From NCBI RefSeq assembly GCF_008180865.1, contig NZ_VTEX01000002.1:434001-498000 (forward strand): a stretch of 64,000 nt of DNA, given 5' to 3'. Position 1 is the stretch's first letter. Each line of letters starts with the position of its first letter. This DNA comes from Rossellomorea aquimaris. GTDB taxonomy: Bacteria; Bacillota; Bacilli; Bacillales; Bacillaceae_B. Shown piece after piece: positions 1-64,000 of this stretch. The notes beneath the pieces were generated by a model. That model was not told where the DNA came from, ran no database searches, and worked only from the letters and a program-made list of their open reading frames with translations. A program made the translations under genes and the position numbers.

Positions 1-689
1 TCAAAATCAACAATTCCTATTACTCTTTTATTTTCATCCCAAATCACATTGAGAGGGTTTAAATCTGATTGTACGATGAAATCATATTCATTTGTCATCG
101 AATTTTCTATATGGTGTTCAGCTTCTTCAACATACCTCTGAATCAGGTTTAGATTATCCTTGGAAATAGTAGCTGTGTTACCTTTATTTCGCAATTCCTT
201 AGCAAATTGGGAATAGCCATCCAGATGCGACTTCTTTGGAAATACAGAAGAATTATATAAACTTGAAATATCATGAATTTCTCTTGCCATTTTTCCAAAT
301 TCCTCTGCGATGAATTTATCACAATGCGTTATATGTTGACCTTCAATCCATTCAAATAAGATGAATCGATAAATTTCAGAACCCCATTCAATCGTTGTAA
401 ATGGAACATCATGGGATATAGGTACTAAACGCATGAATGGAATTCCATTATTCACAAGGAAACGGCAAAACGTTGTTTGTTCATATAGAATATCATTTGT
501 AATATCACCAAATACACTGTTTGGAGACCGATTATCCGCAATGAACCTTGCAGAATAAGGGACTCCATCAGCCACAATTTTGTAATGAAGGTCTCTGTTC
601 CAACTATTTGCATGTAATTCCTTTTGAATCTCCAATGATCTGTTTCCGATTGAATAAGGAATTAGAGCTTTTTTAATTAATTTATACAT
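1..689 (-). CDS. Aminoglycoside-phosphotransferase-like kinase, C-terminus outside window
   Basis: This reading frame is open from the ATG at 689 to the left edge, so the C-terminus is missing. An AAGGAG site lies about 10 bases before the start. The late part reads QSDLNPLNVIWDE followed by GIVDF. This matches the catalytic (HxDxxxxN) and metal-binding (D-F/D) loops of the APH/choline-kinase fold, with the usual His replaced by Gln. The family phosphorylates small molecules such as antibiotics, sugars or choline, and the substrate cannot be told here. It follows the P-loop gene by 20 bases and is probably co-transcribed with it. Fold call is good; function is open. Confidence 0.75.
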   Translation of the reverse strand, partial: MYKLIKKALIPYSIGNRSLEIQKELHANSWNRDLHYKIVADGVPYSARFIADNRSPNSVFGDITNDILYEQTTFCRFLVNNGIPFMRLVPISHDVPFTTIEWGSEIYRFILFEWIEGQHITHCDKFIAEEFGKMAREIHDISSLYNSSVFPKKSHLDGYSQFAKELRNKGNTATISKDNLNLIQRYVEEAEHHIENSMTNEYDFIVQSDLNPLNVIWDENKRVIGIVDF

Positions 690-709
690 GTTGTATATTC
701 TCCTTATAT

Positions 710-1237
710 TTAATTCTCAACAACCATTTCCTCCTCACCATCAGGAATTTCAAAACCCTTAAGATAGGAATCTAACAATTCTTCCGTAATCGGGAACGCA
801 TTGGCATCAAAGCGCTTGTTCCTTATTTTAAGGCGTTCACGCAAATCATCAGGAGAAACGTCTAAATAAATCAATTTCCATTTACCACCGGACTTTTCGA
901 TGAGTTGTTTATATCGCTCCCTTCTTGCACGGTCCCAAAAACTGAAGTCAATGACCACCTGTTGTTTATCGTGAATGAGCTTCAATAAGTCATTGCGCAA
1001 TTTACTTTCTGCCTCTTTCTTGTATTCCTCCATCTTTTCCATAGGGAAATCAATCCCGTAACGACCATGAGTCGCCCATATTTCTTCATCAATGGAAAGA
1101 CGCACAAAGCCATTATTCTCAAGTTGCTGTGAGAATGTCGTTTTCCCGGAACCGGCCACTCCACACATCATGACGACTAGTGGTGTGGAAACACTCCGTT
1201 CACGATAAATCATTTCAAAATTAAATTTGTTAAACAT
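710..1237 (-). CDS. P-loop (AAA/zeta-like) small kinase
   Basis: A 175-residue protein with a Walker A motif GVAGSGKTT near residue 30. An SIDEEIW segment follows, then VVIDFSFWDRARRERY, a Walker B-like region with arginines typical of the lid. This layout is that of small AAA_33/zeta-toxin-like or gluconate/CPT-like kinases that phosphorylate small molecules. The length fits a complete single-domain enzyme. It lies just before the APH-like gene on the same strand, so the two kinase-like genes probably form one transcript. The substrate is unknown. Confidence 0.8.
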   Translation of the reverse strand: MFNKFNFEMIYRERSVSTPLVVMMCGVAGSGKTTFSQQLENNGFVRLSIDEEIWATHGRYGIDFPMEKMEEYKKEAESKLRNDLLKLIHDKQQVVIDFSFWDRARRERYKQLIEKSGGKWKLIYLDVSPDDLRERLKIRNKRFDANAFPITEELLDSYLKGFEIPDGEEEMVVEN

Positions 1238-1284
1238 AGGGACCCTCTCCCATTTTTATATAGTAGACCTTGCTCTTCAATCCC

Positions 1285-1989
1285 CTACCCCAAACTTGTC
1301 AGCAAAACCATTATCCCATTCGTCAAACCGTGAATCAAAACTGATGGCCAGATCGAATTGGTACGTTCATACGCTAAAGCAAAAAGGATTCCGCTAAAGA
1401 AATTTAACGGCATAACGTTATATGTCGGGATGTGGATGATGGTAAAGATAAGCGAACTAAGTAATAGAGCTCCATTCAACCCGATTCGAGTACGCAACCA
1501 GCGATATAAGAAACCGCGAAAAAAAATCTCTTCGTATAACGGTGAGATGATCGCCGCAGAGATAAAGGCGATCAGTACCGTAAAGAACGTTGCATTTTGC
1601 TGCATGGCCTCTGTTTTGCTGTTCTCCCACGAATTGCCTATGAAACTGGTCAAAACGACGATGATTACGGCACCAACCAATAAAATGACAGAATAGGTGA
1701 TTATGATTTTCCAATCCTTCACAGCGAATGGTTTGACCCCTACTTCACTCCAGGAAATCTTTTTTGGACGGAGTGCAATCAGATAAACACCTGAAAGGAG
1801 AATAATGGCTATGGTTAACCCCATTAACGTTCCGGCATACAGTTCATTGTCGAGCCACCCAGAATATAGGGGCTTAACCACGAATTTAATACATCCGATC
1901 ACAACTACAAATTCAAGTAACATCAATAATATGAATTCCTTCCAACCCCATGGATCCTGTTCTTTCCAGTTCAATTGACTCTTTTCCAT
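1285..1989 (-). CDS. CPBP family intramembrane metalloprotease
   Basis: A 234-residue polytopic membrane protein with about six to seven hydrophobic segments. It carries the CPBP/Abi (CAAX protease) motif 1 YEEIFFRGFLY around residue 154 and motif 2 with the conserved His in FTIIHIPTYN near 188. The Glu pair and His residues are the expected metal and catalytic ligands. Bacterial members act in bacteriocin self-immunity, prenyl-protein cleavage or signalling; the role here is unknown. It is divergent from a MerR-type gene. The gap holds a promoter for this gene with a 19-bp spacer and a central dyad, which suggests control by that MerR protein. Confidence 0.9.
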   Translation of the reverse strand: MEKSQLNWKEQDPWGWKEFILLMLLEFVVVIGCIKFVVKPLYSGWLDNELYAGTLMGLTIAIILLSGVYLIALRPKKISWSEVGVKPFAVKDWKIIITYSVILLVGAVIIVVLTSFIGNSWENSKTEAMQQNATFFTVLIAFISAAIISPLYEEIFFRGFLYRWLRTRIGLNGALLLSSLIFTIIHIPTYNVMPLNFFSGILFALAYERTNSIWPSVLIHGLTNGIMVLLTSLG

Positions 1990-2011
1990 TCATCTTCCCT
2001 CTTCCTATATA

Positions 2012-2020
2012 TGGTATAAT
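2012..2020 (+). promoter_or_regulatory. Extended -10 (TGGTATAAT) of the merR-like gene
   Basis: TGG directly before TATAAT gives an extended -10 with a perfect hexamer, about 60 bases before the MerR start at 2079. No good -35 is seen, which is usual for extended -10 promoters. The transcript would start near 2027, just before the dyad at 2035-2047, so bound regulator could repress its own gene. Confidence 0.55.
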
Positions 2021-2023
2021 CCA

Positions 2024-2054
2024 ACTATAGGAGATGACGTTACGTCACCTGCAA
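2024..2054 (-). promoter_or_regulatory. MerR-type promoter/operator for the CPBP gene
   Basis: On the minus strand TTGCAG (2049-2054) and TATAGT (2024-2029) are separated by 19 bases. That long spacer is the hallmark of MerR-activated promoters. Inside the spacer lies the 13-bp palindrome TGACGT-T-ACGTCA (2035-2047). The divergent gene encodes a MerR-family protein, so this is its likely operator, activating the protease gene by DNA untwisting. The pairing is inferred from sequence only. Confidence 0.7.
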
Positions 2055-2078
2055 GTATTTTTTTCAGGAGGGAATGGA

Positions 2079-2804
2079 ATGAAAAGACGGACGACCGGGG
2101 AGGTAGCCAAAGAGCGGAATATATCGATTCGCACACTTCGCTATTACGATAAGATTGATCTCCTTACACCAAGTTTCAAGGATGCAAGCGGAAAACGTTA
2201 TTATTCAGAAGATGACTTATTTACATTAGAGAAAATCATTATCCTAAAATCTCTTTCACTCCCCTTGGAGGATATTCGCCATATATTAGATAAACTATCT
2301 TTCAAACAAGTTCTAGTCTCACACTACAATTACCTGCAAGAACAACTCTCGACACTTCAAACAAGCATCTCCCATACGACTTCATTAATTCATATGATGG
2401 ATCTGGAAGAATCTTTACCCTGGGAACGCGTCTCGGAACTGGTCAGCCGTTCACAACACAGCTCAAAGAAGTGGATGGATTATTTCCAAGAAGATGAACA
2501 GGTCCTTTTACAAAAGTCCGTTCCAAACCTCAGTAACAACGACGAAACAACCCAGCAATACATTTCATTAATCCGGAGAATGGAATCGTGCATCAAACAC
2601 AATGTGAAGCCTGAATCAGAAGAAGGCTTTCAAATCGGGACCAGGTTACTGGAACTATCAAATGATATGTTCCAAGGAGATAAAGAGTTGATGGATAAAT
2701 TCTGGAAGGTACGAAAACAGCCTGCAGAGGATACCGGCTTATACCCGATTTCGGATGATGTATTGGAGTTTGCGGAACGTTGTATGGAGTATGTAATGAG
2801 TTAA
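2079..2804 (+). CDS. MerR family transcriptional regulator
   Basis: A 241-residue protein starting at ATG 2079, preceded by CAGGAGGG; the frame is open further upstream but without a better start. Residues 1-70 (TTGEVAKERNISIRTLRYYDKIDLLTP, shortened) form the winged HTH of the MerR family. A predicted coiled coil follows at about residues 75-110, and an alpha-helical C-terminal domain of the TipAS or small-molecule-binding type comes after. Such proteins sense a ligand through the C-terminal part and act on promoters with long spacers. The divergent CPBP protease promoter has exactly that form. The ligand is unknown. Confidence 0.9.
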   Translation: MKRRTTGEVAKERNISIRTLRYYDKIDLLTPSFKDASGKRYYSEDDLFTLEKIIILKSLSLPLEDIRHILDKLSFKQVLVSHYNYLQEQLSTLQTSISHTTSLIHMMDLEESLPWERVSELVSRSQHSSKKWMDYFQEDEQVLLQKSVPNLSNNDETTQQYISLIRRMESCIKHNVKPESEEGFQIGTRLLELSNDMFQGDKELMDKFWKVRKQPAEDTGLYPISDDVLEFAERCMEYVMS

Positions 2805-2808
2805 GGTG

Positions 2809-2852
2809 AGGGAGTGTGCTTCGAACAAGGCCACTCCCTTATATCCTTTTCT
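2809..2852 (+). terminator. Terminator after the MerR gene
   Basis: AGGGAGTG (2809-2816) pairs with CACTCCCT (2832-2839), followed by a T-rich tract. It overlaps the stop of the convergent membrane-protein gene. Confidence 0.5.
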
Positions 2853-3177
2853 TTATATTTATAAAAATGATATAGACAAAAAAACTTACGATATAAATTC
2901 CTGATAACAAACATAAATATGAAATCGGGTTTGTCTGTAAGGCTATTAATAAGACATCAATTGCGTAGATATCACTGCAATATTGAACATCTTGTGGTGT
3001 GAAAATGAATTCAGGCTTACATTCTGATTGCGGTAAGTAAGCGATTTTACTTGAGATAAAAAAAAGAATAAACATATGAGACAAGAAATATCGGGAAACT
3101 AATAATAAATAAAATCCAACGCTTTTTAATTTGACTCCCCCCTTTGTTGCAGCCACAAAACCAGCAACCCTTTCCAT
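2839..3177 (-). CDS. Hypothetical small membrane protein
   Basis: A 112-residue protein with two hydrophobic segments (about residues 20-43 and 82-106), a middle loop with two Cys (SECKP, VQYCSD), and a basic NIKKRI tail. No family was recognised. The listed ATG has no clear ribosome site. A GGGGGGAG tract lies inside the frame at residues 12-15 but is not followed by a normal start codon, so the N-terminus is uncertain. A 35-base stretch upstream (3290-3324) recurs before the small lipoprotein at 36.1-36.3 kb. It could be a decayed gene. Confidence 0.45.
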   Translation of the reverse strand: MERVAGFVAATKGGVKLKSVGFYLLLVSRYFLSHMFILFFISSKIAYLPQSECKPEFIFTPQDVQYCSDIYAIDVLLIALQTNPISYLCLLSGIYIVSFFVYIIFINIKKRI

Positions 3178-3289
3178 TAAAGGATGTAAGAAAATACCAA
3201 GAAATAGATTTCCAGATCAACTCGGTTTATTAATAGCTTATTAGTTTTGTTTGAATTCTATCTCCTCAATTTTCATATGACTAACTTAA

Positions 3290-3324
3290 TACCAATTATT
3301 TCAAAGTGAAGCGTCTTACTCAAG
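3290..3324. repeat. Repeat DR-B, copy 1
   Basis: TACCAATTATTTCAAA followed by a less conserved part and TTACTCAAG. It matches 36375-36409 over 35 bases with a few differences. In both places it lies upstream of a small minus-strand membrane or lipoprotein gene. It may be a shared leader or the remains of a duplicated gene end. Confidence 0.5.
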
Positions 3325-3472
3325 ATACTTTTTTTTAAAAAAGGCCCCTGTCTCCGGTGTCCCATTAACGTTTAGATTAAAAATTTCTATCAATTTCTTT
3401 ACATAGGTTTCATGTACAGGAAAATGTGTTAAAGTCCTCCATATTCTTCTATATAAAAAGGTGTGTGAGGCA

Positions 3473-4570
3473 ATGAAAAAGTTATCTCTGCTATTTGCAG
3501 CTGGGTTACTTATTTTAGGAGGTTGTGCTGATCCTTCGACCACAGAGGAGAGTAAGGAGAAAGCACCGTCTTCCAATCAGAACGAATCCAAAAAGGAAAA
3601 AACGGAAAACGAAAAACCAGAGAAAGACGCACAGCCCTTCAAGCCGCTGGAACCGTCTGAAGATGCTGTTTCCCTGGATAAAACCCTATCAGAAAAGGAA
3701 CAGCAGAACATCCCTGAAATGCAGGCGGCGCTGGTCGGAAACCCCGAGCGTACGGTTCCTGTCGGTGAGACACTTGCCGACGGAGTGAAAGACCCATCTG
3801 ACGGACCATTGAAGGATCATCGGTTAGTTGCCTATTACGGAACGCCCGATTCTGAAAATATGGGGATTCTGGGAGAGATGGAGCCTGAGGAGTACATGAA
3901 GAAACTGAAGGAACAGACGCAAGCCTATTCTGACGCTGACCCCGACCGTCCTGCGGTTCCGACGATCGAGTTGATTACGACAATGGCCCAGAGTGAGCCT
4001 GGCCCTGATGGAGATTATGTGCGCATGACGTCAGAGGAGAATATTAAAAGGTATGTGGAGCTTGCGGAGAAGCATGATGCACTGGTACTGCTCGATATTC
4101 AGCTCGGGACAGACACGGTCATGGAGCAGGTGAAAATGGTCGAGAAGTGGCTTAAGCATCCGCATGTTCACCTGGCGATCGATACGGAATTCCACGTAGC
4201 TGAGGGGGAGAAACCCGGAGAAGATCTCGGACAAGTGGATGGTAAGGAAATCCAGAAGGCTGTCGAGTATGTCTCAGAGCTCACAGAAAAGAATGACCTT
4301 CCGGATAAATTCGTCCTCGTCCACCAATTTACCGGTGCCGTATTGACGAATAAAGAGGCAATCCAACCGACAGACAACGTCGAAGTCGCCATAAACTTTG
4401 ACGGCTGGGGAGCATCCGCGGACAAGCAGGCTTTGTACGGAAAATACATACGTAATGAACCGAATCAGTATGGGGCATTCAAGATCTTTTATGATAAGGA
4501 TGTGCCAGTCTTGGAGCCGGAAGATGTGTTGAAAATGGAACCTAGTCCTGCGATTATTAACTATCAATGA
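3473..4570 (+). CDS. Hypothetical lipoprotein
   Basis: The start at 3473 (MKKLSLLFAAG) is preferred over the in-frame ATG at 3461, because the ribosome site GTGTGAGG sits just before it and a normal signal peptide follows. The lipobox LILGGC is followed by an acidic, Lys/Glu/Ser-rich linker (residues 20-55). The roughly 300-residue outer domain contains VAYYGTP, IELITTMAQSEPG, LVLLDIQLG and VHLAIDTEFHV. These look like successive strands of an alpha/beta barrel with acidic strand ends, as in glycosidase-like folds, but no family could be named. It is alone between terminators. Anchored outside the membrane; function unknown. Confidence 0.8.
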   Translation: MKKLSLLFAAGLLILGGCADPSTTEESKEKAPSSNQNESKKEKTENEKPEKDAQPFKPLEPSEDAVSLDKTLSEKEQQNIPEMQAALVGNPERTVPVGETLADGVKDPSDGPLKDHRLVAYYGTPDSENMGILGEMEPEEYMKKLKEQTQAYSDADPDRPAVPTIELITTMAQSEPGPDGDYVRMTSEENIKRYVELAEKHDALVLLDIQLGTDTVMEQVKMVEKWLKHPHVHLAIDTEFHVAEGEKPGEDLGQVDGKEIQKAVEYVSELTEKNDLPDKFVLVHQFTGAVLTNKEAIQPTDNVEVAINFDGWGASADKQALYGKYIRNEPNQYGAFKIFYDKDVPVLEPEDVLKMEPSPAIINYQ

Positions 4571-4628
4571 TGCGAATAAAGCACAGGAACGACTCTCAAG
4601 GATGAACCTAAATCCAAAGCTCAGACTG

Positions 4629-4659
4629 AAAGCCGGTAATCGATATGATTACCGGCTTT
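4629..4659. terminator. Terminator between convergent genes
   Basis: AAAGCCGGTAAT (4629-4640) pairs perfectly with ATTACCGGCTTT (4648-4659). It lies between the lipoprotein gene and the convergent racemase-family gene and can serve both strands. Confidence 0.75.
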
Positions 4660-4762
4660 CTATTGAAGTATCAATACACCCTAATACGCTTAAATGGAAG
4701 ACCAACCCCCGATGGGTTAAAGAGCAAACGGACACCGGATCATCCACAAACCTTTACTTAAC

Positions 4763-5770
4763 TCAATCCACCATAAAGCCATGCTTAAACGGATCATTAG
4801 AATCAATTAAGATATTATTGAACCCTGTTATGAAGGCTGATCCCTTCACTTCCGTTAAATATGCTTCTTTTTCTCCGAGAGCTACTTTTTCAATCGCTTT
4901 CCCGTAGAACTTTCCGCCTACAAACCCTTCACAGACGATTTCCTGCCCGACTTCCAGTTCTCCTCTCCCAATCATTCTTGATACCATTGCTGTTGTCCCA
5001 GTGCCACCTGGTGAACGGTCAGCTTGATTTTCACTAAAGACGTGAACATTTTTATAGGTTGCTTCTGGAATGGTAGGTTTTCCAAAGAACGTTACGATAT
5101 CGATATGATTGATATATGGTTTCGTTGGATGTTGGACCTTTACCACTTTATTTACTTCTTCCTTAATGATTTTAGCCATTGCTTTTAATTTCGATCCATT
5201 GGACACATGAATTGTCTCTCCTAATTGGTCAATATCTACCCAGGCAAAATAGTTGCCACCGAAACTGATATCTACTTTGATCTCACCAAGTTCTCCTGCG
5301 TTTATGACAACATCCTGCTTTTCAAGGAAGCCTGGAACATTTTTAAAAGTTACGGAAGTGACTCGATTGTTCTCAACCTTCACACGCGGATAAACCAGAC
5401 CGGCAGGGGTTTCAAGAACAAGTTCTGTCTCATCACCTTTCACTTCTACGAGTCCCGTTTCCACAATTGCCGTTGCCACTCCGATTGTTGCATGACCACA
5501 CATATTCAAGAAGTTCGCGTTATCCATGTAAATAACGCCAAAGTCCACTCCTTCTTGTAATGGAGGCAGTAATACTGCCCCGAACATATCACGGTGACCC
5601 CTTGGCTCTTGAATCAGTGAGTTCCTGAACCATTGGTAGTGCTCAACCATATAATCCCGTTGTTCTGCCACTGTATTCCCTTTTAGCTTTAATAACCCCC
5701 CATTAATGACCCTTGTAGGTTCTCCGTATGTGTGGGTATCAATCACTTGAACGACATTTGTAAAATTCAT
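4763..5770 (-). CDS. Proline racemase family protein (hydroxyproline-type enzyme)
   Basis: A 335-residue protein of usual family length. The first active-site Cys is present in NMCGHATIG (about residue 90). The second position, in DRSPGGTGTT (about 255), is Gly. Racemases and 4-hydroxyproline epimerases have Cys there, and trans-3-hydroxyproline dehydratases have Thr. A two-base racemase mechanism is therefore unlikely; a dehydratase or other lyase-type reaction on a proline derivative is more plausible. It is last in an operon with a GntR regulator and a TRAP transporter, which points to uptake and use of an imino acid. Confidence 0.85.
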   Translation of the reverse strand: MNFTNVVQVIDTHTYGEPTRVINGGLLKLKGNTVAEQRDYMVEHYQWFRNSLIQEPRGHRDMFGAVLLPPLQEGVDFGVIYMDNANFLNMCGHATIGVATAIVETGLVEVKGDETELVLETPAGLVYPRVKVENNRVTSVTFKNVPGFLEKQDVVINAGELGEIKVDISFGGNYFAWVDIDQLGETIHVSNGSKLKAMAKIIKEEVNKVVKVQHPTKPYINHIDIVTFFGKPTIPEATYKNVHVFSENQADRSPGGTGTTAMVSRMIGRGELEVGQEIVCEGFVGGKFYGKAIEKVALGEKEAYLTEVKGSAFITGFNNILIDSNDPFKHGFMVD

Positions 5771-5798
5771 TTAGCATTCTCCTTTTTATTAGAAATGA

Positions 5799-7076
5799 TT
5801 AAATCATTAATCTTGGAATATATAACATTACATCGGGGAAGAAAATCATTCCGATTAAAGCTATAAATAGAACGAGTATAAACCAGACATTGTACCTGCT
5901 TACTTGAAGCATACTGACCTTTGCTATTGCGGTTGTTATGTAAAGCCCGCTGGCAACAGGAGGTGTTTGCTGTCCGATTGCCCAAACGATGATGACCACC
6001 ATCGCAAATTGCATAGGATCAATGGATGTTGCCTGAACCAAAGGTAAGAACAGGGGCACAATGACAAGGACCATGACCGTTCCATCAAATATGAATCCAC
6101 CAATGAATAAAATCAGACTGGCAATTAACATCAACATGATCGTGTTATCTGTGAATCCCATAATCGGTTCCAGCATCATTCGCCCGATTCCAAGAGATGA
6201 AAATGAAAATCCGAGTATCTTGGCTGTCGCTACAATCAGCATCACCAGTGCCGTATTGACGACACTTTCATTTAAAGCTTTAATAAAGCTTGACCATGTT
6301 AATTGTTTATAAATTAATCCTGCAATAATTCCACATAGTACAGCGATAGCAGCCGACTCAGTGGGAGTTGCGAATCCCGTTAAGATGCCACCCATTATAG
6401 CCACAGGGACGAGTAATGCAGGTAGGGCACTTATAAAGGTTTTAAACACTAGATTCCAGGAAAACGGATTTTCTTTAAAATCATACTTCTTCTTGGTAGA
6501 AATAATATAGACGACAATCATGTAACCTATGGCAATCGCAATGCCAATAGGAACGCCTGTTAAAAACAAGCTCGCAACGGATAATCCAGAGATAGAGCCG
6601 TACAGAATCATTGGTACACTAGGAGGAATAATAATGCCAAGTGATGATCCTGCAGAGGTTACCGCTGCGGCGAAACTTGGTGAATACCCCTTTTCTTTCA
6701 TGGCTGGGATCATGATCTGTCCTACTGCAGCACTCGCTCCAGCTGCAGTTCCCGTTATTGCTCCGAAGAAGACCGACGCCACAACATTGACCATTCCTAA
6801 ACCGCCTCTTACCATTCCAATAATGGCGAGAGCAAAATTAATTAACCTCACCGATATTCCACCGTGATTCATTAATGCCCCGGCCAACATAAATAAGGGA
6901 ATGGCCAAAAGCGGGAAGCTATTTGTACCTAAATAAAGTTGTTGAATAATCAATTCTAACGTGATGTCCGAGTAATACATAATGAAGATTACAGCTGTTA
7001 GACCAAGTGTGAATGCAATTGGAACACCTATAGCAAGAAAAAGGAGAATTAACAGTAACATTAAGAGTGGGAGCAT
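5799..7076 (-). CDS. TRAP transporter large permease (DctM type)
   Basis: A 425-residue protein with about 11-12 membrane segments, typical of DctM. Features include GVPIAFTLGL at the N-terminus, GAITGTAAGASAAVGQIMIPAM, SLGIIIPPSVPMILYG and TPTESAAIAVL, all characteristic of this subunit. It is the Na+-coupled channel of a tripartite TRAP importer. Its start lies inside the end of the dctQ-like gene (16-base overlap), so translation is probably coupled. It works with the DctQ and DctP proteins encoded just upstream. The substrate is probably the proline-type compound handled by the downstream enzyme. Confidence 0.93.
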   Translation of the reverse strand: MLPLLMLLLILLFLAIGVPIAFTLGLTAVIFIMYYSDITLELIIQQLYLGTNSFPLLAIPLFMLAGALMNHGGISVRLINFALAIIGMVRGGLGMVNVVASVFFGAITGTAAGASAAVGQIMIPAMKEKGYSPSFAAAVTSAGSSLGIIIPPSVPMILYGSISGLSVASLFLTGVPIGIAIAIGYMIVVYIISTKKKYDFKENPFSWNLVFKTFISALPALLVPVAIMGGILTGFATPTESAAIAVLCGIIAGLIYKQLTWSSFIKALNESVVNTALVMLIVATAKILGFSFSSLGIGRMMLEPIMGFTDNTIMLMLIASLILFIGGFIFDGTVMVLVIVPLFLPLVQATSIDPMQFAMVVIIVWAIGQQTPPVASGLYITTAIAKVSMLQVSRYNVWFILVLFIALIGMIFFPDVMLYIPRLMI

Positions 7077-7573
7077 TCTTCACCCTCCTCTTTACCTGTT
7101 GTTGGGCTTGAAATTTCTTTAATATGGAAGATTATTTGAATCACAAAATCACATAACATGAGAAGAAAACTAATCCAAATAATACAATAAGGTAGCCCCA
7201 TAGGAAGACCGGATACCGGCATTTTTATATTTCCAGCCTTTTGAATAAAGGTCCATCCCCAGTAACAAGTAATGAATAGAAACCAGATGACAAATCCTTT
7301 AGAAATGATCAAGAGATAGGGCTTGATTTTTTCAGGGATTTTACTTTCCAGGAAATCCATTTTCAAGTGATTTCCCTCAATTGTGCATTGATACGCTCCA
7401 AAAAAAGTAATCCAAATCATTGTGATCAATGATAATTCTTCCGGCCAGGATAAAGGATAATTAAAAAACTTTCTCGTTAAGACCTGTATTAGCAAGATTA
7501 AAAACATGAAAAACATGACCAGAATGTTTATGCTTTTAACAGAAAGATGTATATAGTGGCGTACTTTCTTCAT
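7061..7573 (-). CDS. TRAP transporter small permease (DctQ type)
   Basis: A 170-residue protein with four hydrophobic segments, the usual DctQ size. PLSWPEELSLITMIWITFFGAY near residue 40 (shortened) is the conserved WxEE-type region of small TRAP permeases. The C-terminal GKEEGEECSHS is polar and cytoplasmic. It bridges the binding protein and the large permease. It sits 14 bases after the binding-protein gene and overlaps the dctM-like gene. Confidence 0.9.
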   Translation of the reverse strand: MKKVRHYIHLSVKSINILVMFFMFLILLIQVLTRKFFNYPLSWPEELSLITMIWITFFGAYQCTIEGNHLKMDFLESKIPEKIKPYLLIISKGFVIWFLFITCYWGWTFIQKAGNIKMPVSGLPMGLPYCIIWISFLLMLCDFVIQIIFHIKEISSPTTGKEEGEECSHS

Positions 7574-7587
7574 GTAACACCAACCCT

Positions 7588-8610
7588 TTACTGTGTCTTA
7601 GTAATATCATCTATAAGTTCTTTTGAATTTCCGCCAATCTCTTTTGATACTTGATCCCATACTGGTTTGGTAGCTTCCTGGAATGGTTTGACGTCTTCAA
7701 TCACTGTTACTTCCATCCCTTTCTCTTCTAACCCTTTTACCATTTCCTCGTCTTGTTCTTGGTTCATTTTACGATTCAAATCTCTACCTTCACCAGCAGC
7801 TTCGAGTATGATGTCTTGTTGATCTTTTGTTAGTGAATCCCATTTAGAAGAATTGATAAATAGTGTCGCCGGGGAATAAACGTGATTAGAAATCGTTAAA
7901 TATTTCTGAACGTCATAGAAAGAGGAGCTGTTCACAACGGATAAAGGATTTTCTTGACCATCGATGGATCCTTGTTGTAAAGCTGTAAATACTTCAGACC
8001 ATGCCATCGGTAAAGGACTCGACCCCAACGCTTTAAATGTTTCAAGTCTGACATCGCTTTCAGGTACCCTAATCTTCAATCCTTTGAAATCATCAATTTC
8101 TGATATTGGTCGGACATTATTGGTGATCTGTCTAAAGCCATCTTCCCAATAAGCTAAAAAGGTTAAATTGTGCTCGCTTAACTTTTCTCCTACCTCATCT
8201 CCAACAGGTCCATCTAATACTTCCCATGCTTGTTCTCGACTACTGAAAATGTAGGGCAATGAGAACAGATCCAGATATGGATTCATTTGAGATAGTGGTG
8301 TAGATGAAATACCTAAATCGATTGTTCCTATTTTCACACCTTCTTGTATCTCTCTACCGGATGCTGCAAGAGACCCATTTCCATGAACCTCTACTTTCAC
8401 TTCCCCATTCGTTTTTTCCTCTACTATCTCTTTGAATTTCGTAGCGCCATGTCCCCAAGGGTGGTCCTCTGGTAATTCATAAGCAAAGCTTAAAGTGATT
8501 GGCTTATCTTCTCCCGCCTTTCCAGCTTCATTGCTGCATGCCGACAACAAAATAGCCATTGTGAACAGAATAGAAACCATCCATCTTAACTCCAATTTTT
8601 TTCTTATCAT
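7588..8610 (-). CDS. TRAP substrate-binding lipoprotein (DctP type)
   Basis: A 340-residue protein with a signal peptide and lipobox ILLSAC (Cys near 25). The mature part has PEDHPWGHGATKFKEIVEEK, LKIRVPES and MAWSEVFTALQQGSIDGQEN. The last is the TRAP-binding-protein motif whose Arg/Asn region contacts the carboxylate of the ligand. It delivers the ligand to the DctQM permease. It is the second gene of the operon, 34 bases after the GntR gene. By context the ligand is an imino acid such as a hydroxyproline. Confidence 0.92.
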   Translation of the reverse strand: MIRKKLELRWMVSILFTMAILLSACSNEAGKAGEDKPITLSFAYELPEDHPWGHGATKFKEIVEEKTNGEVKVEVHGNGSLAASGREIQEGVKIGTIDLGISSTPLSQMNPYLDLFSLPYIFSSREQAWEVLDGPVGDEVGEKLSEHNLTFLAYWEDGFRQITNNVRPISEIDDFKGLKIRVPESDVRLETFKALGSSPLPMAWSEVFTALQQGSIDGQENPLSVVNSSSFYDVQKYLTISNHVYSPATLFINSSKWDSLTKDQQDIILEAAGEGRDLNRKMNQEQDEEMVKGLEEKGMEVTVIEDVKPFQEATKPVWDQVSKEIGGNSKELIDDITKTQ

Positions 8611-8644
8611 AGAAACACACTCCTTTTTCGTGGATTACACTTGA

Positions 8645-9313
8645 TTAGTTAGGGACCGGTTTTAGATCTTCCAAGATCACATCTTCATATTCCGAGATGC
8701 CCTCTAAATGTTGCGTTACTAACTTTTTCACCAATTCCTTATCTCTCTTTCTCAATGCAAACAATATTTCTTCGTGTTCATCTATTGACCTTTGTGCCAG
8801 TTCCGGTCTTGAAATGAAAGAATATCTAAAAGATACAATGTAATCTTGCATGTTATTCAATATTGATACGATTCTAGAAAGGTTCGATGCTTCATTGATG
8901 GTCCGGTGAAACTGATCATTCAGTTCCATGATTTTTTGAGCATTGCCTTCAACCATAAGTTCTTTTGTTTTTTCTATTAAACTACTTAACTGATCAATAT
9001 CCTCATCCGACAAATGGTCAACTGCGTGGTAAGCTGCCATAGGCTCTAACTGGGACCTAATCACGTGAATTTCACGAATACAACCGTGAGTCACACCCTT
9101 AACCAAGCAATAACGTCGTGGGAAGATTTCCACTAAACCTTCCAGTTCTAATTTATGAAATGCTTCTCTGACAGGGGTTCTACTAACACCTAATTGTTCT
9201 GCTACCTCCTTTTCATTCAACTTTTCACCCGGCTTAATTTCTTGAGAGAGAATCATTCTTCTTAATTCAGCGAAAGCGTTTTCTCTTATAAGAGTATTTG
9301 ATATTTTTTTCAT
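8645..9313 (-). CDS. GntR family regulator with FCD domain
   Basis: The start at 9313 (MKKISNTLIR) is chosen because AAAGGAGAG lies just before it and a promoter fits upstream; the longer frame to 9364 would overlap that promoter. Residues 10-75 form the winged HTH (KLNEKEVAEQLGVSRTPVREAF). Residues 85-215 form the helical FCD ligand domain, including DQFHRTIN and HEEILFALRKRD with potential metal ligands. It is first in the operon with TRAP and racemase-family genes, so it very likely senses the imported compound or a product. Confidence 0.9.
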   Translation of the reverse strand: MKKISNTLIRENAFAELRRMILSQEIKPGEKLNEKEVAEQLGVSRTPVREAFHKLELEGLVEIFPRRYCLVKGVTHGCIREIHVIRSQLEPMAAYHAVDHLSDEDIDQLSSLIEKTKELMVEGNAQKIMELNDQFHRTINEASNLSRIVSILNNMQDYIVSFRYSFISRPELAQRSIDEHEEILFALRKRDKELVKKLVTQHLEGISEYEDVILEDLKPVPN

Positions 9314-9335
9314 GTTATCTCTCCTTTGCACTTTC

Positions 9336-9364
9336 ATTATATGACATACTGTATCCCAGTTCAA
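9336..9364 (-). promoter_or_regulatory. Promoter of the gntR-TRAP-racemase operon
   Basis: On the minus strand TTGAAC (9359-9364) and TATAAT (9336-9341) are separated by 17 bases, with transcription starting near 9329 and the GntR ATG at 9313. Confidence 0.75.
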
Positions 9365-9434
9365 TATTATTTTTAGATAACTTTTAATATTCAGATAAAA
9401 GTATATCTCTTATCAAAATTCCTCAATTAAACCA

Positions 9435-9483
9435 AAAACAAGAGTGAACGGAATTGAATTAAACTCCGGTTCACTCTTGTTTT
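9435..9483. terminator. Strong hairpin with A/T flanks
   Basis: AAAACAAGAGTGAAC (from 9435) pairs with GTTCACTCTTGTTTT (ending 9483), with further GG/CC pairing near the loop. It works in either direction. No adjacent gene ends here, so its gene may be lost. Confidence 0.6.
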
Positions 9484-9942
9484 AAATAAACATTTTAATA
9501 ACGAATAGGTAGCTAACACCACTAATACCGGGGTCTGATCCCCGACACAATAATGGAAACAAGTACTGTGACGGCTTTCTTGCTTTGAAAGCATGAGAGC
9601 CGTCGTTCTTAAACAAAAATAACCCCATCATCATAACACCGTAGATTAATTTGAAAACAAATCAGAGCTACATTATGATGGGGGTCATCACTAGCTAGGA
9701 TTACCAAAAGGAAAAAGATTTAGACGTATCTTATGTAAAAATCCAATTCAATACCGCCCCCAACCCAACACCCCCACCACCTCATACACTTGCAAACTCT
9801 CAATCAAAAATTCCAACTCATCCCCTTCACACATTCCATAATCAACATCCTATTTCCTCCTCTTTCATTAGTTCACTGCGGGGCCAATGTACCTGTCCCC
9901 TGGGCACCAAAGCGATCATTACTATCTACTGTCATCCATAAA
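9484..9942. other. Intergenic stretch with hairpins, no gene
   Basis: No coding frame is supported. A hairpin at 9570-9604 pairs GACGGCT with AGCCGTC. A long inverted repeat at about 9623-9689 pairs CCCCATCATCATAA with TTATGATGGGG around a 40-base loop. A half copy of the GGGACAGGTACC palindrome family is at 9880-9906. The region probably holds decayed DNA. Confidence 0.5.
9880..9906. repeat. F2 palindrome family, half copy
   Basis: GGGGCCAATGTACCTGTCCCC resembles the right half of the full F2 element at 23159-23225. Confidence 0.5.
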
Positions 9943-9986
9943 TCGTAACAATTACTATTTACAAATCGTAATTGTTACGATATATT
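9943..9986 (+). promoter_or_regulatory. Zur-controlled promoter with two Zur boxes
   Basis: TCGTAATTGTTACGA (9966-9980) fits the Bacillus Zur box (TCGTAATnATTACGA). TCGTAACAATTACTA (9943-9957) is a weaker second copy. The promoter TTTACA (9958-9963) - 17 bases - TATATT (9981-9986) has the better box in its spacer, so zinc-loaded Zur would block RNA polymerase. The downstream gene encodes a zinc-binding lipoprotein. Confidence 0.88.
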
Positions 9987-10014
9987 ATTTTAAGAAATCA
10001 TAAGGAGGATATAT

Positions 10015-11559
10015 ATGAGGAAAAAATGGATGGCTTTATTTAGTTTATTAATGGTTCTCTCCCTTGCTGCATGTGGAGAAGGAAATAAGAGTAATAGTGA
10101 GGAACAGGAAGCGTCTTCAACTGATCCGGTGAAGATATTCACTACGGTATATCCCCTGCAGTTTTTTGCAGAACGGATTGCTGGTGAAGAAGCTGAAGTT
10201 GAATCACTGTTACCTCCAGGATCGGACTCACATACCTATGAGCCCACTTCTAAAGATGTATTGGCCATTGCTGAAGCAGATGCATTTATTATGAATGGCG
10301 CAGGGCTTGAGGCGTATGCTGAAAAAATCGCTAAGGCCGTAGAGGCTGAAGATGTGACAGTTGTTGAAGCAGCTGAAGGGATTGAGCTTAATGAAGGATC
10401 TCATGACCACGATCATGAAGAGGATCATGACCACGGTGATCACGATCCTCACGTTTGGCTGGATCCAATCCGCGCCATTGACTTAGCAGAGAACATTAAG
10501 AATACATTAATAGAATTGAAGCCTGAGGAAGAGGCACTGTTTAATGAAAACTTTGAAACACTCAAGGCGGACCTTGAAGCTCTTGATCAGGAGTTTGCCA
10601 CTGAACTGAAAGCAACATCAGGCAATCACTTTATCGTCTCTCATGCCGCCTATGGCTATTGGGAAGAAGCGTATGGTGTACATCAGATTGCTGTTTCCGG
10701 ATTGAGCCCGACACAGGAACCGTCTCAGAAAGAACTCCAGACAATTGTTGAGACAGCTAAAGAATATGGATTAAAGCATGTCTTTTTTGAACAGAACATC
10801 ACGACGAAAATAGCTGGAGTCGTAAGGGATGAAATAGGTGCTGAAACACTCAGACTTCATAACCTGTCTGTACTGACAGATGAAGATATTGAAAATGATG
10901 AAGACTATTTTTCACTGATGAGACGTAACCTGACACAGTTGCATACAGCATTGGAACAAGCACCGACTATAGAACCGGAAGAGCACGACCATGAACACAG
11001 CCATGAATTAGATGAAGAAGCACAGAAGATTTATGATGGTTACTTTGAAGATGATCAAGTGAAAGATCGTGAGTTATCTGACTGGGAAGGTGACTGGCAG
11101 TCCGTTTACCCTTATTTACTGGATGGTACCCTCGATGAAGTATTTGCTCACAAAGCAGAAGACGGAGATAAGACTGCCGAAGAGTATAAAGAGTACTATA
11201 CAATCGGATACAAAACAGGCGTCGAGCGCATCATGATTGATGGGGATACGTTCACCTTCTGTGAAGATGGAAAAAAATCGTCTGGACACTATACCTATGA
11301 CGGGTACGAAATTCTAACCTATGAGAAGGGAAACCGTGGAGTTCGCTACATCTTCAAGCTTGCTGACGAGGAGGAAGGAAAGATGCCAAACTACATCCAG
11401 TTTAGTGATCACAGCATTGCCCCAACCGATTCACATCACTATCACTTGTATTGGGGAGATGACCGGGAAGAGTTACTGGAGGAAGTCGTTAACTGGCCAA
11501 CCTATTACCCTTCTGACTTAAGCGGCGAGGAAATCGCTGATGAAATGATGATGCATTGA
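10015..11559 (+). CDS. adcA: Zinc ABC importer binding lipoprotein with ZinT domain (AdcA type)
   Basis: A 514-residue protein with lipobox LSLAAC. Residues 35-310 are a ZnuA/AdcA cluster A-I domain: VYPLQFFAERIAG, HTYEPTSKDV, a His/Asp loop (HDHDHEEDHDHGDHDPH) and VWLDP. Residues about 335-514 are a ZinT domain: DWEGDWQSVYPYLLDG and DSHHYHLYWGD, with zinc-binding His. It captures zinc outside the membrane for an AdcBC/ZnuBC permease. No permease or ATPase gene is adjacent, so it must work with one encoded elsewhere. Zur boxes upstream indicate expression under zinc shortage. Confidence 0.95.
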   Translation: MRKKWMALFSLLMVLSLAACGEGNKSNSEEQEASSTDPVKIFTTVYPLQFFAERIAGEEAEVESLLPPGSDSHTYEPTSKDVLAIAEADAFIMNGAGLEAYAEKIAKAVEAEDVTVVEAAEGIELNEGSHDHDHEEDHDHGDHDPHVWLDPIRAIDLAENIKNTLIELKPEEEALFNENFETLKADLEALDQEFATELKATSGNHFIVSHAAYGYWEEAYGVHQIAVSGLSPTQEPSQKELQTIVETAKEYGLKHVFFEQNITTKIAGVVRDEIGAETLRLHNLSVLTDEDIENDEDYFSLMRRNLTQLHTALEQAPTIEPEEHDHEHSHELDEEAQKIYDGYFEDDQVKDRELSDWEGDWQSVYPYLLDGTLDEVFAHKAEDGDKTAEEYKEYYTIGYKTGVERIMIDGDTFTFCEDGKKSSGHYTYDGYEILTYEKGNRGVRYIFKLADEEEGKMPNYIQFSDHSIAPTDSHHYHLYWGDDREELLEEVVNWPTYYPSDLSGEEIADEMMMH

Positions 11560-11608
11560 TTTCCCAACCCTGAGAAAAGCACATTTGAATCTCTATTCTG
11601 CCAGGATG

Positions 11609-11642
11609 ATATCCGGTGACCACATAATTGGGCACCGGATAT
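11609..11642. terminator. Terminator between adcA and a convergent gene
   Basis: ATATCCGGTG (11609-11618) pairs with CACCGGATAT (11633-11642), followed by an A/T-rich tract. It is placed between the convergent stops. Confidence 0.7.
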
Positions 11643-12104
11643 TTATAATGAGGTAAACCTCAACAAAATGGCCCGAATGATAAACCCTGCCGCCAGTCCC
11701 GGAATCAGCGCAAGCATCGGCAGCCAAATCGGACCAAAGTGAACAGAGAGGAATGGTTTTGGGGAATACATAATTCCAACCGTAACAAAGTAGGCAGCGA
11801 AGGCAAATGGAATAAACGATAACGGAGGATTTTCTCCATCTGAAAATTTGTAGGCATCATACATCGCATACATGTAAACACATGGATAAAACATGATCCA
11901 TTGGTAGTGGATTACTTCTTCAGCTTCCGAGATTCTGCCAAGAAAGCTATACAAGATAGACAGATTAAATGTACTCATGCTATTAATGATGAATTCTAAT
12001 AAAATAAATAAGAATCCTTTTATGACATGACCATTCAACAGCTGCCCAAAGCCTGGAAATGCTATGCTCCATAACACCGCTTCTAGTTTTTGAGTCTTTT
12101 TCAT
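11643..12104 (-). CDS. Hypothetical polytopic membrane protein
   Basis: A 153-residue protein with about four hydrophobic segments. The start SIAFPGFGQLLNGHVIKGFLF resembles the PGxGxxxxGxxxxG pattern of TM2-like and related small Bacillus membrane proteins. A YDAYKF segment follows the second pair of helices. It lies 24 bases after the next membrane-protein gene and is probably co-transcribed with it. Function unknown. Confidence 0.7.
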   Translation of the reverse strand: MKKTQKLEAVLWSIAFPGFGQLLNGHVIKGFLFILLEFIINSMSTFNLSILYSFLGRISEAEEVIHYQWIMFYPCVYMYAMYDAYKFSDGENPPLSFIPFAFAAYFVTVGIMYSPKPFLSVHFGPIWLPMLALIPGLAAGFIIRAILLRFTSL

Positions 12105-12128
12105 ATGACCAAACCTTAAGTTAACGAT

Positions 12129-12605
12129 TTAATATTGAGTACTCTTGGCTTGATCCAATCTTTTAACGACGGATACAAGTCCCCTGATGATAAATAATGT
12201 GAAACTTACATAACCAAAGGTATGAAATGCCGACCACTTTTTCCATTGGATTAACTTTGTGTATTTCACAAGAAACCATTGAGTAATACTCATGGGAACA
12301 CTCCAGGTCAAACTTTTCCAAAGGATCTTCCATAACCCGTCATTATACGTCTGTCTAACCCAGATCACACTCAACAATGGAAAAAACAACATATCAAAAA
12401 CAATATTGGTCTTAAACACTCCTGGAAAAGGGCGAATTGGATAGGCAACACGTTTCTCCGACACAACATATGTATCAACTAGAGTGGACACAACGCCCTT
12501 TGAAAAGAAAACGATTAAGTTTTGCTTCATCATAGAACCCCTGAATAAGAATGGGAAGCAAATCAGGCATAAGGAAATGAGTACGCTTAACATTTTTTTC
12601 TCCAC
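12129..12605 (-). CDS. CBO0543-like integral membrane protein
   Basis: A 158-residue protein with about five hydrophobic segments. The region STLVDTYVVSEKRVAYPIRP and the later FDMLFFPLLSVIWVRQTYND resemble the CBO0543 family of Firmicute membrane proteins, whose role is unknown. It starts at ATG 12605 and leads a two-gene unit with the membrane protein at 11643-12104. The family name rests on pattern memory, not a search. Confidence 0.6.
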   Translation of the reverse strand: MEKKMLSVLISLCLICFPFLFRGSMMKQNLIVFFSKGVVSTLVDTYVVSEKRVAYPIRPFPGVFKTNIVFDMLFFPLLSVIWVRQTYNDGLWKILWKSLTWSVPMSITQWFLVKYTKLIQWKKWSAFHTFGYVSFTLFIIRGLVSVVKRLDQAKSTQY

Positions 12606-12743
12606 AACATGATCCTCCGTTTAAAGGTTTTGTTACTAGTATGATGTTAAGCAGGACCCGTTATGCCATCTCTTTTCTTCTAAAGTATCGGAGCTAATTG
12701 TACTAACCTGTTATTCCAGAAAATCAGTCATTCCATAGGCTCT

Positions 12744-13349
12744 TTAGTCCCCCACTTCTTTCACCTTCACATGCTTCATATAGACAAGATCATTGACACC
12801 ACTTTTTTCACTGTGCTTTTGAGGTATACGCATGAACTCTGCAAAACCCAGTTTTTCATAAAGCTTGATGGCACTTATGTTGGTATCTGCTACCTCTAAG
12901 ACATATTCGTCGTATGAAGTTGAATGTATGATCGATTTTAGCAGTTCAGTTGCCACACCTTGTCCTCTATACTTTACCGACGTTGCCACAAACTCTATTG
13001 CACCCATCTTTTCAGAAAGTTGAAAAGGATATTGCTTTTTCTCAAATTCTTTTTTGAGAATGACATAAGCAATACTCCCCATGAATAAGCCGAGGTGCTT
13101 TCTAAATTCACTATATTTCAGTCTTACAGAAGGTATATTGTTTGTAGTGCAAGCGGCTATAGCCGCAATACGATCGTCTACTACTGCCGTATAAAAGACC
13201 TCTTCATTAAACATATGGGCAAATGTCTTGTAAAGTTTAGCCTTATCTTTTGAAAAATAATTCAACCATTGATAGAAGCCGTCTACAAAGATTGTACTCA
13301 TCTCATTTCTTCTATTACTTTCTGATTCACTCGCACGAATAATATTCAT
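12744..13349 (-). CDS. GNAT family N-acetyltransferase
   Basis: A 201-residue protein. The acetyl-CoA loop is seen as VKYRGQGVATELL near residue 130, followed by the GNAT C-terminal signature NISAIKLYEKLGF (about 157-169). The N-terminal half is more diverged and longer than in minimal GNATs. A ribosome site GAGGGATAA precedes the ATG. The acceptor is unknown. It is a single gene. Confidence 0.85.
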   Translation of the reverse strand: MNIIRASESESNRRNEMSTIFVDGFYQWLNYFSKDKAKLYKTFAHMFNEEVFYTAVVDDRIAAIAACTTNNIPSVRLKYSEFRKHLGLFMGSIAYVILKKEFEKKQYPFQLSEKMGAIEFVATSVKYRGQGVATELLKSIIHSTSYDEYVLEVADTNISAIKLYEKLGFAEFMRIPQKHSEKSGVNDLVYMKHVKVKEVGD

Positions 13350-13573
13350 AGGTTATCCCTCTATTCTTTGTGAATGTATCCTGCATATTCATTAAGTTAC
13401 TATTAATTCAATTTTTTTAGAACATATCCTTCATGTACCTAGGCAAACAATTCCCAAAGCGCGCATTAACCCAAAGATTGGCACCATAAAAATGAAAGGA
13501 AAAGAAGAATTGTCAAAACGAGTGCTGTTTTTTTAGCCATGTACCATCATGCCTTTCATTCATTTCGTTCGTC

Positions 13574-14443
13574 TCATTCCGCATCAGGAAACACGGTCAC
13601 AATCACACCATCGATATTGTTACCTGAAATCTCATAACGAAGATCACGAGGCACATGGATGGTCGTACTTTTAGTAACAGGATAATATGAAATCTCATAT
13701 TTTTCCCCATGTACACGAGCAGAAATCGTTTTTTCTTCTTTTAGATATTCCATATATTCTTCTAATACGAAATTCTTTGACTTCATAATGGCACTATGAG
13801 GGAAACCAACATAGCGGATGTGCCAAGGTTCATATTCAATTCCTGTTATGTCCGTTTTATTCTCTGGATAACGTAAAATGAATCCGTATTTCCAAGCGTT
13901 TTTTTCTATCCATTTTCCCTCTGGTGCATTAGCCATCTTCATTTGAGTAGACCCTACATCAAGGGATAAGCCCAGATTATGTTCACTGTAGCCTGCTGGC
14001 AAGGCATAGTCAGAACCCATATCTTCATAAAGAACACTTTGCTCATCAAAGCCCCGAAAGCCGCTCGTAATGGCGAAATGTCGAAGACTATCTTTTTTAG
14101 CAGCAGCAACCATCTCTGAGAATGTATGGGCAATATCCTCTGATAAATAAATGTCACTGCCTAACAACACGTACCCTTGTGCCAGTTCATTGTTTGCAGA
14201 TAAATTGACAATATCCGATCGAATGCTTTCCTGGTGCACAGGATATTCACTGTTGACCAAAAGCAGGTCACCTCGATAGATATGATCTTCTGTTATTTTG
14301 ATTTCTTGGGTATCAGCACCCTCAGCAATACCATTTTCAGATTGAACATGATTTTGTATTTTTACTTCTGGTTCGGACAAGGGTCCCATATAGACGAACG
14401 TTAACCCCAGGCAGGATAATATTAAAAATCCCCACTTCTTCAT
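13574..14443 (-). CDS. vanY: VanY-like D-Ala-D-Ala carboxypeptidase
   Basis: A 289-residue protein with an N-terminal membrane anchor or signal (residues 3-20). The VanY/peptidase M15B core has SGFRGFDEQ (about 126), the zinc motif SEHNLGLSLD (about 152; SxHxxGxAxD type) and EPWHIRYVG with the catalytic Glu and zinc His. Such enzymes remove the terminal D-Ala of peptidoglycan pentapeptide and lower vancomycin binding. It lies directly after a VanS/VanR-like pair. Its own promoter (14478-14532) matches the one before vanR. No vanH, vanA or vanX is present, so high-level resistance is not expected from this locus alone. Confidence 0.9.
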   Translation of the reverse strand: MKKWGFLILSCLGLTFVYMGPLSEPEVKIQNHVQSENGIAEGADTQEIKITEDHIYRGDLLLVNSEYPVHQESIRSDIVNLSANNELAQGYVLLGSDIYLSEDIAHTFSEMVAAAKKDSLRHFAITSGFRGFDEQSVLYEDMGSDYALPAGYSEHNLGLSLDVGSTQMKMANAPEGKWIEKNAWKYGFILRYPENKTDITGIEYEPWHIRYVGFPHSAIMKSKNFVLEEYMEYLKEEKTISARVHGEKYEISYYPVTKSTTIHVPRDLRYEISGNNIDGVIVTVFPDAE

Positions 14444-14477
14444 TTAGCTGTTTCCTCCTTACTCTTCGTTGCTTATA

Positions 14478-14532
14478 AGTGTAGGGAAAACTTTTTAAAT
14501 AAAGAGTGGGGTAAATTTTAAATTTTTCTTAA
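14478..14532 (-). promoter_or_regulatory. VanR-type regulated promoter of vanY
   Basis: On the minus strand TTAAGAAAAATTTAA begins at 14532 and TACACT (likely -10) is at 14478-14483, exactly 49 bases between them. The same motif, spacing and -10 occur before vanR (16568-16622). TTAA-containing half-sites are 11 bases apart, as for OmpR-family regulators. A third half-site replaces the -35. Confidence 0.72.
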
Positions 14533-14533
14533 A

Positions 14534-15643
14534 TCATTCATTCGGTTTTTCACTATCCTGCGGCAAGCGCACTTCAAAAATGGTACGTATGATACTACTT
14601 TCGGCCGTAATGGTTCCATCATGCTGCTCCACGATATTCTTGGCAATGAAGAGGCCAATCCCGGTTCCGCCCCCTTGATGAGCTCGAGCTTTGTCACCGG
14701 TGTAAAACATATCAAAGAGATACGGCAGCTCATTCTGAGGGATGGGATCTCCATAATTCACAATCTGAATAACCACTTTCCCGGAATCAATAAAGCCATT
14801 AATATCCACAAACTGGCCATCGTTCCCATAGCGATTCGAATTGGTAAGAAGATTTTCAAACACGCGTGCCAAGAGCTCTCCATCACCCAATACAGGTAAT
14901 TGCGGAGTCACATTCACTCTAGCGATCAAATCATTCTTCTCGAAGACAGGGTACAATTCCTCCTTTAATTGATTAAGGAGATCACTTACATTTATATGAT
15001 TTTTTTTAATGGGCATTATGCCATAGTTCATTCGCGTGATTTCGAATAATTCATCGATCAGTCTTTCTAAACGCTGAGATTTTGTAAAAGCAATTGTTAA
15101 AAAATGTCTGACTTGTTCTTTCGTCAAATTCTGGTCCTTAAGGATCAAATCTAAATAACCTAAAACGGAGGTGAGGGGTGTACGAAGATCATGAGCTAAA
15201 TTGACGACTAACTGCTCTTTACTACTTTCCGAGAAGTCCCCTCTTTCGATGGCTTGTTCCAATTTTTCACTGGCGAGATTGATGCTCTCGGCAAGATCAC
15301 TAAACTCATCATTCGACACGATTTGAACCCGATGCTTGAAGTCACCCTGGGCGAGAGAATGAATTCCTTTTGAAATCTCATTAAAATAGGCTGAATAAGG
15401 CTTTGTAAGTAAAAAGAAGAAGAAGATCGAAAGCAGGATGAATACTAGTAAAAAAACGTTGAAGTCACCAATATTTCGTATGATAATGCGAAAATAACCT
15501 AATGAATCTCCATAATTCACATTTGAATAATAATACATTTGGAGTGCTTTAAAGAGTAGATATGTAAGAGCCGCAGACAACAGCATGCTTAGTCCCAGCA
15601 ATAAGATCATTTTCGAACGGAAGCCTCGCAGTAATTTACCCAT
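14534..15643 (-). CDS. vanS: VanS-like sensor histidine kinase
   Basis: A 369-residue kinase. Two membrane segments (about 12-32 and 58-78) border a short outside loop, as in VanS proteins. HAMP-like sequence (GIHSLAQGDFKHRVQ) follows. The phosphate-accepting His is in NLAHDLRTPLTSVLGYLDL (about 152). The ATPase domain shows NLLTNSNRYG (N box) and GGGTGIGLFIAKNIVEQH (G boxes). It overlaps vanR by 8 bases and is probably translated with it. The small sensor loop fits direct sensing of a cell-wall ligand. Partner: the response regulator just upstream. Confidence 0.9.
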   Translation of the reverse strand: MGKLLRGFRSKMILLLGLSMLLSAALTYLLFKALQMYYYSNVNYGDSLGYFRIIIRNIGDFNVFLLVFILLSIFFFFLLTKPYSAYFNEISKGIHSLAQGDFKHRVQIVSNDEFSDLAESINLASEKLEQAIERGDFSESSKEQLVVNLAHDLRTPLTSVLGYLDLILKDQNLTKEQVRHFLTIAFTKSQRLERLIDELFEITRMNYGIMPIKKNHINVSDLLNQLKEELYPVFEKNDLIARVNVTPQLPVLGDGELLARVFENLLTNSNRYGNDGQFVDINGFIDSGKVVIQIVNYGDPIPQNELPYLFDMFYTGDKARAHQGGGTGIGLFIAKNIVEQHDGTITAESSIIRTIFEVRLPQDSEKPNE

Positions 15644-16337
15644 TGAATGTATACCCTACGCCCCAAACGGTTTTGATAAATTTATTCTTCCGTTTATCCT
15701 CTTCAAGCTTTTTTCGTAAGGTACGAATATGGACCATTACGGTATTCCCACCTTCAAAGTATGCATCCCCCCACACCTGCTGAAAAATATGTTCCACACC
15801 AAATACTTTCCCCGGGTGACTGGCCAGTAAGTACAAAATATCAAACTCTTTAGGCGTTAGTTCGATGTTTTCACCATATAGAGTCACTTTACGCTGATCG
15901 TGAGAAATAACCAATCCACCACTTTCCACGGAGCCTTTCCGTTCTGTAGTCGTCTTAGGTTGATTAAGCTTCAAAAAACGCCGCAGCTGGGCATTCACAC
16001 GCGCAACCAATTCGATCGGGGTGAATGGTTTCGTCATATAATCATCTGCCCCAATGACAAGGCCCTGAACTTTATCGAAATCAGATGTCTTGGCACTCAA
16101 AAAGATGATGGGCATATTATGCTGATCCCGAATGCGTCGGGTGACTTCATATCCATCCATTTTCGGCATCATGATATCCAAAATCAGCAAGTCAATGACC
16201 TGAGTCTCGACCACACGAACAGCCTCTTCTCCATCCGATGCTTTCGTCACCTGGTACCCTTCTTTTTCTAGATGGATAGCAATCAGATCAGCAATTTCCT
16301 CCTCATCATCAGCTACTAAAATTGATAAAGGTTTCAT
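15636..16337 (-). CDS. vanR: VanR-like OmpR-family response regulator
   Basis: A 233-residue regulator. The receiver domain has the acidic pair DDEEE, the phosphorylated Asp in LLILDIMMPKMDGYE and the Lys in DDYMTKPF. The C-terminal winged HTH has ELTPKEFDILYLL and HIRTLRKKL and ends in the GVGYTF signature. It is first in the vanR-vanS unit, with vanY behind. Two promoters with identical TTAAGAA boxes, before this gene and before vanY, suggest it controls itself and vanY. The leader between the predicted promoter and the ATG is about 220 bases. Confidence 0.92.
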   Translation of the reverse strand: MKPLSILVADDEEEIADLIAIHLEKEGYQVTKASDGEEAVRVVETQVIDLLILDIMMPKMDGYEVTRRIRDQHNMPIIFLSAKTSDFDKVQGLVIGADDYMTKPFTPIELVARVNAQLRRFLKLNQPKTTTERKGSVESGGLVISHDQRKVTLYGENIELTPKEFDILYLLASHPGKVFGVEHIFQQVWGDAYFEGGNTVMVHIRTLRKKLEEDKRKNKFIKTVWGVGYTFNG

Positions 16338-16567
16338 TATTTCACTCCTTCTATAGTGACATCCGCTAAATCTCCATCGTTTTCTTACTAGCTGCCCCCT
16401 TGTTTTTGATAATCTTCGTGGCAGCTTATGGAATCATTTAGGGCTCTTATATTTATTTTCTATTATTTTTTCATAAGCATACTCTTTGGAGAGAAGATAT
16501 CCAAAGGGATTTCATCATCGATTATAATTATTGTTTATTTACACATAAAAAAACCTTCAAGTGTGAT

Positions 16568-16622
16568 AGTGTAAATGAAATTTCTTAAAAGAAGTATGGG
16601 AGAATTCTTAAATTTTTCTTAA
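16568..16622 (-). promoter_or_regulatory. VanR-type regulated promoter of vanRS
   Basis: TTAAGAAAAATTTAA begins at 16622 on the minus strand and TACACT is at 16568-16573, again 49 bases between them. A third TTTTAAGAAAT half-site lies where the -35 should be. It is paired with the vanY promoter module at 14478-14532. Confidence 0.7.
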
Positions 16623-16639
16623 GATCCTATTAAACGCGT

Positions 16640-16699
16640 AAAAAAAAAACGGTGCCTGCCCCCGGCGTTAAAGCTTTACCGTGCTGGGGGCAGACACCC
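16640..16699 (-). terminator. F3 palindrome acting as terminator of the KinB-like gene
   Basis: On the minus strand GGTGTCTGCCCCC pairs with GGGGGCAGGCACC, then a run of T. The loop contains GGTAAAGCTTTAACG, which is conserved in other F3 copies (32393, 57668), unlike the free loops of ordinary terminators. It sits just after the stop of the kinase gene. Confidence 0.8.
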
Positions 16700-16713
16700 A
16701 TATTTGATTATGT

Positions 16714-16740
16714 GGTGCAATGGGACCTGTCCCCATAGCT
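16714..16740. repeat. F2 palindrome family, half copy
   Basis: GGTGCAATGGGACCTGTCCCC, directly between the F3 terminator and the kinase stop codon at 16745. Confidence 0.55.
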
Positions 16741-16744
16741 CACC

Positions 16745-17986
16745 CTATCCATTCCCAGGCAAGAATATCCGAAACGTCGTCCCCACTCCCCGCTCGCTTT
16801 CCACCTGTACTTCCCCCTTCATCTGTTTGACAAGTTGATAGCAAACCGTCAAACCAAGTCCCGTCCCTTTTTCCTTGGTCGAGTAATAAGGTCTGCCCAA
16901 TACTTTGAGTTGGTCAGGTGGCATGCCGACTCCATTATCTTGGATGACGATCATAATCCGGCCGTCGTTTTGTAAAGTGGCTTTCGCCGTGATTTCTCCA
17001 TCTTCTTTTACCGCCTCGATGGCATTTTTCAGTAGGTTGAGCAGCACTTGCTTCACTTCGATCTTTATTCCTTTGATCATCAGGCCAGCTTCAATGTTTT
17101 TCTTGATTTCTATGCTGCTCATCACAGCATAAGTAGACATCACATCAACGGATTCATTCATGGTGTCGGTCAGACTGAACACCTCGTATTCCTCCGTCTG
17201 CGGCTTGGCAAGGGAGAGGTATTGATTAATGACGTCTTGGGCATGATCTAATTCTTGTATGGATATGTCGATGAAGCTCTTCTGTTCAGTCGTTAACGTT
17301 TCTCTCTGCAGAAGCTGCATGAATCCTCTTACGGTCGTCATGGGGTTTCGGATTTCATGGGCAACGGAGGCCGCCAATTGACTGACGATAGTAAACTTTT
17401 CAGCCTTCATAAGCTCTTTTTTTATCCTGTTATGTTCCAGTCGGTTTTCAATCAGATAAATCGTAAGGATCAACGTAATCCATATGATCAAGGTAGAGCT
17501 TGCGACAAGCGTGAGCTGCTCTATTTCATTGTTCTGAACTAAATAAAGGGACCTTGTAACCGGGATGAAGAAATAAAAGACGGAAATCAGGAGCATCTTG
17601 TTCTTCCAAGTCAACCTTTTATACCATTTCGATAAAGGGATCAGCAACACACCATAGATCGCATAATTCACGAGCAAAAACGTCATTACATGGTTGGTAA
17701 ATAAACCAATCAACAGCATGGCGATGAACATACTGAACCCCATTCTCTTACCACCATAGAGAAAGGCAAGGATGAAGGGAATCACTTTGAAATCGTACAC
17801 ATAACCGCTGGAGTATACAACGGGGAAGATCATTGTAAACAGTAACATAGCAAGATTCATGAGAAAGAACTTAAAGGAAAACCCTTTTGTATTGCTGTCC
17901 GATCCATTCGTAACCATTTGAAAAGCAAGAATCGTAAATAGGATAAATACCACATGCAAAATTAAATGATGGACAGTCTCAAACAT
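16745..17986 (-). CDS. KinB-like membrane sensor histidine kinase
   Basis: A 413-residue orphan kinase. Six hydrophobic segments fill residues 1-195, with the LYT-like GGKRMGFSMFIAMLLIG region. The H box VAHEIRNPMTTVRGFMQLL (about 213) is the form seen in Bacillus sporulation kinases. The ATPase region has NLLKNAIEAVKEDG, DNGVGMPPDQL and GTGLGLTVCYQLV. Size and layout match KinB. It probably feeds the Spo0 phosphorelay; this is an inference, as no response regulator is adjacent. It has its own ribosome site (AAAGGAGACC) and an F3-type terminator. Confidence 0.85.
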   Translation of the reverse strand: MFETVHHLILHVVFILFTILAFQMVTNGSDSNTKGFSFKFFLMNLAMLLFTMIFPVVYSSGYVYDFKVIPFILAFLYGGKRMGFSMFIAMLLIGLFTNHVMTFLLVNYAIYGVLLIPLSKWYKRLTWKNKMLLISVFYFFIPVTRSLYLVQNNEIEQLTLVASSTLIIWITLILTIYLIENRLEHNRIKKELMKAEKFTIVSQLAASVAHEIRNPMTTVRGFMQLLQRETLTTEQKSFIDISIQELDHAQDVINQYLSLAKPQTEEYEVFSLTDTMNESVDVMSTYAVMSSIEIKKNIEAGLMIKGIKIEVKQVLLNLLKNAIEAVKEDGEITAKATLQNDGRIMIVIQDNGVGMPPDQLKVLGRPYYSTKEKGTGLGLTVCYQLVKQMKGEVQVESERGVGTTFRIFLPGNG

Positions 17987-18110
17987 ATCAGGTCTCCTTT
18001 AAGAAAAAGAATCTTCTTTAATTCTTCGACATCCTTATCGGAAATCCTTTCCATTCATCACGAACATTCGACAAAAATCAATGGTTTTGGGCGATAGGTT
18101 CGTGAATACA

Positions 18111-18142
18111 AAAAGGCCTAGACGGACATTTCCTCTAAGCCT
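18111..18142 (-). terminator. Minus-strand terminator (second of two)
   Basis: On the minus strand AGGCTTAGAGGA pairs with TCCGTCTAGGCCT around a short loop, followed by TTTTTG. Lies behind a first hairpin at 18199-18240. Confidence 0.6.
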
Positions 18143-18198
18143 GTTCAATCAGATGAAAAAATTTGTCATTCATAACAACATCCGTTGTGTAGATAAGC

Positions 18199-18240
18199 AG
18201 CAAAGAACCTCCTCCCATTGCTTAGGCGGAGGTTCTTCGC
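18199..18240 (-). terminator. Hairpin after the DUF418 gene
   Basis: GCAAAGAACCTCC pairs with GGAGGTTCTTCGC around a 14-base loop, just after the DUF418 stop on the minus strand. Confidence 0.7.
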
Positions 18241-18254
18241 ATCCTTCAACTTAT

Positions 18255-19400
18255 TTAACTGTCTACATTTATGGTTTGTTTAATGGCTGATTTTTTCCTT
18301 AAAATAGTCTCAAATGGTCCTTTTATAGACCGTTGATCCATATAATGAGCAATTATTACGGTAAAAATCCAAACCAATACGGCAATCACATCACTCCATA
18401 ATTGATTGATGTGTCCACCAAGACCTCCAGCATAAGGGGCCAAAATCAAAACAAACAGAACGGACTGAAATAGATAAAAACTCAGTGAACGTTGTCCAAG
18501 TGCAGCAATAGACTTTGTAAAGCGCCCGCTTTTCCCTTCTACCTTAATGATAAAGAGTCCAATCAGTGCGGTCCATCCTACTCCACCCGCATAACCAGTG
18601 ATGGTATGAAGTGACTTTGCCATTACTTCCAATCCATCACTGTAACTCGTCCAAAACAATGATGACATCAACGCCATCGGGATACCGCCGGCCGTCGATA
18701 GGAAAAGTCCCAATATACCAACCGTGAGTAGTGCCTTCTTATGTCTTATAGGATGATCTATTACCTGAAAACGAGCAACTAAAATACCCATTAGCACTCC
18801 TGGGATCACTTGATAACTCAGAACAGGCGTGTAGAACATCCATTCAACCATTCGGGTAATTGATGCCTCGAAGGGATCTTTAATCGTGGCTGAATTCGTG
18901 ACTTCCATATTTAATGCATCAAAGCCCCTTGGCATGGACGGAGCAAACAAGCCCACTAAGACTAGAAAAAAAATCGTCAAAATGATGCTTTTTCTAGTCG
19001 ATAATCGAAGAAATAAACTCGCAAAAAGGAGAGCGATAAATCCATACACCCCTATAATATCTGCAAAGAATAGAGTGGCGTGGAAAAAGCCTATCACTAA
19101 CATCCAAGCTCCCCTACGCCTGAAAATTTTTTTCGTATCTTTCCAAGTGGTCCCTTTTCTCTCTTGCCCTTTATACACTTGATGGAGCCCATATCCAAAA
19201 AGGATGGCAAACAAAGGGAAGGCACGTCCATCAATGAAAACCTGCCTGAAAAATACAGTGAACTGATCGGTTAACGTAACTCCCAGGTCAGTTGAAAAGA
19301 TAAATTGATTCGCGTGAGCCAATGCAATAAACAACAACATAAAACCTCGTGCTAAGTCTGGTGTTAATTTTCTTTTTTTAACATGTGAGATTGGATTCAT
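18255..19400 (-). CDS. DUF418 domain membrane protein (YeiB-like)
   Basis: A 381-residue protein with about ten membrane segments. The N-terminus TPDLARGFMLLFIALAHANQF is the heparan-acetyltransferase-like/DUF1624-type start. The C-terminus has GQRSLSFYLFQSVLFVLIL and DQRSIKGPFETILR, typical of DUF418 (GPxExxxR). Members are widespread in Bacillus with no firm function; acyl transfer across the membrane has been suggested for related folds. Single gene with tandem terminators; upstream DNA carries a triplicated repeat unit. Confidence 0.88.
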   Translation of the reverse strand: MNPISHVKKRKLTPDLARGFMLLFIALAHANQFIFSTDLGVTLTDQFTVFFRQVFIDGRAFPLFAILFGYGLHQVYKGQERKGTTWKDTKKIFRRRGAWMLVIGFFHATLFFADIIGVYGFIALLFASLFLRLSTRKSIILTIFFLVLVGLFAPSMPRGFDALNMEVTNSATIKDPFEASITRMVEWMFYTPVLSYQVIPGVLMGILVARFQVIDHPIRHKKALLTVGILGLFLSTAGGIPMALMSSLFWTSYSDGLEVMAKSLHTITGYAGGVGWTALIGLFIIKVEGKSGRFTKSIAALGQRSLSFYLFQSVLFVLILAPYAGGLGGHINQLWSDVIAVLVWIFTVIIAHYMDQRSIKGPFETILRKKSAIKQTINVDS

Positions 19401-19432
19401 AATGTTCCCTTATCATTAATTATTTTGGTTCG

Positions 19433-19497
19433 GAAGCAGGGGGACGGTTCTGAAGCACGGGGACGGTTCTGAAGCACGGGGACGGTTCTTATGCTTC
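19433..19497. repeat. F1 half-palindrome, 19-bp unit repeated three times
   Basis: GAAGCACGGGGACGGTTCT occurs three times head to tail (19433-19451 with one difference, 19452-19470, 19471-19489), then TATGCTTC closes the palindrome. All other F1 copies have this unit once. It lies between the DUF418 and DUF3021 genes. Confidence 0.9.
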
Positions 19498-19530
19498 TAT
19501 GCTTTTGAAAGCAACAGACCCATTCATGTC

Positions 19531-19923
19531 CTATTGGTGCCGGGCTTTCAAATAAGCCCTTTTACGCCATGTAAAAATAAAATATGTAGTCAAGAATAAG
19601 ATAACTCCAACCTTATTAAAAAGGAAAAATACGTTCACTGCATCTCTGAAAGAATCAAGCGGATAAAAACCGCTCAGAAGTAAAGTTGGAAAAACAGTCA
19701 TCAGCATGGCCAAGTAATGAACCATAATTTGTTTTAAGAAACGCCATTTTTCAATTTCATATATGACGCTTGCCATTCCCAAGAAAAAAGCAATCAGACC
19801 ATAAAAGAAGAATGTGTTTGAAATAGCTGATGTCCCTTGGAGTTGATTCCATAGCAGAGAAATGATGATCGAGAAACCAAATGGAATGACTCCTCTGATC
19901 AATCCTTTTTTCAATAGTTTCAT
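19531..19923 (-). CDS. DUF3021-like membrane protein
   Basis: A 130-residue protein with four membrane segments. RGVIPFGFSIIISLLWN at the start, FFLGMASVIYEIEKW in the middle and FTWRKRAYLKAR at the end fit the DUF3021 family. DUF3021 genes usually stand next to a LytTR-type regulator; none is present here. The gene follows the DUF1648-type gene by 24 bases and has an AAAGGAG site. Function unknown. Confidence 0.7.
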   Translation of the reverse strand: MKLLKKGLIRGVIPFGFSIIISLLWNQLQGTSAISNTFFFYGLIAFFLGMASVIYEIEKWRFLKQIMVHYLAMLMTVFPTLLLSGFYPLDSFRDAVNVFFLFNKVGVILFLTTYFIFTWRKRAYLKARHQ

Positions 19924-19947
19924 TGTATGCTCCTTTCTTTACATCCT

Positions 19948-20418
19948 CTAATTTTTCAACGTTGCTGCCCAGAATAAATGGTAGATGGGGGCCATAAAAC
20001 AAATACACAATAGAACGATGGCCATTGAAAAAGGCAATCTTGACTCCATTCCAACTGCATTTCTAAGAAAGGCTTCATTAGCAAATATAAAGGTTATAGA
20101 ACCAAGGTGTTGAATGAGTACCATTACTTTATCGGCTTTTGCATATTGTATTTCTTTGTTCCCCTCCGTTAAATTAACATAGTTCAACTTCTCCGGTTTT
20201 TTGGCTACTAATCGAATAAGGAACCAGGTTAAAATACTTACAATGGGCATGATGAACAGGAAGTATTTTGAACCCCATTGATCAGGTTCTCCTTTACTAA
20301 AATGGATAGCGATTGTATTTGGAATCTCTGACCAAAGATAAAATAAATGAAAAGTATGATATAAAAGAATTGTAGTTGAGATTATTATAAGAGTTAATTT
20401 AAGAGGCTCGTTTCTCAT
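19948..20418 (-). CDS. DUF1648-type membrane protein
   Basis: The start at 20418 (MRNEPLKLTL) is chosen because GGGGTGACGG lies before it; the frame runs open to 20523 but those residues are polar and unlike the family. This gives about 156 residues with four hydrophobic segments. WSEIPNTIAIHFSKGEPDQWGSK (shortened) fits the DUF1648 motif (P..IP.H....G.PD.WG.K). Related proteins (SdpI-like) act in immunity or signalling, but the C-terminal SdpI part is not evident. First gene of a two-gene unit. Confidence 0.75.
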   Translation of the reverse strand: MRNEPLKLTLIIISTTILLYHTFHLFYLWSEIPNTIAIHFSKGEPDQWGSKYFLFIMPIVSILTWFLIRLVAKKPEKLNYVNLTEGNKEIQYAKADKVMVLIQHLGSITFIFANEAFLRNAVGMESRLPFSMAIVLLCICFMAPIYHLFWAATLKN

Positions 20419-20582
20419 TTGACCGTCACCCCATTGTATTTTTATTAAAACTTTCTCCCGTGCTTGGTAAGTACAATCAATCAAATATTTCCATCTATAT
20501 AAATTATACGTTTTACTTGTCATTTGGTTTCAACAACGAAAAAAACGGACCCTCTTCTAAAAGAAAGCCCATTTCCCTATTC

Positions 20583-20930
20583 TTAACTCAATTTAACTGG
20601 TGAATGTATATCATCAGAATCCCGGTAGGATCGATAAGTTACCAATTCCTTTCCATTTAATGTGCCATCCAGTTGTAAAATACGTCCCTTGGTTGTTTCT
20701 AAGTAGAATCGATAGTTGTTCACGTTCAATCTAAAAAAGGTATAGGTGTTGCCAAGAAGATGCTTCTTGATTTCATCTGTGTCGGGGTGTATCTGAATGA
20801 AATCCGCCAGCTCCTGAACGGAAGCTGTGGGAATATCAGCGATAGAATAGTACGTCCCCTTCATATTGTGTTTGAACTTATTCATTGCTGCCATTGCCCT
20901 GTCTTTTAGTTTTCTGCCAGCTAACTCCAT
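20583..20930 (-). CDS. Hypothetical protein
   Basis: A 115-residue soluble protein starting after GAGGAG. The N-terminus is basic and amphipathic (MELAGRKLKDRAMAAMNKFK). The rest has alternating strands such as TYTFFRLNVNNYRFYLETTKGRILQ (shortened). No family was recognised. It stands alone between the DUF1648 gene and a terminator region. The good ribosome site and codon use support it as real. Confidence 0.65.
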   Translation of the reverse strand: MELAGRKLKDRAMAAMNKFKHNMKGTYYSIADIPTASVQELADFIQIHPDTDEIKKHLLGNTYTFFRLNVNNYRFYLETTKGRILQLDGTLNGKELVTYRSYRDSDDIHSPVKLS

Positions 20931-21022
20931 ACGTCCACTCCTCTTTCGTTACTATTAAGAAGAATCCCCAATATCTCATAGAATAAACCGATATTTTTCC
21001 AACTGTCCTATCCCTATTTAAT

Positions 21023-21074
21023 GAAAAAGGACCATTCCTCTACGTGTTGTTTACAGCACGTAGAAGAATGGCCA
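21023..21074 (-). terminator. Long-stem terminator after the HEAT-like gene
   Basis: On the minus strand GGCCATTC and CTACGTG pair with CACGTAG and GAATGGTCC, followed by TTTTTC. Clear intrinsic terminator. Confidence 0.85.
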
Positions 21075-21093
21075 CAAGGGTTAGGACTCTGAA

Positions 21094-21639
21094 TTACTTC
21101 CAAATATCCATATACTTTTTTTTGTACTTTTTGTCGTCAACCGTATCAATCAGATCTAAAGCGGTTTGTTTGATAGACTCATCATTAAAATGATCATATA
21201 AATTCCTTATGTTTTGAAGGACGTCATTCCGGATTAAAGTAAAGTTTTTTTCATCTGTTCCTTTTTTAAAACGTTCAACCATATAATCCATAACCATTTC
21301 TTTTTGAGGTGTACCAGCAATTCCGACCTTCCAGATTGATTGGAGAGAATGCCTGGCCGTCACAAACTTTTCATCTTTTGTTACTTCCCACAACCTGGGG
21401 AAATCTTTCATCATCCTCATCTCTGGATCGCTGATGGCTAGGTTAGCTAAATACTGTGCTGCACGAGAGCGTTGATGGTTATCTTTATGAGTTAAGTCCT
21501 CTAATAGTTGATCCCATACTTCATATGCCCAATCAACTTTTCGGTCAGTTACCTTTAATATATATTGGTAGGCTTCATAACGCTCTTCTTTATCGCCTGA
21601 CTTAGAATGTTCAAATGCCAACTTTACTTGACTGTCCAT
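21094..21639 (-). CDS. HEAT-repeat-like helical protein
   Basis: A 181-residue, almost all-helical soluble protein. RSRAAQYLANLAISDPEMR and ARHSLQSIWKVGIAG look like HEAT/ARM-type helical pairs. The C-terminus is Lys-rich (DDKKYKKKYMDIWK). Such folds act as protein-binding scaffolds; a few bacterial relatives bind DNA lesions, but no motif shows that here. Good ribosome site (TAGGTGGG), followed by a strong terminator. Function unknown. Confidence 0.7.
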   Translation of the reverse strand: MDSQVKLAFEHSKSGDKEERYEAYQYILKVTDRKVDWAYEVWDQLLEDLTHKDNHQRSRAAQYLANLAISDPEMRMMKDFPRLWEVTKDEKFVTARHSLQSIWKVGIAGTPQKEMVMDYMVERFKKGTDEKNFTLIRNDVLQNIRNLYDHFNDESIKQTALDLIDTVDDKKYKKKYMDIWK

Positions 21640-21695
21640 TTTTATCCCACCTAATTTTCAATGCTCCGATTCATTTTATACATCGTCATAAAAAA

Positions 21696-22085
21696 TTACT
21701 GCTGTATCATCTGAATAAGGTTTCCACATGTATCGTCAAAGACAGCTATCGTGATATCTCCCATGGCGGTTGGCTCCATCGTAAACGTTACACCTTTTTC
21801 CACTAACCGCTCGTGCTCCTTGCGAATATCCGAAACTCCAAACATCGTTACGGGGATGCCGTCAGCGAATAATTTCTCTTGATACTCTTTCGCAGCCGGG
21901 TGCTCATTTGGTTCAAGTAAAAGCTCGGTCCCGTCCTGTTCATCAGGTGAAACAAGCGTAATCCACCGGTGTGCTCCTGTAGGAACATCATGCTTTTTCA
22001 CAAAGTCCAGGGTGTCCGTATAAAACGCTAATGCTTTGTCCTGGTCTTGAACGAATATACTGGTGATTATAATTTTCATCCTCAT
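21696..22085 (-). CDS. VOC (glyoxalase-like) family protein
   Basis: A 129-residue protein with the double beta-alpha-beta-beta-beta layout of the VOC superfamily. It begins KIIITSIFVQDQDKALAFYTD and ends TIAVFDDTCGNLIQMIQ, the usual last-strand motif with metal-ligand Glu replaced by Asn/Gln. Many such stand-alone VOC proteins have unknown substrates. It follows the ArsR gene by 55 bases with its own AAAGGAGG site, so both are likely expressed from the self-regulated ArsR promoter. Confidence 0.88.
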   Translation of the reverse strand: MRMKIIITSIFVQDQDKALAFYTDTLDFVKKHDVPTGAHRWITLVSPDEQDGTELLLEPNEHPAAKEYQEKLFADGIPVTMFGVSDIRKEHERLVEKGVTFTMEPTAMGDITIAVFDDTCGNLIQMIQQ

Positions 22086-22140
22086 TTGGCCTCCTTTAAT
22101 CGTTGCGATGGCAGTTTATCTTCTACCGATTTGTGATAAA

Positions 22141-22419
22141 TTAGTCTACCCATCCTTTCAATAAGTTTTCAAGTGGTTCTTTGTTAAACATAAGTACTCG
22201 ATATTTTCCCTTCCGTTCTGAAATGACGAGTCCTGCATCTTCCAATAGATTAAGATGTTTCGTGATCGCCTGTCGCGAAATGGAAAGGTTGTGCTTCATA
22301 ACGAGGCGTGCCGTAAGTTCATACAACGTCAGCTCGTTGCGGTCGGAAAGCTCATCCAGGATAAGCCGCCGAGTCGAGTCGCCAAGTGCTTTGAATATAG
22401 TGTCTTTGTCCCAAGTCAT
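22141..22419 (-). CDS. ArsR family regulator, apparently leaderless
   Basis: A 92-residue winged-HTH protein: FKALGDSTRRLILDELS, then LSISRQAITKHLNLLEDAGLV as recognition region and ERKGKYRVLMFN as wing. No metal-binding Cys pair is seen, so this is a non-metal ArsR type as often found beside SRPBCC or VOC genes. The promoter -10 ends six bases before the ATG, so the transcript would start at or near the ATG; no ribosome site exists. Palindromic operators lie in and upstream of the promoter. Confidence 0.9.
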   Translation of the reverse strand: MTWDKDTIFKALGDSTRRLILDELSDRNELTLYELTARLVMKHNLSISRQAITKHLNLLEDAGLVISERKGKYRVLMFNKEPLENLLKGWVD

Positions 22420-22425
22420 ATATTG

Positions 22426-22478
22426 ATTATATGCAACTTATTGGTTGCCCGTCAAGTATAAGCAACTATTTAGTTGCT
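22426..22478 (-). promoter_or_regulatory. ArsR promoter with two operators
   Basis: Minus-strand TTGACG (22450-22455) and TATAAT (22426-22431) have an 18-base spacer. GCAACTTATTGGTTGC (22433-22448) fills that spacer. A second palindrome, AGCAACTATTTAGTTGCT (22461-22478), lies just upstream, centres 29 bases apart. Binding of the ArsR product would shut its own promoter. Confidence 0.85.
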
Positions 22479-22553
22479 CAACAGTAGGAACATTATGATA
22501 TGATTCAGCTATATTCCCATTTAAAGATTTAGAGAGTCTTTAGGGATATAGAA

Positions 22554-22582
22554 AACACCAGAAACTTTTGGTTCTGGTGTTC
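22554..22582 (-). terminator. Terminator after the second VOC gene
   Basis: Minus-strand AACACCAGAA pairs with TTCTGGTGTT, followed by TTCTAT. Confidence 0.75.
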
Positions 22583-22655
22583 TCATCTTCTTAAAGCACC
22601 CGATCATTCAAGAATAAAGGTGGAGATCTAAATCATTTAAAGTCCCATTCACTAT

Positions 22656-23093
22656 TTAACTGATTTTCTCCGCCAACTCTAAAATAATCCCTTCTGGACC
22701 ACGAACGTAGCATAACTTATAACTTTCTTCGTACTGCTGTATCTCACTAAAGATTTCCGTGCCCTTCTTTTTCAAATTGCCAACAATCGTTTCAATATCT
22801 TCAACAGCAAAGCAAATATGTCGGATTCCCAGCGTATTTGCTAAAGGCTGCTGAATACCTTTTTCATCTGACGGTGTATAAAATTTGACCAGCTCTATCC
22901 ATGCCTGACCATCTGGCATCCCCAATCCTACACAAGCCGTTTTCACACCTTTAAGCCCCACTATTCTGTCCAACTGTTCTCCATCCAATTCCCATTCCGC
23001 TTGCACTACAAGTCCTAAATCAACAAAAAACGCCTTAGCCTCTGAAAGATCCTGTACGTTTATACTCACATGATCGATTCTATTGATTTTCAT
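22656..23093 (-). CDS. VOC (glyoxalase/lyase-like) family protein
   Basis: A 145-residue protein with two paralogous VOC halves. RIDHVSINVQDLSEAKAFFVD opens the first, with a metal-ligand His; LGIRHICFAVEDIE opens the second; GPEGIILELAEK carries the terminal Glu. The pattern His...Glu fits methylmalonyl-CoA-epimerase/lactoylglutathione-lyase-like enzymes. Substrate unknown. It lies between a terminator and an F2 palindrome and is probably a single-gene unit. Confidence 0.87.
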   Translation of the reverse strand: MKINRIDHVSINVQDLSEAKAFFVDLGLVVQAEWELDGEQLDRIVGLKGVKTACVGLGMPDGQAWIELVKFYTPSDEKGIQQPLANTLGIRHICFAVEDIETIVGNLKKKGTEIFSEIQQYEESYKLCYVRGPEGIILELAEKIS

Positions 23094-23158
23094 ATTTCAT
23101 ACCTCCTTTGTTCCTGTTATTTTCAATACCTGTATTCGTGTAAGGTTTCTTTGTGTGA

Positions 23159-23225
23159 ACCACAGGGACAGGTACCGTGGCTCTTATACAAAAACGAGCC
23201 CAAGGTGCCTGTCCCCATGGCTCCC
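23159..23225. repeat. F2 palindrome family, full copy
   Basis: GGGACAGGTACCGTGGCTC, a 12-base A-rich link, then GAGCCCAAGGTGCCTGTCCC. Each half is nearly self-complementary at GGTACC/GGTGCC and the two halves also pair. Starts a few bases after the stop of the lipoprotein gene at 23231 on the minus strand. Confidence 0.85.
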
Positions 23226-23230
23226 TTGGC

Positions 23231-23854
23231 TCAACCCTCCATATTCAACTTACCCATTAACTCAATAATCTCGTCTTCCTCCCCCGCACCAACCGAAACC
23301 TGCTCCGTATCCTCCACAATCCCCTTCGTATACTCTTCCATTGACCCCTCTATCTGCTCACTACTCGGCCAATGGGAAGGTACATCATACACATTAATCG
23401 TGCCGTCCCCATTACCGCTATAGGTGACGATCCCATCTGCCGTGATTTTCCCGCTTAACACAATGACGTCTTCAGGATAATCCACGCTGTTGTCATCATA
23501 AGGATTCAGCTGCTCCCCGGCTGAAATAAGTCGAACATTCAGTTCCCCTACACCTTTATTCCCGATCACTTGTAACCAGACGCGGGCGTATTCGATTTTC
23601 TCTGAAGGGTATATAGACAGAGGGTCTTCTGTGCTGCTCGATTGATCCTGGGACGCTGCGTCTTCCAAGTCCACCGAATCGACCGGTTCTTCAGCTTGTG
23701 CTTCTTCTAATGTGTCTCCCCCGCTATCTTCCTTTTTGCTTTCCTGTCCAGTCTCCTCCTGCTTTGTACTTCCTGTTGGCTTCGCTTCCCCACTGCACGC
23801 CATTAAAAGGAATGCAGTGACTACAATCATCATCACCAGCAGTCGTTTTTTCAT
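23231..23854 (-). CDS. Hypothetical lipoprotein
   Basis: A 207-residue protein with lipobox LLMAC (Cys near 20). A long acidic, Glu/Ser/Gly-rich spacer (residues 22-75) leads to a beta-rich domain: YARVWLQVIGNKGVGELNVR, DVIVLSGKITADGIVTYSG and INVYDVPSHW. This resembles other small Bacillus lipoproteins of unknown role. It overlaps the GrpB gene by four bases (ATGA) and is last in a three-gene unit. An F2 palindrome follows directly. Confidence 0.8.
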   Translation of the reverse strand: MKKRLLVMMIVVTAFLLMACSGEAKPTGSTKQEETGQESKKEDSGGDTLEEAQAEEPVDSVDLEDAASQDQSSSTEDPLSIYPSEKIEYARVWLQVIGNKGVGELNVRLISAGEQLNPYDDNSVDYPEDVIVLSGKITADGIVTYSGNGDGTINVYDVPSHWPSSEQIEGSMEEYTKGIVEDTEQVSVGAGEEDEIIELMGKLNMEG

Positions 23855-24405
23855 TTTCTCTCCCCCATTTCCGAGCTATCTAATACTCTTTGAATAAATG
23901 CTGCTTTCCCTTCCGAATAGGCTTCCCGATCGTCGGGAAATTGATGGGCCAGATGCTTTTTCAGCTCGGCATATTCTTCTCTTAATGAAGGATTTACGTT
24001 CAAACGATCCCGGAATGACCGCTGCTGTTCCCACCTTGGTTCACCTGTCAGCATGAGGTGTAGATGTGCAACACGTTTTTCGTTTTCCACTTTTATGAAA
24101 AACCTTCTCCACGGCCGGTTGTCAAGCTCTGCCGGTACATAATGCCATTCATCCTCCGCAAGTCTACCGGCGATTTCGTCAAGATCGTCAAAGGATGGGA
24201 TCATAGCCATCACGTCAATAATTGGCTTCGCAGGAAGGTCGCGGATCGCGGTACTTCCAACATGCTCTACTTCCTTTACACCAAAGGGACTCAAAGAGTG
24301 TAAGAGCTCCTTCACTTCAGCTCTTCCCGCCTCGATCCAGTCCGGGTTTGGAGGTTCAATCTCGATTGCTTCCACAGCCCATTTTGGCCACTTACGATTT
24401 TCCAT
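23851..24405 (-). CDS. GrpB (UPF0157) family protein
   Basis: A 184-residue protein of the nucleotidyltransferase-like GrpB family. The signature VEHVGSTAIRDLPAKPIIDV is at about residues 44-63, and RRFFIKVENEKRVAHLHLML follows. The fold is a polymerase-beta-like domain; some relatives carry CoaE or acetyltransferase fusions, and here a GNAT gene is adjacent (14-base overlap). Function is not established. Confidence 0.92.
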   Translation of the reverse strand: MENRKWPKWAVEAIEIEPPNPDWIEAGRAEVKELLHSLSPFGVKEVEHVGSTAIRDLPAKPIIDVMAMIPSFDDLDEIAGRLAEDEWHYVPAELDNRPWRRFFIKVENEKRVAHLHLMLTGEPRWEQQRSFRDRLNVNPSLREEYAELKKHLAHQFPDDREAYSEGKAAFIQRVLDSSEMGERK

Positions 24406-24889
24406 CCGTCAGAGTCACACCCTTCTCCAGTTCAATTTCATCCCTAATTGGAATCCCGTCATTCCCGATCAAGGGGATCTCAGGCTTTACCTTTCTCGCC
24501 TTCTCCACAGCGAACCGGTGAATAGTTGAAATCATGAAGCCCCTCTTTTGGTAAAATTTCAGTGCCTGCAGATTGTCATTGGTCGTAATCAGCGTGATGC
24601 GTTTACATCGATTCCCGGCAGCCACCTTTTCTACTTCTTTCATCAGTGCGGTGCCGACTCCCTTCTTTTCTTCCAAACTATCAAGGGAAATAATCTCGCA
24701 TTCTTCTTCTTTTACCACATATGTAATCAAACCTACGATTACGGTTTCTTCATTCAGGTAGGCAAATCCGTCTAAAGCAGCACAGTCATAAATCCCACTG
24801 GAAATGACCATCTCCGGAATGCCCCAATGCCGATTGAAGAATTCAACCAGGTTCTCTTTCGGCATCTCTTTAAGTGATACGATCCTCAT
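24392..24889 (-). CDS. GNAT family N-acetyltransferase
   Basis: A 165-residue protein. EKKGVGTALMKEVEKVA (about 72) is the acetyl-CoA loop, and NDNLQALKFYQKRGF (about 102) the second signature. The start at MRIVSLKE follows GGGGGAGAAGACGA. It is first in a tightly overlapping unit with grpB-like and lipoprotein genes. It is divergent from the lipoprotein at 25045. Substrate unknown. Confidence 0.87.
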   Translation of the reverse strand: MRIVSLKEMPKENLVEFFNRHWGIPEMVISSGIYDCAALDGFAYLNEETVIVGLITYVVKEEECEIISLDSLEEKKGVGTALMKEVEKVAAGNRCKRITLITTNDNLQALKFYQKRGFMISTIHRFAVEKARKVKPEIPLIGNDGIPIRDEIELEKGVTLTDGKS

Positions 24890-25044
24890 TCGTCTTCTCC
24901 CCCTTATCCGTTTCGTGAGCTACTCTACTGGAAGATACCATAGATTTAATTGTAAAAAAAGGAAAATACAAGAAACCATATGGTAGAATGGAATAAAATT
25001 CTCCATGTTTTATAAACTTCAAAAATACATGTATACAAGGAGCA

Positions 25045-25572
25045 ATGGACATTTTGAAAAAGGTACGGGTTTTACTTTTACTAATGGCAGCGGTCTTATT
25101 TACCGGGTGTTACGGGAAAGAACTGAATTTGATCGACGGAGATAAACAGATAACCCAACAGATCGATGACGCGATTTCCCAATATATCATCCAGAACTAC
25201 TCTACCTCCTACTACGGCACAGAAAAGCAGTTCGAAGTCCACAAAGTCTATGGAACGAGCGAAACGGATGGGATCCTGAGTGTATATATGTGGTCCTATT
25301 TTGGAGGATTTAATAAAGCGACCGGAATAGAGGCCCAGTCCGGGCATTCCTTACCCGCCGTGATCCGGTTAAGCAAAAAAGAGGGGACGTATTCTGTGAT
25401 TGAATACATAGAACCAAAGGACGGCAGCATGTACCAGTCCTCCTTGGAAAAAATGTTCCCGGCGAAATACGTTAAATCCGCTCAGCGTGACAGTGGAAAT
25501 ATTGGGGGATTGCAAAAAAAGATGGAGAGAAAAGTGGAAAAATGGATCGAGAAACAAGACAAAGAATCCTAA
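25045..25572 (+). CDS. Hypothetical lipoprotein
   Basis: A 175-residue protein with signal peptide and lipobox LFTGC. AAGGAG lies only two bases before ATG 25045; a TTG at 25054 has better spacing, so the true start may be nine bases later. The outer domain has DDAISQYIIQNY, FEVHKVYGTSETDGILSVYMW (shortened) and AVIRLSKKEGTYSVIEYIEP. This recalls Bacillus proteins with a single NTF2-like/strand-rich domain, but no family is named. It is followed after 14 bases by a GNAT gene. Confidence 0.75.
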   Translation: MDILKKVRVLLLLMAAVLFTGCYGKELNLIDGDKQITQQIDDAISQYIIQNYSTSYYGTEKQFEVHKVYGTSETDGILSVYMWSYFGGFNKATGIEAQSGHSLPAVIRLSKKEGTYSVIEYIEPKDGSMYQSSLEKMFPAKYVKSAQRDSGNIGGLQKKMERKVEKWIEKQDKES

Positions 25573-25586
25573 GGTGGATGACAAGC

Positions 25587-26060
25587 ATGGAACTGACCAT
25601 TAGAAGAAGGACCGAAGAAGATATCAAAGAATTCATTACCTGGACCTATGATGGAATCTATTTGTTTTATGATAACAATAGTCAGGCAGAAAAAATCGAA
25701 GGATTGAAAGAGAGTGTTCATCTGGAAAGAGCCTTTTCAGTCGTTGATGAAAAAGAGAATCTGATCGGGAATTGTGAGTTTTATGATATAGAAGAAGACG
25801 GGAAAGACATCCTGGTCCTTGGGGTGCAAATGAAGCCTTCCATGACAGGAAAGGGATACGGTTCAACCTTTGTGAAAGCGATCATCGATCAAGGACGGGA
25901 ACGGCTGAAGTTCACTCATTTGGAATTGGCCGTCGCAGATTTTAATGAACGGGCCATCCGGACGTATGAGAAAGAAGGATTCAGAAAAAGAGGAGAATTT
26001 GAAAATGAAATAAGGGGTCAGGTGTATCAGTTTGTTATCATGTCTAAGGATTGGGAGTAG
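25587..26060 (+). CDS. GNAT family N-acetyltransferase
   Basis: Start placed at ATG 25587 (MELTIRRRTEEDI) because AAGGTGG precedes it and the upstream in-frame ATG at 25542 lies within the previous gene. About 157 residues. ILVLGVQMKPSMTGKGYGSTFV is the acetyl-CoA region and FNERAIRTYEKEGF the C-terminal signature. Layout is of the RimJ/RimL type. Co-transcribed with the upstream lipoprotein; substrate unknown. Confidence 0.87.
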   Translation: MELTIRRRTEEDIKEFITWTYDGIYLFYDNNSQAEKIEGLKESVHLERAFSVVDEKENLIGNCEFYDIEEDGKDILVLGVQMKPSMTGKGYGSTFVKAIIDQGRERLKFTHLELAVADFNERAIRTYEKEGFRKRGEFENEIRGQVYQFVIMSKDWE

Positions 26061-26112
26061 TTTTTAAAAAAGGCTATCTTAACCTTTAATGTTAATAATA
26101 AATTAACATTCA

Positions 26113-26140
26113 GGGAAACCCTATTTCAATTGGGTTTCCC
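26113..26140. terminator. Hairpin between convergent genes
   Basis: GGGAAACCC (26113-26121) pairs with GGGTTTCCC (26132-26140) between the GNAT and DinB stops. Confidence 0.65.
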
Positions 26141-26153
26141 ATTCGTATTAACA

Positions 26154-26657
26154 TTAAAGTGGCGGATTTTCCACACCTAAGTGAATCCAATCTTCCTTTG
26201 GTGGTCCATAAACCCCAAAAGGTTTGATGCCAGCTTGACGCATAAGAATTGTAACTTGTCCACGATGATGAACAATGTGCTTAATTAGCCCCATCAAAAT
26301 TTGAGCATTTGTTTCTTCTCTGCCAAATGCGGTTTGCACTTCCTTCAAGGATTCGTCTGTCCATTGTTCTTCAATGACTTTGATTGCATAAGAACTTATC
26401 TGTTTAAATGTTTCAGCAATTTCTTTAGCTGAGTTAGGGACATTTTTTGCATTTTCTACTTCGTTTACTTCCAGCCCGAAATGAGCTAAATACTCTGGGA
26501 TATTTGTTGTAAAATGCCAAACAATCCTTCCCAATGTACGACCTTCTGGGTAAACTTTTTGATTCAATGAATGATCGGTTAATCCTTCCAAAACCTTTTG
26601 AGTTAGCGTTGCCTCCCAATTCCATTCTCTTATAAAGTCTGCAATCGTTACATACAT
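26154..26657 (-). CDS. DinB family protein
   Basis: Start at ATG 26657 (MYVTIADFIREW) chosen because GGAGG sits eight bases before it; other in-frame ATGs overlap that site. About 168 residues, a four-helix bundle. Metal-ligand His are seen in RIVWHFTTNIPEYLAH (about 48) and LIKHIVHHRGQVTILMR (about 129), as in DinB/YfiT metalloenzymes. These include thiol (bacillithiol) transferases. Single gene; substrate unknown. Confidence 0.88.
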   Translation of the reverse strand: MYVTIADFIREWNWEATLTQKVLEGLTDHSLNQKVYPEGRTLGRIVWHFTTNIPEYLAHFGLEVNEVENAKNVPNSAKEIAETFKQISSYAIKVIEEQWTDESLKEVQTAFGREETNAQILMGLIKHIVHHRGQVTILMRQAGIKPFGVYGPPKEDWIHLGVENPPL

Positions 26658-26678
26658 ATACATTACCTCCATAACCAC

Positions 26679-26995
26679 TTTTCAATGAATTTTTTATTTT
26701 TGAAAACAGATTTCAAAACATTCGTTCGCATTATTCATTCGAATGAACACCAGCAGAGGGAGAAGGTTCAACATAGCGTTTAACTCATTGAATTACTTGC
26801 TCATTTTTGGTTTGCGGTAATATGTCGCTATACTTAAAAGCGTTGCTAAACGTTTTGCTTACCTTGATAACCCCCGCCAGAACAATTGTTCTCATTCTAA
26901 TACTATCAAGAATTCGGACAGGTATCAAATAACGTCATTTACCTTAAACAGAGCCTATATTAAAAAAAGGTCCGCTTAAAGGGTCGGCCCTTTTA
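26679..26995. other. Intergenic stretch, nothing recognised
   Basis: About 320 bases between the DinB gene and an F1 palindrome. No supported frame or clear promoter was seen apart from loosely repeated TTTGCTTA/TTACTTGCT-type words. Confidence 0.4.
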
Positions 26996-27064
26996 GAGCA
27001 CAGGGACGGTTCTCTTGCTCCTTTTCATTTAATAGGAAGCACCAGAACCGTCCCCATGCTTCCC
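26996..27064. repeat. F1 palindrome family, full copy
   Basis: GAGCACAGGGACGGTTCT plus a link of about 25 bases plus GGAAGCACCAGAACCGTCCCC. It overlaps the 3' end of the lipoprotein gene 27029-27745 and supplies its last codons and stop. Confidence 0.85.
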
Positions 27065-27745
27065 ACTTTCAAACTCCAACGTCACTCCATCCCCATTCTC
27101 TTCATCAGCCTTCATGATGTTGACGTTTTGGATATATCCCTTGACCGGGTCATCGCCATGGACCATGGAATCTTCAGGATCCGCTTCCTTTATCACCTGC
27201 AGCCCCGACAGTTCATCCAGACTCCCCGCTTGTTCGATTAATTGCTGCTTGATCTTTTCCTCTTGTCCTTCTGGCTCAAAGATCAATTCAAATCGGTAGC
27301 GGGTTGACGTGTCCGGTCTGACAAATGTCTTTGTCGAAATGGTTCCGTCCTCCTGAACCGATGTACCAATTCCCACAATATTGGCAGGAACTTCATTCAA
27401 GGTCACAGCATTATTCTCCTCAATTTCCTCAACCGTTTCATTTCCTTTATAAGGCTTCAGGCTTATCTTTAAAAATGTGTCAGGCGGAAGATCCGTGTCA
27501 CCTGATATCACCATATTTTCCCCATCCAATGTGAGAGAGGCATGGATTGTGAATGCAGGTTCTTCTTCAGCCTCTTCTTGTGCCACTTCTTCCTGTTCCT
27601 GCACTTTGACTTTTTGGCGATGCTCTTTTTGGATTTCCTTTTGCTCCTCATTTTGAGCGGTCGGGTCAAATACAATCCTGCAGGCTGAGAGGAACAAGCA
27701 AGATGAAAGGATGAGTAGGACAATTCCAAATCTATGACTATACAT
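27029..27745 (-). CDS. Hypothetical lipoprotein with repeat-encoded C-terminus
   Basis: A 238-residue protein with lipobox LFLSAC. A Glu/Gln/Lys-rich spacer (residues 30-62) leads to a beta-rich domain: FTIHASLTLDGENMVISGDT, TFLKISLKPY and RYRFELIFEPEG. Residues GKHGDGSGASY at the very end are read from an F1 palindrome, so the original stop may have been lost. Divergent from a peptide-type ABC permease gene; a role as partner is possible but not shown. Confidence 0.8.
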   Translation of the reverse strand: MYSHRFGIVLLILSSCLFLSACRIVFDPTAQNEEQKEIQKEHRQKVKVQEQEEVAQEEAEEEPAFTIHASLTLDGENMVISGDTDLPPDTFLKISLKPYKGNETVEEIEENNAVTLNEVPANIVGIGTSVQEDGTISTKTFVRPDTSTRYRFELIFEPEGQEEKIKQQLIEQAGSLDELSGLQVIKEADPEDSMVHGDDPVKGYIQNVNIMKADEENGDGVTLEFESGKHGDGSGASY

Positions 27746-27857
27746 TTATATCACCTTCGACAATATTTTCAGAATAGTGTTTACTATTGAATTTCTTTAT
27801 TGTACCATTTAACTAGTAAAAATTGTAATTTTTCGAGAGTAAGGCAGGGGAACTTCT

Positions 27858-28742
27858 ATGAATAAAGTATTGCGCACGCCCTTTCATTTTGTGATTGTGT
27901 TAATAGGTTTGTTTTTACTCAGCGGTATTAGCGCTTTATTGGATTATGATACAGAGCTTGTCATCAATGTCGGTGCTTACGGGTTAAGGTTATGGCAGAC
28001 GATTCTTGAACTCGCTTCCCCCTCTTCCATCATCGTCCTGTGGGGAGCAGACGATAAACAATACCACATGTTCGACATCTTTCTCAGTACCTATCCGTAT
28101 TCATTCACCATCCTGTTCATCTCATTTTTGGCAGCCATCCTGATTTCGGTTGTGATGAGTTATTTGATAATGCTGATGCCAAGAAAACTATACAGAGCTT
28201 CAGAAAAAGGGGTCAATATCCTTGACGGAATACCGGATGTATTTCTCGTTGTGTTATTCCAACTGTTGATCATTTGGCTTTTCAAAAAAACAAACTTCCT
28301 CTTATTCGACATTTATACAACCGGTGAAGAACGGATCTATATGCTTCCGGTCATTTGCCTCTCGTTTCTGCCTGTGGTGTTTTTAGTGAAACAGTTCTTA
28401 TTTCAACTGAAGGAAGAAGAAAGTAAGCCTTATGTAGAATTTTCATATTCAAAAGGCTTCAAAAAGGCATACACCATCTGGTTTCATGTGTTCCGGAATG
28501 TCTGGATTCATTTTTTCCTGCATTTGAAGCCTATTTTCCTGCTCATGCTTTCCAACCTGCTCGTCATTGAGATTCTATTCAACATAAAAGGCTTCATGAC
28601 GGTCTTGTTCAGAACGGCAACCTCGTCATCGCCGGCCTTTTTCTTTGGGATGCTTCTGATCTTCGTACCATTCTACATCGTGTTTACGATCGGTTCCCGG
28701 CTATTGAAAAAATGGCTGAAAGGGGGAGAATACAATGTCTAG
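27858..28742 (+). CDS. Peptide-type ABC transporter permease (DppB/OppB-like)
   Basis: A 294-residue protein with about six membrane segments. The EAA-like loop is diverged but placed as usual: EFSYSKGFKKAYTIWFHVFRN around residue 195, then LLVIEILFNIKGFMTVLF, equivalent to the OppB ending. Length and order fit half of an oligopeptide/nickel-type importer. It overlaps the next permease by eight bases. No binding protein or ATPase gene is nearby. Confidence 0.85.
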   Translation: MNKVLRTPFHFVIVLIGLFLLSGISALLDYDTELVINVGAYGLRLWQTILELASPSSIIVLWGADDKQYHMFDIFLSTYPYSFTILFISFLAAILISVVMSYLIMLMPRKLYRASEKGVNILDGIPDVFLVVLFQLLIIWLFKKTNFLLFDIYTTGEERIYMLPVICLSFLPVVFLVKQFLFQLKEEESKPYVEFSYSKGFKKAYTIWFHVFRNVWIHFFLHLKPIFLLMLSNLLVIEILFNIKGFMTVLFRTATSSSPAFFFGMLLIFVPFYIVFTIGSRLLKKWLKGGEYNV

Positions 28743-29748
28743 TACCATCATCAGACGATTGGCTTTCCCAGTGTTGATCATCATTGGTCTGCTTGTGGCG
28801 AGTTTCCTTGTTCCCGTCCTGTATCCTGATTATGAGGAAATCACACCCTATTTAACAGATGAAAATAATAAAGTCATTGCCGCGCCGCCTTTTACGGCTG
28901 AAGAAATGCCGCTGCTCGGCAGTGACAGATTGGGAAGGAACTTTTTGCTGCTCCTGATTGCCGGTGCTAAATTCACGATCTTTGCGGCCCTTGTCATAGC
29001 AGCCCTCAGGATGATCTTTGGATTTGGATTTGCCGTCCTTTATACGTTTCTGCCCGGTTCATTCACCCGAACATTAAAAGGATTGGGGGAATCGTTCCAA
29101 TACCTCCCCCTTGCCATTGTCGTGTTTGGACTATTGGCACCACTAGAGGGGGCATTCCAGGGAGATGCCCTTCCTTCCGGCCGCTACTTTTTCATCCAGC
29201 TTGCAGGGATTGCGGCCATCACCATTCCTTCCCTCGGAATCTATCTCGGGGAAGAAATGAAGCTCTTTATGAAGCAGGAATTTGTCGATGTCTCTAAGAC
29301 GATGGGTGCGAGCCGTTTTCATCTCGTACGGAAACATCTCCTGCCCCAATTTCTGCGCCACTCGATCGTGTTATTTTCGGAGCAGGTATCACAGGCTCTT
29401 TCCCTGCTGATTCAACTTGGGATCATCTTAATGGCCCTTGGAGGTATGAAGGTGGCGGAATTTTCAATAGGTCCCTATGAACCAAGCAACCCTGTTTGCT
29501 TTTCAGAAACGAATGAATGGGCTGCGACCATCAGCATGAACATCCAGCAAGTGTTCTCCACTCCCTTGCTCGTTGTCGTTCCATTAATACTTTTCTCCAT
29601 CCTGATCCTTTCCATCAATTCCATCAGCTCCACGTTGAAGAAGATGTTGATTGACAGTGATCTACCTGTCCAACAAAAGGAGAAAGCAGAAAAGGAAGCA
29701 AAAGAAAAAGTGGTGGGTTCGGAAGAGTTGTTTACTTTTAAAGGTTGA
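28735..29748 (+). CDS. Peptide-type ABC transporter permease (DppC/OppC-like)
   Basis: A 337-residue protein. The OppC-type region PLLGSDRLGRNFLLLLIAGAK lies near residue 60; the EAA loop is SKTMGASRFHLVRKHLLPQF (about 187). A large outer insert and a Lys/Glu-rich tail (EKAEKEAKEKVVGSE) are present. It forms the membrane pore with the preceding permease. The ATPases and binding protein must come from elsewhere in the genome. Confidence 0.87.
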   Translation: MSSTIIRRLAFPVLIIIGLLVASFLVPVLYPDYEEITPYLTDENNKVIAAPPFTAEEMPLLGSDRLGRNFLLLLIAGAKFTIFAALVIAALRMIFGFGFAVLYTFLPGSFTRTLKGLGESFQYLPLAIVVFGLLAPLEGAFQGDALPSGRYFFIQLAGIAAITIPSLGIYLGEEMKLFMKQEFVDVSKTMGASRFHLVRKHLLPQFLRHSIVLFSEQVSQALSLLIQLGIILMALGGMKVAEFSIGPYEPSNPVCFSETNEWAATISMNIQQVFSTPLLVVVPLILFSILILSINSISSTLKKMLIDSDLPVQQKEKAEKEAKEKVVGSEELFTFKG

Positions 29749-29760
29749 ATTGAAGGAAGA

Positions 29761-29830
29761 GAAGCACGGGGACGGTTCCCGTGCTTCCTTTTTGATTAAG
29801 AGGAAGCATCAGAACCGTCCCTATGCTTCC
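29761..29830 (+). terminator. F1 palindrome acting as terminator after the permease pair
   Basis: The left half folds on itself (GAAGCACGGG with CCCGTGCTTC) and is followed by CTTTTTG, a valid intrinsic terminator. The right half (GGAAGCAT...ATGCTTCC) folds separately, and the two cores GGGGACGGTTC and GAACCGTCCC can also pair with each other. Confidence 0.85.
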
Positions 29831-29906
29831 CCATTTTATGATATGATAATTAAATTGTTTGCCCATACTAATACTGATGTATTTCCATCCTAGAAAAGAG
29901 GTACTT

Positions 29907-31097
29907 ATGCAAGAGACTGTATTAACCAAACAGCATTGGTTTCTTATCTTCACACTTAGTTTACTAACGTTTGTTCTCGGGACAAGCGAATTTGTCATCG
30001 TCGGGATCTTAACGGAGATTTCTTCGAGCCTTCATATAACGAACGCAAAGGCAGGTACGCTGGTGTCGGCGTTTGCGATTACCTTTGCCATTGCCACCCC
30101 GATCGTGATGTCCGCAACAAGTCATTTTCCTAAGCGGAAATGGATGTTGTTTTTGATAGGGTCGTTTATCATTCTGAATGTATTGTGTGTGATTTCGACG
30201 AGTTACATCATGCTCCTTGTCCTTCGAATGCTGACAGCCATCGTCACAGGCGTATCTATTTCCCTTGCCATGACGATCGCGAGCGAAGCGATTCCAGTGA
30301 CCAAACGGGGAGTGGCCATTTCATTCGTCTTTGGCGGGTTCACACTGGCAAACGTGATCGGAGTTCCCATCGGTACCGTCATCGCGGAGTGGTACGACTG
30401 GCATGCCACGTTCCTGTTGACGACCATTCTTGGCGGGTTTGCCTTTTTGGCATCGTTCATGAATTTGCCCAGTAAGCTCAGTCAATACCGCAGTTCCATG
30501 CGTGATCAGTTCTCTTTATTGACCCACCCGCGGATCTTGATGGCTTTCTTCATCCCGGCTCTTGGATTCGGTGCAACCTACGCGGTATTTACGTATCTTG
30601 TCCCGATTCTGCACATGATGGGAGCACCAGGCAGTTCCATCAGCTTAATCCTGTTCGCTTACGGATTCATCTCGATATTCAGCAACATACTGGCCGGAAA
30701 GATTGCCAGTCACAATGCCATCGGACGCCTCCGATTCGTTTTCCTTATCCAGGCCTTTGTCCTGATCGGATTGTACTTTACGACCGGTCATTTTATCATC
30801 GGTTTGATCAACATTGGATTGATGTCCTTGATGGCGATCCTGCTAACGACCTCAACCCAGCTATACTTGATTGACCTTGCCGGTGTGTATCAACCGAAAG
30901 CGACAGGACTCGCCGCTTCCTTGATGCCCGTTGCAAGTAATGTCGGTATCGCCATGGGGTCAGCACTCGGGGGCCTTGTCTACCATCAAGGGCCATTGAT
31001 GAATGTGTCACTTGTCGGTGGAGTGGTTGCGCTTTGTGCGAGTCTGTTGACATTCTTGAGTCATCGATTGGACCGGAAGCATGAGACATTAGCGTAG
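29907..31097 (+). CDS. MFS efflux transporter (DHA1/AraJ type)
   Basis: Start at 29907 (MQETVLTKQHWF) chosen because AAAAGAGG precedes it. About 396 residues with twelve membrane segments. GTSEFVIVGILTEIS near residue 25 and the DHA1 motif between TM4 and TM5 are typical, as is ANVIGVPIGTVIAEWYDWHATF (shortened), the antiporter motif. Closest in pattern to YdhP/AraJ-like drug or sugar efflux proteins. Single gene with its own terminator; substrate unknown. Confidence 0.9.
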   Translation: MQETVLTKQHWFLIFTLSLLTFVLGTSEFVIVGILTEISSSLHITNAKAGTLVSAFAITFAIATPIVMSATSHFPKRKWMLFLIGSFIILNVLCVISTSYIMLLVLRMLTAIVTGVSISLAMTIASEAIPVTKRGVAISFVFGGFTLANVIGVPIGTVIAEWYDWHATFLLTTILGGFAFLASFMNLPSKLSQYRSSMRDQFSLLTHPRILMAFFIPALGFGATYAVFTYLVPILHMMGAPGSSISLILFAYGFISIFSNILAGKIASHNAIGRLRFVFLIQAFVLIGLYFTTGHFIIGLINIGLMSLMAILLTTSTQLYLIDLAGVYQPKATGLAASLMPVASNVGIAMGSALGGLVYHQGPLMNVSLVGGVVALCASLLTFLSHRLDRKHETLA

Positions 31098-31109
31098 ATA
31101 TAAAAACTT

Positions 31110-31141
31110 GGCCGGACCCTCTACGTGTTGAGGGTCCGGCC
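31110..31141. terminator. Strong terminator between convergent genes
   Basis: GGCCGGACCCT pairs perfectly with AGGGTCCGGCC; on the minus strand it is followed by AAGTTTTT. Confidence 0.85.
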
Positions 31142-31152
31142 ATAAACATTTC

Positions 31153-32298
31153 TTAAATGTCATGTGATGAATCAATAAAAACGTCCATGATCTTATCACA
31201 AATATCATGATGAATAGTCCCGTCAAAATTCAATAAAACCACCACTCCCAGATTGAGTTCAGGTACCATGGTCATCAGGGATCTTACACCTAACTGGCCC
31301 CCACCATGTTCGACGATTTTATATCCCCTATACGTATCTGTAAACCATGCAAGACCATAGCTCCTGACATCACATCCAGGCGCCCTCCATTCTTCGCTTA
31401 CAAGATGGACGGGCTTTTGCATTTCTTCTATTAATTCTGATTGTAAAACAGTCGATTCTTTATTTAAATGAAATGTTAAATAGTTACCTAAATCATTGGC
31501 GGTTGAATACAAATACCCGATTGGCGCCGAGATTGGATTGATGGGAAAAGGCGTTTCTATTTTATCCTCGCCTACATAATATCTGGCACTGTTCTGATCT
31601 TCCTCAACCTCATATGAGTCACTCGTCGTCCGCTTCATATCAAGGGGTGTGAGGATGTCATCGTGAAGGGATGCTTCCCATTTGCTGCCTGTCACCTTTT
31701 CAAACAGATCAGCAAGAATCACATACGCATCTGTGCAATAATTCCATCCTTCTCCTGGTGGGTATTCCAATTCTACTTTTTCAAACCATTTCGTGATATC
31801 TTCGCGATTCTTTATACTAGCAATCTCTTCTTCTGTCAGCTGATAATGATCCAATGCTTCCTGAAATTCCGTCGGTGTATCTGAGAAGATTTCCCTCACA
31901 TTCGGAGCAATCATATTGGCGATTCCCACTTCTGAAGGAAAACCTGCCGTGTGGGACAACACATGCCTGATCGTGATTGCGTCACTCTGTTCTTTATTCT
32001 TCGTTCTGAAGTATGGCAAATAGGTAACAACCGCATCGTCCAATGCAATTAAATTCTTCTCTATAAGCTGCATAATGGAAAGGGCCATAAAGTTCTTGGA
32101 AATACTTTGAATGCTCATCCTAGTATCGCCGTCAATCGGGCGTTCTGCGTTACCGATCCGGGCGTTCCCGAAACCTTTAGAATAGATTGTCTCTGTGTCT
32201 TTCACAATGGCTACGCTTACTCCGACTCCATGGTGATCAGGAAGTAAGTCTCTTATGTAGTCTGTTAGTTGGTTATATTGTTCATTAATTTGTTTCAT
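31153..32298 (-). CDS. Serine beta-lactamase-like hydrolase (class C/PBP fold)
   Basis: Start at ATG 32298 (MKQINEQYN) because GGAGG lies before it. About 381 residues. SxxK motif is SISK in MSIQSISKNFM (about 65); the YxN element appears as NYCTDAYVILAD; the KTG box is replaced by EHGGGQLGVRS. No signal peptide, so cytoplasmic. Such proteins are often D-aminopeptidases or esterases rather than true beta-lactamases. Single gene. Confidence 0.88.
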   Translation of the reverse strand: MKQINEQYNQLTDYIRDLLPDHHGVGVSVAIVKDTETIYSKGFGNARIGNAERPIDGDTRMSIQSISKNFMALSIMQLIEKNLIALDDAVVTYLPYFRTKNKEQSDAITIRHVLSHTAGFPSEVGIANMIAPNVREIFSDTPTEFQEALDHYQLTEEEIASIKNREDITKWFEKVELEYPPGEGWNYCTDAYVILADLFEKVTGSKWEASLHDDILTPLDMKRTTSDSYEVEEDQNSARYYVGEDKIETPFPINPISAPIGYLYSTANDLGNYLTFHLNKESTVLQSELIEEMQKPVHLVSEEWRAPGCDVRSYGLAWFTDTYRGYKIVEHGGGQLGVRSLMTMVPELNLGVVVLLNFDGTIHHDICDKIMDVFIDSSHDI

Positions 32299-32392
32299 AC
32301 TGACCTCCATATGTTCGCTTCCGGGTTCTAAATCGTACGATCGCTTCGTACACTTTTTGAGTACTCTCTCTATCCATTCTCTTTATGTTACC

Positions 32393-32453
32393 AAAAAAAA
32401 AGGTGCCTGACCCCCAATTCACTAAAGCTCTACGGGGCTTGGGATCAGGCACC
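32393..32453 (-). terminator. F3 palindrome acting as terminator
   Basis: Minus-strand GGTGCCTGATCCC pairs with GGGGGTCAGGCACC followed by nine T. The loop keeps AGAGCTTTAGTG, a variant of the conserved AAAGCTTTA core. Follows the 86-residue membrane-protein gene. Confidence 0.82.
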
Positions 32454-32476
32454 AATATATGATTATTGTAATATAG

Positions 32477-32737
32477 TTAAGGCTGACTCCAAAAGAATGT
32501 TGAAACAAGTGGAACAACTACGGAAATGAGAAGAATGAAAGAATTACCTATGATTCCGAATGTTTTAAATCCACCTTTGGCTTTAAGACCCAATATCAGT
32601 CCGATCATCGGAAGCACTATGACGATCATTATCATTCCTTTTCCAGAGAATAAGTCCCCTGTTATAAACATCGATATAAAATAAACCGAAAATACTGCTA
32701 AAAAGAACAGAACTGACAGTAACCCGTACTTCTTCAT
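32477..32737 (-). CDS. Hypothetical small membrane protein
   Basis: An 86-residue protein with three hydrophobic segments (residues 5-25, 34-52, 60-82) split by LKAKGGFKTFG. It ends in FFWSQP. No family recognised. It lies just before an F3-type terminator, so it is an independent unit. Confidence 0.6.
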   Translation of the reverse strand: MKKYGLLSVLFFLAVFSVYFISMFITGDLFSGKGMIMIVIVLPMIGLILGLKAKGGFKTFGIIGNSFILLISVVVPLVSTFFWSQP

Positions 32738-32836
32738 TCTATATCCCCCATTCCCCTTTACTTTTTTTCCATTATATTACTTTTTCGTTATTTATTCAAA
32801 ATTATTTCTTGCGGACGGCGGCTCCTGTAAAGAATA

Positions 32837-32860
32837 GGGCCAAGGATACCTGTCACCATG
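32837..32860. repeat. F2 palindrome family, half copy
   Basis: GGGCCAAGGATACCTGTCACC, a worn right half of F2. Confidence 0.45.
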
Positions 32861-33315
32861 TTTCACACTAACCTGTTAAACAATTCTATAAGCTAACCGA
32901 ATCAGAGACCGATACATCATCGTCTCATCATAAAAAAATACCCTTCCCAATATTCCAAGAAAATGTTGGAGTCAATCTCTTCAAATGATCACCCTCTATA
33001 GGTGTAATGACTCACGAAAAGCCGAACCGTGATGAACAACTGATCCTGATGGAATAGGAAGAAGGATTCAACCTTCGGAAAGTGTGGGGATTTACAAAAT
33101 ATTAACTTGTTAGAAGGTTATTCCATCCTCTATCATTTCAAGTAGAGGCGAACTAACGCTATAGTCAATCTTCTATGAAAATCACTTCAACATGAAACCC
33201 GATCCACTCCCTTTTCTGAATGTACTACATTGTTATGCCTGCAGGCTTACTATTAATATCCCATTCTCTCAGAATGAGATGTTGATATAAAAAAATACAT
33301 ACAGGAGGCATTCCC
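32861..33315. other. Intergenic stretch before the nuclease gene
   Basis: No intact gene. Around 33030-33095 a plus-strand run of codons reads like a fragment of an old gene but is interrupted by stops. An AGGAGG site at 33303-33308 serves the nuclease gene. Confidence 0.4.
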
Positions 33316-33939
33316 ATGCTAAAGAAATCGATGTTGTTTGTTGTTGCACTACTTCTCTCGTTCGCTTTATTCCTGCCGTCAGCCCTAGCATTCCCGCCTG
33401 GCACACCGTCCAAGTCCACGGCCCAATCACAACTGAACTCACTGACTGTGAAATCCGAAAGCTCCATGACCGGCTACTCCCGGGACAAGTTTCCCCATTG
33501 GATCGGGCAAGGCAGCGGCTGCGACACCCGCCAGCTTGTGCTCCAGCGTGACGCCGACTACTACAGCGGCAGCTGTCCTGTCACGTCCGGCAAATGGTAC
33601 AGCTATTACGATGGTGTTACGTTCTACGATCCGTCCGACCTTGATATCGATCACGTTGTCCCCCTTGCTGAAGCGTGGCGCTCCGGTGCCAGCAGCTGGT
33701 CGACAGAGAAGCGCGAAGACTTCGCGAACGACCTGAGCGGTCCGCAACTAATCGCGGTCAGCGCCAGCTCCAATCGCTCCAAAGGCGACCAGGATCCATC
33801 GACATGGCAGCCACCGCGTTCCGGAGCAGACTGTGGGTACTCTAAGTGGTGGATCAGTACCAAGTACAAATGGGGGTTAAGCCTTCAGTCTTCAGAAAAG
33901 ACCGCGCTTCAGGGAATGCTGAACAGCTGCGTTTACTGA
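33316..33939 (+). CDS. Secreted HNH-type nuclease
   Basis: A 207-residue protein with a clear signal peptide cut near ALAFPPG (about residue 26). The mature part has GCDTRQLVLQRD, then DLDIDHVVPLAEAWRSGA, the catalytic DH of the GmrSD-C/DUF1524-like HNH fold, and ASSNRSKGDQDPSTW with the metal/phosphate residues. Cys pairs (GSGCDT, GSCPV, ADCGY, NSCVY) suggest disulfides. It is probably a secreted DNase for nutrient or competition use. The DNA is visibly richer in G+C than its neighbours, suggesting transfer, perhaps from Actinobacteria. Confidence 0.88.
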   Translation: MLKKSMLFVVALLLSFALFLPSALAFPPGTPSKSTAQSQLNSLTVKSESSMTGYSRDKFPHWIGQGSGCDTRQLVLQRDADYYSGSCPVTSGKWYSYYDGVTFYDPSDLDIDHVVPLAEAWRSGASSWSTEKREDFANDLSGPQLIAVSASSNRSKGDQDPSTWQPPRSGADCGYSKWWISTKYKWGLSLQSSEKTALQGMLNSCVY

Positions 33940-33952
33940 TTTTAATACCAGC

Positions 33953-33983
33953 AATGCCCGTACGATCGGCTCGTACGGGCATT
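33953..33983 (+). terminator. Terminator after the nuclease gene
   Basis: AATGCCCGTACGA pairs perfectly with TCGTACGGGCATT around a short loop, followed by GTTC. Confidence 0.75.
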
Positions 33984-34016
33984 GTTCATACCAAACACAA
34001 GAATGGAGGAATACAT

Positions 34017-34259
34017 ATGGATAAGAAATCAACGATCTTTACCGCAACCCATGGTGTCATGACCTCTGAGGTCGGCGTCATCAGCGGCGAGCTTGAACTT
34101 GTCACCACCTGCGATGATGATGGTGTGCTGACTCTTGCTATTACATATGTGGGAGCTGAGGAGTGGTATTCGCTTCCGGGTGAGGAGTACCGTCTGCATG
34201 ATGTGCGTGATCATGAGGTTGTGCATGGGATGCTTGCCGCTGTACTGGAACGTCCTTAA
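34017..34259 (+). CDS. Small acidic protein downstream of the nuclease
   Basis: Start at ATG 34017 (MDKKSTIFTATHG), preceded by ATGGAGGA; the longer frame upstream runs through the terminator. 80 residues, acidic, no signal or membrane segment, with beta-like VISGELELVTTCDDDGVLTL and YSLPGEEYRLHDVRDHEVV. No family recognised. G+C-rich like the nuclease gene just upstream, so it may have arrived with it. A cytoplasmic inhibitor role is a guess only. Confidence 0.65.
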   Translation: MDKKSTIFTATHGVMTSEVGVISGELELVTTCDDDGVLTLAITYVGAEEWYSLPGEEYRLHDVRDHEVVHGMLAAVLERP

Positions 34260-34292
34260 CGAAAATCAAATCAACCGAAAGAAAAGAAAAAA

Positions 34293-34322
34293 TGCCAGAC
34301 AAACTGATTAGTCTGTCTGGCA
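34293..34322. terminator. Terminator between convergent genes
   Basis: TGCCAGAC (34293-34300) pairs with GTCTGGCA (34315-34322); an A-run lies to the left, so it suits minus-strand transcripts, and it ends the G+C-rich block. Confidence 0.7.
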
Positions 34323-34383
34323 ACTTCATTGGCTTAACAATCGTTTATCAGTCTCATCTATAACCTGACGAAAAGGACCTCCA

Positions 34384-34839
34384 TTACTTTTGCAAAATCA
34401 TATCAATATGAGGGATACCATCATCCAGATAGGTTTCCGTTATCGCCCTGAATCCAAATGACCCATAGAACTCCCGCAAATATTCCTGAGCCTGAATCTT
34501 CACCGTTCTTCCCCCTAATTCATCATGAATGAAATCCAATCCTCTTTTTACCAATTCGCTTGCCAGTCCTTTACCACGATAGTCTTCCTTCACAAGAACC
34601 CTGCCAATGGACGCTTCTTTATACGAAACACCTGCCGGTAAAAGTCTCGTATAAGCAACCACTTCCCCGTTCTCTTCTTTATAAAGATGATACGCGTGCA
34701 GATCCTTCCCATCCACTTCCAGATAGGGACATTCCTGTTCCACCACAAAGACCTGGGTCCTCACTAGTAAAATCCCGTACAACTCGTGAGTGGATAGTTC
34801 ATTAAAGCTCTTTAATTTCCAGTTCATGATATTGGACAC
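34384..34839 (-). CDS. ElaA-like GNAT acetyltransferase
   Basis: A 151-residue protein. The ElaA pattern is clear: LYGILLVRTQVFVVEQECPY near residue 20, then IGRVLVKEDYRGKGLASELV and AQEYLREFYGSFGF. The length is that of full ElaA proteins. The acceptor is unknown. Single gene upstream of an F1 palindrome. Confidence 0.92.
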   Translation of the reverse strand: MSNIMNWKLKSFNELSTHELYGILLVRTQVFVVEQECPYLEVDGKDLHAYHLYKEENGEVVAYTRLLPAGVSYKEASIGRVLVKEDYRGKGLASELVKRGLDFIHDELGGRTVKIQAQEYLREFYGSFGFRAITETYLDDGIPHIDMILQK

Positions 34840-34870
34840 CTCTTATGTACTGTTTTTTTGTTGGGTTAGA

Positions 34871-34937
34871 GAAGCGCGGGGACGGTTCTCGTGCTTCCTG
34901 TTCGTAAAAACGAAGCAGCAGAACCGTCCCCATGCTT
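34871..34937. repeat. F1 palindrome family, full copy
   Basis: GAAGCGCGGGGACGGTTCTC...CGAAGCAGCAGAACCGTCCCC. Each half forms its own stem. Lies just after the stop of the GNAT gene at 34954 (minus strand). Confidence 0.85.
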
Positions 34938-34953
34938 ACGATTCATTAGTTTA

Positions 34954-35487
34954 TTATACAAATCTGTACATAAGAATATCATCAATATATTCACCATGAT
35001 TTAACTTGTATTCTTTAATTAAACGACCTTCTTCCAAAAAACCCATCTGCTTGTACAGGGAAATTGCTCTTTGATTTGTTGAAAAGACCCCTAAACTTAC
35101 CTTTTCAATTAATGGATTTTCTTCTGCCCAGTCTAATAATGCCTTTAAAAGCGCCTTCCCTATTCCCATGTCTCTGTAATTCTTACTTATCGACATTGAA
35201 ACAGAGCCAGTGTGTGATAATCTCTTTCTAATTTGTGAACGAAATTCTATCGATCCGACAACTACCCCATTCACTTCCGCTATAATAAGAGTTTCTTTTA
35301 TGTTATCCAATATACTTTGTATTCGTTCTTTCTTCTCCTGTAATGGCTTTATTTCTACCTCTTCTGATACTGCGATGAAATAATCACCTTCAGAAATAAC
35401 AGAGCTCTCAATATCCAAAAGTACCTCCGCATCCTCTACTTTCACATTTCGAATTATGTACTCTACATGACCTTTAGACACTGGCAT
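34954..35487 (-). CDS. GNAT acetyltransferase (RimJ/SpeG-like)
   Basis: A 177-residue protein starting after TTAGGAGGG. VSMSISKNYRDMGIGKALLKAL is the acetyl-CoA region and VFSTNQRAISLYKQMGF the second signature; EGRLIKEYKLNHGEYIDDILM closes it (shortened). This resembles RimL/SpeG-type enzymes acting on protein N-termini or small amines. About 165 bases upstream lies a repeat that also occurs upstream of the GNAT at 44939-45358. Confidence 0.9.
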   Translation of the reverse strand: MPVSKGHVEYIIRNVKVEDAEVLLDIESSVISEGDYFIAVSEEVEIKPLQEKKERIQSILDNIKETLIIAEVNGVVVGSIEFRSQIRKRLSHTGSVSMSISKNYRDMGIGKALLKALLDWAEENPLIEKVSLGVFSTNQRAISLYKQMGFLEEGRLIKEYKLNHGEYIDDILMYRFV

Positions 35488-35651
35488 TTAAACCCTCCTA
35501 AGTGATGATCTCTAAGAAATAAATACGACATCCGATTATAATATCCTTCTTCAACGATCTGACTCTATTGTGGATTACATATAAGTATCTTTTATTCCTG
35601 ATAACTGCCTTTTTAGTGAATAAATAATGATTCTTGAACAGTTGAATTAAT

Positions 35652-35712
35652 GATCAGATAGATTGCTATTTATCGTAAATACACAAAAACACTGAAGGGA
35701 ACATGATAAAAT
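35652..35712. repeat. Repeat DR-A, copy 1
   Basis: Begins GATCAGATAGATTGCTATTT and ends GGGAACATGATAAAAT. Nearly identical over 61 bases to 45473-45533; weaker similarity (GTGAATAA...TTGAACAGT) extends to the left. Both copies lie upstream of minus-strand GNAT genes. Confidence 0.85.
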
Positions 35713-35861
35713 AAAATTTTAGATCTGAAAACGAGTATGAGAAAGCAGTTTTAGAGTTTTATCGGTCAAAGGACAAGGAAGATGAAAAGCCCTATATCTA
35801 GTTTAAGTAATGGATTAGAGTTTATGTTATTCAGCTCTAATGATTCATCTTTTTGAAAAGG
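35713..35861. other. Intergenic remnant
   Basis: A run of about 25 codons (ending KDKEDEKPYI then stop) is open on the plus strand but has no start or ribosome site; it may be the tail of a lost gene. Confidence 0.3.
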
Positions 35862-35894
35862 AACCACGAGAACCGTCCCTATGCTCCATGCTTC
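35862..35894. repeat. F1 palindrome family, half copy
   Basis: GAGAACCGTCCCTATGCTCC followed by ATGCTTC. Lies downstream of the small membrane-protein gene. Confidence 0.6.
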
Positions 35895-35928
35895 AAAAGT
35901 AACCGTCTACTTATGGTTGAAAATGGTA

Positions 35929-36057
35929 TCAGTAACATTTCACCGTTAAGATTGCCGTAACCATGAATATCCCTAAGGAAGCAAGCAAAAAAGGAATGAT
36001 TGTAATCGAAAAAATTGTAACAGGGGTATCCGAAGAAATCTTGATGGCATATTTCAT
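35929..36057 (-). CDS. Hypothetical 42-residue membrane peptide
   Basis: ATG 36057 (MKYAIKISSD) follows GAAAGAG; a longer frame to 36117 overlaps the end of the upstream lipoprotein. One hydrophobic segment (about residues 13-38). It lies 28 bases after the small lipoprotein gene and may be its partner. No family recognised. Confidence 0.4.
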   Translation of the reverse strand: MKYAIKISSDTPVTIFSITIIPFLLASLGIFMVTAILTVKCY

Positions 36058-36085
36058 AAACACTCTTTCTTCATTTAGCATATGG

Positions 36086-36325
36086 CTAGACTTCGAAGCT
36101 GATTTTTTTGACTTCAAGACCTTCTGCCATAGTCAAAACCTGTTCTATTTGTTGCTTATCACTCACTACCTTTGTTAATTCTTCAGAAGATGTATCGTTT
36201 TCTACTTTTTGAATAAATAATGAACTCGCTTTTTCTTTATTCTCAATTTCAATAACTTGTTCACCATTCGAACAACCACTCATTATGAACACAAGGATTG
36301 ATAGACTTAAAATTAGGATTTTAAT
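36086..36325 (-). CDS. Small lipoprotein, apparent non-standard start
   Basis: The frame encodes a short lipoprotein with lipobox IMSGC and a helical, charged outer part ending KKISFEV. The first ATG/GTG codons (36292 and on) fall inside the signal peptide and leave too few residues. Upstream the frame continues KILILSLSILVFIMSGC, a normal signal peptide, back to an ATT at 36325 eight bases after AGGTG. An ATT start, or a start codon lost by mutation, is implied. About 79 residues. Confidence 0.5.
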   Translation of the reverse strand: MKILILSLSILVFIMSGCSNGEQVIEIENKEKASSLFIQKVENDTSSEELTKVVSDKQQIEQVLTMAEGLEVKKISFEV

Positions 36326-36374
36326 TATTATTACACCTCATTTTCTTCTTCAATTGAGCTGACCTTTAACTTAT

Positions 36375-36409
36375 TACCAATTATTTCAAAATCAAGTTAC
36401 TTACTCAAG
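36375..36409. repeat. Repeat DR-B, copy 2
   Basis: Matches 3290-3324 (TACCAATTATTTCAAA...TTACTCAAG). Placed upstream of the small lipoprotein gene. Confidence 0.5.
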
Positions 36410-36477
36410 AAAAACATTAAACAAAAAGAAGCTCATCCTTGTTCCGGATGAGCCCCTTAAATCCAATTAGTAAACAT

Positions 36478-37458
36478 CTACTTCCCCATGATTGAATCCA
36501 TCACCCAGTTGGTTCGCGCACCAGAATCTCCAGTACTCGGACAACAAACGCCATCCTCGGTCAGCTCTCTTACAATAGTTTCAACAAGCGGCTGATGAAC
36601 ATGGAGGGGGTGTTCAAAACTCCATTGCTCTTTTCCTTCAACAGTCGTCAACGTGACTGGATCATCTCCAAAAGTAGAAAAGCTGATCTTCCCTTTACTT
36701 CCGACAATCTCATTCATGTCCACATCTTCAAAAGCCGTGAAACACCACTTTCCTATACCTTGAACGCCAGATTTGAATCGATATGTACCGGTCACAATAT
36801 CTTCTGCCTCATAATAGCCCGCTTGATTCGACGCAAACCCTTTTGCTTCTTGTATGGGGCCGATAAGAAAATCAAGAATGTCGAGAGTATGGCTGGCCAA
36901 ATCGAAGAATAATCCGCCACCAGCAACACCAGGCTGGACACGCCAAGGGAGGTCTTCTGAATCTTTCACATCGTCCCCTGCTTTTTGATACAGCGTCGAT
37001 GAGACAAAACGAACGTCTCCGATCGCCCCCTGATCCAGCAATTCTTTAATTTTCAAAAAGCGCTCTTGTCCCCGGAGGTAATAAGCTACATACAAAGGAA
37101 CACCAGCCTCTTTACAGGCAGCTACCATCTCACAGCATTCTTCGTAGTTACGAGCCATCGGCTTCTCAACATAAACCGGTTTCCCCGCAGCGGCTGCCTT
37201 CAGTGTATATTCCTTATGAGAGTCTGGCGGCGTAGCGATATAAACCGCATCTACCTTAGGATCGTTAATAAGAGCCTCCGCATCATCGTACCACTCCGGT
37301 ACCTGATGTCTTTCCGCATAATCCCTTGCCAGTTCACCCGTCCTCCGCATGACTGCAACAAGATCTGAGTTTTTAACCTTTTGAAAAGCAGGGCCACTTT
37401 TCTTTTCTGTCACATCTCCGCAGCCGATTATTCCCCATCGGACTTTTTCATATTGCAT
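36478..37458 (-). CDS. Gfo/Idh/MocA family oxidoreductase
   Basis: Start at ATG 37458 (MQYEKVRWGIIGCGDVTE), since AGGAGGGATCC precedes it. About 326 residues. The nucleotide-binding GIIGCG is at residues 9-14, and the catalytic-type VEKPMARNYEEC at about 95. The C-terminal half is the alpha/beta substrate domain. Such enzymes oxidise or reduce sugars and sugar acids with NAD(P). It is last in the sugar-acid operon, so it probably interconverts the imported acid or a keto derivative. Confidence 0.9.
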   Translation of the reverse strand: MQYEKVRWGIIGCGDVTEKKSGPAFQKVKNSDLVAVMRRTGELARDYAERHQVPEWYDDAEALINDPKVDAVYIATPPDSHKEYTLKAAAAGKPVYVEKPMARNYEECCEMVAACKEAGVPLYVAYYLRGQERFLKIKELLDQGAIGDVRFVSSTLYQKAGDDVKDSEDLPWRVQPGVAGGGLFFDLASHTLDILDFLIGPIQEAKGFASNQAGYYEAEDIVTGTYRFKSGVQGIGKWCFTAFEDVDMNEIVGSKGKISFSTFGDDPVTLTTVEGKEQWSFEHPLHVHQPLVETIVRELTEDGVCCPSTGDSGARTNWVMDSIMGK

Positions 37459-37498
37459 GTGTGGATCCCTCCTCTTGAATGTCATTTTTCTTTAAGAG

Positions 37499-37522
37499 CC
37501 TCACACCCAAAACGGGGTGAGG
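37499..37522 (-). other. Intercistronic hairpin
   Basis: CCTCACACCC pairs with GGGGTGAGG between the cupin and oxidoreductase genes. With little T-run after it, it may protect or partly stop the message. Confidence 0.5.
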
Positions 37523-37534
37523 ATGACCTCTACC

Positions 37535-37816
37535 TTATCCCTGCAGCAAATCCTTCCGAATCGGCGAGAACATATCCAAAATTACACATTCCTCAAGCAC
37601 TCTGACACGATGCTGGATACTCGATGGAATATACTGCGTGTCCCCTTGATTCAGGATCCTTTTTTCTCCACCGACTTCGAATTCCACTTGTCCTTTTTCA
37701 ATGAAGCTTAGTTGTTCTTCTGGATGTTGGTCGATGTCACCGACGAATCCTTCCGCCAGTTCCACCTTCACGAGCATCATGGATCCTTCGCTGCTTAATA
37801 TTTCCCTTTTCACCAT
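37535..37816 (-). CDS. KdgF-like cupin
   Basis: A 93-residue single-domain cupin. The ending VILDMFSPIRKDLL and the core QLSFIEKGQVEFEVGG, GDTQYIPSSIQHRV match KdgF, which turns 4,5-unsaturated uronates into the open 5-keto-4-deoxy form. The usual HxHxxxxQ ligand set reads DQHPEEQ, so the first His is Asp; the later His (IQHRV) is kept. It lies in an operon with KDG kinase and KDPG aldolase, which supports a uronate role. Confidence 0.75.
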   Translation of the reverse strand: MVKREILSSEGSMMLVKVELAEGFVGDIDQHPEEQLSFIEKGQVEFEVGGEKRILNQGDTQYIPSSIQHRVRVLEECVILDMFSPIRKDLLQG

Positions 37817-37865
37817 TACGGTCCACTCCCCTTTTCAAATCATTTCAGTCACACAAGCCCGATTG

Positions 37866-39155
37866 TCAGAATAGGCTTGGGTTTATTAATTTTGGAAGAT
37901 AGAATGCCACTTCCGGTAAAAATGCTACGAACAACAGGACGACGAGGACAATCAATATATACGGCATGACAGCAGAGAAGGACTTCTCGATGCTGAGATT
38001 GCCTATTTTCGCCGCCAGTAAGAGACATAACCCATAAGGTGGGGTGACGAGTCCGATCGCCAGAGTCATGACCACGATCAGTCCAAGGTGCACGGGTTCC
38101 ATTCCGAATAGATTGGCTGTCGGCAAGATGACCGGTACGAATAAGATCATGGCCGGAATTGCATCCATGAACGTACCAACGAACAGGAAGAATGCGATGA
38201 TGATCAGGATGAATACCCACTCTGCCCCAACGTTGTTCACGAAGAATTCCTGTGCCTTAACTGATAATTGATAGTAGCTCATCAGTTCACCAAGTGCACT
38301 TGCGGCAGCAAGGGCAAAGAGTGATAGCGAGCTTAGTGCCAGTGTATCTTTGATGATCTTTGGAAGATCGGAAAGTTTCAATGTCTTATAGAAAAACATA
38401 CAAATCAATAATGTATACAAGCAAGCAACGGCTGCGGCTTCAGTCGGGGTGAAAAACCCGGAGATGATTCCTCCTATAATGATGATCGGAGTGATCAGGG
38501 CAGGTACCGTTTCGTACACCAGTTTGAAAAATTCGCCGAAGGTCGCACGTTTCGATCTTGGATACCCCTTTTTTAAAGCCATGATATAAATGAAGAGCAT
38601 CATGCCAAGCCCAATCAGGACGCCGGGAACAATTCCTCCTAGGAATAACGCACCCACGGATGCATTCGTCAAACCTGCGAAAATAATCATCGGTATGCTC
38701 GGAGGGATGATTACACCGATTGTGGAAGAAGCTGCCGTTACACCTACAGCGGTTTCGGTATCATATCCCTGTTTCTTCATGTTCGGGATAAGAATTTTAC
38801 CGACCCCGGCAGTATCAGCCTGCGCCGCTCCTGACACCCCGGCAAATATCATCGAGACCAGGATGTTTGCGTGAGCAAGGCCCCCCCTGATTTGACCAAC
38901 CATCGTCAAGGAGAGGTCGATCAGCTTTTGTGAAATCTTCCCGTGGTTCATCAGGTTTGCAGCCAGGATGAATAACGGCACCGCCAGCAGGACGAACGAG
39001 TCGATCCCATTCAGCATCTTCATTGGGACCGTCACCTCTGGGATATAAGGAACCGTAAAAATACCGAGGAGGGCAATGATGCCGATGACAAAGGCAATCG
39101 GTACACCTATCAACATCAGAATGAGAAATAATCCAACCAACCCTATACCAATCAT
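37866..39155 (-). CDS. TRAP transporter large permease (DctM type)
   Basis: A 429-residue protein with about twelve membrane segments. GVPIAFVIGIIALLG opens it; GVSGAAQADTAGVGKILIPNM, IGVIIPPSIPMIIFAG and FFTPTEAAAVACL are DctM signatures. It overlaps the dctQ-like gene by four bases (ATGA). With DctQ and DctP it imports the operon's substrate, likely a uronate or related sugar acid, using the Na+ gradient. Confidence 0.93.
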   Translation of the reverse strand: MIGIGLVGLFLILMLIGVPIAFVIGIIALLGIFTVPYIPEVTVPMKMLNGIDSFVLLAVPLFILAANLMNHGKISQKLIDLSLTMVGQIRGGLAHANILVSMIFAGVSGAAQADTAGVGKILIPNMKKQGYDTETAVGVTAASSTIGVIIPPSIPMIIFAGLTNASVGALFLGGIVPGVLIGLGMMLFIYIMALKKGYPRSKRATFGEFFKLVYETVPALITPIIIIGGIISGFFTPTEAAAVACLYTLLICMFFYKTLKLSDLPKIIKDTLALSSLSLFALAAASALGELMSYYQLSVKAQEFFVNNVGAEWVFILIIIAFFLFVGTFMDAIPAMILFVPVILPTANLFGMEPVHLGLIVVMTLAIGLVTPPYGLCLLLAAKIGNLSIEKSFSAVMPYILIVLVVLLFVAFLPEVAFYLPKLINPSLF

Positions 39156-39628
39156 GATTGTGCCCCCCTTCCTTTAAGTGCTTTGATATTGTTGACTAAT
39201 TGACTCGCCGAGTAAATCATCATGGTTGCCCCCATGATTGGGATGGCAATCCACACATATCCCATTTTCAACTCAGGGATGGACGTCCAATTGTAGTTCC
39301 AGAAATTCTGTACGGCTTCAATTCCATAGTAGAAAAGAGCAAATGAGAATAATAAGATCACAGCATCAATCACGATCAGTAATGACACTTTCGATTTCCC
39401 TTCCAATTTCTCTACAAGGAAGTCGAAGCTGAAGTGTTCCCTTTTGCTCACCATGACGGATGCCCCCATAAAGACAGACCAAATGAAGGAATAGTTGGCT
39501 ACCTCCTCTGTCCATATGACAGATATGCCAAGATGTCTGGTGATGATTTGAACCATAATCGCTGCAAAAAAGATAAGTAAGAAAATAGCACCGATGGTCA
39601 TTTGGATTTTTTCAAGAGCCTTAATCAT
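39152..39628 (-). CDS. TRAP transporter small permease (DctQ type)
   Basis: Start at ATG 39628 (MIKALEKIQM) after GGGGGAAGACGATCAAG; the longer frame to 39691 runs through an intercistronic hairpin. About 158 residues with four hydrophobic segments and VIWTEEVANYSFIWSVFMGA, the WxEE-type motif. Expressed after the dctP-like gene and overlapping dctM. Confidence 0.9.
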   Translation of the reverse strand: MIKALEKIQMTIGAIFLLIFFAAIMVQIITRHLGISVIWTEEVANYSFIWSVFMGASVMVSKREHFSFDFLVEKLEGKSKVSLLIVIDAVILLFSFALFYYGIEAVQNFWNYNWTSIPELKMGYVWIAIPIMGATMMIYSASQLVNNIKALKGRGAQS

Positions 39629-39655
39629 CTTGATCGTCTTCCCCCTTTCACAATT

Positions 39656-39685
39656 AAAGGGAAGAACAGACCATCTCTTCCCTTT
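39656..39685 (-). other. Hairpin between dctP- and dctQ-like genes
   Basis: AAAGGGAAGA pairs with TCTTCCCTTT. Such a stem after a binding-protein gene usually stabilises the upstream message and lowers permease output. A similar stem follows the binding-protein gene of the fructan locus (60246-60278). Confidence 0.65.
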
Positions 39686-39697
39686 TACCAAGCGTTT

Positions 39698-40720
39698 TTA
39701 CTTAAGCTTTTTAACCTTTTCAAGCAGGTCTTCTGCTCCCATGTCTTTGGCTGCTTTCTCATGAAGAGGCTCTGCCAATTTAATGAATGGTTCACGGTCA
39801 ATTTCGTTCACTTTCGCCCCTTCATCGATGGCTTTTTGTTTGTACTCATCTTCCTGAGCATATACCGCTTCTCTTTCTGCTTTCACAGACGCCTCTGCTG
39901 CTTCGATGATGATATCCTGTTGTTCCTTCGAATAGGAATCAAATTTCTTTCCGTTCACCAGTAAGAAGCGTGTAGTGTAATCATGCGCTGTTTCAGTGAT
40001 GTATTTCCCGTTGTCCGTTTTATGATGGTTCTGCTGTACGAAGTATGGATACGAGTTTTCAGATGAATCGACGACATTTTGCTGAAGCGCCTGATACAGT
40101 TCCCCCCAAGCAATCGATGTCGGGATGGCCCCTACTTTCTTCCAATAATCCGCCACAACACCTGAGGTCTGCGTTCTAAACGTCATTCCCTTAATGTCAT
40201 CCATTTTTTCAAGCGGCTTTTTCCCGTAATAATGTCTCACACCGGCAGACCAGTATCCGATCAATTTAAAATCATTGTTGGACTTTTCGTTGATCAATTT
40301 CGCCATTTCTTCCCCGACTTCTCCGTCTACCGTCTTTTCCCAATGATCATAACTGTCAAAAAGGTAAGGAAGCGCCAATAGGTCGATTTCCTTGATTCCG
40401 GTCTGAGTCATGAAACCAGGTGATACGAGCACCACATCCGCTCCGCCAAGCTTCAGTTTTTCAACAAGTTCTGACTCTTCCGTTCCTATTGTCCCTGCGT
40501 GTACTTCGACTTCGATATCGCCGTTTGACTTACTTTCAGCCACTTCCTTGAATTTAACCAGCCCTGTTTGATATGGATTATCCGGTGATGTCTGGTTGTG
40601 TGCCGCTACAATCTTGATTTTCTTGCCTGCTTCTCCCCCGGCTTCGTCACTTCCGCATCCGGCCAGAATGCCGGAAACAGCCAACAATAATACAAATGAA
40701 ATTGAGAAAAATTTCTTCAT
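39698..40720 (-). CDS. TRAP substrate-binding lipoprotein (DctP type)
   Basis: A 340-residue protein with lipobox ILAGC. The mature domain has AAHNQTSPDNPYQTGLVKFK, MTFRTQTSGV (ligand-carboxylate Arg region) and IAWGELYQALQQNVVDSSEN. It belongs to the DctP/UxuP-like group that binds C4-dicarboxylates, uronates or other sugar acids. By context the ligand is a uronate or related acid fed into the KDG route. Confidence 0.92.
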   Translation of the reverse strand: MKKFFSISFVLLLAVSGILAGCGSDEAGGEAGKKIKIVAAHNQTSPDNPYQTGLVKFKEVAESKSNGDIEVEVHAGTIGTEESELVEKLKLGGADVVLVSPGFMTQTGIKEIDLLALPYLFDSYDHWEKTVDGEVGEEMAKLINEKSNNDFKLIGYWSAGVRHYYGKKPLEKMDDIKGMTFRTQTSGVVADYWKKVGAIPTSIAWGELYQALQQNVVDSSENSYPYFVQQNHHKTDNGKYITETAHDYTTRFLLVNGKKFDSYSKEQQDIIIEAAEASVKAEREAVYAQEDEYKQKAIDEGAKVNEIDREPFIKLAEPLHEKAAKDMGAEDLLEKVKKLK

Positions 40721-40742
40721 CCCTAGTTCCCCCTTATTATGA

Positions 40743-41393
40743 TTAAATGGTTTGAACAGCCTTTACCTTCTGAACGATTCGTGTGTATTCGCGGGCTTTC
40801 TGCGTCAAGCCCTGAAAATCTTCGTCATGTTGCAATTGTTTCGGATTTACCAGGTTCCCCCCTAGGCCCACTGCCAGAGCCCCGGCTTCCAGATATTCCG
40901 TAAGATTATCCATATTGATCCCCCCGGTCACCATCAATGGGACAGCTGGGAAAGGACCGTGAATGCTTTTAACATAGCCCGGTCCGAATGTATTTGCCGG
41001 AAATACCTTGATCATGTCCGCCCCGAGCTCATATGCCGTCAGGATTTCCGTCGGTGTCAGGGCTCCCGGTATACTTGCGATGCCGTAGCGTTTTGTCATC
41101 TTCACCGTGTCTGCATTTAATGTCGGGGAAACGATGAATTCACTCCCGGCCATGATCGCAGACCTTGCCGTTTCCGGATCGAGGACGGTGCCCGCACCAG
41201 TCAGGACCCTGCCGTCCATTTCTTCTCTTATGATTTCTATCAATCTTGTAAACTTCGGTGTCTCGGCCGTGATCTCAAGCACTTTCACTCCGCCCTCATA
41301 CAGGGCTTCTGCGATTGGCAGAATCGTCTGTGGAGTGGCTTCCCGGATGACAGCCACAAGGATTTCTTCTTTTATAAACTCTATCGGGTTCAC
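40743..41393 (-). CDS. kdgA: KDPG/KHG aldolase
   Basis: A GTG start at 41393 (MNPIEFIKEEI) is preferred: GGGAGGTG lies eight bases before it. About 216 residues. VKVLEITAETP holds the catalytic Glu and ELGADMIKVFPANTFGPGY the Schiff-base Lys of class I KDPG aldolases. It splits 2-keto-3-deoxy-6-phosphogluconate into pyruvate and glyceraldehyde 3-phosphate. It lies in the operon with a KDG-type kinase, making the last steps of uronate catabolism. Confidence 0.93.
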   Translation of the reverse strand: MNPIEFIKEEILVAVIREATPQTILPIAEALYEGGVKVLEITAETPKFTRLIEIIREEMDGRVLTGAGTVLDPETARSAIMAGSEFIVSPTLNADTVKMTKRYGIASIPGALTPTEILTAYELGADMIKVFPANTFGPGYVKSIHGPFPAVPLMVTGGINMDNLTEYLEAGALAVGLGGNLVNPKQLQHDEDFQGLTQKAREYTRIVQKVKAVQTI

Positions 41394-41409
41394 ATGATCA
41401 CCTCCCATT

Positions 41410-41958
41410 TCACTCTATATTCGCATGCCGTTTGGCCATGGTTTCATTCGTATCCCCATCTTCCAGTGTCCCGATGATGACCGCGTCGAGCACAAGATGG
41501 ACCGACTGATCAAACTGATTGCCAAGAGGTTGAATCGTAGCAGGCTCCTCCGCTCTCCGGTACTTCGTTGCTGCGGGTATGCCCATAATCCCGTCGCTGA
41601 TCGACGCAAGCTTTGATCCCCGGTTCGTGGTGACGAGGAACACGCTCGCCCCAATTTCTTTTGCTTTCGAGGCAAATTGGACAATGGCTCCTGTAGAGCC
41701 GGAGCCTGAAATGGCGATGAGAAGATCCCCTTCTTCCATGCTTGGTGTTATTGTTTCCCCGATGACGTAGACCTGAAAGCCTCCGTGCATCAGACGCATC
41801 GCAAAGGCTTTCCCCATCAACCCGGAACGTCCTTCACCGTAGACAAATATCCGTTTTGCTTTTTTCAACTGCTCTGAAAGATGGATCGCCTCTTCTTCCT
41901 CCACCTTTGATAAAACTTCTGAGATTTCATCGGCTACCGTTGTGATGATTGATTTCAT
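41410..41958 (-). CDS. hxlB: 6-phospho-3-hexuloisomerase-like SIS protein
   Basis: A 182-residue sugar isomerase (SIS) protein. VYGEGRSGLMGKAFAMRLMH, GETITPSMEEGDLLIAISGSGSTGAI (shortened) and the ending KRHANIE match HxlB of Bacillus, which turns 3-hexulose 6-phosphate into fructose 6-phosphate. It overlaps the hxlA-like gene by four bases. Its place between KDG kinase and KDPG aldolase genes is unusual, so the true substrate could be another 3-keto sugar phosphate. Confidence 0.88.
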   Translation of the reverse strand: MKSIITTVADEISEVLSKVEEEEAIHLSEQLKKAKRIFVYGEGRSGLMGKAFAMRLMHGGFQVYVIGETITPSMEEGDLLIAISGSGSTGAIVQFASKAKEIGASVFLVTTNRGSKLASISDGIMGIPAATKYRRAEEPATIQPLGNQFDQSVHLVLDAVIIGTLEDGDTNETMAKRHANIE

Positions 41959-42578
41959 TTATTGACCAGTCCTTTCATTGCCCTTGCAACTTCTGCAGGA
42001 TCGGCTGCCTTTGTGATAGCGCTGCCAATAATGACTGTATCGGGGTTATTTTCCACAATGCCAGGCAGTGTCTCGAATGTGATCCCCCCGGCTACGGCCG
42101 TCTCGAGTCCGTTAATCCCTTGTATCAAATCGAACAGGCTGCCGGTGCTTTCACCTGTTTCCTGCATGTCCTTCCCGATGTGCAGACTGACCATGGAAAC
42201 ACCAAGTTCCTGTAATTCCCGGACTCTCTTATTCTCTGAAACTCCCAATAGATCGATCATCACTCTCTTTCCACGTGAGGCTGCCACTTCGAGAGTATCG
42301 GTGATCGTCTTGTCGGCAGAGAAGGCCATGACGGTCGTGATATCTGCCCCGGCATCAAGTGCCTGTATCGTCTCATGCTTCCCGGCATCGCATGTTTTCA
42401 TATCTGCAACAATCGTTTTATCGGGATACTTCTCACGGGTTTCCTGGATGATCGTCATTCCATATTCCTTAATCACACCGGTTCCTACCTCAATCCAATC
42501 CACGTAAGGAGCCGTCTTCTCCAAAATCTGAAAGCATTCTTCCCTCGTAAGGCGGTCAAGCGCCACTTGTATATTCAT
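41955..42578 (-). CDS. hxlA: 3-hexulose-6-phosphate synthase-like protein
   Basis: A 207-residue TIM-barrel protein of the orotidine-phosphate-decarboxylase superfamily. VDWIEVGTGVIKEYG and VADMKTCDAGKHE carry the Glu and the Asp-x-Lys-x-x-Asp metal/catalytic set. MVSLHIGKDMQETGES follows; the residue after HIG is Lys, where HPS usually has Tyr and keto-gulonate-6-P decarboxylase has Arg. It may fix formaldehyde as in B. subtilis or decarboxylate a keto-acid phosphate. Paired with an HxlB-like isomerase. Confidence 0.85.
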   Translation of the reverse strand: MNIQVALDRLTREECFQILEKTAPYVDWIEVGTGVIKEYGMTIIQETREKYPDKTIVADMKTCDAGKHETIQALDAGADITTVMAFSADKTITDTLEVAASRGKRVMIDLLGVSENKRVRELQELGVSMVSLHIGKDMQETGESTGSLFDLIQGINGLETAVAGGITFETLPGIVENNPDTVIIGSAITKAADPAEVARAMKGLVNK

Positions 42579-42587
42579 CCCATCCCC

Positions 42588-43541
42588 CTATCTTTCCACT
42601 CGTTCTTTTTCACCCAAATGGACAAGGACATCTTCTAAATAAGGCAGCCCTTCATTATCACCCGTCACACTGACGACCATCGACCCGATGATGTTCGCAA
42701 AATGAAGCGCTTTGTCTAACGGCCAGTTCTGCAGGATCCCGTAAATGAAGCCTGCATCGAATCCGTCGCCTGCGCCTACCGTATCCACCACTTTCTTCGC
42801 TTTAACAGCAGGAGCTTCAACATATTCACCGTCCACATAACCAATTGAACCTTCTTCACCTTTCTTGATGGCGAGATGCGTGATGCCGAATTGCTTACAA
42901 TGCTCGATGATTTCATTGGTGTCTGTTGTTCCGAATAGCAGCTCGGCTTCCTCGATCCCTGTCACAAGGATGTCGACATATGGGAGGAAGCTTCTCAGCA
43001 CGTCCCTCGCTTCATCCTCACCCCACAGTTTCAGTCGGATATTCGGATCGCATGATATCATCACACCATGCTTTTTGGCTTCGATGATCGCGTGGCGGAT
43101 CAACTCGATATTTTTTGTTTTATCCACTGCAGGGAATACCCCTGTGATATGGAGGATCTTCGTGTTTTTCAAAAACTCTTCATTCAAGGTTTCCTTCGTC
43201 AACACCGTTGTAGGAGAACGGTCTCTGTAGTAGAAGGTCCGCACGCTCCCATCTCCCATGATTTCCTTGAAGTTCAGGGAAGTCGGATATCCATCCACCA
43301 GTTCCACTTCGGAAACATCCACTCCTTCACCGCGGACGGTGTTGAAGATATGCCTACCAAACTCATCATTCCCCAGACGGCTGATCCAACCAGTCTTTAA
43401 TCCAAGCCGTGCACAGCCAATAGCAAAGTTCAGCTCGGCTCCCCCGATTTTCCGTTCAAAAGAAGAGACAAACCGCATCGGGCCCGTCGATGACGGATCG
43501 AGAGTGATCATCGCATCGCCTATCGTCACTACATCATTCAT
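42588..43541 (-). CDS. kdgK: PfkB-family sugar kinase (KDG kinase-like)
   Basis: Start at ATG 43541 (MNDVVTIGDAM) with AAAGGGTG before it; an in-frame GTG at 43550 is less well placed. About 317 residues. RKIGGAELNFAIGCARLG, CDPNIRLKLWG and the catalytic VVDTVGAGDGFDAGF are ribokinase-family motifs. With the LacI gene and the KDPG aldolase it matches the Bacillus kdgRKA order, so 2-keto-3-deoxygluconate is the likely substrate. Confidence 0.88.
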   Translation of the reverse strand: MNDVVTIGDAMITLDPSSTGPMRFVSSFERKIGGAELNFAIGCARLGLKTGWISRLGNDEFGRHIFNTVRGEGVDVSEVELVDGYPTSLNFKEIMGDGSVRTFYYRDRSPTTVLTKETLNEEFLKNTKILHITGVFPAVDKTKNIELIRHAIIEAKKHGVMISCDPNIRLKLWGEDEARDVLRSFLPYVDILVTGIEEAELLFGTTDTNEIIEHCKQFGITHLAIKKGEEGSIGYVDGEYVEAPAVKAKKVVDTVGAGDGFDAGFIYGILQNWPLDKALHFANIIGSMVVSVTGDNEGLPYLEDVLVHLGEKERVER

Positions 43542-43559
43542 GGGTAACACCCTTTCTGT

Positions 43560-44561
43560 CTAACAAGATTCTCGTATGATTAACTCCGGATCAAAACGGA
43601 AAACCAAGCCCTCATCCTGATCCTCTTTTTTCTGGATTTTGTTTAATAAGAATTCCGCTGCTTTCTTCCCTATTTCAAAAGTAGGCTGAGCCACGATCGT
43701 CAATCCCGGTTCAAAAAATCCGGCAAAGGACACATCATCAATTCCAATGATGGCTAAGTCTTCAGGAATCCTTACATGATTTTCTTTGACATATTTCAAT
43801 ATTTCAATGAGCGTTAAATCATTTCCCGCAAGGATGGCTTCTGGGGGATCATCGAGGGATAGCAGATCGTGAACCCCTTCTCTAATCCTGTTCACTTCCA
43901 GGCTCTTAATATAGTCATCCCGGATGTCCAGACCATTGGCATTCATCGTGTTCTTATAGCCGTTGATCCGCTCCATCCTTGGCGTAACATTCCGGATCAC
44001 ATTCGTGATGATACCGATCTTCGTGTATCCCCTGTCGATAAAATGCTGGACCCCAATCCCAGATGCTTTCTCGTTATCAAGGAGCATAGATGGAATCGGT
44101 ACACCCGGCACCGTCCGGTCAACGAACACGATCGGATAGCCTTCCTTCAGCATCTCATTGTATAATGTCGCATTATCCCCAGTTGGCAGCAGGATGATGC
44201 CATCTACCTGTTTGGCGCGAAGCATTTCGATATACTTTCGCTCCTTGTCAGGATCATCATCTGCATTACAGACAATCGTGTGAAACTCCGCTTCCTGGCA
44301 TGTGTCTTCAATGGCCCGGATCACCTGAGTCGAGAACGTATGTAGAATATTTGCCACAATCACCCCGATCGTCGTCGTCGACTTCTGCTTGAGGCTTCTC
44401 GCCACAATATTTGGACGATACCCGAGCTCTTTGATGGATTCTTCTATTCGATTCTTCGTGCCTTCCCTCATATAATCAAAACGATTATTTAAGTACTGGG
44501 AAACGGTACTCTTAGATACATTCGCGTGCTGAGCAACATCAGCAATCGTTACTTTTTTCAT
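43560..44561 (-). CDS. kdgR: LacI family regulator (KdgR-like)
   Basis: Start at ATG 44561 (MKKVTIADVAQHANVSKSTV) after GGAGAG; the frame to 44582 adds seven unlikely residues. About 333 residues. HTH with VAQHANVSKSTVSQYLN, hinge helix PNIVARSLKQKST, then a periplasmic-binding-type domain (VDRTVPGVPIPSMLLDN, LAIIGIDDVSF). It leads the sugar-acid operon. Three tandem palindromes at its own promoter are its likely operators. Confidence 0.93.
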   Translation of the reverse strand: MKKVTIADVAQHANVSKSTVSQYLNNRFDYMREGTKNRIEESIKELGYRPNIVARSLKQKSTTTIGVIVANILHTFSTQVIRAIEDTCQEAEFHTIVCNADDDPDKERKYIEMLRAKQVDGIILLPTGDNATLYNEMLKEGYPIVFVDRTVPGVPIPSMLLDNEKASGIGVQHFIDRGYTKIGIITNVIRNVTPRMERINGYKNTMNANGLDIRDDYIKSLEVNRIREGVHDLLSLDDPPEAILAGNDLTLIEILKYVKENHVRIPEDLAIIGIDDVSFAGFFEPGLTIVAQPTFEIGKKAAEFLLNKIQKKEDQDEGLVFRFDPELIIRESC

Positions 44562-44586
44562 TCCATTCTCTCCAACTTTCATTTCC

Positions 44587-44624
44587 TAAACCGATTTACT
44601 AAACCGGTTTACTAAATCGATTTA
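44587..44624 (-). promoter_or_regulatory. Three tandem 12-bp operators, 13-bp period
   Basis: TAAACCGATTTA (44587-44598), TAAACCGGTTTA (44600-44611) and TAAATCGATTTA (44613-44624). The second and third are perfect palindromes with a central CG, as LacI-family sites need. They start at the predicted transcription start of the kdgR-like gene. Confidence 0.82.
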
Positions 44625-44629
44625 TTGAA

Positions 44630-44658
44630 ATTATATGATAATTGAAAGCGCTTTACAA
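44630..44658 (-). promoter_or_regulatory. Promoter of the sugar-acid operon with cre-like site
   Basis: Minus-strand TTGTAA (44653-44658) - 17 bases - TATAAT (44630-44635). TTGAAAGCGCTTTACA (44642-44657) overlaps the -35 and spacer and is one base off a good CcpA site, so glucose repression is likely. Confidence 0.78.
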
Positions 44659-44695
44659 TATGTTTTTAAATTTTTTTTGAATAATAAATTTTAAG

Positions 44696-44722
44696 CAAAA
44701 AAAAAACGCGTTGGTAACGCGG
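44696..44722 (-). terminator. Minus-strand terminator upstream of the operon
   Basis: CGCGTT pairs with AACGCG, followed on the minus strand by a run of T. It shields the operon promoter from read-through from the GNAT gene. Confidence 0.7.
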
Positions 44723-44779
44723 TTTCTAAAGGGTTATTGATTCAGTTTCTTTATTTAATAATTGCTTTTACAAAGTAAA

Positions 44780-44793
44780 GGACGGTTCTTATG
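44780..44793. repeat. F1 core fragment
   Basis: GGACGGTTCTTATG, a lone F1 core in the gap between the GNAT gene and the sugar-acid operon. Confidence 0.45.
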
Positions 44794-44856
44794 TATAATG
44801 AAGTGGTTTGATTATTTTGATGAAATCTTATAACAAGATAGATGACAGATGTAAGG

Positions 44857-44940
44857 AAAAAGCTCAGAGTTTATGAGAAGTCCCCTAATTTTTTTACAGT
44901 CTTTCTTAAGGGGAGCAATTCATACCTGCTCTGAGCTTTT
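44857..44940 (-). terminator. Long inverted repeat at the GNAT stop
   Basis: AAAAGCTCAGAG pairs with CTCTGAGCTTTT across 58 bases that hold a second stem (CCCCTTAAG with TTAGGGG-type pairing). It begins at the GNAT stop codon and likely ends its transcript. Confidence 0.6.
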
Positions 44941-45358
44941 ACTCTAAATACTCATCACTTAGACTGGGATTTAAATACCTTGCCATTCCAGTTTTCAGCT
45001 TTTTCAATCTAAATTTCCGATAAAATCCTTCATTACCAGTGGTTGATATTAAATGGACACAAGAAACATTACTTAGCTTATCAAGTAAAAACTCCATAAT
45101 TTTTTTGGCAATTCCTTGCCTTTGAAAATCTCGATGAACCACTACATCATAAATGGCGGCATTAAAAACGCCATCTGTCATCCCTCTACCAATCCCAATA
45201 ATTCTTCCATTGAGCTTAACTAAAGCTATGACATTACTTGCTTCAAAGACTTGCCTGATTATCTCGTTTGTATGTTTCATCCACCCAACAGAAGCATAAA
45301 CATCCTTAATTTCATCAATATTTGCATTAGCAAAATCACTATGAATTTCTATATCCAT
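44939..45358 (-). CDS. GNAT family N-acetyltransferase
   Basis: A 139-residue minimal GNAT. AIYDVVVHRDFQRQGIAKKIM is the acetyl-CoA region; TGNEGFYRKFRLKKL replaces the usual FYxxxGF. NGRIIGIGRGMTDG precedes it. Similar in size to YhbS/arylalkylamine-type small acetyltransferases. Its upstream DNA carries repeat DR-A, also found upstream of the GNAT at 34954-35487. Substrate unknown. Confidence 0.88.
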   Translation of the reverse strand: MDIEIHSDFANANIDEIKDVYASVGWMKHTNEIIRQVFEASNVIALVKLNGRIIGIGRGMTDGVFNAAIYDVVVHRDFQRQGIAKKIMEFLLDKLSNVSCVHLISTTGNEGFYRKFRLKKLKTGMARYLNPSLSDEYLE

Positions 45359-45472
45359 TTAAACTCCCCCTATAATCGCGTATCTAAGTTTTAAAAAATT
45401 TTCCCATAATTTCAATCTAACCTGCCCTTCGTGAATAAGCGATCATTTTTATTGAACAGTACTTAAATGAAA

Positions 45473-45533
45473 GATCAGATAGATTGCTATTTATCGTAAA
45501 TACACAAAAACATTTGAAGGGAACATGATAAAA
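45473..45533. repeat. Repeat DR-A, copy 2
   Basis: Nearly identical to 35652-35712 (three or four differences, mostly at ACATTTGAAGG versus ACACTGAAGG). Here it also lies upstream of the plus-strand peptidase E-like gene. Confidence 0.85.
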
Positions 45534-45653
45534 TGAATAGGAGATAATTAATCATCGAAGAAGTGACTTCTATGCACGACCTATCAGGATAAAAATACGT
45601 AATAATCTTAAAGGATTACACGAAAAAGTTCGGACCATAAGGAGGAAAAACTT

Positions 45654-46361
45654 ATGTCGCAAAATCATTTAGAGGATTCAAAAACGTCGGGAATGAAACT
45701 TCTGCTAACGTCCGCGGGCGTCAATAACCCGACGATCCACAACGCGCTGGTGGACATGCTCGACAAGCCGATCGCCGACTCCAACGCTCTGTGCATCCCC
45801 ACCGCCATGTACGGACACCCCTGGGTCGGTCCCGGTGACAAAGCCTGGCAGTTCATAAGCGGGAATTCCGAGAATCCCATGGTCGACCTGGGCTGGAAGT
45901 CTGTCGGCGTTCTAGAGCTCACAGCCCTGCCAAGCATCGACGAAGACCGCTGGGTGCCCCTTGTCAGGGAGACGGACGTCCTGCTGGTGTCTGGAGGCGA
46001 CGCCCTCTACCTGCACCACTGGATGCGGCAATCGGGGCTTGCAGACCTTTTACCATCACTGGATGCAGTCTATGTGGGAATGAGCGCCGGAAGCATGGTG
46101 ATGGCCCCGAATATCGGAGAAGAATTCGTAGGCTGGCGTCCGCCCACAGGGGGAGATAAAACACTGGGTCTGGTGGATTTCGCGTTGTTTCCTCACCTGG
46201 GTCACGAGATGTTACCCGACAATACCTTGGCCAATGCAGAAAAGTGGGCTGCCGGCGTCTCAGTGCCAGGGTACGCGATTGACGATCAGACTGCCATCAA
46301 AGTGACTGGTGGGGCCATTGAAGTTGTTTCCGAGGGGGAATGGAAGCTATTCACCCCTTAA
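45654..46361 (+). CDS. Peptidase E-like (S51) protein
   Basis: A 235-residue protein of the type 1 glutamine-amidotransferase fold. LLVSGGDALYLHHWM precedes YVGMSAGSMVMAPNI, the nucleophile elbow with Ser; LFPHLGHEML follows. PepE enzymes cut Asp-X dipeptides; related forms include cyanophycinase. Residues 1-13 (MSQNHLEDSKTSG) come from A/T-rich host-like DNA with a strong AAGGAGG, while from MKLLLTSAG on the DNA is G+C-rich, suggesting that a transferred gene was joined to a local start site. Confidence 0.88.
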   Translation: MSQNHLEDSKTSGMKLLLTSAGVNNPTIHNALVDMLDKPIADSNALCIPTAMYGHPWVGPGDKAWQFISGNSENPMVDLGWKSVGVLELTALPSIDEDRWVPLVRETDVLLVSGGDALYLHHWMRQSGLADLLPSLDAVYVGMSAGSMVMAPNIGEEFVGWRPPTGGDKTLGLVDFALFPHLGHEMLPDNTLANAEKWAAGVSVPGYAIDDQTAIKVTGGAIEVVSEGEWKLFTP

Positions 46362-46411
46362 TATCGAGACGGTCAGCTCAGATTTAGGCAAGGTACGGTA
46401 ATGGATTATTG

Positions 46412-46457
46412 AAAAAAGCCTGATTTCTTCACTTGAATTGAGGAATTAGGCTTTTTC
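46412..46457 (+). terminator. Terminator of the peptidase E-like gene
   Basis: AAAAAGCCTGATT pairs with AATTAGGCTTTTT around a loop, ending in CTTTTTC. Confidence 0.8.
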
Positions 46458-46550
46458 ATATTGAGTTTCCATAAACGTTGTAAATTCGCATCCTCCTGAC
46501 GTTATCCATTTTTCATTCTACAAACATCCCCGTTAATTGAATACAAAAAA

Positions 46551-46886
46551 TTAACCAACGTAATGGAGAATCAACTGATATAATGCTACGCAAAGTCCTA
46601 AAATACTGGCTTTCATTTTTGATGGATGGTTTCCTTTACTAAAAAGCAAGTAAATGAAAACTACTATAAACCCTAAAGGAACCCACAGCTCGAAGACCCC
46701 TTCTTTTCTACCTAGTGAAAAAATTGGACCCACGTTTGTGCTAATCAAAAAGTAAATAAAAACCGTATAACGACGTGTTTCTAATTGCTTACTCCACCTT
46801 ATTAATAAGTAGATAATAATTAGTGCAATGATTGTAATGTGGAAGGGCGGTAGAACAATAGAAAAGTCACTAAACTTGAATTCCAT
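46551..46886 (-). CDS. Hypothetical small membrane protein
   Basis: A 111-residue protein with three to four hydrophobic segments: IIALIIIYLLIRW, TVFIYFLISTNVGPIF, WVPLGFIVVFIYLLF and ILGLCVALYQLILHYV. Preceded by AAAGAGGAGG. No family recognised. It stands alone between the peptidase E-like and MrpC-like genes. Confidence 0.6.
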   Translation of the reverse strand: MEFKFSDFSIVLPPFHITIIALIIIYLLIRWSKQLETRRYTVFIYFLISTNVGPIFSLGRKEGVFELWVPLGFIVVFIYLLFSKGNHPSKMKASILGLCVALYQLILHYVG

Positions 46887-47081
46887 TCTGAATAGCCCTC
46901 CTCTTTAATATGAAGTCGTATCTTACCCAGTACACACCTTCTAATGTTATTGCTTGTTAATCGTATCTGGCCTTTAATTCACTAAAGAAATGCCGAAGAA
47001 CGACAGCCTGATTTACCCTAACCAAACTTTATCCTATGATTATTTTTGCCCTAACCATCTTACGGAAAATGAATAACTCTT

Positions 47082-47435
47082 TTACCCCCAATAATCCTCG
47101 CTTTCTCTCATTCTCTCCATATCATCCGTTCCGAGCTCCTGATAAGCTCTGTACGCTAACACTAAGAAAAATGCAGTTACTCCAAAACTGATTACAATCG
47201 CAGTTAAAATCAACGCCTGAGGGAGAGGATCTATATACCCTTTAACAGAATGCTCACCCAGTAGAGGGGGTGCTTCTTCTCCCTTTGGTAATCCTCCCAT
47301 TGTTATAAGCAAAAGGTGAACCCCGTGACTGAGAAGTCCTGTGCCGATAATTATTCTAAGCAGACTTTTAGAAAGAATTAAATAAACCGCACACATCATA
47401 ATAATTCCTATTACTACGGACATTAATATTTCCAC
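47082..47435 (-). CDS. Lone MrpC/MnhC-like antiporter subunit
   Basis: A 117-residue protein with three membrane segments, like NuoK/Mrp[26 protein letters not shown] and [28 protein letters not shown] (shortened) are typical MrpC. In Bacillus the Mrp Na+/H+ antiporter needs seven subunits encoded together; here no mrpA, B or D-G is nearby. It may be a spare subunit or a remnant of a lost operon. The frame is complete and has a normal start. Confidence 0.88.
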
Positions 47436-47513
47436 TTAAAATCCCCCTGACCTTATTTACTGGAACAAACTAGAGGTACTTCCTTGTTCAGCAAACCAAA
47501 AGAATACCTCTAA

Positions 47514-47870
47514 TCATATTAGAATATGAACAGCCCCAACAATATTCATATATAATCCTATGAGAGATAGAATCGATCCCAACATAAATGTCCACGGATT
47601 GTCTTCTTTTTCTTTATCAAAAGTTCCAATGGTAAGTATGGCAATAATCAAAGTTGCGACAGGCAGAATGACATATTGTGGTCCAAATGTGAATGAAACC
47701 CCACCAAAGATTAACACCAAAAGCCCATACGGATTTGTTTTCTTGATATTATCAATATACTCTTTCTCAGAGGTCGAAAAATCTTCATCGTCATAATAAT
47801 AAAATACTTGCTTGAATCTATTTAAGAGTGTAACTATCCTTTTATATACGCCCATGTGTGCCGGTTTCAT
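47514..47870 (-). CDS. Hypothetical membrane protein
   Basis: Start at ATG 47870 (MKPAHMGVYKRIV) following GGGAGGGAA. About 118 residues. A charged N-terminal part (YYYDDEDFSTSEKEYIDNIKK) precedes three hydrophobic segments. It lies 13 bases after the DUF4181 gene and before the MrpC-like gene. No family recognised; a role with the DUF4181 protein is likely from context only. Confidence 0.65.
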   Translation of the reverse strand: MKPAHMGVYKRIVTLLNRFKQVFYYYDDEDFSTSEKEYIDNIKKTNPYGLLVLIFGGVSFTFGPQYVILPVATLIIAILTIGTFDKEKEDNPWTFMLGSILSLIGLYMNIVGAVHILI

Positions 47871-47883
47871 TTCCCTCCCTTTT

Positions 47884-48279
47884 CTAAGCAATCCAAAATT
47901 GAAATACAATTAAGACGGCTGTTAATACCAAGAACATTTCAGCTAACGTTAAAATAGCTTGTTTAGGATATTCGCTGGATTTCCATTCAAAGAATGCCTT
48001 TACAGCATAATCCAATGCAGATAAGGTGGTAAACCCTAGTATGTATAAGTAGGTTAAGTCTTCATCGTTTATCATCATGACCCCTAAAACTATCAAAGTG
48101 ATTGCAGTTAGAATCCTCACCCATTTGTCAACATTACGATGGGACTCATTGATATGATTATTGGAAAAGAATTTCCTTTTCACTTTATCTATTTTAAAAA
48201 TCTTTCTTAAAAGAAACTTAACTATTGAGATAATGCTGAAAACAAGTATCGCCATCAAACTAAATTTTACCCAGAACAT
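47884..48279 (-). CDS. DUF4181 family membrane protein
   Basis: A 131-residue protein. LRKIFKIDKVKRKFFSNNHI and VDKWVRILTAITLIVLGV, then FEWKSSEYPKQAILTLAEM, fit the DUF4181 pattern (helix, charged loop, two helices, W-x-x-x-Y-P, last helix). Four membrane segments. Function unknown. First gene of a small unit. Confidence 0.75.
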   Translation of the reverse strand: MFWVKFSLMAILVFSIISIVKFLLRKIFKIDKVKRKFFSNNHINESHRNVDKWVRILTAITLIVLGVMMINDEDLTYLYILGFTTLSALDYAVKAFFEWKSSEYPKQAILTLAEMFLVLTAVLIVFQFWIA

Positions 48280-48389
48280 AACACCACTCCTAGTAAAAAA
48301 CTGCTCTTTCCTTGAATAAGATTTTCGTAATTAGACGAAAGCACAATTGTTTAAGTTTCGAATTGTTCCATTCTTATGCAAATTCTATG

Positions 48390-48440
48390 AGCCACGAAGA
48401 CAGGTACCGTGGCTCTTTGACAAAAATGTGGCCAAGGTCC
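48390..48440. repeat. F2 palindrome family, worn copy
   Basis: GAAGACAGGTACCGTGGCTC then a link and GTGGCCAAGGTCCC; the right half is eroded compared with 23159-23225 and 50299-50361. Confidence 0.7.
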
Positions 48441-48609
48441 CATCTCAGTGTACGGCTCCGGTTCTGGGATTGCTGCCCGAATTGAAGTTCATCGGTCCCC
48501 TTATTTCTGCTTATCGAGGGGAAAGGATGTTAGATTGTCCTTTTTTAGTTGGAGACGGCTCTTTGGTGGGTATGAGGTGCCAGATGTAGAGTGTGAATCC
48601 CCGAAAGAA

Positions 48610-48737
48610 ATCCCTTCGGCTACGGAATTGATCCCGATTTGCCCACATTCAATCCTGATTTTCAATTATTAATCCTGTTCAGAATTTATCGATCCTCTTT
48701 TTGGTTTATTTAATCCTCTTTTTAAATAATTGATCCT
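48610..48737. repeat. Phased ATCC repeat, seven units of 20-21 bp
   Basis: ATCC occurs at 48610, 48631, 48652, 48672, 48692, 48713 and 48733, that is every 20 or 21 bases, or two helical turns. The words go from ATCCC through ATCCTG to ATCCTC, and the bases between are A/T-rich and poorly conserved (often ATTATT or TTTTT). No coding frame. Confidence 0.75.
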
Positions 48738-48778
48738 CCGTGTCGAATTTTCTTTATGAAAAACCACGTAGACAAAAT

Positions 48779-48809
48779 GGAGCCATGGTACCTGTCCCCA
48801 TGGCTCCCC
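48779..48809. repeat. F2 palindrome family, half copy at a stop codon
   Basis: GGAGCCATGGTACCTGTCCC followed by CATGGCTCC; it directly follows the stop of the HAAS-domain gene on the minus strand. Confidence 0.7.
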
Positions 48810-48812
48810 CAT

Positions 48813-49799
48813 TCATTTATAAGCCTTCTTAAACCCATCATAGCTGTTGACCACCGCTGTGATCAATAATCCAACCGATACGGTCAGGTACAGCCACTGA
48901 AAATTGAAAGAGGCGTCGAACAGTTCCTGTACCCTATCTATGAAATCTGTATTCAGCACATCCATGTTCCTGAAAACAAACATAAAGGCTAGAACAGGAA
49001 TGAACTGATATACTGCATTCACGATCGCAAGCTTCCTGGTCCAGACCCCCGCTTTCCATTTTCTAAGTAGCAGGAGAAGTTCCAAGCCGATCAGGAACAC
49101 GACCAACGGCCAGTATCCGATGAGCACCTCCCCATCAAAGAAAGGAGTGAACGTTCTTTCGTTGTCACCTTTTTCATACAATCCGACGATACTTGACGCT
49201 TTAAAGTAACAGGTTGACCAGATGACCGTCCAAATCAGACCTCCGAAAATCTCCAGCTTGGAAATTCGTTTTTCTTTTGGGACATACGGGATGTCTTTCA
49301 AGTCATCAGGCGTCCACTCTGTTCCTTTCATGGTGATCGGAAGCTTACTGTCCGAGGAAACGGTCCGCTCGATGATGGCGAATGTGAGGGTCAGCCAAAA
49401 GAAGACCTGCATCCCTGTTCCGATGGCCTCGATCACACCATTTCCTGCGATGGACAGAAATATCTCAATCGGACTTGATTCCCCTGAGTAGCTCAATACA
49501 GATGATACGGCTAAAACGATGAACGTGACAGCAACAGAAATGGGGAGAATGATCTTCAAGAGCGTCTTATACAAATCATAATATCTTGGCCCGATCAAGT
49601 GCATCGGCCTGTCTTGATAATTCGAGGCAAGCACGGCAGGATTTCCGAGTGAAGTCAGTACCTCTCTCACATCATCCTCTGTATACTCCTCCGGCAGCAT
49701 GTCTTCAATCGTTGATTTCAATTCAAGGGCAATATCATCCCGGTTCTTCTCCGGCAGCCTTCTCATCACTTCTTGAATATAGAGTTCAACAAGTTTCAT
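48813..49799 (-). CDS. HAAS-domain (DUF1700-like) membrane protein
   Basis: A 328-residue protein. Residues 1-60 are the HAAS signalling domain (YIQEVMRRLPEKNRDDIALEL, then TEDDVREVLTSLGNPAVLA), found next to PadR regulators. About six membrane segments follow. The gene overlaps the PadR gene by four bases. HAAS proteins are thought to relay membrane or envelope signals; the target is unknown. Confidence 0.88.
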   Translation of the reverse strand: MKLVELYIQEVMRRLPEKNRDDIALELKSTIEDMLPEEYTEDDVREVLTSLGNPAVLASNYQDRPMHLIGPRYYDLYKTLLKIILPISVAVTFIVLAVSSVLSYSGESSPIEIFLSIAGNGVIEAIGTGMQVFFWLTLTFAIIERTVSSDSKLPITMKGTEWTPDDLKDIPYVPKEKRISKLEIFGGLIWTVIWSTCYFKASSIVGLYEKGDNERTFTPFFDGEVLIGYWPLVVFLIGLELLLLLRKWKAGVWTRKLAIVNAVYQFIPVLAFMFVFRNMDVLNTDFIDRVQELFDASFNFQWLYLTVSVGLLITAVVNSYDGFKKAYK

Positions 49800-50137
49800 C
49801 CTTCCTCATCCCCCTTTAATAAAATGGACAATTCCCCAGACATCTTTTCCCATTCGGCCTGTAACTGTCCCAGGATCTCAATGCCGTATTCGCTCAGCAC
49901 ATAATATCTCCTCGGCCTGCTTTCCGACCGGTCCCAGCTGCTTGTGACCAGTTCTTGTTTCTCCAAACGGCGCAGCAGCGGATAGAGTGTACTCTGCTCC
50001 ATCGAAATTCCGCTTTTCTCCAGTAATTGGACAAGTGAATATCCATACTGCGGTGTCCGCAATTGACTTAATACCGCCAGGGTCAATGTCCCCCTCCGCA
50101 GTTCCGTCGTCAGAGATGTCAGCAGTGACTTATCCAT
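49796..50137 (-). CDS. PadR family regulator
   Basis: A 113-residue protein with the PadR winged HTH: LRRGTLTLAVLSQLRTPQYGYSL, EQSTLYPLLRRLEKQELV and SESRPRRYYVLSEYG. A short C-terminal dimer helix follows (PadR-s2 type). Paired with a HAAS-domain gene. Its promoter carries two 23-bp direct repeats (50159-50209), probably its operators. Confidence 0.93.
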   Translation of the reverse strand: MDKSLLTSLTTELRRGTLTLAVLSQLRTPQYGYSLVQLLEKSGISMEQSTLYPLLRRLEKQELVTSSWDRSESRPRRYYVLSEYGIEILGQLQAEWEKMSGELSILLKGDEEG

Positions 50138-50158
50138 ATGTTCACCTCTTTGATTGAA

Positions 50159-50209
50159 TTATACTGTGTGTCGTACACTATATAGTTTATACTATGTATC
50201 ATACACTAT
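50159..50209 (-). promoter_or_regulatory. PadR promoter with two 23-bp direct repeats
   Basis: On the minus strand two copies of ATAGTGTAYGAYACAYAG followed by TATAA lie at 50159-50181 and 50187-50209, 28 bases apart, 20 of 23 equal. Each holds an inner GTGT...ACAC dyad. The nearer one overlaps TATAAT (50158-50163), the likely -10. Confidence 0.78.
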
Positions 50210-50298
50210 GGACGTGCGTAAAAGAAAGATTTTTTTTAAAAAAGTAAAAAAGAAGGATCAAAGAACGTTGGGTTGTTCTTTGATCCTTCTCTTTCCTA

Positions 50299-50361
50299 AC
50301 CACAGGGACAGGTACCGTGGCTCTCATACAAAACGGGGCCAAGGAACCTGTCCCCATGGCT
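50299..50361. repeat. F2 palindrome family, full copy
   Basis: CCACAGGGACAGGTACCGTG... link ...GGCCAAGGAACCTGTCCCC. It touches the stop codon of the adenosine deaminase gene. Confidence 0.85.
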
Positions 50362-51356
50362 TACAACACATACTTCTTCAAACCTTCCTTCACCTCATCA
50401 CTCGCAAAACAAGCTTCCACACTATTCATATAAATCTCCCTATAATCCTCATCACTCATCGCAAATTCATTCCAGACCAACTCACATTCCTTCGCCATCG
50501 TTGTATCGGATACGGTTCTGTTGTCAGTATTGATGGTGATTTTGATCCCATCCCTGTGAAAATTGTAAAGGGGGTGATCACGGAACTCTTTAACGGCTTT
50601 CGTTTGAACGTTACTCGTTGGGCAGATTTCAAGCACGATCTGTTTTTCTTTTACAACCTGATACGCTTCCGGACAGTCTGTAATATATACACCGTGTCCG
50701 ATTCTTTCTGCCCCCAGCCATTCAGCAGCCTCGAGCACATTTCTTCCGATTCCCGTTTCACCGGCGTGGATCGTGACTCTGTAGCCATATTCTCTCGCCA
50801 GAGCGATGGGTTCAATGAATTTCCCACAGAACCCTTCTTCTTCGGAAGCACATAAATCAATCGCGACGACTCCTTTTCCAAGGAAGCTCTTCCCCTGTTC
50901 GACAACCTCAAATGCACGTTCCGCCGACATCATTCTCATACAGGACAAAATGATATTCCCTTTAATATCAAATTGTTCTTCTGCTTCTTTCATTCCCTCA
51001 ATTACACTTCCAATGATTTCTTTTACAGATAACCCCTTCTGTGTATGAAGCAATGGAGCGAACCGGACCTCCATATATTTCACGTTTTCCTTGGCTGCAT
51101 CTTCATAAAGCTCAAAAGTGATTCTCTTTAAATTCTCTTTTGACTGCATAACGGCATTAGGGATCGAGAATTTCTCTAAGTATTCATCCAGTGATTCACA
51201 GTCTAATGGGGCAATGAGCTCTTCTTTCATCTCTTCTATATCAAAGGAAGGGATATGGATGCCCTCTCTCTTTGCAATATCAATAATAGTCTCGGGTCGG
51301 ACACTTCCATCCAAATGGCAGTGCAGTTCAATTTTAGGCATTGTAGAATAATTCAT
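50361..51356 (-). CDS. add: Adenosine deaminase
   Basis: A 331-residue enzyme. PKIELHCHLDGSVRPETI holds the zinc HxH, VTIHAGETGIGRNV the catalytic His/Glu, GAERIGHGVYI and TINTDNRTVSDT the late His/Asp residues of class I deaminases. It makes inosine from adenosine in the cytoplasm. Start ATG 51356 follows GAGGAGG. A purine riboswitch with terminator lies in its leader, with the U specific for adenine, so the gene is probably switched on by adenine. Confidence 0.93.
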   Translation of the reverse strand: MNYSTMPKIELHCHLDGSVRPETIIDIAKREGIHIPSFDIEEMKEELIAPLDCESLDEYLEKFSIPNAVMQSKENLKRITFELYEDAAKENVKYMEVRFAPLLHTQKGLSVKEIIGSVIEGMKEAEEQFDIKGNIILSCMRMMSAERAFEVVEQGKSFLGKGVVAIDLCASEEEGFCGKFIEPIALAREYGYRVTIHAGETGIGRNVLEAAEWLGAERIGHGVYITDCPEAYQVVKEKQIVLEICPTSNVQTKAVKEFRDHPLYNFHRDGIKITINTDNRTVSDTTMAKECELVWNEFAMSDEDYREIYMNSVEACFASDEVKEGLKKYVL

Positions 51357-51381
51357 TGTTGTACCTCCTCAATTTTTCAAC

Positions 51382-51444
51382 AAAAAAAATCCTGATTACG
51401 AAGAAAATACAAATAAATGTATCTTCTTCGTAATCAGGATTTAT
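51382..51444 (-). terminator. Riboswitch-controlled terminator of add
   Basis: A stem of more than 20 pairs (CCTGATTACGAAGAA with TTCTTCGTAATCAGG at its core) and then eight T. Its 5' arm includes the 3' arm of aptamer stem P1, so ligand binding and termination exclude each other. Confidence 0.9.
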
Positions 51445-51491
51445 TGGTTCCTGGTAGAGACCTCCAAACCATATTATTGGAGTTATACGAA
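51427..51491 (-). ncRNA. Purine riboswitch aptamer, adenine type
   Basis: Minus strand: P1 TTCGTA/TACGAA, then TAA, P2 CTCCAA/TTGGAG with loop containing ATATGG, J2/3 GTCTCTACC, P3 CAGGA/TCCTG with loop ACCAATAAA, then GATTACG. The base that pairs with the ligand, after GA in J3/1, is T (U74 equivalent), which selects adenine. J2/3 keeps the U47 and U51 equivalents. The overlap with the terminator predicts an ON switch. Confidence 0.9.
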
Positions 51492-51518
51492 TGTGAGAAA
51501 CGTATTAGGTTTTTTATT

Positions 51519-51547
51519 ACGATAATAAAATTTTCATTCATTGTCAA
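51519..51547 (-). promoter_or_regulatory. Promoter of add
   Basis: TTGACA (51542-51547) - 17 bases - TATCGT (51519-51524) on the minus strand, 28 bases before the aptamer. Confidence 0.6.
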
Positions 51548-51550
51548 GGG

Positions 51551-51619
51551 GAAGCACGGGGACGGTTCTCGTGCTTCCTCTTAGATCAAAACGAAGCAGC
51601 AGAACCATCCCCATGCTTA
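51551..51619. repeat. F1 palindrome family, full copy
   Basis: GAAGCACGGGGACGGTTCTC ... CGAAGCAGCAGAACCATCCCC. Ends in the stop codon region of the DJ-1-like gene and lies directly before the add promoter. Confidence 0.88.
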
Positions 51620-52198
51620 CTTCTTTATAAATCCATTCTTAAATATATCATACCATCTATCTAGTTCTTCACCCTCCAACACACCCAACTTACGTAAGAT
51701 ATCTCTTGAAAACTCCACTGCTCCACTTCCATTTGCTGTGATCAGACAGCCATCACTAACGGATTGATCGGCTATATAGTTCTCTTCACCCCTGTAATCA
51801 GGTGCCCCCTCTTTTAAATAAGGCAGTGAATTACCTGTATGTTTCAGCTGGTCAAGATACCCGTGAATTCCTAGAAAAGTCGTCGCATCACAAATCGCGG
51901 CTACCGGAATGTCATGTTCAAAGCAATAATCCACAAGCTTCTTCGCCTGCTGATTCTTCTCCTCTCTCCACCCGGTACCACCAGGAATGATGAGCATCTC
52001 AAATTCCAGAGGAGCGCCTTGTAAACTAAAGTCGGGAAGAACCGTGAATCCACCCATTGACACCTTAGGATCCTTGTCGATCGCAATGGTCTTAACTTGA
52101 TAACCCGTTTCTGGTTTATTAATCTCCGCCGTCACGTAACTTGCTTCCCAATCAGCAAAACCATCCGTAACAAATACCAACACTTTTTTCATTTGCAT
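51617..52198 (-). CDS. DJ-1/PfpI family protein
   Basis: A 193-residue protein. LIIPGGTGWREEKNQ holds the conserved Gly turn, and VAAICDATTFLG the nucleophile Cys with the family Ala-x-Cys setting. ITANGSGAVEFSRDIL is the third motif. Closest in layout to Bacillus YdeA-type DJ-1 proteins, which may act as glyoxalases, deglycases or stress proteins; the exact role is open. Start may be ATG 52198 or 52192. Confidence 0.88.
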   Translation of the reverse strand: MQMKKVLVFVTDGFADWEASYVTAEINKPETGYQVKTIAIDKDPKVSMGGFTVLPDFSLQGAPLEFEMLIIPGGTGWREEKNQQAKKLVDYCFEHDIPVAAICDATTFLGIHGYLDQLKHTGNSLPYLKEGAPDYRGEENYIADQSVSDGCLITANGSGAVEFSRDILRKLGVLEGEELDRWYDIFKNGFIKK

Positions 52199-52365
52199 GT
52201 CCCCCTTATTTGTTCATTACAAATGTACCTAAGAAAGGAGCTGACCTTCGTTCTCAATCAACAAAACTCCATCCTAAGGATCTTATTGAACTTACAACAG
52301 ACTGTATAACCTCCTATATTTTAACACGTAGTTTCGCTTTTCTATTGAAATAGTTTAAATAATCT

Positions 52366-52403
52366 AAAAAAACCTGACCCCCATGCCGGCTGGAGGTCAG
52401 GTC
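52366..52403 (-). terminator. F3-type terminator of the histidine kinase gene
   Basis: Minus-strand CCTGACCTCCA pairs with TGGGGGTCAGG, then seven T. A short F3 member lacking the AAAGCTTTA loop. Confidence 0.85.
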
Positions 52404-52410
52404 CCACTAT

Positions 52411-53775
52411 CTATTGAATGCCAAGCACAACCACAAACCGGCATCCCTCATCATATCCTCTATCCAATTCAATGGATCCATCATGTTGTTCGATAATTTT
52501 CTTCGCAATCGCAAGTCCCAGGCCCGTTCCCCCGGTCTCACCATTTCGCGATTCGTCCATCCGCACGAACGGTTCGAATATTTTGTCATGGTAGGCGGCG
52601 GGTATCCCTGTTCCCTTATCCTCAATGATCATCACAGCCTGATTCTGTTTCTGCTTGAGTGAAATAGACAGATACCCATCACTGTACGCCATCCCATTAT
52701 GGAGAATATTCGTAAGCGCCCTTTCAAGCTTGGAAGGATCGAACTTCACCATCAGGGGATCCTCGGTAATATCCAGGTGATACTCCATCCCTTTTTCCTC
52801 GAACTCTTCTACAAAGGAAGACAGCATGGTACGAAGCCATTCGGCCATATCCTTTTCCTTAAGCGAAACCGAATCGCAGTCTATATCCATATGGGACAGG
52901 TCGAACAGGTCATGTATGAGCCGGTTTGCTCTCTTGCTGTTGGACACGATGATGTCGGTATATTTCTTCTGATCTGCTCGACTCAGATTTGTCAAGCTGG
53001 TCAACGTTTCAGCGTAACCCTGTATATTGGTCAATGGGGTTTTCAGATCGTGGGAAATATCCAGAATCAGCTGCTTCCTCAAGTTCTCGGATCTTTCTTT
53101 CAATGCGATTTCCGTGCCGATCGTCTCTGCCATTTGGTTAATGTTATGTTTCAACTGATTCAATTCCTGATTCGCCTCGAACTCAATTTTCTCTCCATAG
53201 TTTCCTGCTGAAATCGAATCGATCCCCTTCAGAAGCTTCTGGATCGGCTGAATGAGCTGGACCGATGTTCTCTTCACATACCAGTACAGAATGACGATCA
53301 AGCACACCATGAAAAAGATGATGGTGAAGAAGAACACATCATCCAATTGGAAATAGTCATCTGCGGGAAAATAGAGTAATAGGTACTCTTCACCGTTTTC
53401 AGGTATATATAAATCCGTATCATACGTATCGGTGTTTTTCAGAAATTCATTCAACCCATAGTCAAATCCGATCTTGTGAGGACTATTGAATTGATCGATC
53501 ACCTTATAATCGGGACTGACGATTTCAAGATAGGCATGATCCGGCAGCTCATTCTTCTTGAATGCCGCTTTCATCCCCAATTTCTTCGCATCTTCATACG
53601 TCCCTTTCAGGAAGTCCTGATCCAAATCCTCATACACGGCCTCGACATACACAAAGTTTGCCACCAGCGTGAACGTCCCTACTCCGAGTAGAATGATAAA
53701 CAATAAAGCATAGTTGATAAAAAATTGCTTGGTGATGGAGATGGGCTTTTTAAGGAGGATCGGATTAGTTTTCAT
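52411..53775 (-). CDS. Sensor histidine kinase
   Basis: A 454-residue kinase. Membrane segments at about 18-40 and 148-168 enclose an outer sensor of about 105 residues. HAMP follows (IQKLLKGIDSISAGNYGEKI). H box ISHDLKTPLTNIQGYAETL (about 243), N box ILHNGMAYSDG, G boxes DKGTGIPAAYHD and GGTGLGLAIAKKIIEQHDGS. It overlaps the response regulator gene. Stimulus unknown; the family includes many envelope-stress sensors. Confidence 0.92.
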   Translation of the reverse strand: MKTNPILLKKPISITKQFFINYALLFIILLGVGTFTLVANFVYVEAVYEDLDQDFLKGTYEDAKKLGMKAAFKKNELPDHAYLEIVSPDYKVIDQFNSPHKIGFDYGLNEFLKNTDTYDTDLYIPENGEEYLLLYFPADDYFQLDDVFFFTIIFFMVCLIVILYWYVKRTSVQLIQPIQKLLKGIDSISAGNYGEKIEFEANQELNQLKHNINQMAETIGTEIALKERSENLRKQLILDISHDLKTPLTNIQGYAETLTSLTNLSRADQKKYTDIIVSNSKRANRLIHDLFDLSHMDIDCDSVSLKEKDMAEWLRTMLSSFVEEFEEKGMEYHLDITEDPLMVKFDPSKLERALTNILHNGMAYSDGYLSISLKQKQNQAVMIIEDKGTGIPAAYHDKIFEPFVRMDESRNGETGGTGLGLAIAKKIIEQHDGSIELDRGYDEGCRFVVVLGIQ

Positions 53776-54460
53776 GATTCTCCATCCGATAACCGAGTCC
53801 TTTCACCGTCGTAATGTACGTCGGGGATTTGGGATCGGATTCAATTTGTTCCCTGATCCGACTGATATGAACCATGATCGTATTGCTGTCACCGATGTAG
53901 TCCGTATTCCATACAAGCTCATACAACTGGGCCTTCGTATACAACCGGTTCACATTCTTCATGAAAATTGAAAGCAGCTTCGTCTCCTTAGGGGTCAGTA
54001 AGAGCCGCTCCCCGTCCTTCGTCACCGTCTGATTGATGGGGTCATATTCAAGGGATCCGTTACGGATGACTCCATTTTCCTCCACCACACTATAATCCGT
54101 ATACCTTCGAATCTGGGCATTCACTCTCGACACAAGCTCCACCATACTGAAGGGCTTCACCACATAGTCATCTGCCCCCAGCCCGAACCCCAGGACTTTA
54201 TCCGCATCATCGGCCCTCGCTGTCAGCAGCATGATCGGGACCTTACAGTTTTTCCGAATTTCCTTGATCACCTGAAACCCGTCCACTTTCGGCATCATCA
54301 AGTCCAGGATGAGAAGACTCGGCCGCTTCTCCCTGCATTTACGGATCACTTCATCTCCATCATAACTCTGCTCCACCCGATACCCTTCATTCCGCAAATG
54401 AAGGCTGATCAAGTGGTTAATTTCCACATCATCTTCTGCTATATAAATCAACTCTGCCAT
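53765..54460 (-). CDS. OmpR-family response regulator
   Basis: A 231-residue protein. Receiver: AEDDVEINHL, phosphorylated Asp in LLILDLMMPKVDGFQ, Lys in DDYVVKPFS. DNA-binding winged HTH with LLTPKETKLLSIF and HISRIREQIE and the ending GLGYRM. Its gene is preceded by four 11-bp repeats that look like OmpR-family boxes, so it probably controls its own operon. Works with the kinase just behind it. Confidence 0.93.
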   Translation of the reverse strand: MAELIYIAEDDVEINHLISLHLRNEGYRVEQSYDGDEVIRKCREKRPSLLILDLMMPKVDGFQVIKEIRKNCKVPIMLLTARADDADKVLGFGLGADDYVVKPFSMVELVSRVNAQIRRYTDYSVVEENGVIRNGSLEYDPINQTVTKDGERLLLTPKETKLLSIFMKNVNRLYTKAQLYELVWNTDYIGDSNTIMVHISRIREQIESDPKSPTYITTVKGLGYRMENHEN

Positions 54461-54499
54461 ACCCTTACTCCCAGTCTTGTAAAATCAAATTTTCATCCT

Positions 54500-54574
54500 A
54501 TTTTACCATGAAATTGTCAGCGTTTTTTGAGATTTATGGTTAATTTAAGGTTGCTTTAAGGTTGGGGTTAAGGA
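54500..54574 (-). promoter_or_regulatory. Autoregulated promoter with four 11-bp boxes
   Basis: On the minus strand AACCTTAAAGC, AACCTTAAATT and AACCATAAATC follow each other with an exact 11-base period (54531-54563), preceded by a weaker fourth unit (54564-54574). The likely -10 is TGGTAAAAT (TAAAAT at 54500-54505); no -35 hexamer is seen, as in activator-dependent promoters. Confidence 0.8.
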
Positions 54575-54655
54575 AGTCGTGTACAATGAACTAGTTAATG
54601 GCTTTGAAATATAAGGCTCATTTTTTTAAAAAAGTAGTAATTGGTGGGTATGAAC

Positions 54656-55090
54656 ATGACAAACAAACTAAATGAGTTCATCATAAAAGGACATTTTGAA
54701 AAGGCAAAAGAAATGACGAATGAGCTTTCCTATTCAGAACTTGATGGAAAGCTCATGGAAACAGCCTTCAAGGATTCTAGTATAACGAATTACGCCTTCA
54801 TTATGAGTTTACTAGTCGAAGAGGAACACGTTGCGTTACATGAGATGGCGTTTCGATTGATGGTGGTTCCACTAAGTTACCTGGACGGTGCTTATTACGC
54901 TGCCCTTTATCATGCAAGGCGCTGTGTGGAATTAACAGATCGACAAGATATCAAGTACTTATCCAACCTGTTATTCTTGCATCAAATCCCCGATAAAGTC
55001 GTCAGTGAAGAAGAAGCCTATGATACGGCGAAAAGGATGCTTGCATTAGATCCTGATCATGTACTTGCTAAAGAGTTTTTGAATAAGTGA
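54656..55090 (+). CDS. Hypothetical helical protein, possibly immunity-like
   Basis: Start at ATG 54656 (MTNKLNEFIIKGHF) after GGTGGG; ATG 54650 is also possible. About 144 residues, all-helical: FEKAKEMTNELSYSELDG, AYYAALYHARRCVELTD and EEAYDTAKRMLALDPDHV, which look like TPR-like helices. Such small proteins often occur as immunity or antitoxin partners, but no toxin is seen. It ends at the first of two F4 palindromes. Confidence 0.65.
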   Translation: MTNKLNEFIIKGHFEKAKEMTNELSYSELDGKLMETAFKDSSITNYAFIMSLLVEEEHVALHEMAFRLMVVPLSYLDGAYYAALYHARRCVELTDRQDIKYLSNLLFLHQIPDKVVSEEEAYDTAKRMLALDPDHVLAKEFLNK

Positions 55091-55130
55091 AAGAGGGACG
55101 GACCTCGCTAAAGAGGAGGTCCGTCCCTAA
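55088..55130. repeat. F4 palindrome family, copy 1
   Basis: AGAGGGACGGACCTC, loop GCTAAAGA, GGAGGTCCGTCCCT. It begins in the stop codon of the upstream gene and ends before the next gene's ribosome site. Confidence 0.85.
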
Positions 55131-55146
55131 GAAAGGGATGAGTTCC

Positions 55147-55491
55147 ATGAAACCACTTCATGAGGTATTCCATAACTGGCAGGAGAAACTCGATCAGGAT
55201 GAATGGTATTTCGGCCATTTCTTTGAGGAGATCACTACTAGCATGACTTCAGTGGAAGCTTTTCAGTACATACCTGTCGTCATCCAGGAATTAGTGAAAT
55301 TGCGAAATGGGTTTTTAATAGGGGAAATGGTCGATTTTCTTCATGCCGTCTATGAAGTGGCCAATACAACGGAAATCCATCCAGTCTTAATTCAGGAAAA
55401 AGAAAACCTTGAAGGAAACATTCGGAAATTTGGGGATGAGTACTCTCAGCAGGCGTTTAGTGAGTTTAAGAAATCGTTGCGATGGAAATGA
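55147..55491 (+). CDS. Hypothetical helical protein
   Basis: Start at ATG 55147 (MKPLHEVFHNWQEKL) with AGAAAGGG nine bases before it. About 114 residues, helical: WYFGHFFEEITTSMTSVEAF, YIPVVIQELVKLRNGFLIGE and YSQQAFSEFKKSLRWK. No family recognised; an immunity-type protein is one possibility. It is flanked on both sides by nearly identical F4 palindromes. Confidence 0.65.
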   Translation: MKPLHEVFHNWQEKLDQDEWYFGHFFEEITTSMTSVEAFQYIPVVIQELVKLRNGFLIGEMVDFLHAVYEVANTTEIHPVLIQEKENLEGNIRKFGDEYSQQAFSEFKKSLRWK

Positions 55492-55532
55492 AAGAGGGAC
55501 GGACCTCTCTAAAGGTGGAGGTCCGTCCCTAA
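55489..55532. repeat. F4 palindrome family, copy 2
   Basis: AGAGGGACGGACCTC, loop, GGAGGTCCGTCCCTAAC. As in copy 1, it starts at the TGA of the upstream gene. Loops differ by a few bases. Confidence 0.85.
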
Positions 55533-55537
55533 CTTCA

Positions 55538-56053
55538 TTATTTCACCTTCTGAAGGGCTTCCTCCAAGCGGTCCCACGTTTCGGAGATGCCTTCTATCAC
55601 ACCCATGTCAGTAACGGTCTTGAGAGACTCTGCCGAATCATATTCAGCATGGTTGATCAGCTTCGTCCTGCCACCCAAATCGATGAATTCCAATGTATTG
55701 GTTGTCGACGGCATGTCTTCATTCGTATGGCCTTCAGGATCTGAGAAGGAATCGACGTAGACGATCTTCTCCGGCTCGATGATCTCCTTGTAAATCCCTT
55801 TTCCCCAAGATTCCATTCCGAAGAATTCTCCTTGATTCTGATCAGTGCACTTCATGCAGAAGTGCCACACACCTCCCGGGCGGAAATCCACGTTACACAC
55901 GGGAAGCTCCCAGCCCCTTGGTCCCCACCACTGTTTGAGATGTTCAGAGTCTTTAAACATAGTAAACACTAGCTCACGGGGCGCATCAAATTCTCGCTCA
56001 AGCACAAGTACCCGATCATTCTCCACCTTTGAAGTCAACGTATTGTTGGACAT
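55538..56053 (-). CDS. SRPBCC/AHSA1-domain protein
   Basis: A 171-residue protein. VLEREFDAPRELVFTMFKDSEHLKQWWGPRGW (shortened) is the typical AHSA1 start (fxaP.e.vW.a..d...l..Ww.p). FRPGGVWHFCMKCTDQN and TNTLEFIDLGGRTKL follow, and it ends in ETWDRLEEAL. Members bind lipophilic ligands; often they pair with ArsR genes, but none is adjacent. Function unknown. Confidence 0.9.
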   Translation of the reverse strand: MSNNTLTSKVENDRVLVLEREFDAPRELVFTMFKDSEHLKQWWGPRGWELPVCNVDFRPGGVWHFCMKCTDQNQGEFFGMESWGKGIYKEIIEPEKIVYVDSFSDPEGHTNEDMPSTTNTLEFIDLGGRTKLINHAEYDSAESLKTVTDMGVIEGISETWDRLEEALQKVK

Positions 56054-56383
56054 TTCATTTCCTCCCGAACATTAGAGTATGTTGATTCGAATCACATCAT
56101 AAAACGGTATATCGTGTTTACGGTGAAAAACTTAGACACTGCAATCGCCTATGATGAAAAATATCCAAGGATCACCCATTGCAATATGGAATACATGACG
56201 CCCGTCAAATCAATAGCCGACATGATATCTGGAAAAGAATCTAGAAGCATGAATGGGATCAACAGTCTGTAAGAAATCAGTATCCGCTATTACTATTCTT
56301 CAAAGATTCCTTATTTCCTTCTTTGGTTTTGAGATTCTTGGTGAGTTCTGATTTCCTACAGGAAGGGGTAACTAAAAACGGTG
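56054..56383. other. Intergenic stretch, no supported gene
   Basis: A plus-strand frame of roughly 60 codons is open up to a stop at 56270 but lacks a start and ribosome site. Nothing else was recognised. Confidence 0.4.
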
Positions 56384-56421
56384 TTTGACCTCCAGTTTTC
56401 CCGTGCTGAGGGTTTGGCAAC
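56384..56421 (-). repeat. F3 palindrome family, worn copy
   Basis: GGTGTTTGACCTCC pairs poorly with the right arm (GAGGGTTTGGCAAC); AAAAACG at the left matches other F3 members. No gene ends here. Confidence 0.5.
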
Positions 56422-56533
56422 AATATAAGAAGAAAGAGAGATTTATTGAGGAACTATTAAAAATCAATTCAAATATTGTGATTGATAAGTGATGGAACCT
56501 AGTATGATAGATCATGAATTTAACTAAAAATGA

Positions 56534-56578
56534 AATGCCCCCGACCGCTGAAACTTTCTACGTTCGGGGGCATTTTTA
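56534..56578. terminator. Terminator after the 70-residue membrane protein
   Basis: AATGCCCCCGA pairs with TCGGGGGCATT, with T and A runs on either side. Confidence 0.8.
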
Positions 56579-56580
56579 TT

Positions 56581-56793
56581 TCATTCATTTTCGAATTTCA
56601 CTTGTTTCCTCATAACAAAGCTAAATATAATACTCGTGAGGATATAATAGATTCCTATGATCGATAACGCATCTGTCATCACGGTCCATAGACCATTTCC
56701 TTTTATCACACTCCCCCATAATAAGAAGCTCGTGATAAATATAAGTGGGAATATGAGAAAGTATCCCAGGAAGTATAGTTGCTTTTTTTTCAT
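56581..56793 (-). CDS. Hypothetical 70-residue membrane protein
   Basis: Start at ATG 56793 (MKKKQLYFLGYF) after GAAAGGATG; the longer frame to 56871 reads non-family polar residues. Two hydrophobic segments (5-27 and 42-62). No family recognised. Single gene with a strong terminator. Confidence 0.6.
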   Translation of the reverse strand: MKKKQLYFLGYFLIFPLIFITSFLLWGSVIKGNGLWTVMTDALSIIGIYYILTSIIFSFVMRKQVKFENE

Positions 56794-56935
56794 CAACATC
56801 ATCCTTTCAGATATTAATGTAGAACCAGATATGAAAAACAGCGCCAGCTTTACCGTGATTGGGTCAGGCACTATTCAGTGCTCATTAAGATGATAATAAA
56901 AGAAGAGCAAAAATAATCTGCTCTTCCTGTCTGGG

Positions 56936-57172
56936 TTAAGTTGTTTCTTTTTTACTATCACTAATCCCCCAAACAAAATATATAATACCTATTAACATTG
57001 TAAAGTAAATAAATACATTAAAAATACTTGGTGTAAAGGATAGATATAGGACAAAATCTTTTTCACCCCATGCACCATTATCGGCACCTGCGATTGCTGC
57101 TGTGATGTATTTGGTACTATAAAGGATCGTTGTCATTAGGAAAAAAATAGAACCGATTATCTGTTTATTCAT
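56936..57172 (-). CDS. Hypothetical small membrane protein
   Basis: A 78-residue protein with two to three hydrophobic segments: IIGSIFFLMTTILYSTKYIT and FNVFIYFTMLIGIIYFVWG, ending in DSKKETT. No family recognised. It lies near the other small membrane gene but with 140 bases between, so independent. Confidence 0.5.
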   Translation of the reverse strand: MNKQIIGSIFFLMTTILYSTKYITAAIAGADNGAWGEKDFVLYLSFTPSIFNVFIYFTMLIGIIYFVWGISDSKKETT

Positions 57173-57625
57173 ATCACAGGATTCTCCCCCAATTTTTTTT
57201 TCATTTCCAAGAACGATGCCAGAAATCTAAGAATACTAGTAGATAGCAAAAATAAAAGCAGTAATCATTAATGAAAAAATAGATTAATGAAAAAATGAAA
57301 TTCCCCTATGATGAAAAGAATTGGCATTTTTTCACCCTTTTCTTCTAAGACCTGCTTAATCCCTCATCCAAAATTCATTATCATTAACACTACAACTCTA
57401 TTCATAATACACTTTCTTAATAGAGTAGAATCTGTATTTCCAAATAATAACTTACCATACAAAATTAGAGAATTCCGCAAAATACCGAACATTAAGTTTT
57501 TTTAAGGTTCTACACTGTATTGAACAATGAGAAAAGTGGTCAACCCTCCGTCACACAGTGAGGGTCTGCCCCTGACAATTTATGTATCATTTATCTAAAC
57601 CTTCTTTGAATATATGAATTCAAGA
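57173..57625. other. A/T-rich intergenic stretch
   Basis: No supported gene. A plus-strand frame at 57308-57505 has no ribosome site and A/T-rich composition, so it is not accepted. Confidence 0.4.
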
Positions 57626-57627
57626 AT

Positions 57628-57656
57628 GCACAAGGACGGTTCTCCTGCTTCCTGTT
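57628..57656. repeat. F1 palindrome family, half copy
   Basis: GCACAAGGACGGTTCTCC followed by TGCTTCCTG; it lies next to an F3 copy. Confidence 0.6.
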
Positions 57657-57667
57657 AGCTCATGACG

Positions 57668-57725
57668 AAAAACGGTGCCTGACCCCCAACACGCTAAAGC
57701 TTTACCATGCTGGTCATCAGACACC
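57668..57725 (-). terminator. F3 palindrome acting as terminator of the fructan operon
   Basis: Minus-strand GGTGTCTGATGACC pairs with GGGGGTCAGGCACC and then TTTTTCG. Loop contains CATGGTAAAGCTTTAGCG, almost as in the copy at 16640-16699. Confidence 0.8.
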
Positions 57726-57749
57726 AATCAGTGCGCTAATGTATAACTA

Positions 57750-58712
57750 TCACCATTTAGAGGTCCGTCCCTCTAATTCCCTAATCGCGCTGATCGCCCC
57801 TATTTTTGTACAAACAGTTGCCCCCACGCGATTGCTGGTTGAAATGACGTTTTTTAATTCTTCGAAATCCTTCAGGAGGGCTTTCGGATCCTGATAGTGA
57901 TTGAATTGATGCAGTGTCGCCCCAACAAATGCATCGCCTGCCCCCGTTGAATCAATGGAATGAACGGGAATGCTTGGGACGATACACGATTCTTTTCCAT
58001 TTGAAACCAGTGTTCCATCCTTCCCAAGGGTGACGGCTACGGTATTTGCTCCCAGTCTATGAAAATGTTCGACTCCATCTGATAGATGGGCGAATCCAGA
58101 AATGATCTTACATTCCTCTTCGCTTACTTTGACGAAGTCTGCTTGACTGATGCACTGCTCCGCCACCTCAATGAAGTCCCTCTCTCTCCCCTTCCATAAA
58201 TCGCTTCGGAAGTTCGGGTCAAAGGAGACGAATTTCCCTGCTTCCTTGGCCATTTGGATGAAGGATACGTACGCGGATTTAAAGGGATCATCCAGTAAGG
58301 CGGTGGCAGATCCAAAGTGAATGATGGAAGATTCCCTCCAGCTGCTTTGATGAAGGTCTTCCTTGTTCAGATGGGCATCCGCCCCTCGATTAAACACGAA
58401 ATCTCTTTCCCCATCTTCTTTCAATGATACAAACGCCAGAGTTGTAGGATGATGCTCATCAAGAAGAATGGAAGAATCATCAATGGTAAGATCCTTCATG
58501 GTGTTTTTCAGGAAATGGCCGAACGGGTCATTTCCTACCTTGCTCAGGAATCTGGCGCGCCCCCCAAGTGTGGTAATGGTGGCACACACATTCGCAGGAG
58601 CCCCTCCTGCTTGCTTTGAGAAATGTTGGCCATGTGCCAGGTCTTTATTGATATCGGTACAAAAGAAATCGATGAGCAGTTCACCGATGCATAAAATCGA
58701 TGGGTCATTCAT
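57750..58712 (-). CDS. Fructokinase (PfkB family)
   Basis: A 320-residue kinase. ELLIDFFCTDINKDL, KQAGGAPANVCATI (substrate Gly-Gly) and SIDSTGAGDAFVGATLHQF (catalytic Asp) are ribokinase-family motifs, in the form of Bacillus-type fructokinases. It phosphorylates fructose set free by the GH32 enzyme, whose gene overlaps its start by eight bases. Its last residues EGRTSKW are read from an F4 half-palindrome (57757-57775). Confidence 0.92.
   Translation of the reverse strand: MNDPSILCIGELLIDFFCTDINKDLAHGQHFSKQAGGAPANVCATITTLGGRARFLSKVGNDPFGHFLKNTMKDLTIDDSSILLDEHHPTTLAFVSLKEDGERDFVFNRGADAHLNKEDLHQSSWRESSIIHFGSATALLDDPFKSAYVSFIQMAKEAGKFVSFDPNFRSDLWKGRERDFIEVAEQCISQADFVKVSEEECKIISGFAHLSDGVEHFHRLGANTVAVTLGKDGTLVSNGKESCIVPSIPVHSIDSTGAGDAFVGATLHQFNHYQDPKALLKDFEELKNVISTSNRVGATVCTKIGAISAIRELEGRTSKW
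57757..57775. repeat. F4 half palindrome inside the fructokinase 3' end
   Basis: AGAGGTCCGTCCCTCT, matching the right arm of the two F4 copies at 55 kb; it encodes the end of the protein. Confidence 0.7.
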
Positions 58713-60222
58713 GCTCTCGTACTTCCTTTCCCCAGATAGAGGAAAGCTCGGTAACCATGAGCTCTTCTACCTTGGCACCACCTCCAAGGGCAGTGAGGGA
58801 AAGGGTGTGATTCGTTCCCTGTGGGAAGATCAGGTTGGTTAATACTCCCCCTCCTCCCTGTGCGAATACCTCTAAGGAAGATGAGTCCAGGAATATATGA
58901 AGGTTGAGCGTATCGTCCATTAATTCCACAGGACATTCGGAAATTCCCGGAAATGAATCCGAAAACCCGTGTTCTCCTGACTGAGTCCTGTCGATCGATA
59001 ACACTTGGGTGATTCGATTGTACCGGATACTCGTTTTCTCATCGGATGAATGGTGGATAGTCAGCCTGAACTCCTTTGCCTCTTCCAACGTTACAGCCAG
59101 ATTCACTTCCATTAATTCATGATTTACATCCATTGAGTACGCTTCATCCGTTAGCCCTATTGCCTTGATGACCTTTGATTCTTTTCTGATTCTATTCATT
59201 TCAGATACAGGTTTTTGTAAAAGCTGAACCCCATCTGGAGTAGATATCAAGGTCATTTCTCTAGGCAATGTCATGGCTCCTCTCCACGTTTCAGTCGGAA
59301 CCTGGTTTGCATATCTCCAGTTGTTCATCCATCCAAGATAGATTCGTCTTCCGTCCTTTTCAGGGATATCGGACCAGCTCACTCCCGCATAATTGTCCCT
59401 TCCGTGATCGAGCCAGAGGATGGTGTCTGCATTATGATGGTTGATAAACGTCTTGCCGTCGAAGTCCCCAACAAAGTACTGGGTCCTTGAACCTTCCTTG
59501 AAATCGGGGTTGTCACCAATGCTCACCAGCATCACCCATTTCACATGATCGGGATTTCCGTCAACCATGAGTGGAAACAGATCCGGGCATTCCCATACTC
59601 CGGAATGGGAGCCTTCGTCCTGACCGAATTCACTGGCAAACTCCCAGTCGATCAAGTTAGGGGACGTATATATGGTAATCGTCTGACCCGTCGCCAGCAC
59701 CATGACCCAACGTTCAGATTCCTCATGCCAAAACACTTTGGGATCCCGGTAATCGGTAATATCCTCATCTGACAGGACAGGATTTCCCTCGTATTTCTCC
59801 CACGTCCTGCCATGATCAAGACTAAAGGCTAGACTTTGTCTCTGTCTTGGACGATCGGAATCCGGATATGAGTCCGCACTTGTATAAATGGCGACCAGCC
59901 CGCCATTCCCCTTTTCAAAGAAACCCGATGTATTCTTCCAATCCACCACGGCGCTTCCAGAGAAAATAGCACCGTGCTCGTCAGGATAAAGAGCGATCGG
60001 CAGCTCCTCCCAATGGATCAAATCCCGACTAACCGCATGCCCCCAGTGCATCGGTCCCCACGTGGTTCCTTGTGGATGATATTGAAAGAAGAGATGATAT
60101 TCCCCTTCGAAATAGACCATCCCATTCGGATCATTCAGCCACTTTTCCTTCGGGGAAAAGTGAAATTGCGGACGATAGGTTTCTGAATAAAGGCTCATTT
60201 TTTCTTGATAATGATTCGTCAT
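58705..60222 (-). CDS. GH32 fructan/sucrose hydrolase
   Basis: Start at ATG 60222 (MTNHYQEKMSLY) with AAGGAG before it. About 505 residues, no signal peptide, so cytoplasmic. The five-blade domain has WLNDPNGMVYFEG (nucleophile Asp), ITDYRDPKVFWH (transition-state Asp) and SGVWECPDLFPL (acid/base Glu). The C-terminal beta-sandwich follows from about residue 345. It cleaves sucrose or short fructans brought in by the ABC importer of the same operon. Confidence 0.93.
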   Translation of the reverse strand: MTNHYQEKMSLYSETYRPQFHFSPKEKWLNDPNGMVYFEGEYHLFFQYHPQGTTWGPMHWGHAVSRDLIHWEELPIALYPDEHGAIFSGSAVVDWKNTSGFFEKGNGGLVAIYTSADSYPDSDRPRQRQSLAFSLDHGRTWEKYEGNPVLSDEDITDYRDPKVFWHEESERWVMVLATGQTITIYTSPNLIDWEFASEFGQDEGSHSGVWECPDLFPLMVDGNPDHVKWVMLVSIGDNPDFKEGSRTQYFVGDFDGKTFINHHNADTILWLDHGRDNYAGVSWSDIPEKDGRRIYLGWMNNWRYANQVPTETWRGAMTLPREMTLISTPDGVQLLQKPVSEMNRIRKESKVIKAIGLTDEAYSMDVNHELMEVNLAVTLEEAKEFRLTIHHSSDEKTSIRYNRITQVLSIDRTQSGEHGFSDSFPGISECPVELMDDTLNLHIFLDSSSLEVFAQGGGGVLTNLIFPQGTNHTLSLTALGGGAKVEELMVTELSSIWGKEVREHE

Positions 60223-60245
60223 AAGGATTCTCCTTTGCATTCGAA

Positions 60246-60278
60246 AGGCTGCACGATTGCCTGGGCAAGGTACAGCCT
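60246..60278 (-). other. Hairpin between binding-protein and GH32 genes
   Basis: AGGCTG pairs with CAGCCT and inside it TTGCC with GGCAA. Likely protects the binding-protein message. Compare 39656-39685. Confidence 0.6.
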
Positions 60279-60286
60279 GAATTTAA

Positions 60287-61900
60287 TTATGATTGGTTAC
60301 GGTCATATCCATCCTGCTTTATTTTCAGCCACTCCTGTAACCCGAGGCGATCGAGTTGTTTCAAGTAATCCGCCCATTCTTCATCGGCTTTCCCGTTGGT
60401 GATCCATTCTGCCTTTTTACGCTTCACATAAGCAAGCAGATCGGTCTCGATCTTCGAAAGCTTATCTAACTCCTCAAGGGAGAAGAATACTTTTGGATAG
60501 ATGTTATCCGCCTTCATATCCGGTACCATGACATCCTTCATGAGCCCCAGTCTCCAGGCAGCATCATCCGGTTTCGTCGTCACGGCTCCATAGTATTCGT
60601 CCAAGATTGCCAGTGGACCGCCGACGGATGTCTTTTCCCTGAGCTCAACAGGAGCCGTTCCTTCTAATGGAAGGTGTTTTAATGAATTGCTTGCACTATC
60701 CATTTCGAAGATGTTTTGCTGTTTGTCATCCCCATATGTTCCCCAGTTATTTTGAACCGATTGAAGCGGATTATAGAATTGATCGATCCACTTCGCCGTC
60801 AGTTCAAGGTTCTCGTTCGCACTCGTGATGACCATTTTGTTCCGGTCAAATCCCATACCGTTCGTTCTCGCCACATTCTTCGTTCCATCAGGGCCTTCAA
60901 GGGCTGGCATGAGGTCATATTGATCGTTCATACCCGTGATGTTGGCTTTATCCCATGTGAAGTACATGCCGTAACGTCCTTCTTTCCCTTTCGACAGGTA
61001 GGTATTCCAATCCTGTTCAAAGGCTTCTACGTCAATCAAATCTTCTTTATATAATTCATTTAAGTAATTGATGGCAGCCTTATACCCTTCGTCGGCTGCC
61101 GTCAGCTTCACTTCACCGTCATTGGTGACGACCGTGTGATCCCAGTTCTCACCGAGTCCGAATGAACCGAACAAGAAGGACACATCTTCACCTCCATGGT
61201 TGATGATGAAGGACATCGGGATTTCATCTGCCTCACCATTCCCGTTTGGATCCTGAGTCTTGAATGCTTTCAGGACTTCTTTAAGTTCATCTGTTGTTTT
61301 CGGCATTTCAAGCCCCAGTTTATTCAGCCATTCGACGTTGATCCATGGGAAGTCATCAACGGAGTGAATGCTTTCCTTTCCTGAACCAAGCTCTTCAATC
61401 CAAGGGAAGGAATAAATATGCCCATCCGGTGCCGTCATCATCGAGCGATATTCAGGCGCATCTTCCAACACCTTTTTCAGATTGGGCATATGCTCATCAA
61501 TCAGATCCTCAACAGGAACGATCGCTCCATCCTTCGCAAGCTTCAATAGCTCATAGTCACTGTATCCCGCATTCATGATCGCGTCTGGAAGCTCGCCGCT
61601 CGCGACAGCCAGATTCCGCTTTTCATTGAAGGTTTCCCCCGCTGTATAATTGGTCCAGTCGATCTTCACTCCCGTTTCTTCCTGGAGCCTTTTGAAGATC
61701 AGCTTTTCATTTGGATCATCCGGAGCAAGTGGTGAGCTGGATGTCATCATCTTAAGCGTCACCTGTTCCTCTAACGGAAACTTTACATTTTCCAGTTCAT
61801 AATTCTCAGAAGAAGCATTTTCACTGTTGTTGCTGCACCCGGCTGCAAGAAGCATGCCTGACATCAGAAGTACCGACATTGTCTTCGTCTTTTTCCCCAT
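60287..61900 (-). CDS. ABC sugar-binding lipoprotein (LplA type)
   Basis: A 537-residue protein with lipobox LLAAGC. NEKLIFKRLQEETGVKIDWTN, NLAVASGELPDAIM and TSANENLELTAKWIDQFY are typical of the large LplA-like binding proteins. The length is usual for this group. It captures the oligosaccharide (by context sucrose or short fructans) for the LplB/LplC-like permeases encoded just upstream. Confidence 0.92.
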   Translation of the reverse strand: MGKKTKTMSVLLMSGMLLAAGCSNNSENASSENYELENVKFPLEEQVTLKMMTSSSPLAPDDPNEKLIFKRLQEETGVKIDWTNYTAGETFNEKRNLAVASGELPDAIMNAGYSDYELLKLAKDGAIVPVEDLIDEHMPNLKKVLEDAPEYRSMMTAPDGHIYSFPWIEELGSGKESIHSVDDFPWINVEWLNKLGLEMPKTTDELKEVLKAFKTQDPNGNGEADEIPMSFIINHGGEDVSFLFGSFGLGENWDHTVVTNDGEVKLTAADEGYKAAINYLNELYKEDLIDVEAFEQDWNTYLSKGKEGRYGMYFTWDKANITGMNDQYDLMPALEGPDGTKNVARTNGMGFDRNKMVITSANENLELTAKWIDQFYNPLQSVQNNWGTYGDDKQQNIFEMDSASNSLKHLPLEGTAPVELREKTSVGGPLAILDEYYGAVTTKPDDAAWRLGLMKDVMVPDMKADNIYPKVFFSLEELDKLSKIETDLLAYVKRKKAEWITNGKADEEWADYLKQLDRLGLQEWLKIKQDGYDRNQS

Positions 61901-61928
61901 TGTTAAACCCCCATTGATAAAATATAGA

Positions 61929-62807
61929 TTATTTTAAAGATCCCACCATAACACCTTTTTCAAAGTATTTCTGGAAGAATGGATACATAATGATCAGCGG
62001 CAAGCTTGCTAATACGATGGATGAATACTTGATCATCTCTGAAATTCTTTGGAGTTCCGCAGCAGCCTGCTGGTCAGCGATCATTCCCGGCTGCACCTCA
62101 TTCTGGATGAGGATCGATCGCAGGACGAGCTGTAACGGGTACAAATCCCGGTCTTCAAGGTAGATCATCGCATCGAAATATGAATTCCATTGTGCGATGA
62201 ACGCATAGAGTGCGATGACAAAGATGATCGGCTTTGACAACGGAAACACGATGTTCAAGAAGATCTTGAACTCCGATGCCCCGTCGATCCTTGCTGCTTC
62301 CTTCAACTCATTCGGAATCGATTTGAAGTAAGTTCTTGCAAGAATAATGAACCAAACGTTGATGGCATTGGGAAGGATGATCGCCCAAATCGTGTTCAGC
62401 ATCCCTAAGTCCTTCACCACCATATACGTCGGGATCAACCCCCCGTTGAAGAACATCGTGATGAGAAAGAACACCATGATGAACTTTCGTCCGACAAGCC
62501 CTTCAGCCGAGAGGGAATAGCCGGCAAAGATGCAGACACTCACGGTGATGAGCGTGAATCCGACAGAATAGAGAATCGAGTTGATGAATCCTTTGACGAT
62601 GGTACCGTCCTCGAAGATCCGTTTATAACCCTCGAGTGTCCAATCCGAACCGCTGATGAGGAATCCTTTTTTCACCAGAACATTCGGCTCAAGAACCGAG
62701 GATAGTAGCACGTATATCAAAGGGAACAGAACAATGATCACGATTCCCCCAAGCAGGATTTTGTTAATGAAAAGAATGAGTTTATCACTCCTGGTGTATT
62801 GGTACAC
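61929..62807 (-). CDS. ABC sugar permease (LplC type)
   Basis: A 292-residue protein starting with GTG 62807, with GGGGGAAACGAG before it. Six membrane segments. The EAA loop is ELKEAARIDGASEFKIFLNIVFPLSKPI (shortened) near residue 185, and it ends QKYFEKGVMVGSLK, the LplC signature. Forms the pore with the LplB-like subunit. Confidence 0.93.
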   Translation of the reverse strand: MYQYTRSDKLILFINKILLGGIVIIVLFPLIYVLLSSVLEPNVLVKKGFLISGSDWTLEGYKRIFEDGTIVKGFINSILYSVGFTLITVSVCIFAGYSLSAEGLVGRKFIMVFFLITMFFNGGLIPTYMVVKDLGMLNTIWAIILPNAINVWFIILARTYFKSIPNELKEAARIDGASEFKIFLNIVFPLSKPIIFVIALYAFIAQWNSYFDAMIYLEDRDLYPLQLVLRSILIQNEVQPGMIADQQAAAELQRISEMIKYSSIVLASLPLIIMYPFFQKYFEKGVMVGSLK

Positions 62808-62822
62808 CTCGTTTCCCCCTTT

Positions 62823-63788
62823 CTATAAAAGACCTTCGCCTTCGTTTAATTTCTTGACCACACGGTTTACGAAAACCAATAAGATGACATTGATGACGGC
62901 ATTGAACAACCCTACTGCCGTGGCGAATGAATAGTCACCTGCCTGCAGCCCCCGCTTGTATACATAGGTTGAAATGATTTCCGAGGTTGGAAGGTTCATA
63001 GAAGTCTGTAACAGATAGGCTTTCTCAAATCCAATCGCCATGATGCCTCCTGCAGCCAGGATGAACAGGACCGCCATTACAGGCTTCAGCGTCGGAAGAT
63101 CGATATGCCGGATGCGTTGCAGAAGGGATGCCCCATCTATGGTTGCTGCATCGTGAAGCTGGGGATCCACATTGGCGAGTGCCGCCACATAAATGATCGA
63201 TGCCCACCCCGCGCCCTGCCAAACTCCTGACCAGATATAGATGCTTCTGAAGGCATCAGGATCAGACATGAATGAAATCGGCTTATCCGTAAAAACCGAC
63301 AGCATCGCATTAATCGGTCCTGTAGGTGATAGGAAGAGAAAGATCATCCCGGAGATGACGACGACTGAGATAAAGTGTGGTGCATAAAGGATGAGTTGAA
63401 TATTCTTCTTCACCCCTGCTTTCCGGAGCTGATTCAGCATCAGTGCAAGGATGATCGGGATCGGAAACCCGATCAGAAGCTCGAAGGAACTTAATTTCAG
63501 AGTATTGACCAGGATATCCATGAAATTCGGAGACGATAAAAAGTCCGTAAAGTGCTTGAACCCCACCCATTCACTTCCATTGATCCCCCTGATGGGACTG
63601 AAATCCTTAAATGCGATGGATGCCCCATACATGGGAACATACTTGAAAATGATCGTAAGAATGATGGCAGGTGCAAGAAACAAATAGAGAATATAGTTTT
63701 TCTTCATATAATGGAGCTTGGTTTTGAGCTTCGAATTTTTCTTTGTTTCCGTTATGACTGGTGTATCTGCCTTGGCAAGTTCTTGCAA
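62823..63788 (-). CDS. ABC sugar permease (LplB type)
   Basis: A TTG start at 63788 (MQELAKADTPVIT) is preferred: AAAGGGGG lies eight bases before it, and the size (about 321 residues) fits LplB. Another TTG at 63830 has GGGGAGG but would add unusual residues. ILYLFLAPAIILTIIFKYVP opens it; EAA loop VDPQLHDAATIDGASLLQRI; it ends VNRVVKKLNEGEGLL. No ATPase gene is in the operon, so a shared MsmX-type ATPase is implied. Confidence 0.9.
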   Translation of the reverse strand: MQELAKADTPVITETKKNSKLKTKLHYMKKNYILYLFLAPAIILTIIFKYVPMYGASIAFKDFSPIRGINGSEWVGFKHFTDFLSSPNFMDILVNTLKLSSFELLIGFPIPIILALMLNQLRKAGVKKNIQLILYAPHFISVVVISGMIFLFLSPTGPINAMLSVFTDKPISFMSDPDAFRSIYIWSGVWQGAGWASIIYVAALANVDPQLHDAATIDGASLLQRIRHIDLPTLKPVMAVLFILAAGGIMAIGFEKAYLLQTSMNLPTSEIISTYVYKRGLQAGDYSFATAVGLFNAVINVILLVFVNRVVKKLNEGEGLL

Positions 63789-63887
63789 TCTTTTGACCCC
63801 CTTTATATAAATCACTTTGTTCAGAAACAATGATCCTCCCCATTTAGGTGAGGATGTCCGTTGAGTTCACTTTACTAGAATCCCAGA

Positions 63888-63902
63888 ATGAAAACGTTTA
63901 CT
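63888..63902. promoter_or_regulatory. cre site upstream of the fructan operon
   Basis: ATGAAAACGTTTACT fits the CcpA consensus WTGNAANCGNWNNCW at every position. It lies about 100 bases before the LplB start, so glucose repression of the operon is likely. Confidence 0.85.
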
Positions 63903-63951
63903 ATTTTCGGATGAAACAGTTTAAATTTTTTGGAAGTTTACTGCACACAAA

Positions 63952-63983
63952 AAAAACCTCTGGCAGCTGCCAAAGGTTTTTAT
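63952..63983. terminator. Terminator at the right edge
   Basis: AAAAACCT and TGGCAG pair with CTGCCA and AGGTTTTT. It separates the fructan operon from the gene beyond the window. Confidence 0.8.
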
Positions 63984-64000
63984 TCCAAATCATTCAGTTC

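Follow-up and report, generated by a model that had tools for sequence, protein, structure and literature searches.

The Rossellomorea aquimaris DNA analysed here, a stretch of 64,000 nucleotides hereafter called the window, carries a ten-gene operon that is probably a sugar-acid operon in which the enzymes HxlB and HxlA have changed substrate. Judged from sequence, the two proteins are likely to act in line, HxlB as an isomerase and HxlA as a decarboxylase, in what looks like a previously undescribed route from a keto sugar acid, probably 2-ketogluconate, to pentose phosphate and CO2. The operon is conserved across related loci, its HxlAB pair takes the place of kguD in sister operons and has clade-specific residues, its LacI subfamily and operator recur in some kgu-type operons, and RpiA is associated with it at a number of loci. 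The kguD exchange, the residues and RpiA support the original prediction that an HPS-like enzyme decarboxylates a keto-acid phosphate, giving a new branch of sugar-acid use. Among the open-licence literature matches listed, with PMC9171043 left out, none links hxlA or hxlB to 2-ketogluconate or to a sugar-acid TRAP operon; PMC9171043 is the only listed paper containing both "2-ketogluconate" and "hexulose".

All ten genes lie on the minus strand (44582-36478) in tight spacing, with intergenic distances no greater than about 50 bases and 4-base overlaps at HxlA/HxlB and DctQ/DctM. They encode, in order, a LacI-family regulator (43560..44582; PF00356/PF13377, no NCBIfam cut-off being reached), a PfkB kinase, predicted to be a 2-keto(-3-deoxy)-hexonate 6-kinase (42588..43550; PF00294), an HxlA-like predicted 3-keto-6-phosphohexonate decarboxylase (41955..42578), an HxlB-like SIS protein predicted to be a 2-keto/3-keto-6-phosphohexonate isomerase (41410..41958), a KDPG/KHG aldolase, KdgA (40743..41408; TIGR01182, 185 bits for a cut-off of 156), the solute-binding protein DctP (39698..40720; PF03480), DctQ (39152..39691; PF04290), the large permease DctM (37866..39155; TIGR00786, 392 bits, and Pfam), a small cupin of 93 aa (37535..37816; PF07883, Cupin_2) and a putatively accessory Gfo/Idh/MocA oxidoreductase (36478..37485; PF01408/PF22725). 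Order, strand and gaps, re-read from the sequence, and the families, assigned by profile matches, bear out the one-strand arrangement originally described. The LacI ORF opens at 44582, and the second possible start at 44561 is the probable one; the DctQ ORF begins with TTG, but translation more likely starts at an ATG about 63 bases inside it. A promoter-like TTGTAA-17-TATAAT (44630..44658, minus strand) and a terminator-like hairpin of 13 pairs after the Gfo gene (36426..36458, minus strand) flank the unit, both types of site occurring near chance frequency in the scan used. The -35 element overlaps a CcpA cre-like site (44658-44643). The cupin, previously labelled KdgF-like, matches no NCBIfam model; perhaps it serves in ring opening.

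The same gene neighbourhood occurs beyond this strain. A genome scan retained 80 loci (two of them, L022 and L061, interrupted by contig ends), and in each of them HxlA adjoins TRAP genes or a PfkB kinase of this kind; the larger set is present in most. A carboxylate transporter together with HxlA and HxlB forms the most constant part of 123 related loci: HxlB is found near 115 and KdgA near 78 (window included). The original description of a KDG operon with inserted hxlA-hxlB is thus backwards, and we rejected such an insertion, HxlAB being the more constant part. The KdgA count is itself a point against a substrate change of HxlAB. At 13 of the 123 loci no kinase gene was detected nearby, a further point against, although four of these stretches (L183, L187, L194, L200) are truncated at that side. 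L023, L045 and L185 each have a second kinase gene: one of the two belongs to the HxlA-linked clade, and the other lies directly before KdgA. Relatives of the cupin occur in 27 of 94 TRAP loci, window included. Gfo/Idh genes (at least 40% identity, same strand, within 11 kb) are present in only three of the 123 loci including the window, the relatives being 82% identical in L114 and 60% in L051. The earlier proposal that oxidoreductase and kinase together make the keto-acid phosphate used by the decarboxylase therefore keeps its decarboxylase and loses its oxidoreductase, and we rejected the Gfo/Idh-plus-kinase scheme as a general mechanism.

These counts also bear on the reading of the locus as a plain KDG operon, made of kinase and KDPG aldolase, with HxlAB as a passenger or general stress pair. 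The window kinase is closest to the KDG kinase 1v19 among solved chains, KdgA is frequent, and the operon's KDPG aldolase is the only TIGR01182 match in the window genome. However, HxlAB are retained at the 45 of 123 loci having no KdgA nearby, and have conserved residues of their own. Two genomes (G427 and G461, drafts of one genus, 96-98% complete) have no TIGR01182 match genome-wide, yet kinase, HxlA and HxlB are present. We consider the plain KDG reading very improbable. A missing KDPG aldolase was rejected as a decisive test, being a weak one because 37 of the 39 genomes tested carry the enzyme somewhere and the two exceptions are those drafts.

In the sister subclade the pair lies in kgu (2-ketogluconate) operons. 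A Klebsiella record shows the order PtxS, KguE, 2-ketogluconate kinase, an MFS protein at the KguT position whose annotation is tartrate transporter, and 2-ketogluconate 6-phosphate reductase. In 15 loci of Bacilli, HxlA-HxlB accompany a KguT-like transporter; a kinase is also present in 11 of these and a KguE-like gene in six. Seven Lactobacillales-type loci have KguE-like, SLC13, kinase, HxlA and HxlB genes. The HxlA-HxlB pair in these kgu operons occupies the place of the reductase gene kguD. A same-strand scan within 11 kb at the 123 loci found no KguD-like gene inside the HxlAB kgu-type operons; the only two that it detected are outside, about 1.4 kb (L024) and 6 kb (L055) upstream of the operon. 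The Klebsiella KguK falls within the clade of kinases from HxlAB kgu-type operons.

By family models both proteins exceed the classical RuMP cut-offs, HxlA with 259 bits for TIGR03128 (cut-off 200) and HxlB with 234 bits for TIGR03127 (cut-off 160), which counts against a substrate change. HxlA stays below the models of 3-keto-L-gulonate-6-P decarboxylase (KGPDC), with 115.5 vs 250 bits for NF009832 and 98.7 vs 294 bits for NF009831. In the HxlA tree, a single branch (SH-aLRT 95) separates 63 sugar-acid rows (34 of the 94 TRAP loci, 14 of the 15 KguT-type, seven SLC13, seven kinase-only, and L240) from 18 canonical rows, which represent HxlR-linked loci of formaldehyde-type HxlA. Among unique sequences, sugar-acid HxlA has Arg9 in 120 of 120 scorable cases (one gap) and Lys136 in 116 of 121, and sugar-acid HxlB has Asp150 and His154 in 115 of 115; canonical HxlA has Leu9 and Tyr136, each in 18 of 18, and canonical HxlB Glu150 in 18 of 18 and Leu154 in 17 of 18. 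The window pair lacks the HxlR-linked residues Leu9, Tyr136 and Glu150, having Arg9, Lys136 and Asp150 instead, along with the clade's Lys37 in HxlA and His154 in HxlB, although Tyr136 is not universal in HPS because solved HPS relatives lack it too. Five HxlA (L184, L190, L193, L195, L198) have isoleucine or valine at position 136, a further point against the substrate change; Lys136 was therefore rejected as a perfect marker, Arg9 and HxlB Asp150/His154 marking the clade better. Lys136 aligns with Arg139 of KGPDC, so a basic residue stands at that position in the window HxlA also; Arg139 is valine in the mutant of PDB 1xbx/1xbz. Glu112 and Thr169 of KGPDC correspond to Asp109 and Ala163. Predicted models reach a pLDDT of 92.8 for HxlA and 85.4 for HxlB. 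In fold the HxlA model is closest to 3f4w and 3ajx, both named HPS, which is another point against the substrate change; the fold search does not separate HPS from KGPDC function.

Could HxlAB still perform classical formaldehyde capture, fixing formaldehyde freed in the breakdown of a sugar acid such as a methylated uronate, with RpiA or Gnd supplying ribulose-5-P? Scores above the TIGR03128/TIGR03127 cut-offs, the retention of the general HUMPS catalytic residues in HxlA, RpiA at 26 of the 123 loci and Gnd within the operon of L037 are all consistent with it; Gnd there would suit a classical RuMP cycle as well, and RpiA would serve formaldehyde fixation too, both being points against repurposed HxlAB. 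However, the window genome encodes canonical HxlAB pairs at two further places, with zwf and a gnd-type gene as neighbours at one of them. An HxlR-like gene within 11 kb, counted on either strand because canonical HxlR is mostly divergent, accompanies 16 of 18 canonical loci but, among the 123 sugar-acid loci, only L168 (50% identity), and none lies within 11 kb of the window HxlA. The residues differ without exception at HxlA position 9 (one gap) and HxlB position 150, the pair occupies the kguD place, and a general look at recurrent neighbours noticed no formaldehyde-releasing enzyme. Formaldehyde capture is thus rather unlikely and was rejected as the main reading; the release of formaldehyde in the pathway, as first suggested, finds no support.

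The regulator points to the kgu systems. The window LacI is 43-50% identical to the regulators of several kgu-type operons and has the VSKSTVSQ motif in common with them. Three tandem operator palindromes TAAAYCGRTTTA (44587-44598, 44600-44611 and 44613-44624, minus strand), 13 bases apart, lie between the -10 element and the LacI start. They are the only exact sites in the window and three of the five in the whole genome, where the pattern read backwards occurs twice. Some kgu-type operons have this motif ahead of kguE or HxlA. The combination of a LacI regulator with a AAACCGGTTT-type operator, a kgu operon trait, is therefore found here also, although such an operator is weak evidence by itself because LacI-type palindromes look alike. 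PMC11678583 gives the PtxS site as 5'-TGAAACCGGTTTCA-3'.

Kinase and transporter leave more room as to the substrate. Another kgu trait, a KguK-clade kinase with a KguT-type or SLC13 transporter, is seen in sister loci (e.g. L114-L116) and not in the window operon. The window kinase is below both cut-offs of the KDG kinase family models (218 vs 400 and 115 vs 400) and sits in its own clade apart from KguK, by which we rejected a simple KguK orthologue. It has the motif RxxSP, found in 79 of 86 TRAP-clade kinases, in place of R[KR]x[ST]A; its position and motif imply that its substrate may differ. The same chemistry, with HxlA still the decarboxylase, could act on another keto-hexonate: a 2-ketogluconate epimer, or the 2- or 3-keto acid that Ldh2, Gfo or ADH enzymes form from a hexonate. 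Besides the unlike kinase and transporter, such a substrate would agree with Ldh2, Zn-ADH, UxuA and mannonate oxidoreductase in the type-2 operons of the set, and with the nearest solved chain of DctP, 4x8r, whose ligand is presumably glucuronate. Against it stand the LacI subfamily and operator common to the window and some kgu-type operons, and RpiA at 26 loci, which points to D-ribulose-5-P, a product requiring the D-erythro C4-C5 configuration of 2-keto-D-gluconate or its C3 epimer. We regard another keto-hexonate as a minor though serious possibility, and slightly favor 2-ketogluconate as the TRAP substrate.

On the 2-ketogluconate reading, the TRAP system would import a C6 keto sugar acid (2-keto-D-gluconate being the likeliest), and the PfkB kinase would phosphorylate it at O6 to 2-keto-6-phosphogluconate. 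HxlB would then shift the ketone from C2 to C3, giving 3-keto-6-phosphogluconate; its parent reaction, fructose-6-P to 3-hexulose-6-P, is the same chemistry with CH2OH in the place of COO-. HxlA would decarboxylate this beta-keto acid to ribulose-5-P and CO2, using the ribulose-5-P enediolate through which HPS works. Where present, RpiA may feed ribulose-5-P to the pentose phosphate pathway; it is absent from the window operon, and a genome search gave no match in the window genome or in the B. subtilis control. The route would have no redox step, bypassing the NAD(P)H-dependent KguD reaction. The KDPG aldolase would serve a side branch for KDG-6-P, as kinases of this kind can accept both 2-ketogluconate and KDG: PMC6651773 reports a KguK that accepts KDG with about 44% of the efficiency it has on 2-ketogluconate. 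The same paper mentions making 2-keto-6-phosphogluconate with a KguK on a preparative scale. We think it fairly likely that a widespread Bacillota pathway converts 2-keto sugar acids to pentose phosphate and CO2 in this manner, with no redox cofactor and with descendants of RuMP enzymes as isomerase and decarboxylase.

If so, 2-ketogluconate would have a third fate, beside reduction before or after phosphorylation, and hxlAB outside methylotrophy would be accounted for. The annotation as formaldehyde-fixing hxlA/hxlB would be wrong for many genes, and HxlA Arg9 with HxlB Asp150/His154 would provide a simple sequence test splitting two functions under one name. An HPS-like ancestor would have been recruited to a KGPDC-like reaction, which is chemically plausible because, by their titles, structures exist of the KGPDC mutant E112D/R139V/T169A with ribulose-5-P. 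The pathway might also lead from glucose-derived acids to pentose phosphates without any cofactor.

Among known systems, the kgu operon (ptxS, kguE-kguK-kguT-kguD) of Pseudomonas and Klebsiella is alike in its 2-ketogluconate-type kinase, LacI regulator and operator core AAACCGGTTT. Sister HxlAB operons retain the kinase, a KguT-like transporter and often kguE, whereas the window operon has a TRAP transporter and no kguE; where KguD yields 6-phosphogluconate, HxlB and HxlA would yield ribulose-5-P. The RuMP pair HxlA-HxlB (HPS/PHI) is homologous, in the same order and with the same general catalytic residues, but the window pair differs in clade, in Arg9/Lys136 and Asp150/His154, and in lying in a sugar-acid operon instead of beside HxlR. 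Bacillus kdgRKAT likewise has a LacI regulator, a PfkB kinase and a KDPG aldolase; the window operon differs by its TRAP transporter and HxlAB, and KdgA is not constant among its relatives. UlaD and SgbH, of ascorbate/diketogulonate use, resemble the window HxlA in the proposed decarboxylation of a beta-keto-hexonate-6-P to a pentulose-5-P and in the basic residue 136/139, and the E. coli yia operon likewise has TRAP, kinase and decarboxylase genes. They are however only 30-31% identical to the window HxlA, do not share Glu112 and Thr169 with it, give a product of the L-xylulose type rather than the proposed D-ribulose, and are not accompanied by HxlB in their E. coli operons.

The ten-gene operon of the original prediction is borne out by its open reading frames (ORFs), family matches and gene order. 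From 44582 to 36478 on the minus strand, ORF reading and family searches place a LacI regulator, a PfkB kinase, HxlA, HxlB, a KDPG aldolase (KdgA), DctP, DctQ, DctM, a 93-aa cupin and a Gfo/Idh oxidoreductase, in this order. A sequence scan identified a promoter-like TTGTAA-17-TATAAT (44658 to 44630, minus strand), whose -35 element overlaps TTGTAAAGCGCTTTCA, which resembles a CcpA cre site. Three tandem palindromes TAAAYCGRTTTA, candidate operators, lie between the -10 element and the start of LacI. These are the only exact TAAAYCGRTTTA sites in the window, and the whole genome exhibits five, three of them at the operon, and two sites for the reversed pattern. The genome (4.74 Mb, 17 contigs) encodes three HxlA proteins, the operon copy and two others at 33-34% identity to it. 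By ORF reading, the minus strand of the window also carries a second TRAP operon (4763-9364; proline-racemase-like protein, DctM, DctQ, DctP, GntR-type regulator) and, at 57750-63830, consecutive genes for a PfkB fructokinase-like protein, a sucrose/levan hydrolase-like protein, an ABC solute-binding protein and two permeases.

Six HxlA peptide patterns applied to one genome per species yielded 110 confirmed HxlA relatives, the nearest named ones being from Rossellomorea; in the best 80 of these 110, which were kept, HxlA adjoins a PfkB kinase or TRAP genes without exception (80/80). As such a scan favours close relatives, searches of 101 relatives, 398 class genomes and 299 phylum genomes were added, from which 72 regions were read, a non-random choice of high-ranking matches plus some canonical loci. 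By gene context the 142 loci are 94 TRAP, 15 KguT-type MFS, 7 SLC13, 7 kinase-only (some at contig ends), 13 HxlR and 5 with none of these, plus UlaD as reference. Among the sugar-acid loci (n=123; TRAP, KguT-type, SLC13 or kinase-only context), HxlB is found on the same strand within 11 kb at 115, PfkB kinase at 110, LacI at 109, KdgA at 78 and RpiA at 26, neighbours being labelled against a chosen reference set and some stretches ending inside that range. Other operon types are LacI-HxlB-KdgA-DctPQM-RpiA-kinase-HxlA, LacI-DctPQM-kinase-HxlA-HxlB without KdgA, and LacI-kinase-HxlB-Ldh2-DctPQM-ZnADH-KdgA-UxuA-mannonate oxidoreductase-HxlA. At seven loci (L168, L172, L173, L186, L189, L058, L031), no kinase gene was recognised near an operon that has a regulator, a transporter and the HxlA-HxlB pair; their kinase must be encoded elsewhere or be of a different kind. 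The pair extends past the class of the window: L240 (5850-8027), from another class of the same phylum, encodes a KguK-like kinase, HxlA with Arg9 and Lys136, and HxlB with Asp150 and His154. The order of the L073 operon, in a record titled Chryseobacterium sp. ISL-80, is that of the Bacillus sp. ISL-37 and ISL-41 operons, and the record is probably misnamed or a mixed assembly.

Four positions separate the sugar-acid proteins from the others, when loci are grouped by gene context and each unique sequence is counted once. At HxlA position 9, 120/120 scorable sugar-acid sequences (one gap) have Arg and 18/18 others Leu; at position 136, 116/121 have Lys (five exceptions, Ile or Val), versus Tyr in 18/18. 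In HxlB, position 150 is Asp in 115/115 versus Glu in 18/18, and position 154 is His in 115/115 versus Leu in 17/18 and Gln in 1/18. Since the sequences are related and hence non-independent, these counts express consistency, not probability. The catalytic residues D8, E30, D59, K61, D64 and H133 of HxlA are retained, except for a gap at D8 (L181) and one H133 to Arg change among the KguT-type loci. Predicted models place HxlA residues 9 (after strand 1) and 136 (after strand 6) at the barrel mouth, and HxlB residues 150 and 154 one turn apart on helix 145-166. Alignments with solved relatives of HPS, the parent activity of HxlA, give Leu/Leu (3ajx), Leu/Ile (9lj9) and Glu/Thr (3f4w) at positions 9/136, so that neither Arg9 nor Lys136 occurs in these three. 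Position 136 aligns with Arg139 of 3-keto-L-gulonate-6-P decarboxylase (KGPDC; UlaD, SgbH), one of three residues altered in the mutant of PDB 1xbx, with D-ribulose-5-P bound according to the entry title.

An HxlA tree was built by a short search from 84 rows, some of them long, in which 34 loci represent the 94 of TRAP type and UlaD and SgbH are the outgroup. A branch with SH-aLRT 95 sets all 63 sugar-acid rows apart from the others, and within them the kgu and TRAP subclades have support values of 98 and 92. In the kinase tree, TRAP-operon kinases including that of the window form one group (support 98) and the KguK group, with Klebsiella KguK, another (100). Members of a third, small group (83) directly precede KdgA in L023, L045 and L185 and one lies away from any KdgA in L037, where Gnd is also present. 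In L023, L045 and L185 a second, TRAP-clade kinase stands beside HxlA in the same operon, which suggests two catabolic branches. The two-kinase operon of L023 ends with what reads as a DapA/KDG-aldolase-like protein (16932-17846), which may act as an additional dehydratase or aldolase on a related acid.

The aldolase of the operon is the sole TIGR01182 match in its genome, and such a match occurs in 37 of 39 genomes bearing HxlA-HxlB loci of this kind, the two exceptions (G427 and G461) belonging to one genus. According to one study (PMC6651773), KDG kinases accept 2-ketogluconate, and the Cupriavidus necator 2-ketogluconate kinase exhibits kcat/KM values of 7,370 on 2-keto-3-deoxygluconate (KDG) and 16,770 on 2-ketogluconate; given such cross-acceptance, one kinase could supply both branches. 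RpiA is absent from the window operon and has no match anywhere in its genome, and B. subtilis is not among the control genomes with a match. RpiA, where present in HxlA operons, is therefore probably operon-specific and indicative of ribulose-5-P, whose production and use are not distinguished by RpiA alone.

One proposal in the original prediction was that formaldehyde is released in the pathway. The genome has two canonical (formaldehyde-type) HxlA-HxlB pairs. That of L124 adjoins, and lies opposite, zwf (TIGR00871) and a gnd of the NAD type (TIGR00872); together these genes (contig C11, 3868-8429) are likely a dissimilatory RuMP set. HxlR-like genes occur about 4 kb from this pair and immediately beside the other, L123. 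In L125, from another genome of the genus, zwf and gnd are followed by a glucose-6-P isomerase gene. Thus a classical formaldehyde module already exists elsewhere in the genome. An HxlR-like gene lies within 11 kb of 16/18 canonical loci versus 1/123 sugar-acid loci, and the formaldehyde proposal gained no comparative support. HxlB-like proteins without HxlA recognised nearby were read in L248, L249, L238, L239 and L242; those of L248 and L249 adjoin proteins resembling ribulose-phosphate 3-epimerase and, in L248, also transaldolase and transketolase.

Exact operator sites precede LacI at 72/88 TRAP loci and 3/3 kinase-only loci; of the TRAP loci lacking one, eight begin at LacI, their upstream DNA being outside the stretch. 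No site precedes LacI in kgu-type loci (0/7), where sites lie before kguE (L114, L116, L174, L175) and before HxlA (L114, L174, L175, L176); the other KguT-type loci have no exact site. LacI proteins of L114, L116, L117, L169, L174-L176 and L182 exhibit 43-50% identity to that of the window, with the VSKSTVSQ motif in common, and those of L115, L167 and L171 34-35%. The operator core resembles the site TGAAACCGGTTTCA of PtxS, whose effector is 2-ketogluconate (PMC11678583). As many LacI-type operators look alike, this resemblance of the predicted operator is weak evidence by itself.

The other proposal, that an HPS-like enzyme decarboxylates a keto-acid phosphate, ranks above formaldehyde release, and as far as sequence comparison goes has strong comparative support. 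The proposed chemistry extrapolates from known reactions. Replacing C1 of fructose-6-P by COO- gives 2-keto-6-phosphogluconate. The parent HxlB interconverts fructose-6-P and 3-hexulose-6-P, which HPS converts to formaldehyde and the ribulose-5-P enediolate; KGPDC carries out the equivalent decarboxylation of 3-keto-L-gulonate-6-P. HxlB acting on 2-keto-6-phosphogluconate would give 3-keto-6-phosphogluconate, whose loss of CO2 would lead to the same enediolate as in HPS. For the TRAP branch, the substrate is suggested by kinship with the kgu branch, whose kinase and transporter differ from the TRAP ones.

In L114-L117, HxlA-HxlB is accompanied by a TIM-barrel protein similar to KguE, a kinase similar to KguK and a transporter similar to KguT. 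A kinase is nearby at 11/15 KguT-type loci and KguE at 6/15, and both at 7/7 SLC13 loci. Two Lactobacillales plasmids carry a KguE-like protein, transporter, kinase, HUMPS protein, HxlB and KDPG aldolase. No KguD-like gene was found in the kgu-type HxlA-HxlB operons; near sugar-acid loci just two such genes occur, located upstream at a distance of roughly 1.4 kb in L024 and 6 kb in L055. In Pseudomonas, 2-keto-6-phosphogluconate is made by KguK and reduced to 6-phosphogluconate by KguD, according to PMC11678583. The reference Klebsiella operon is annotated as PtxS, KguE, 2-ketogluconate kinase, a tartrate transporter (KguT position) and 2-ketogluconate 6-phosphate reductase. Judged from gene content, HxlB and HxlA occupy the place of KguD.
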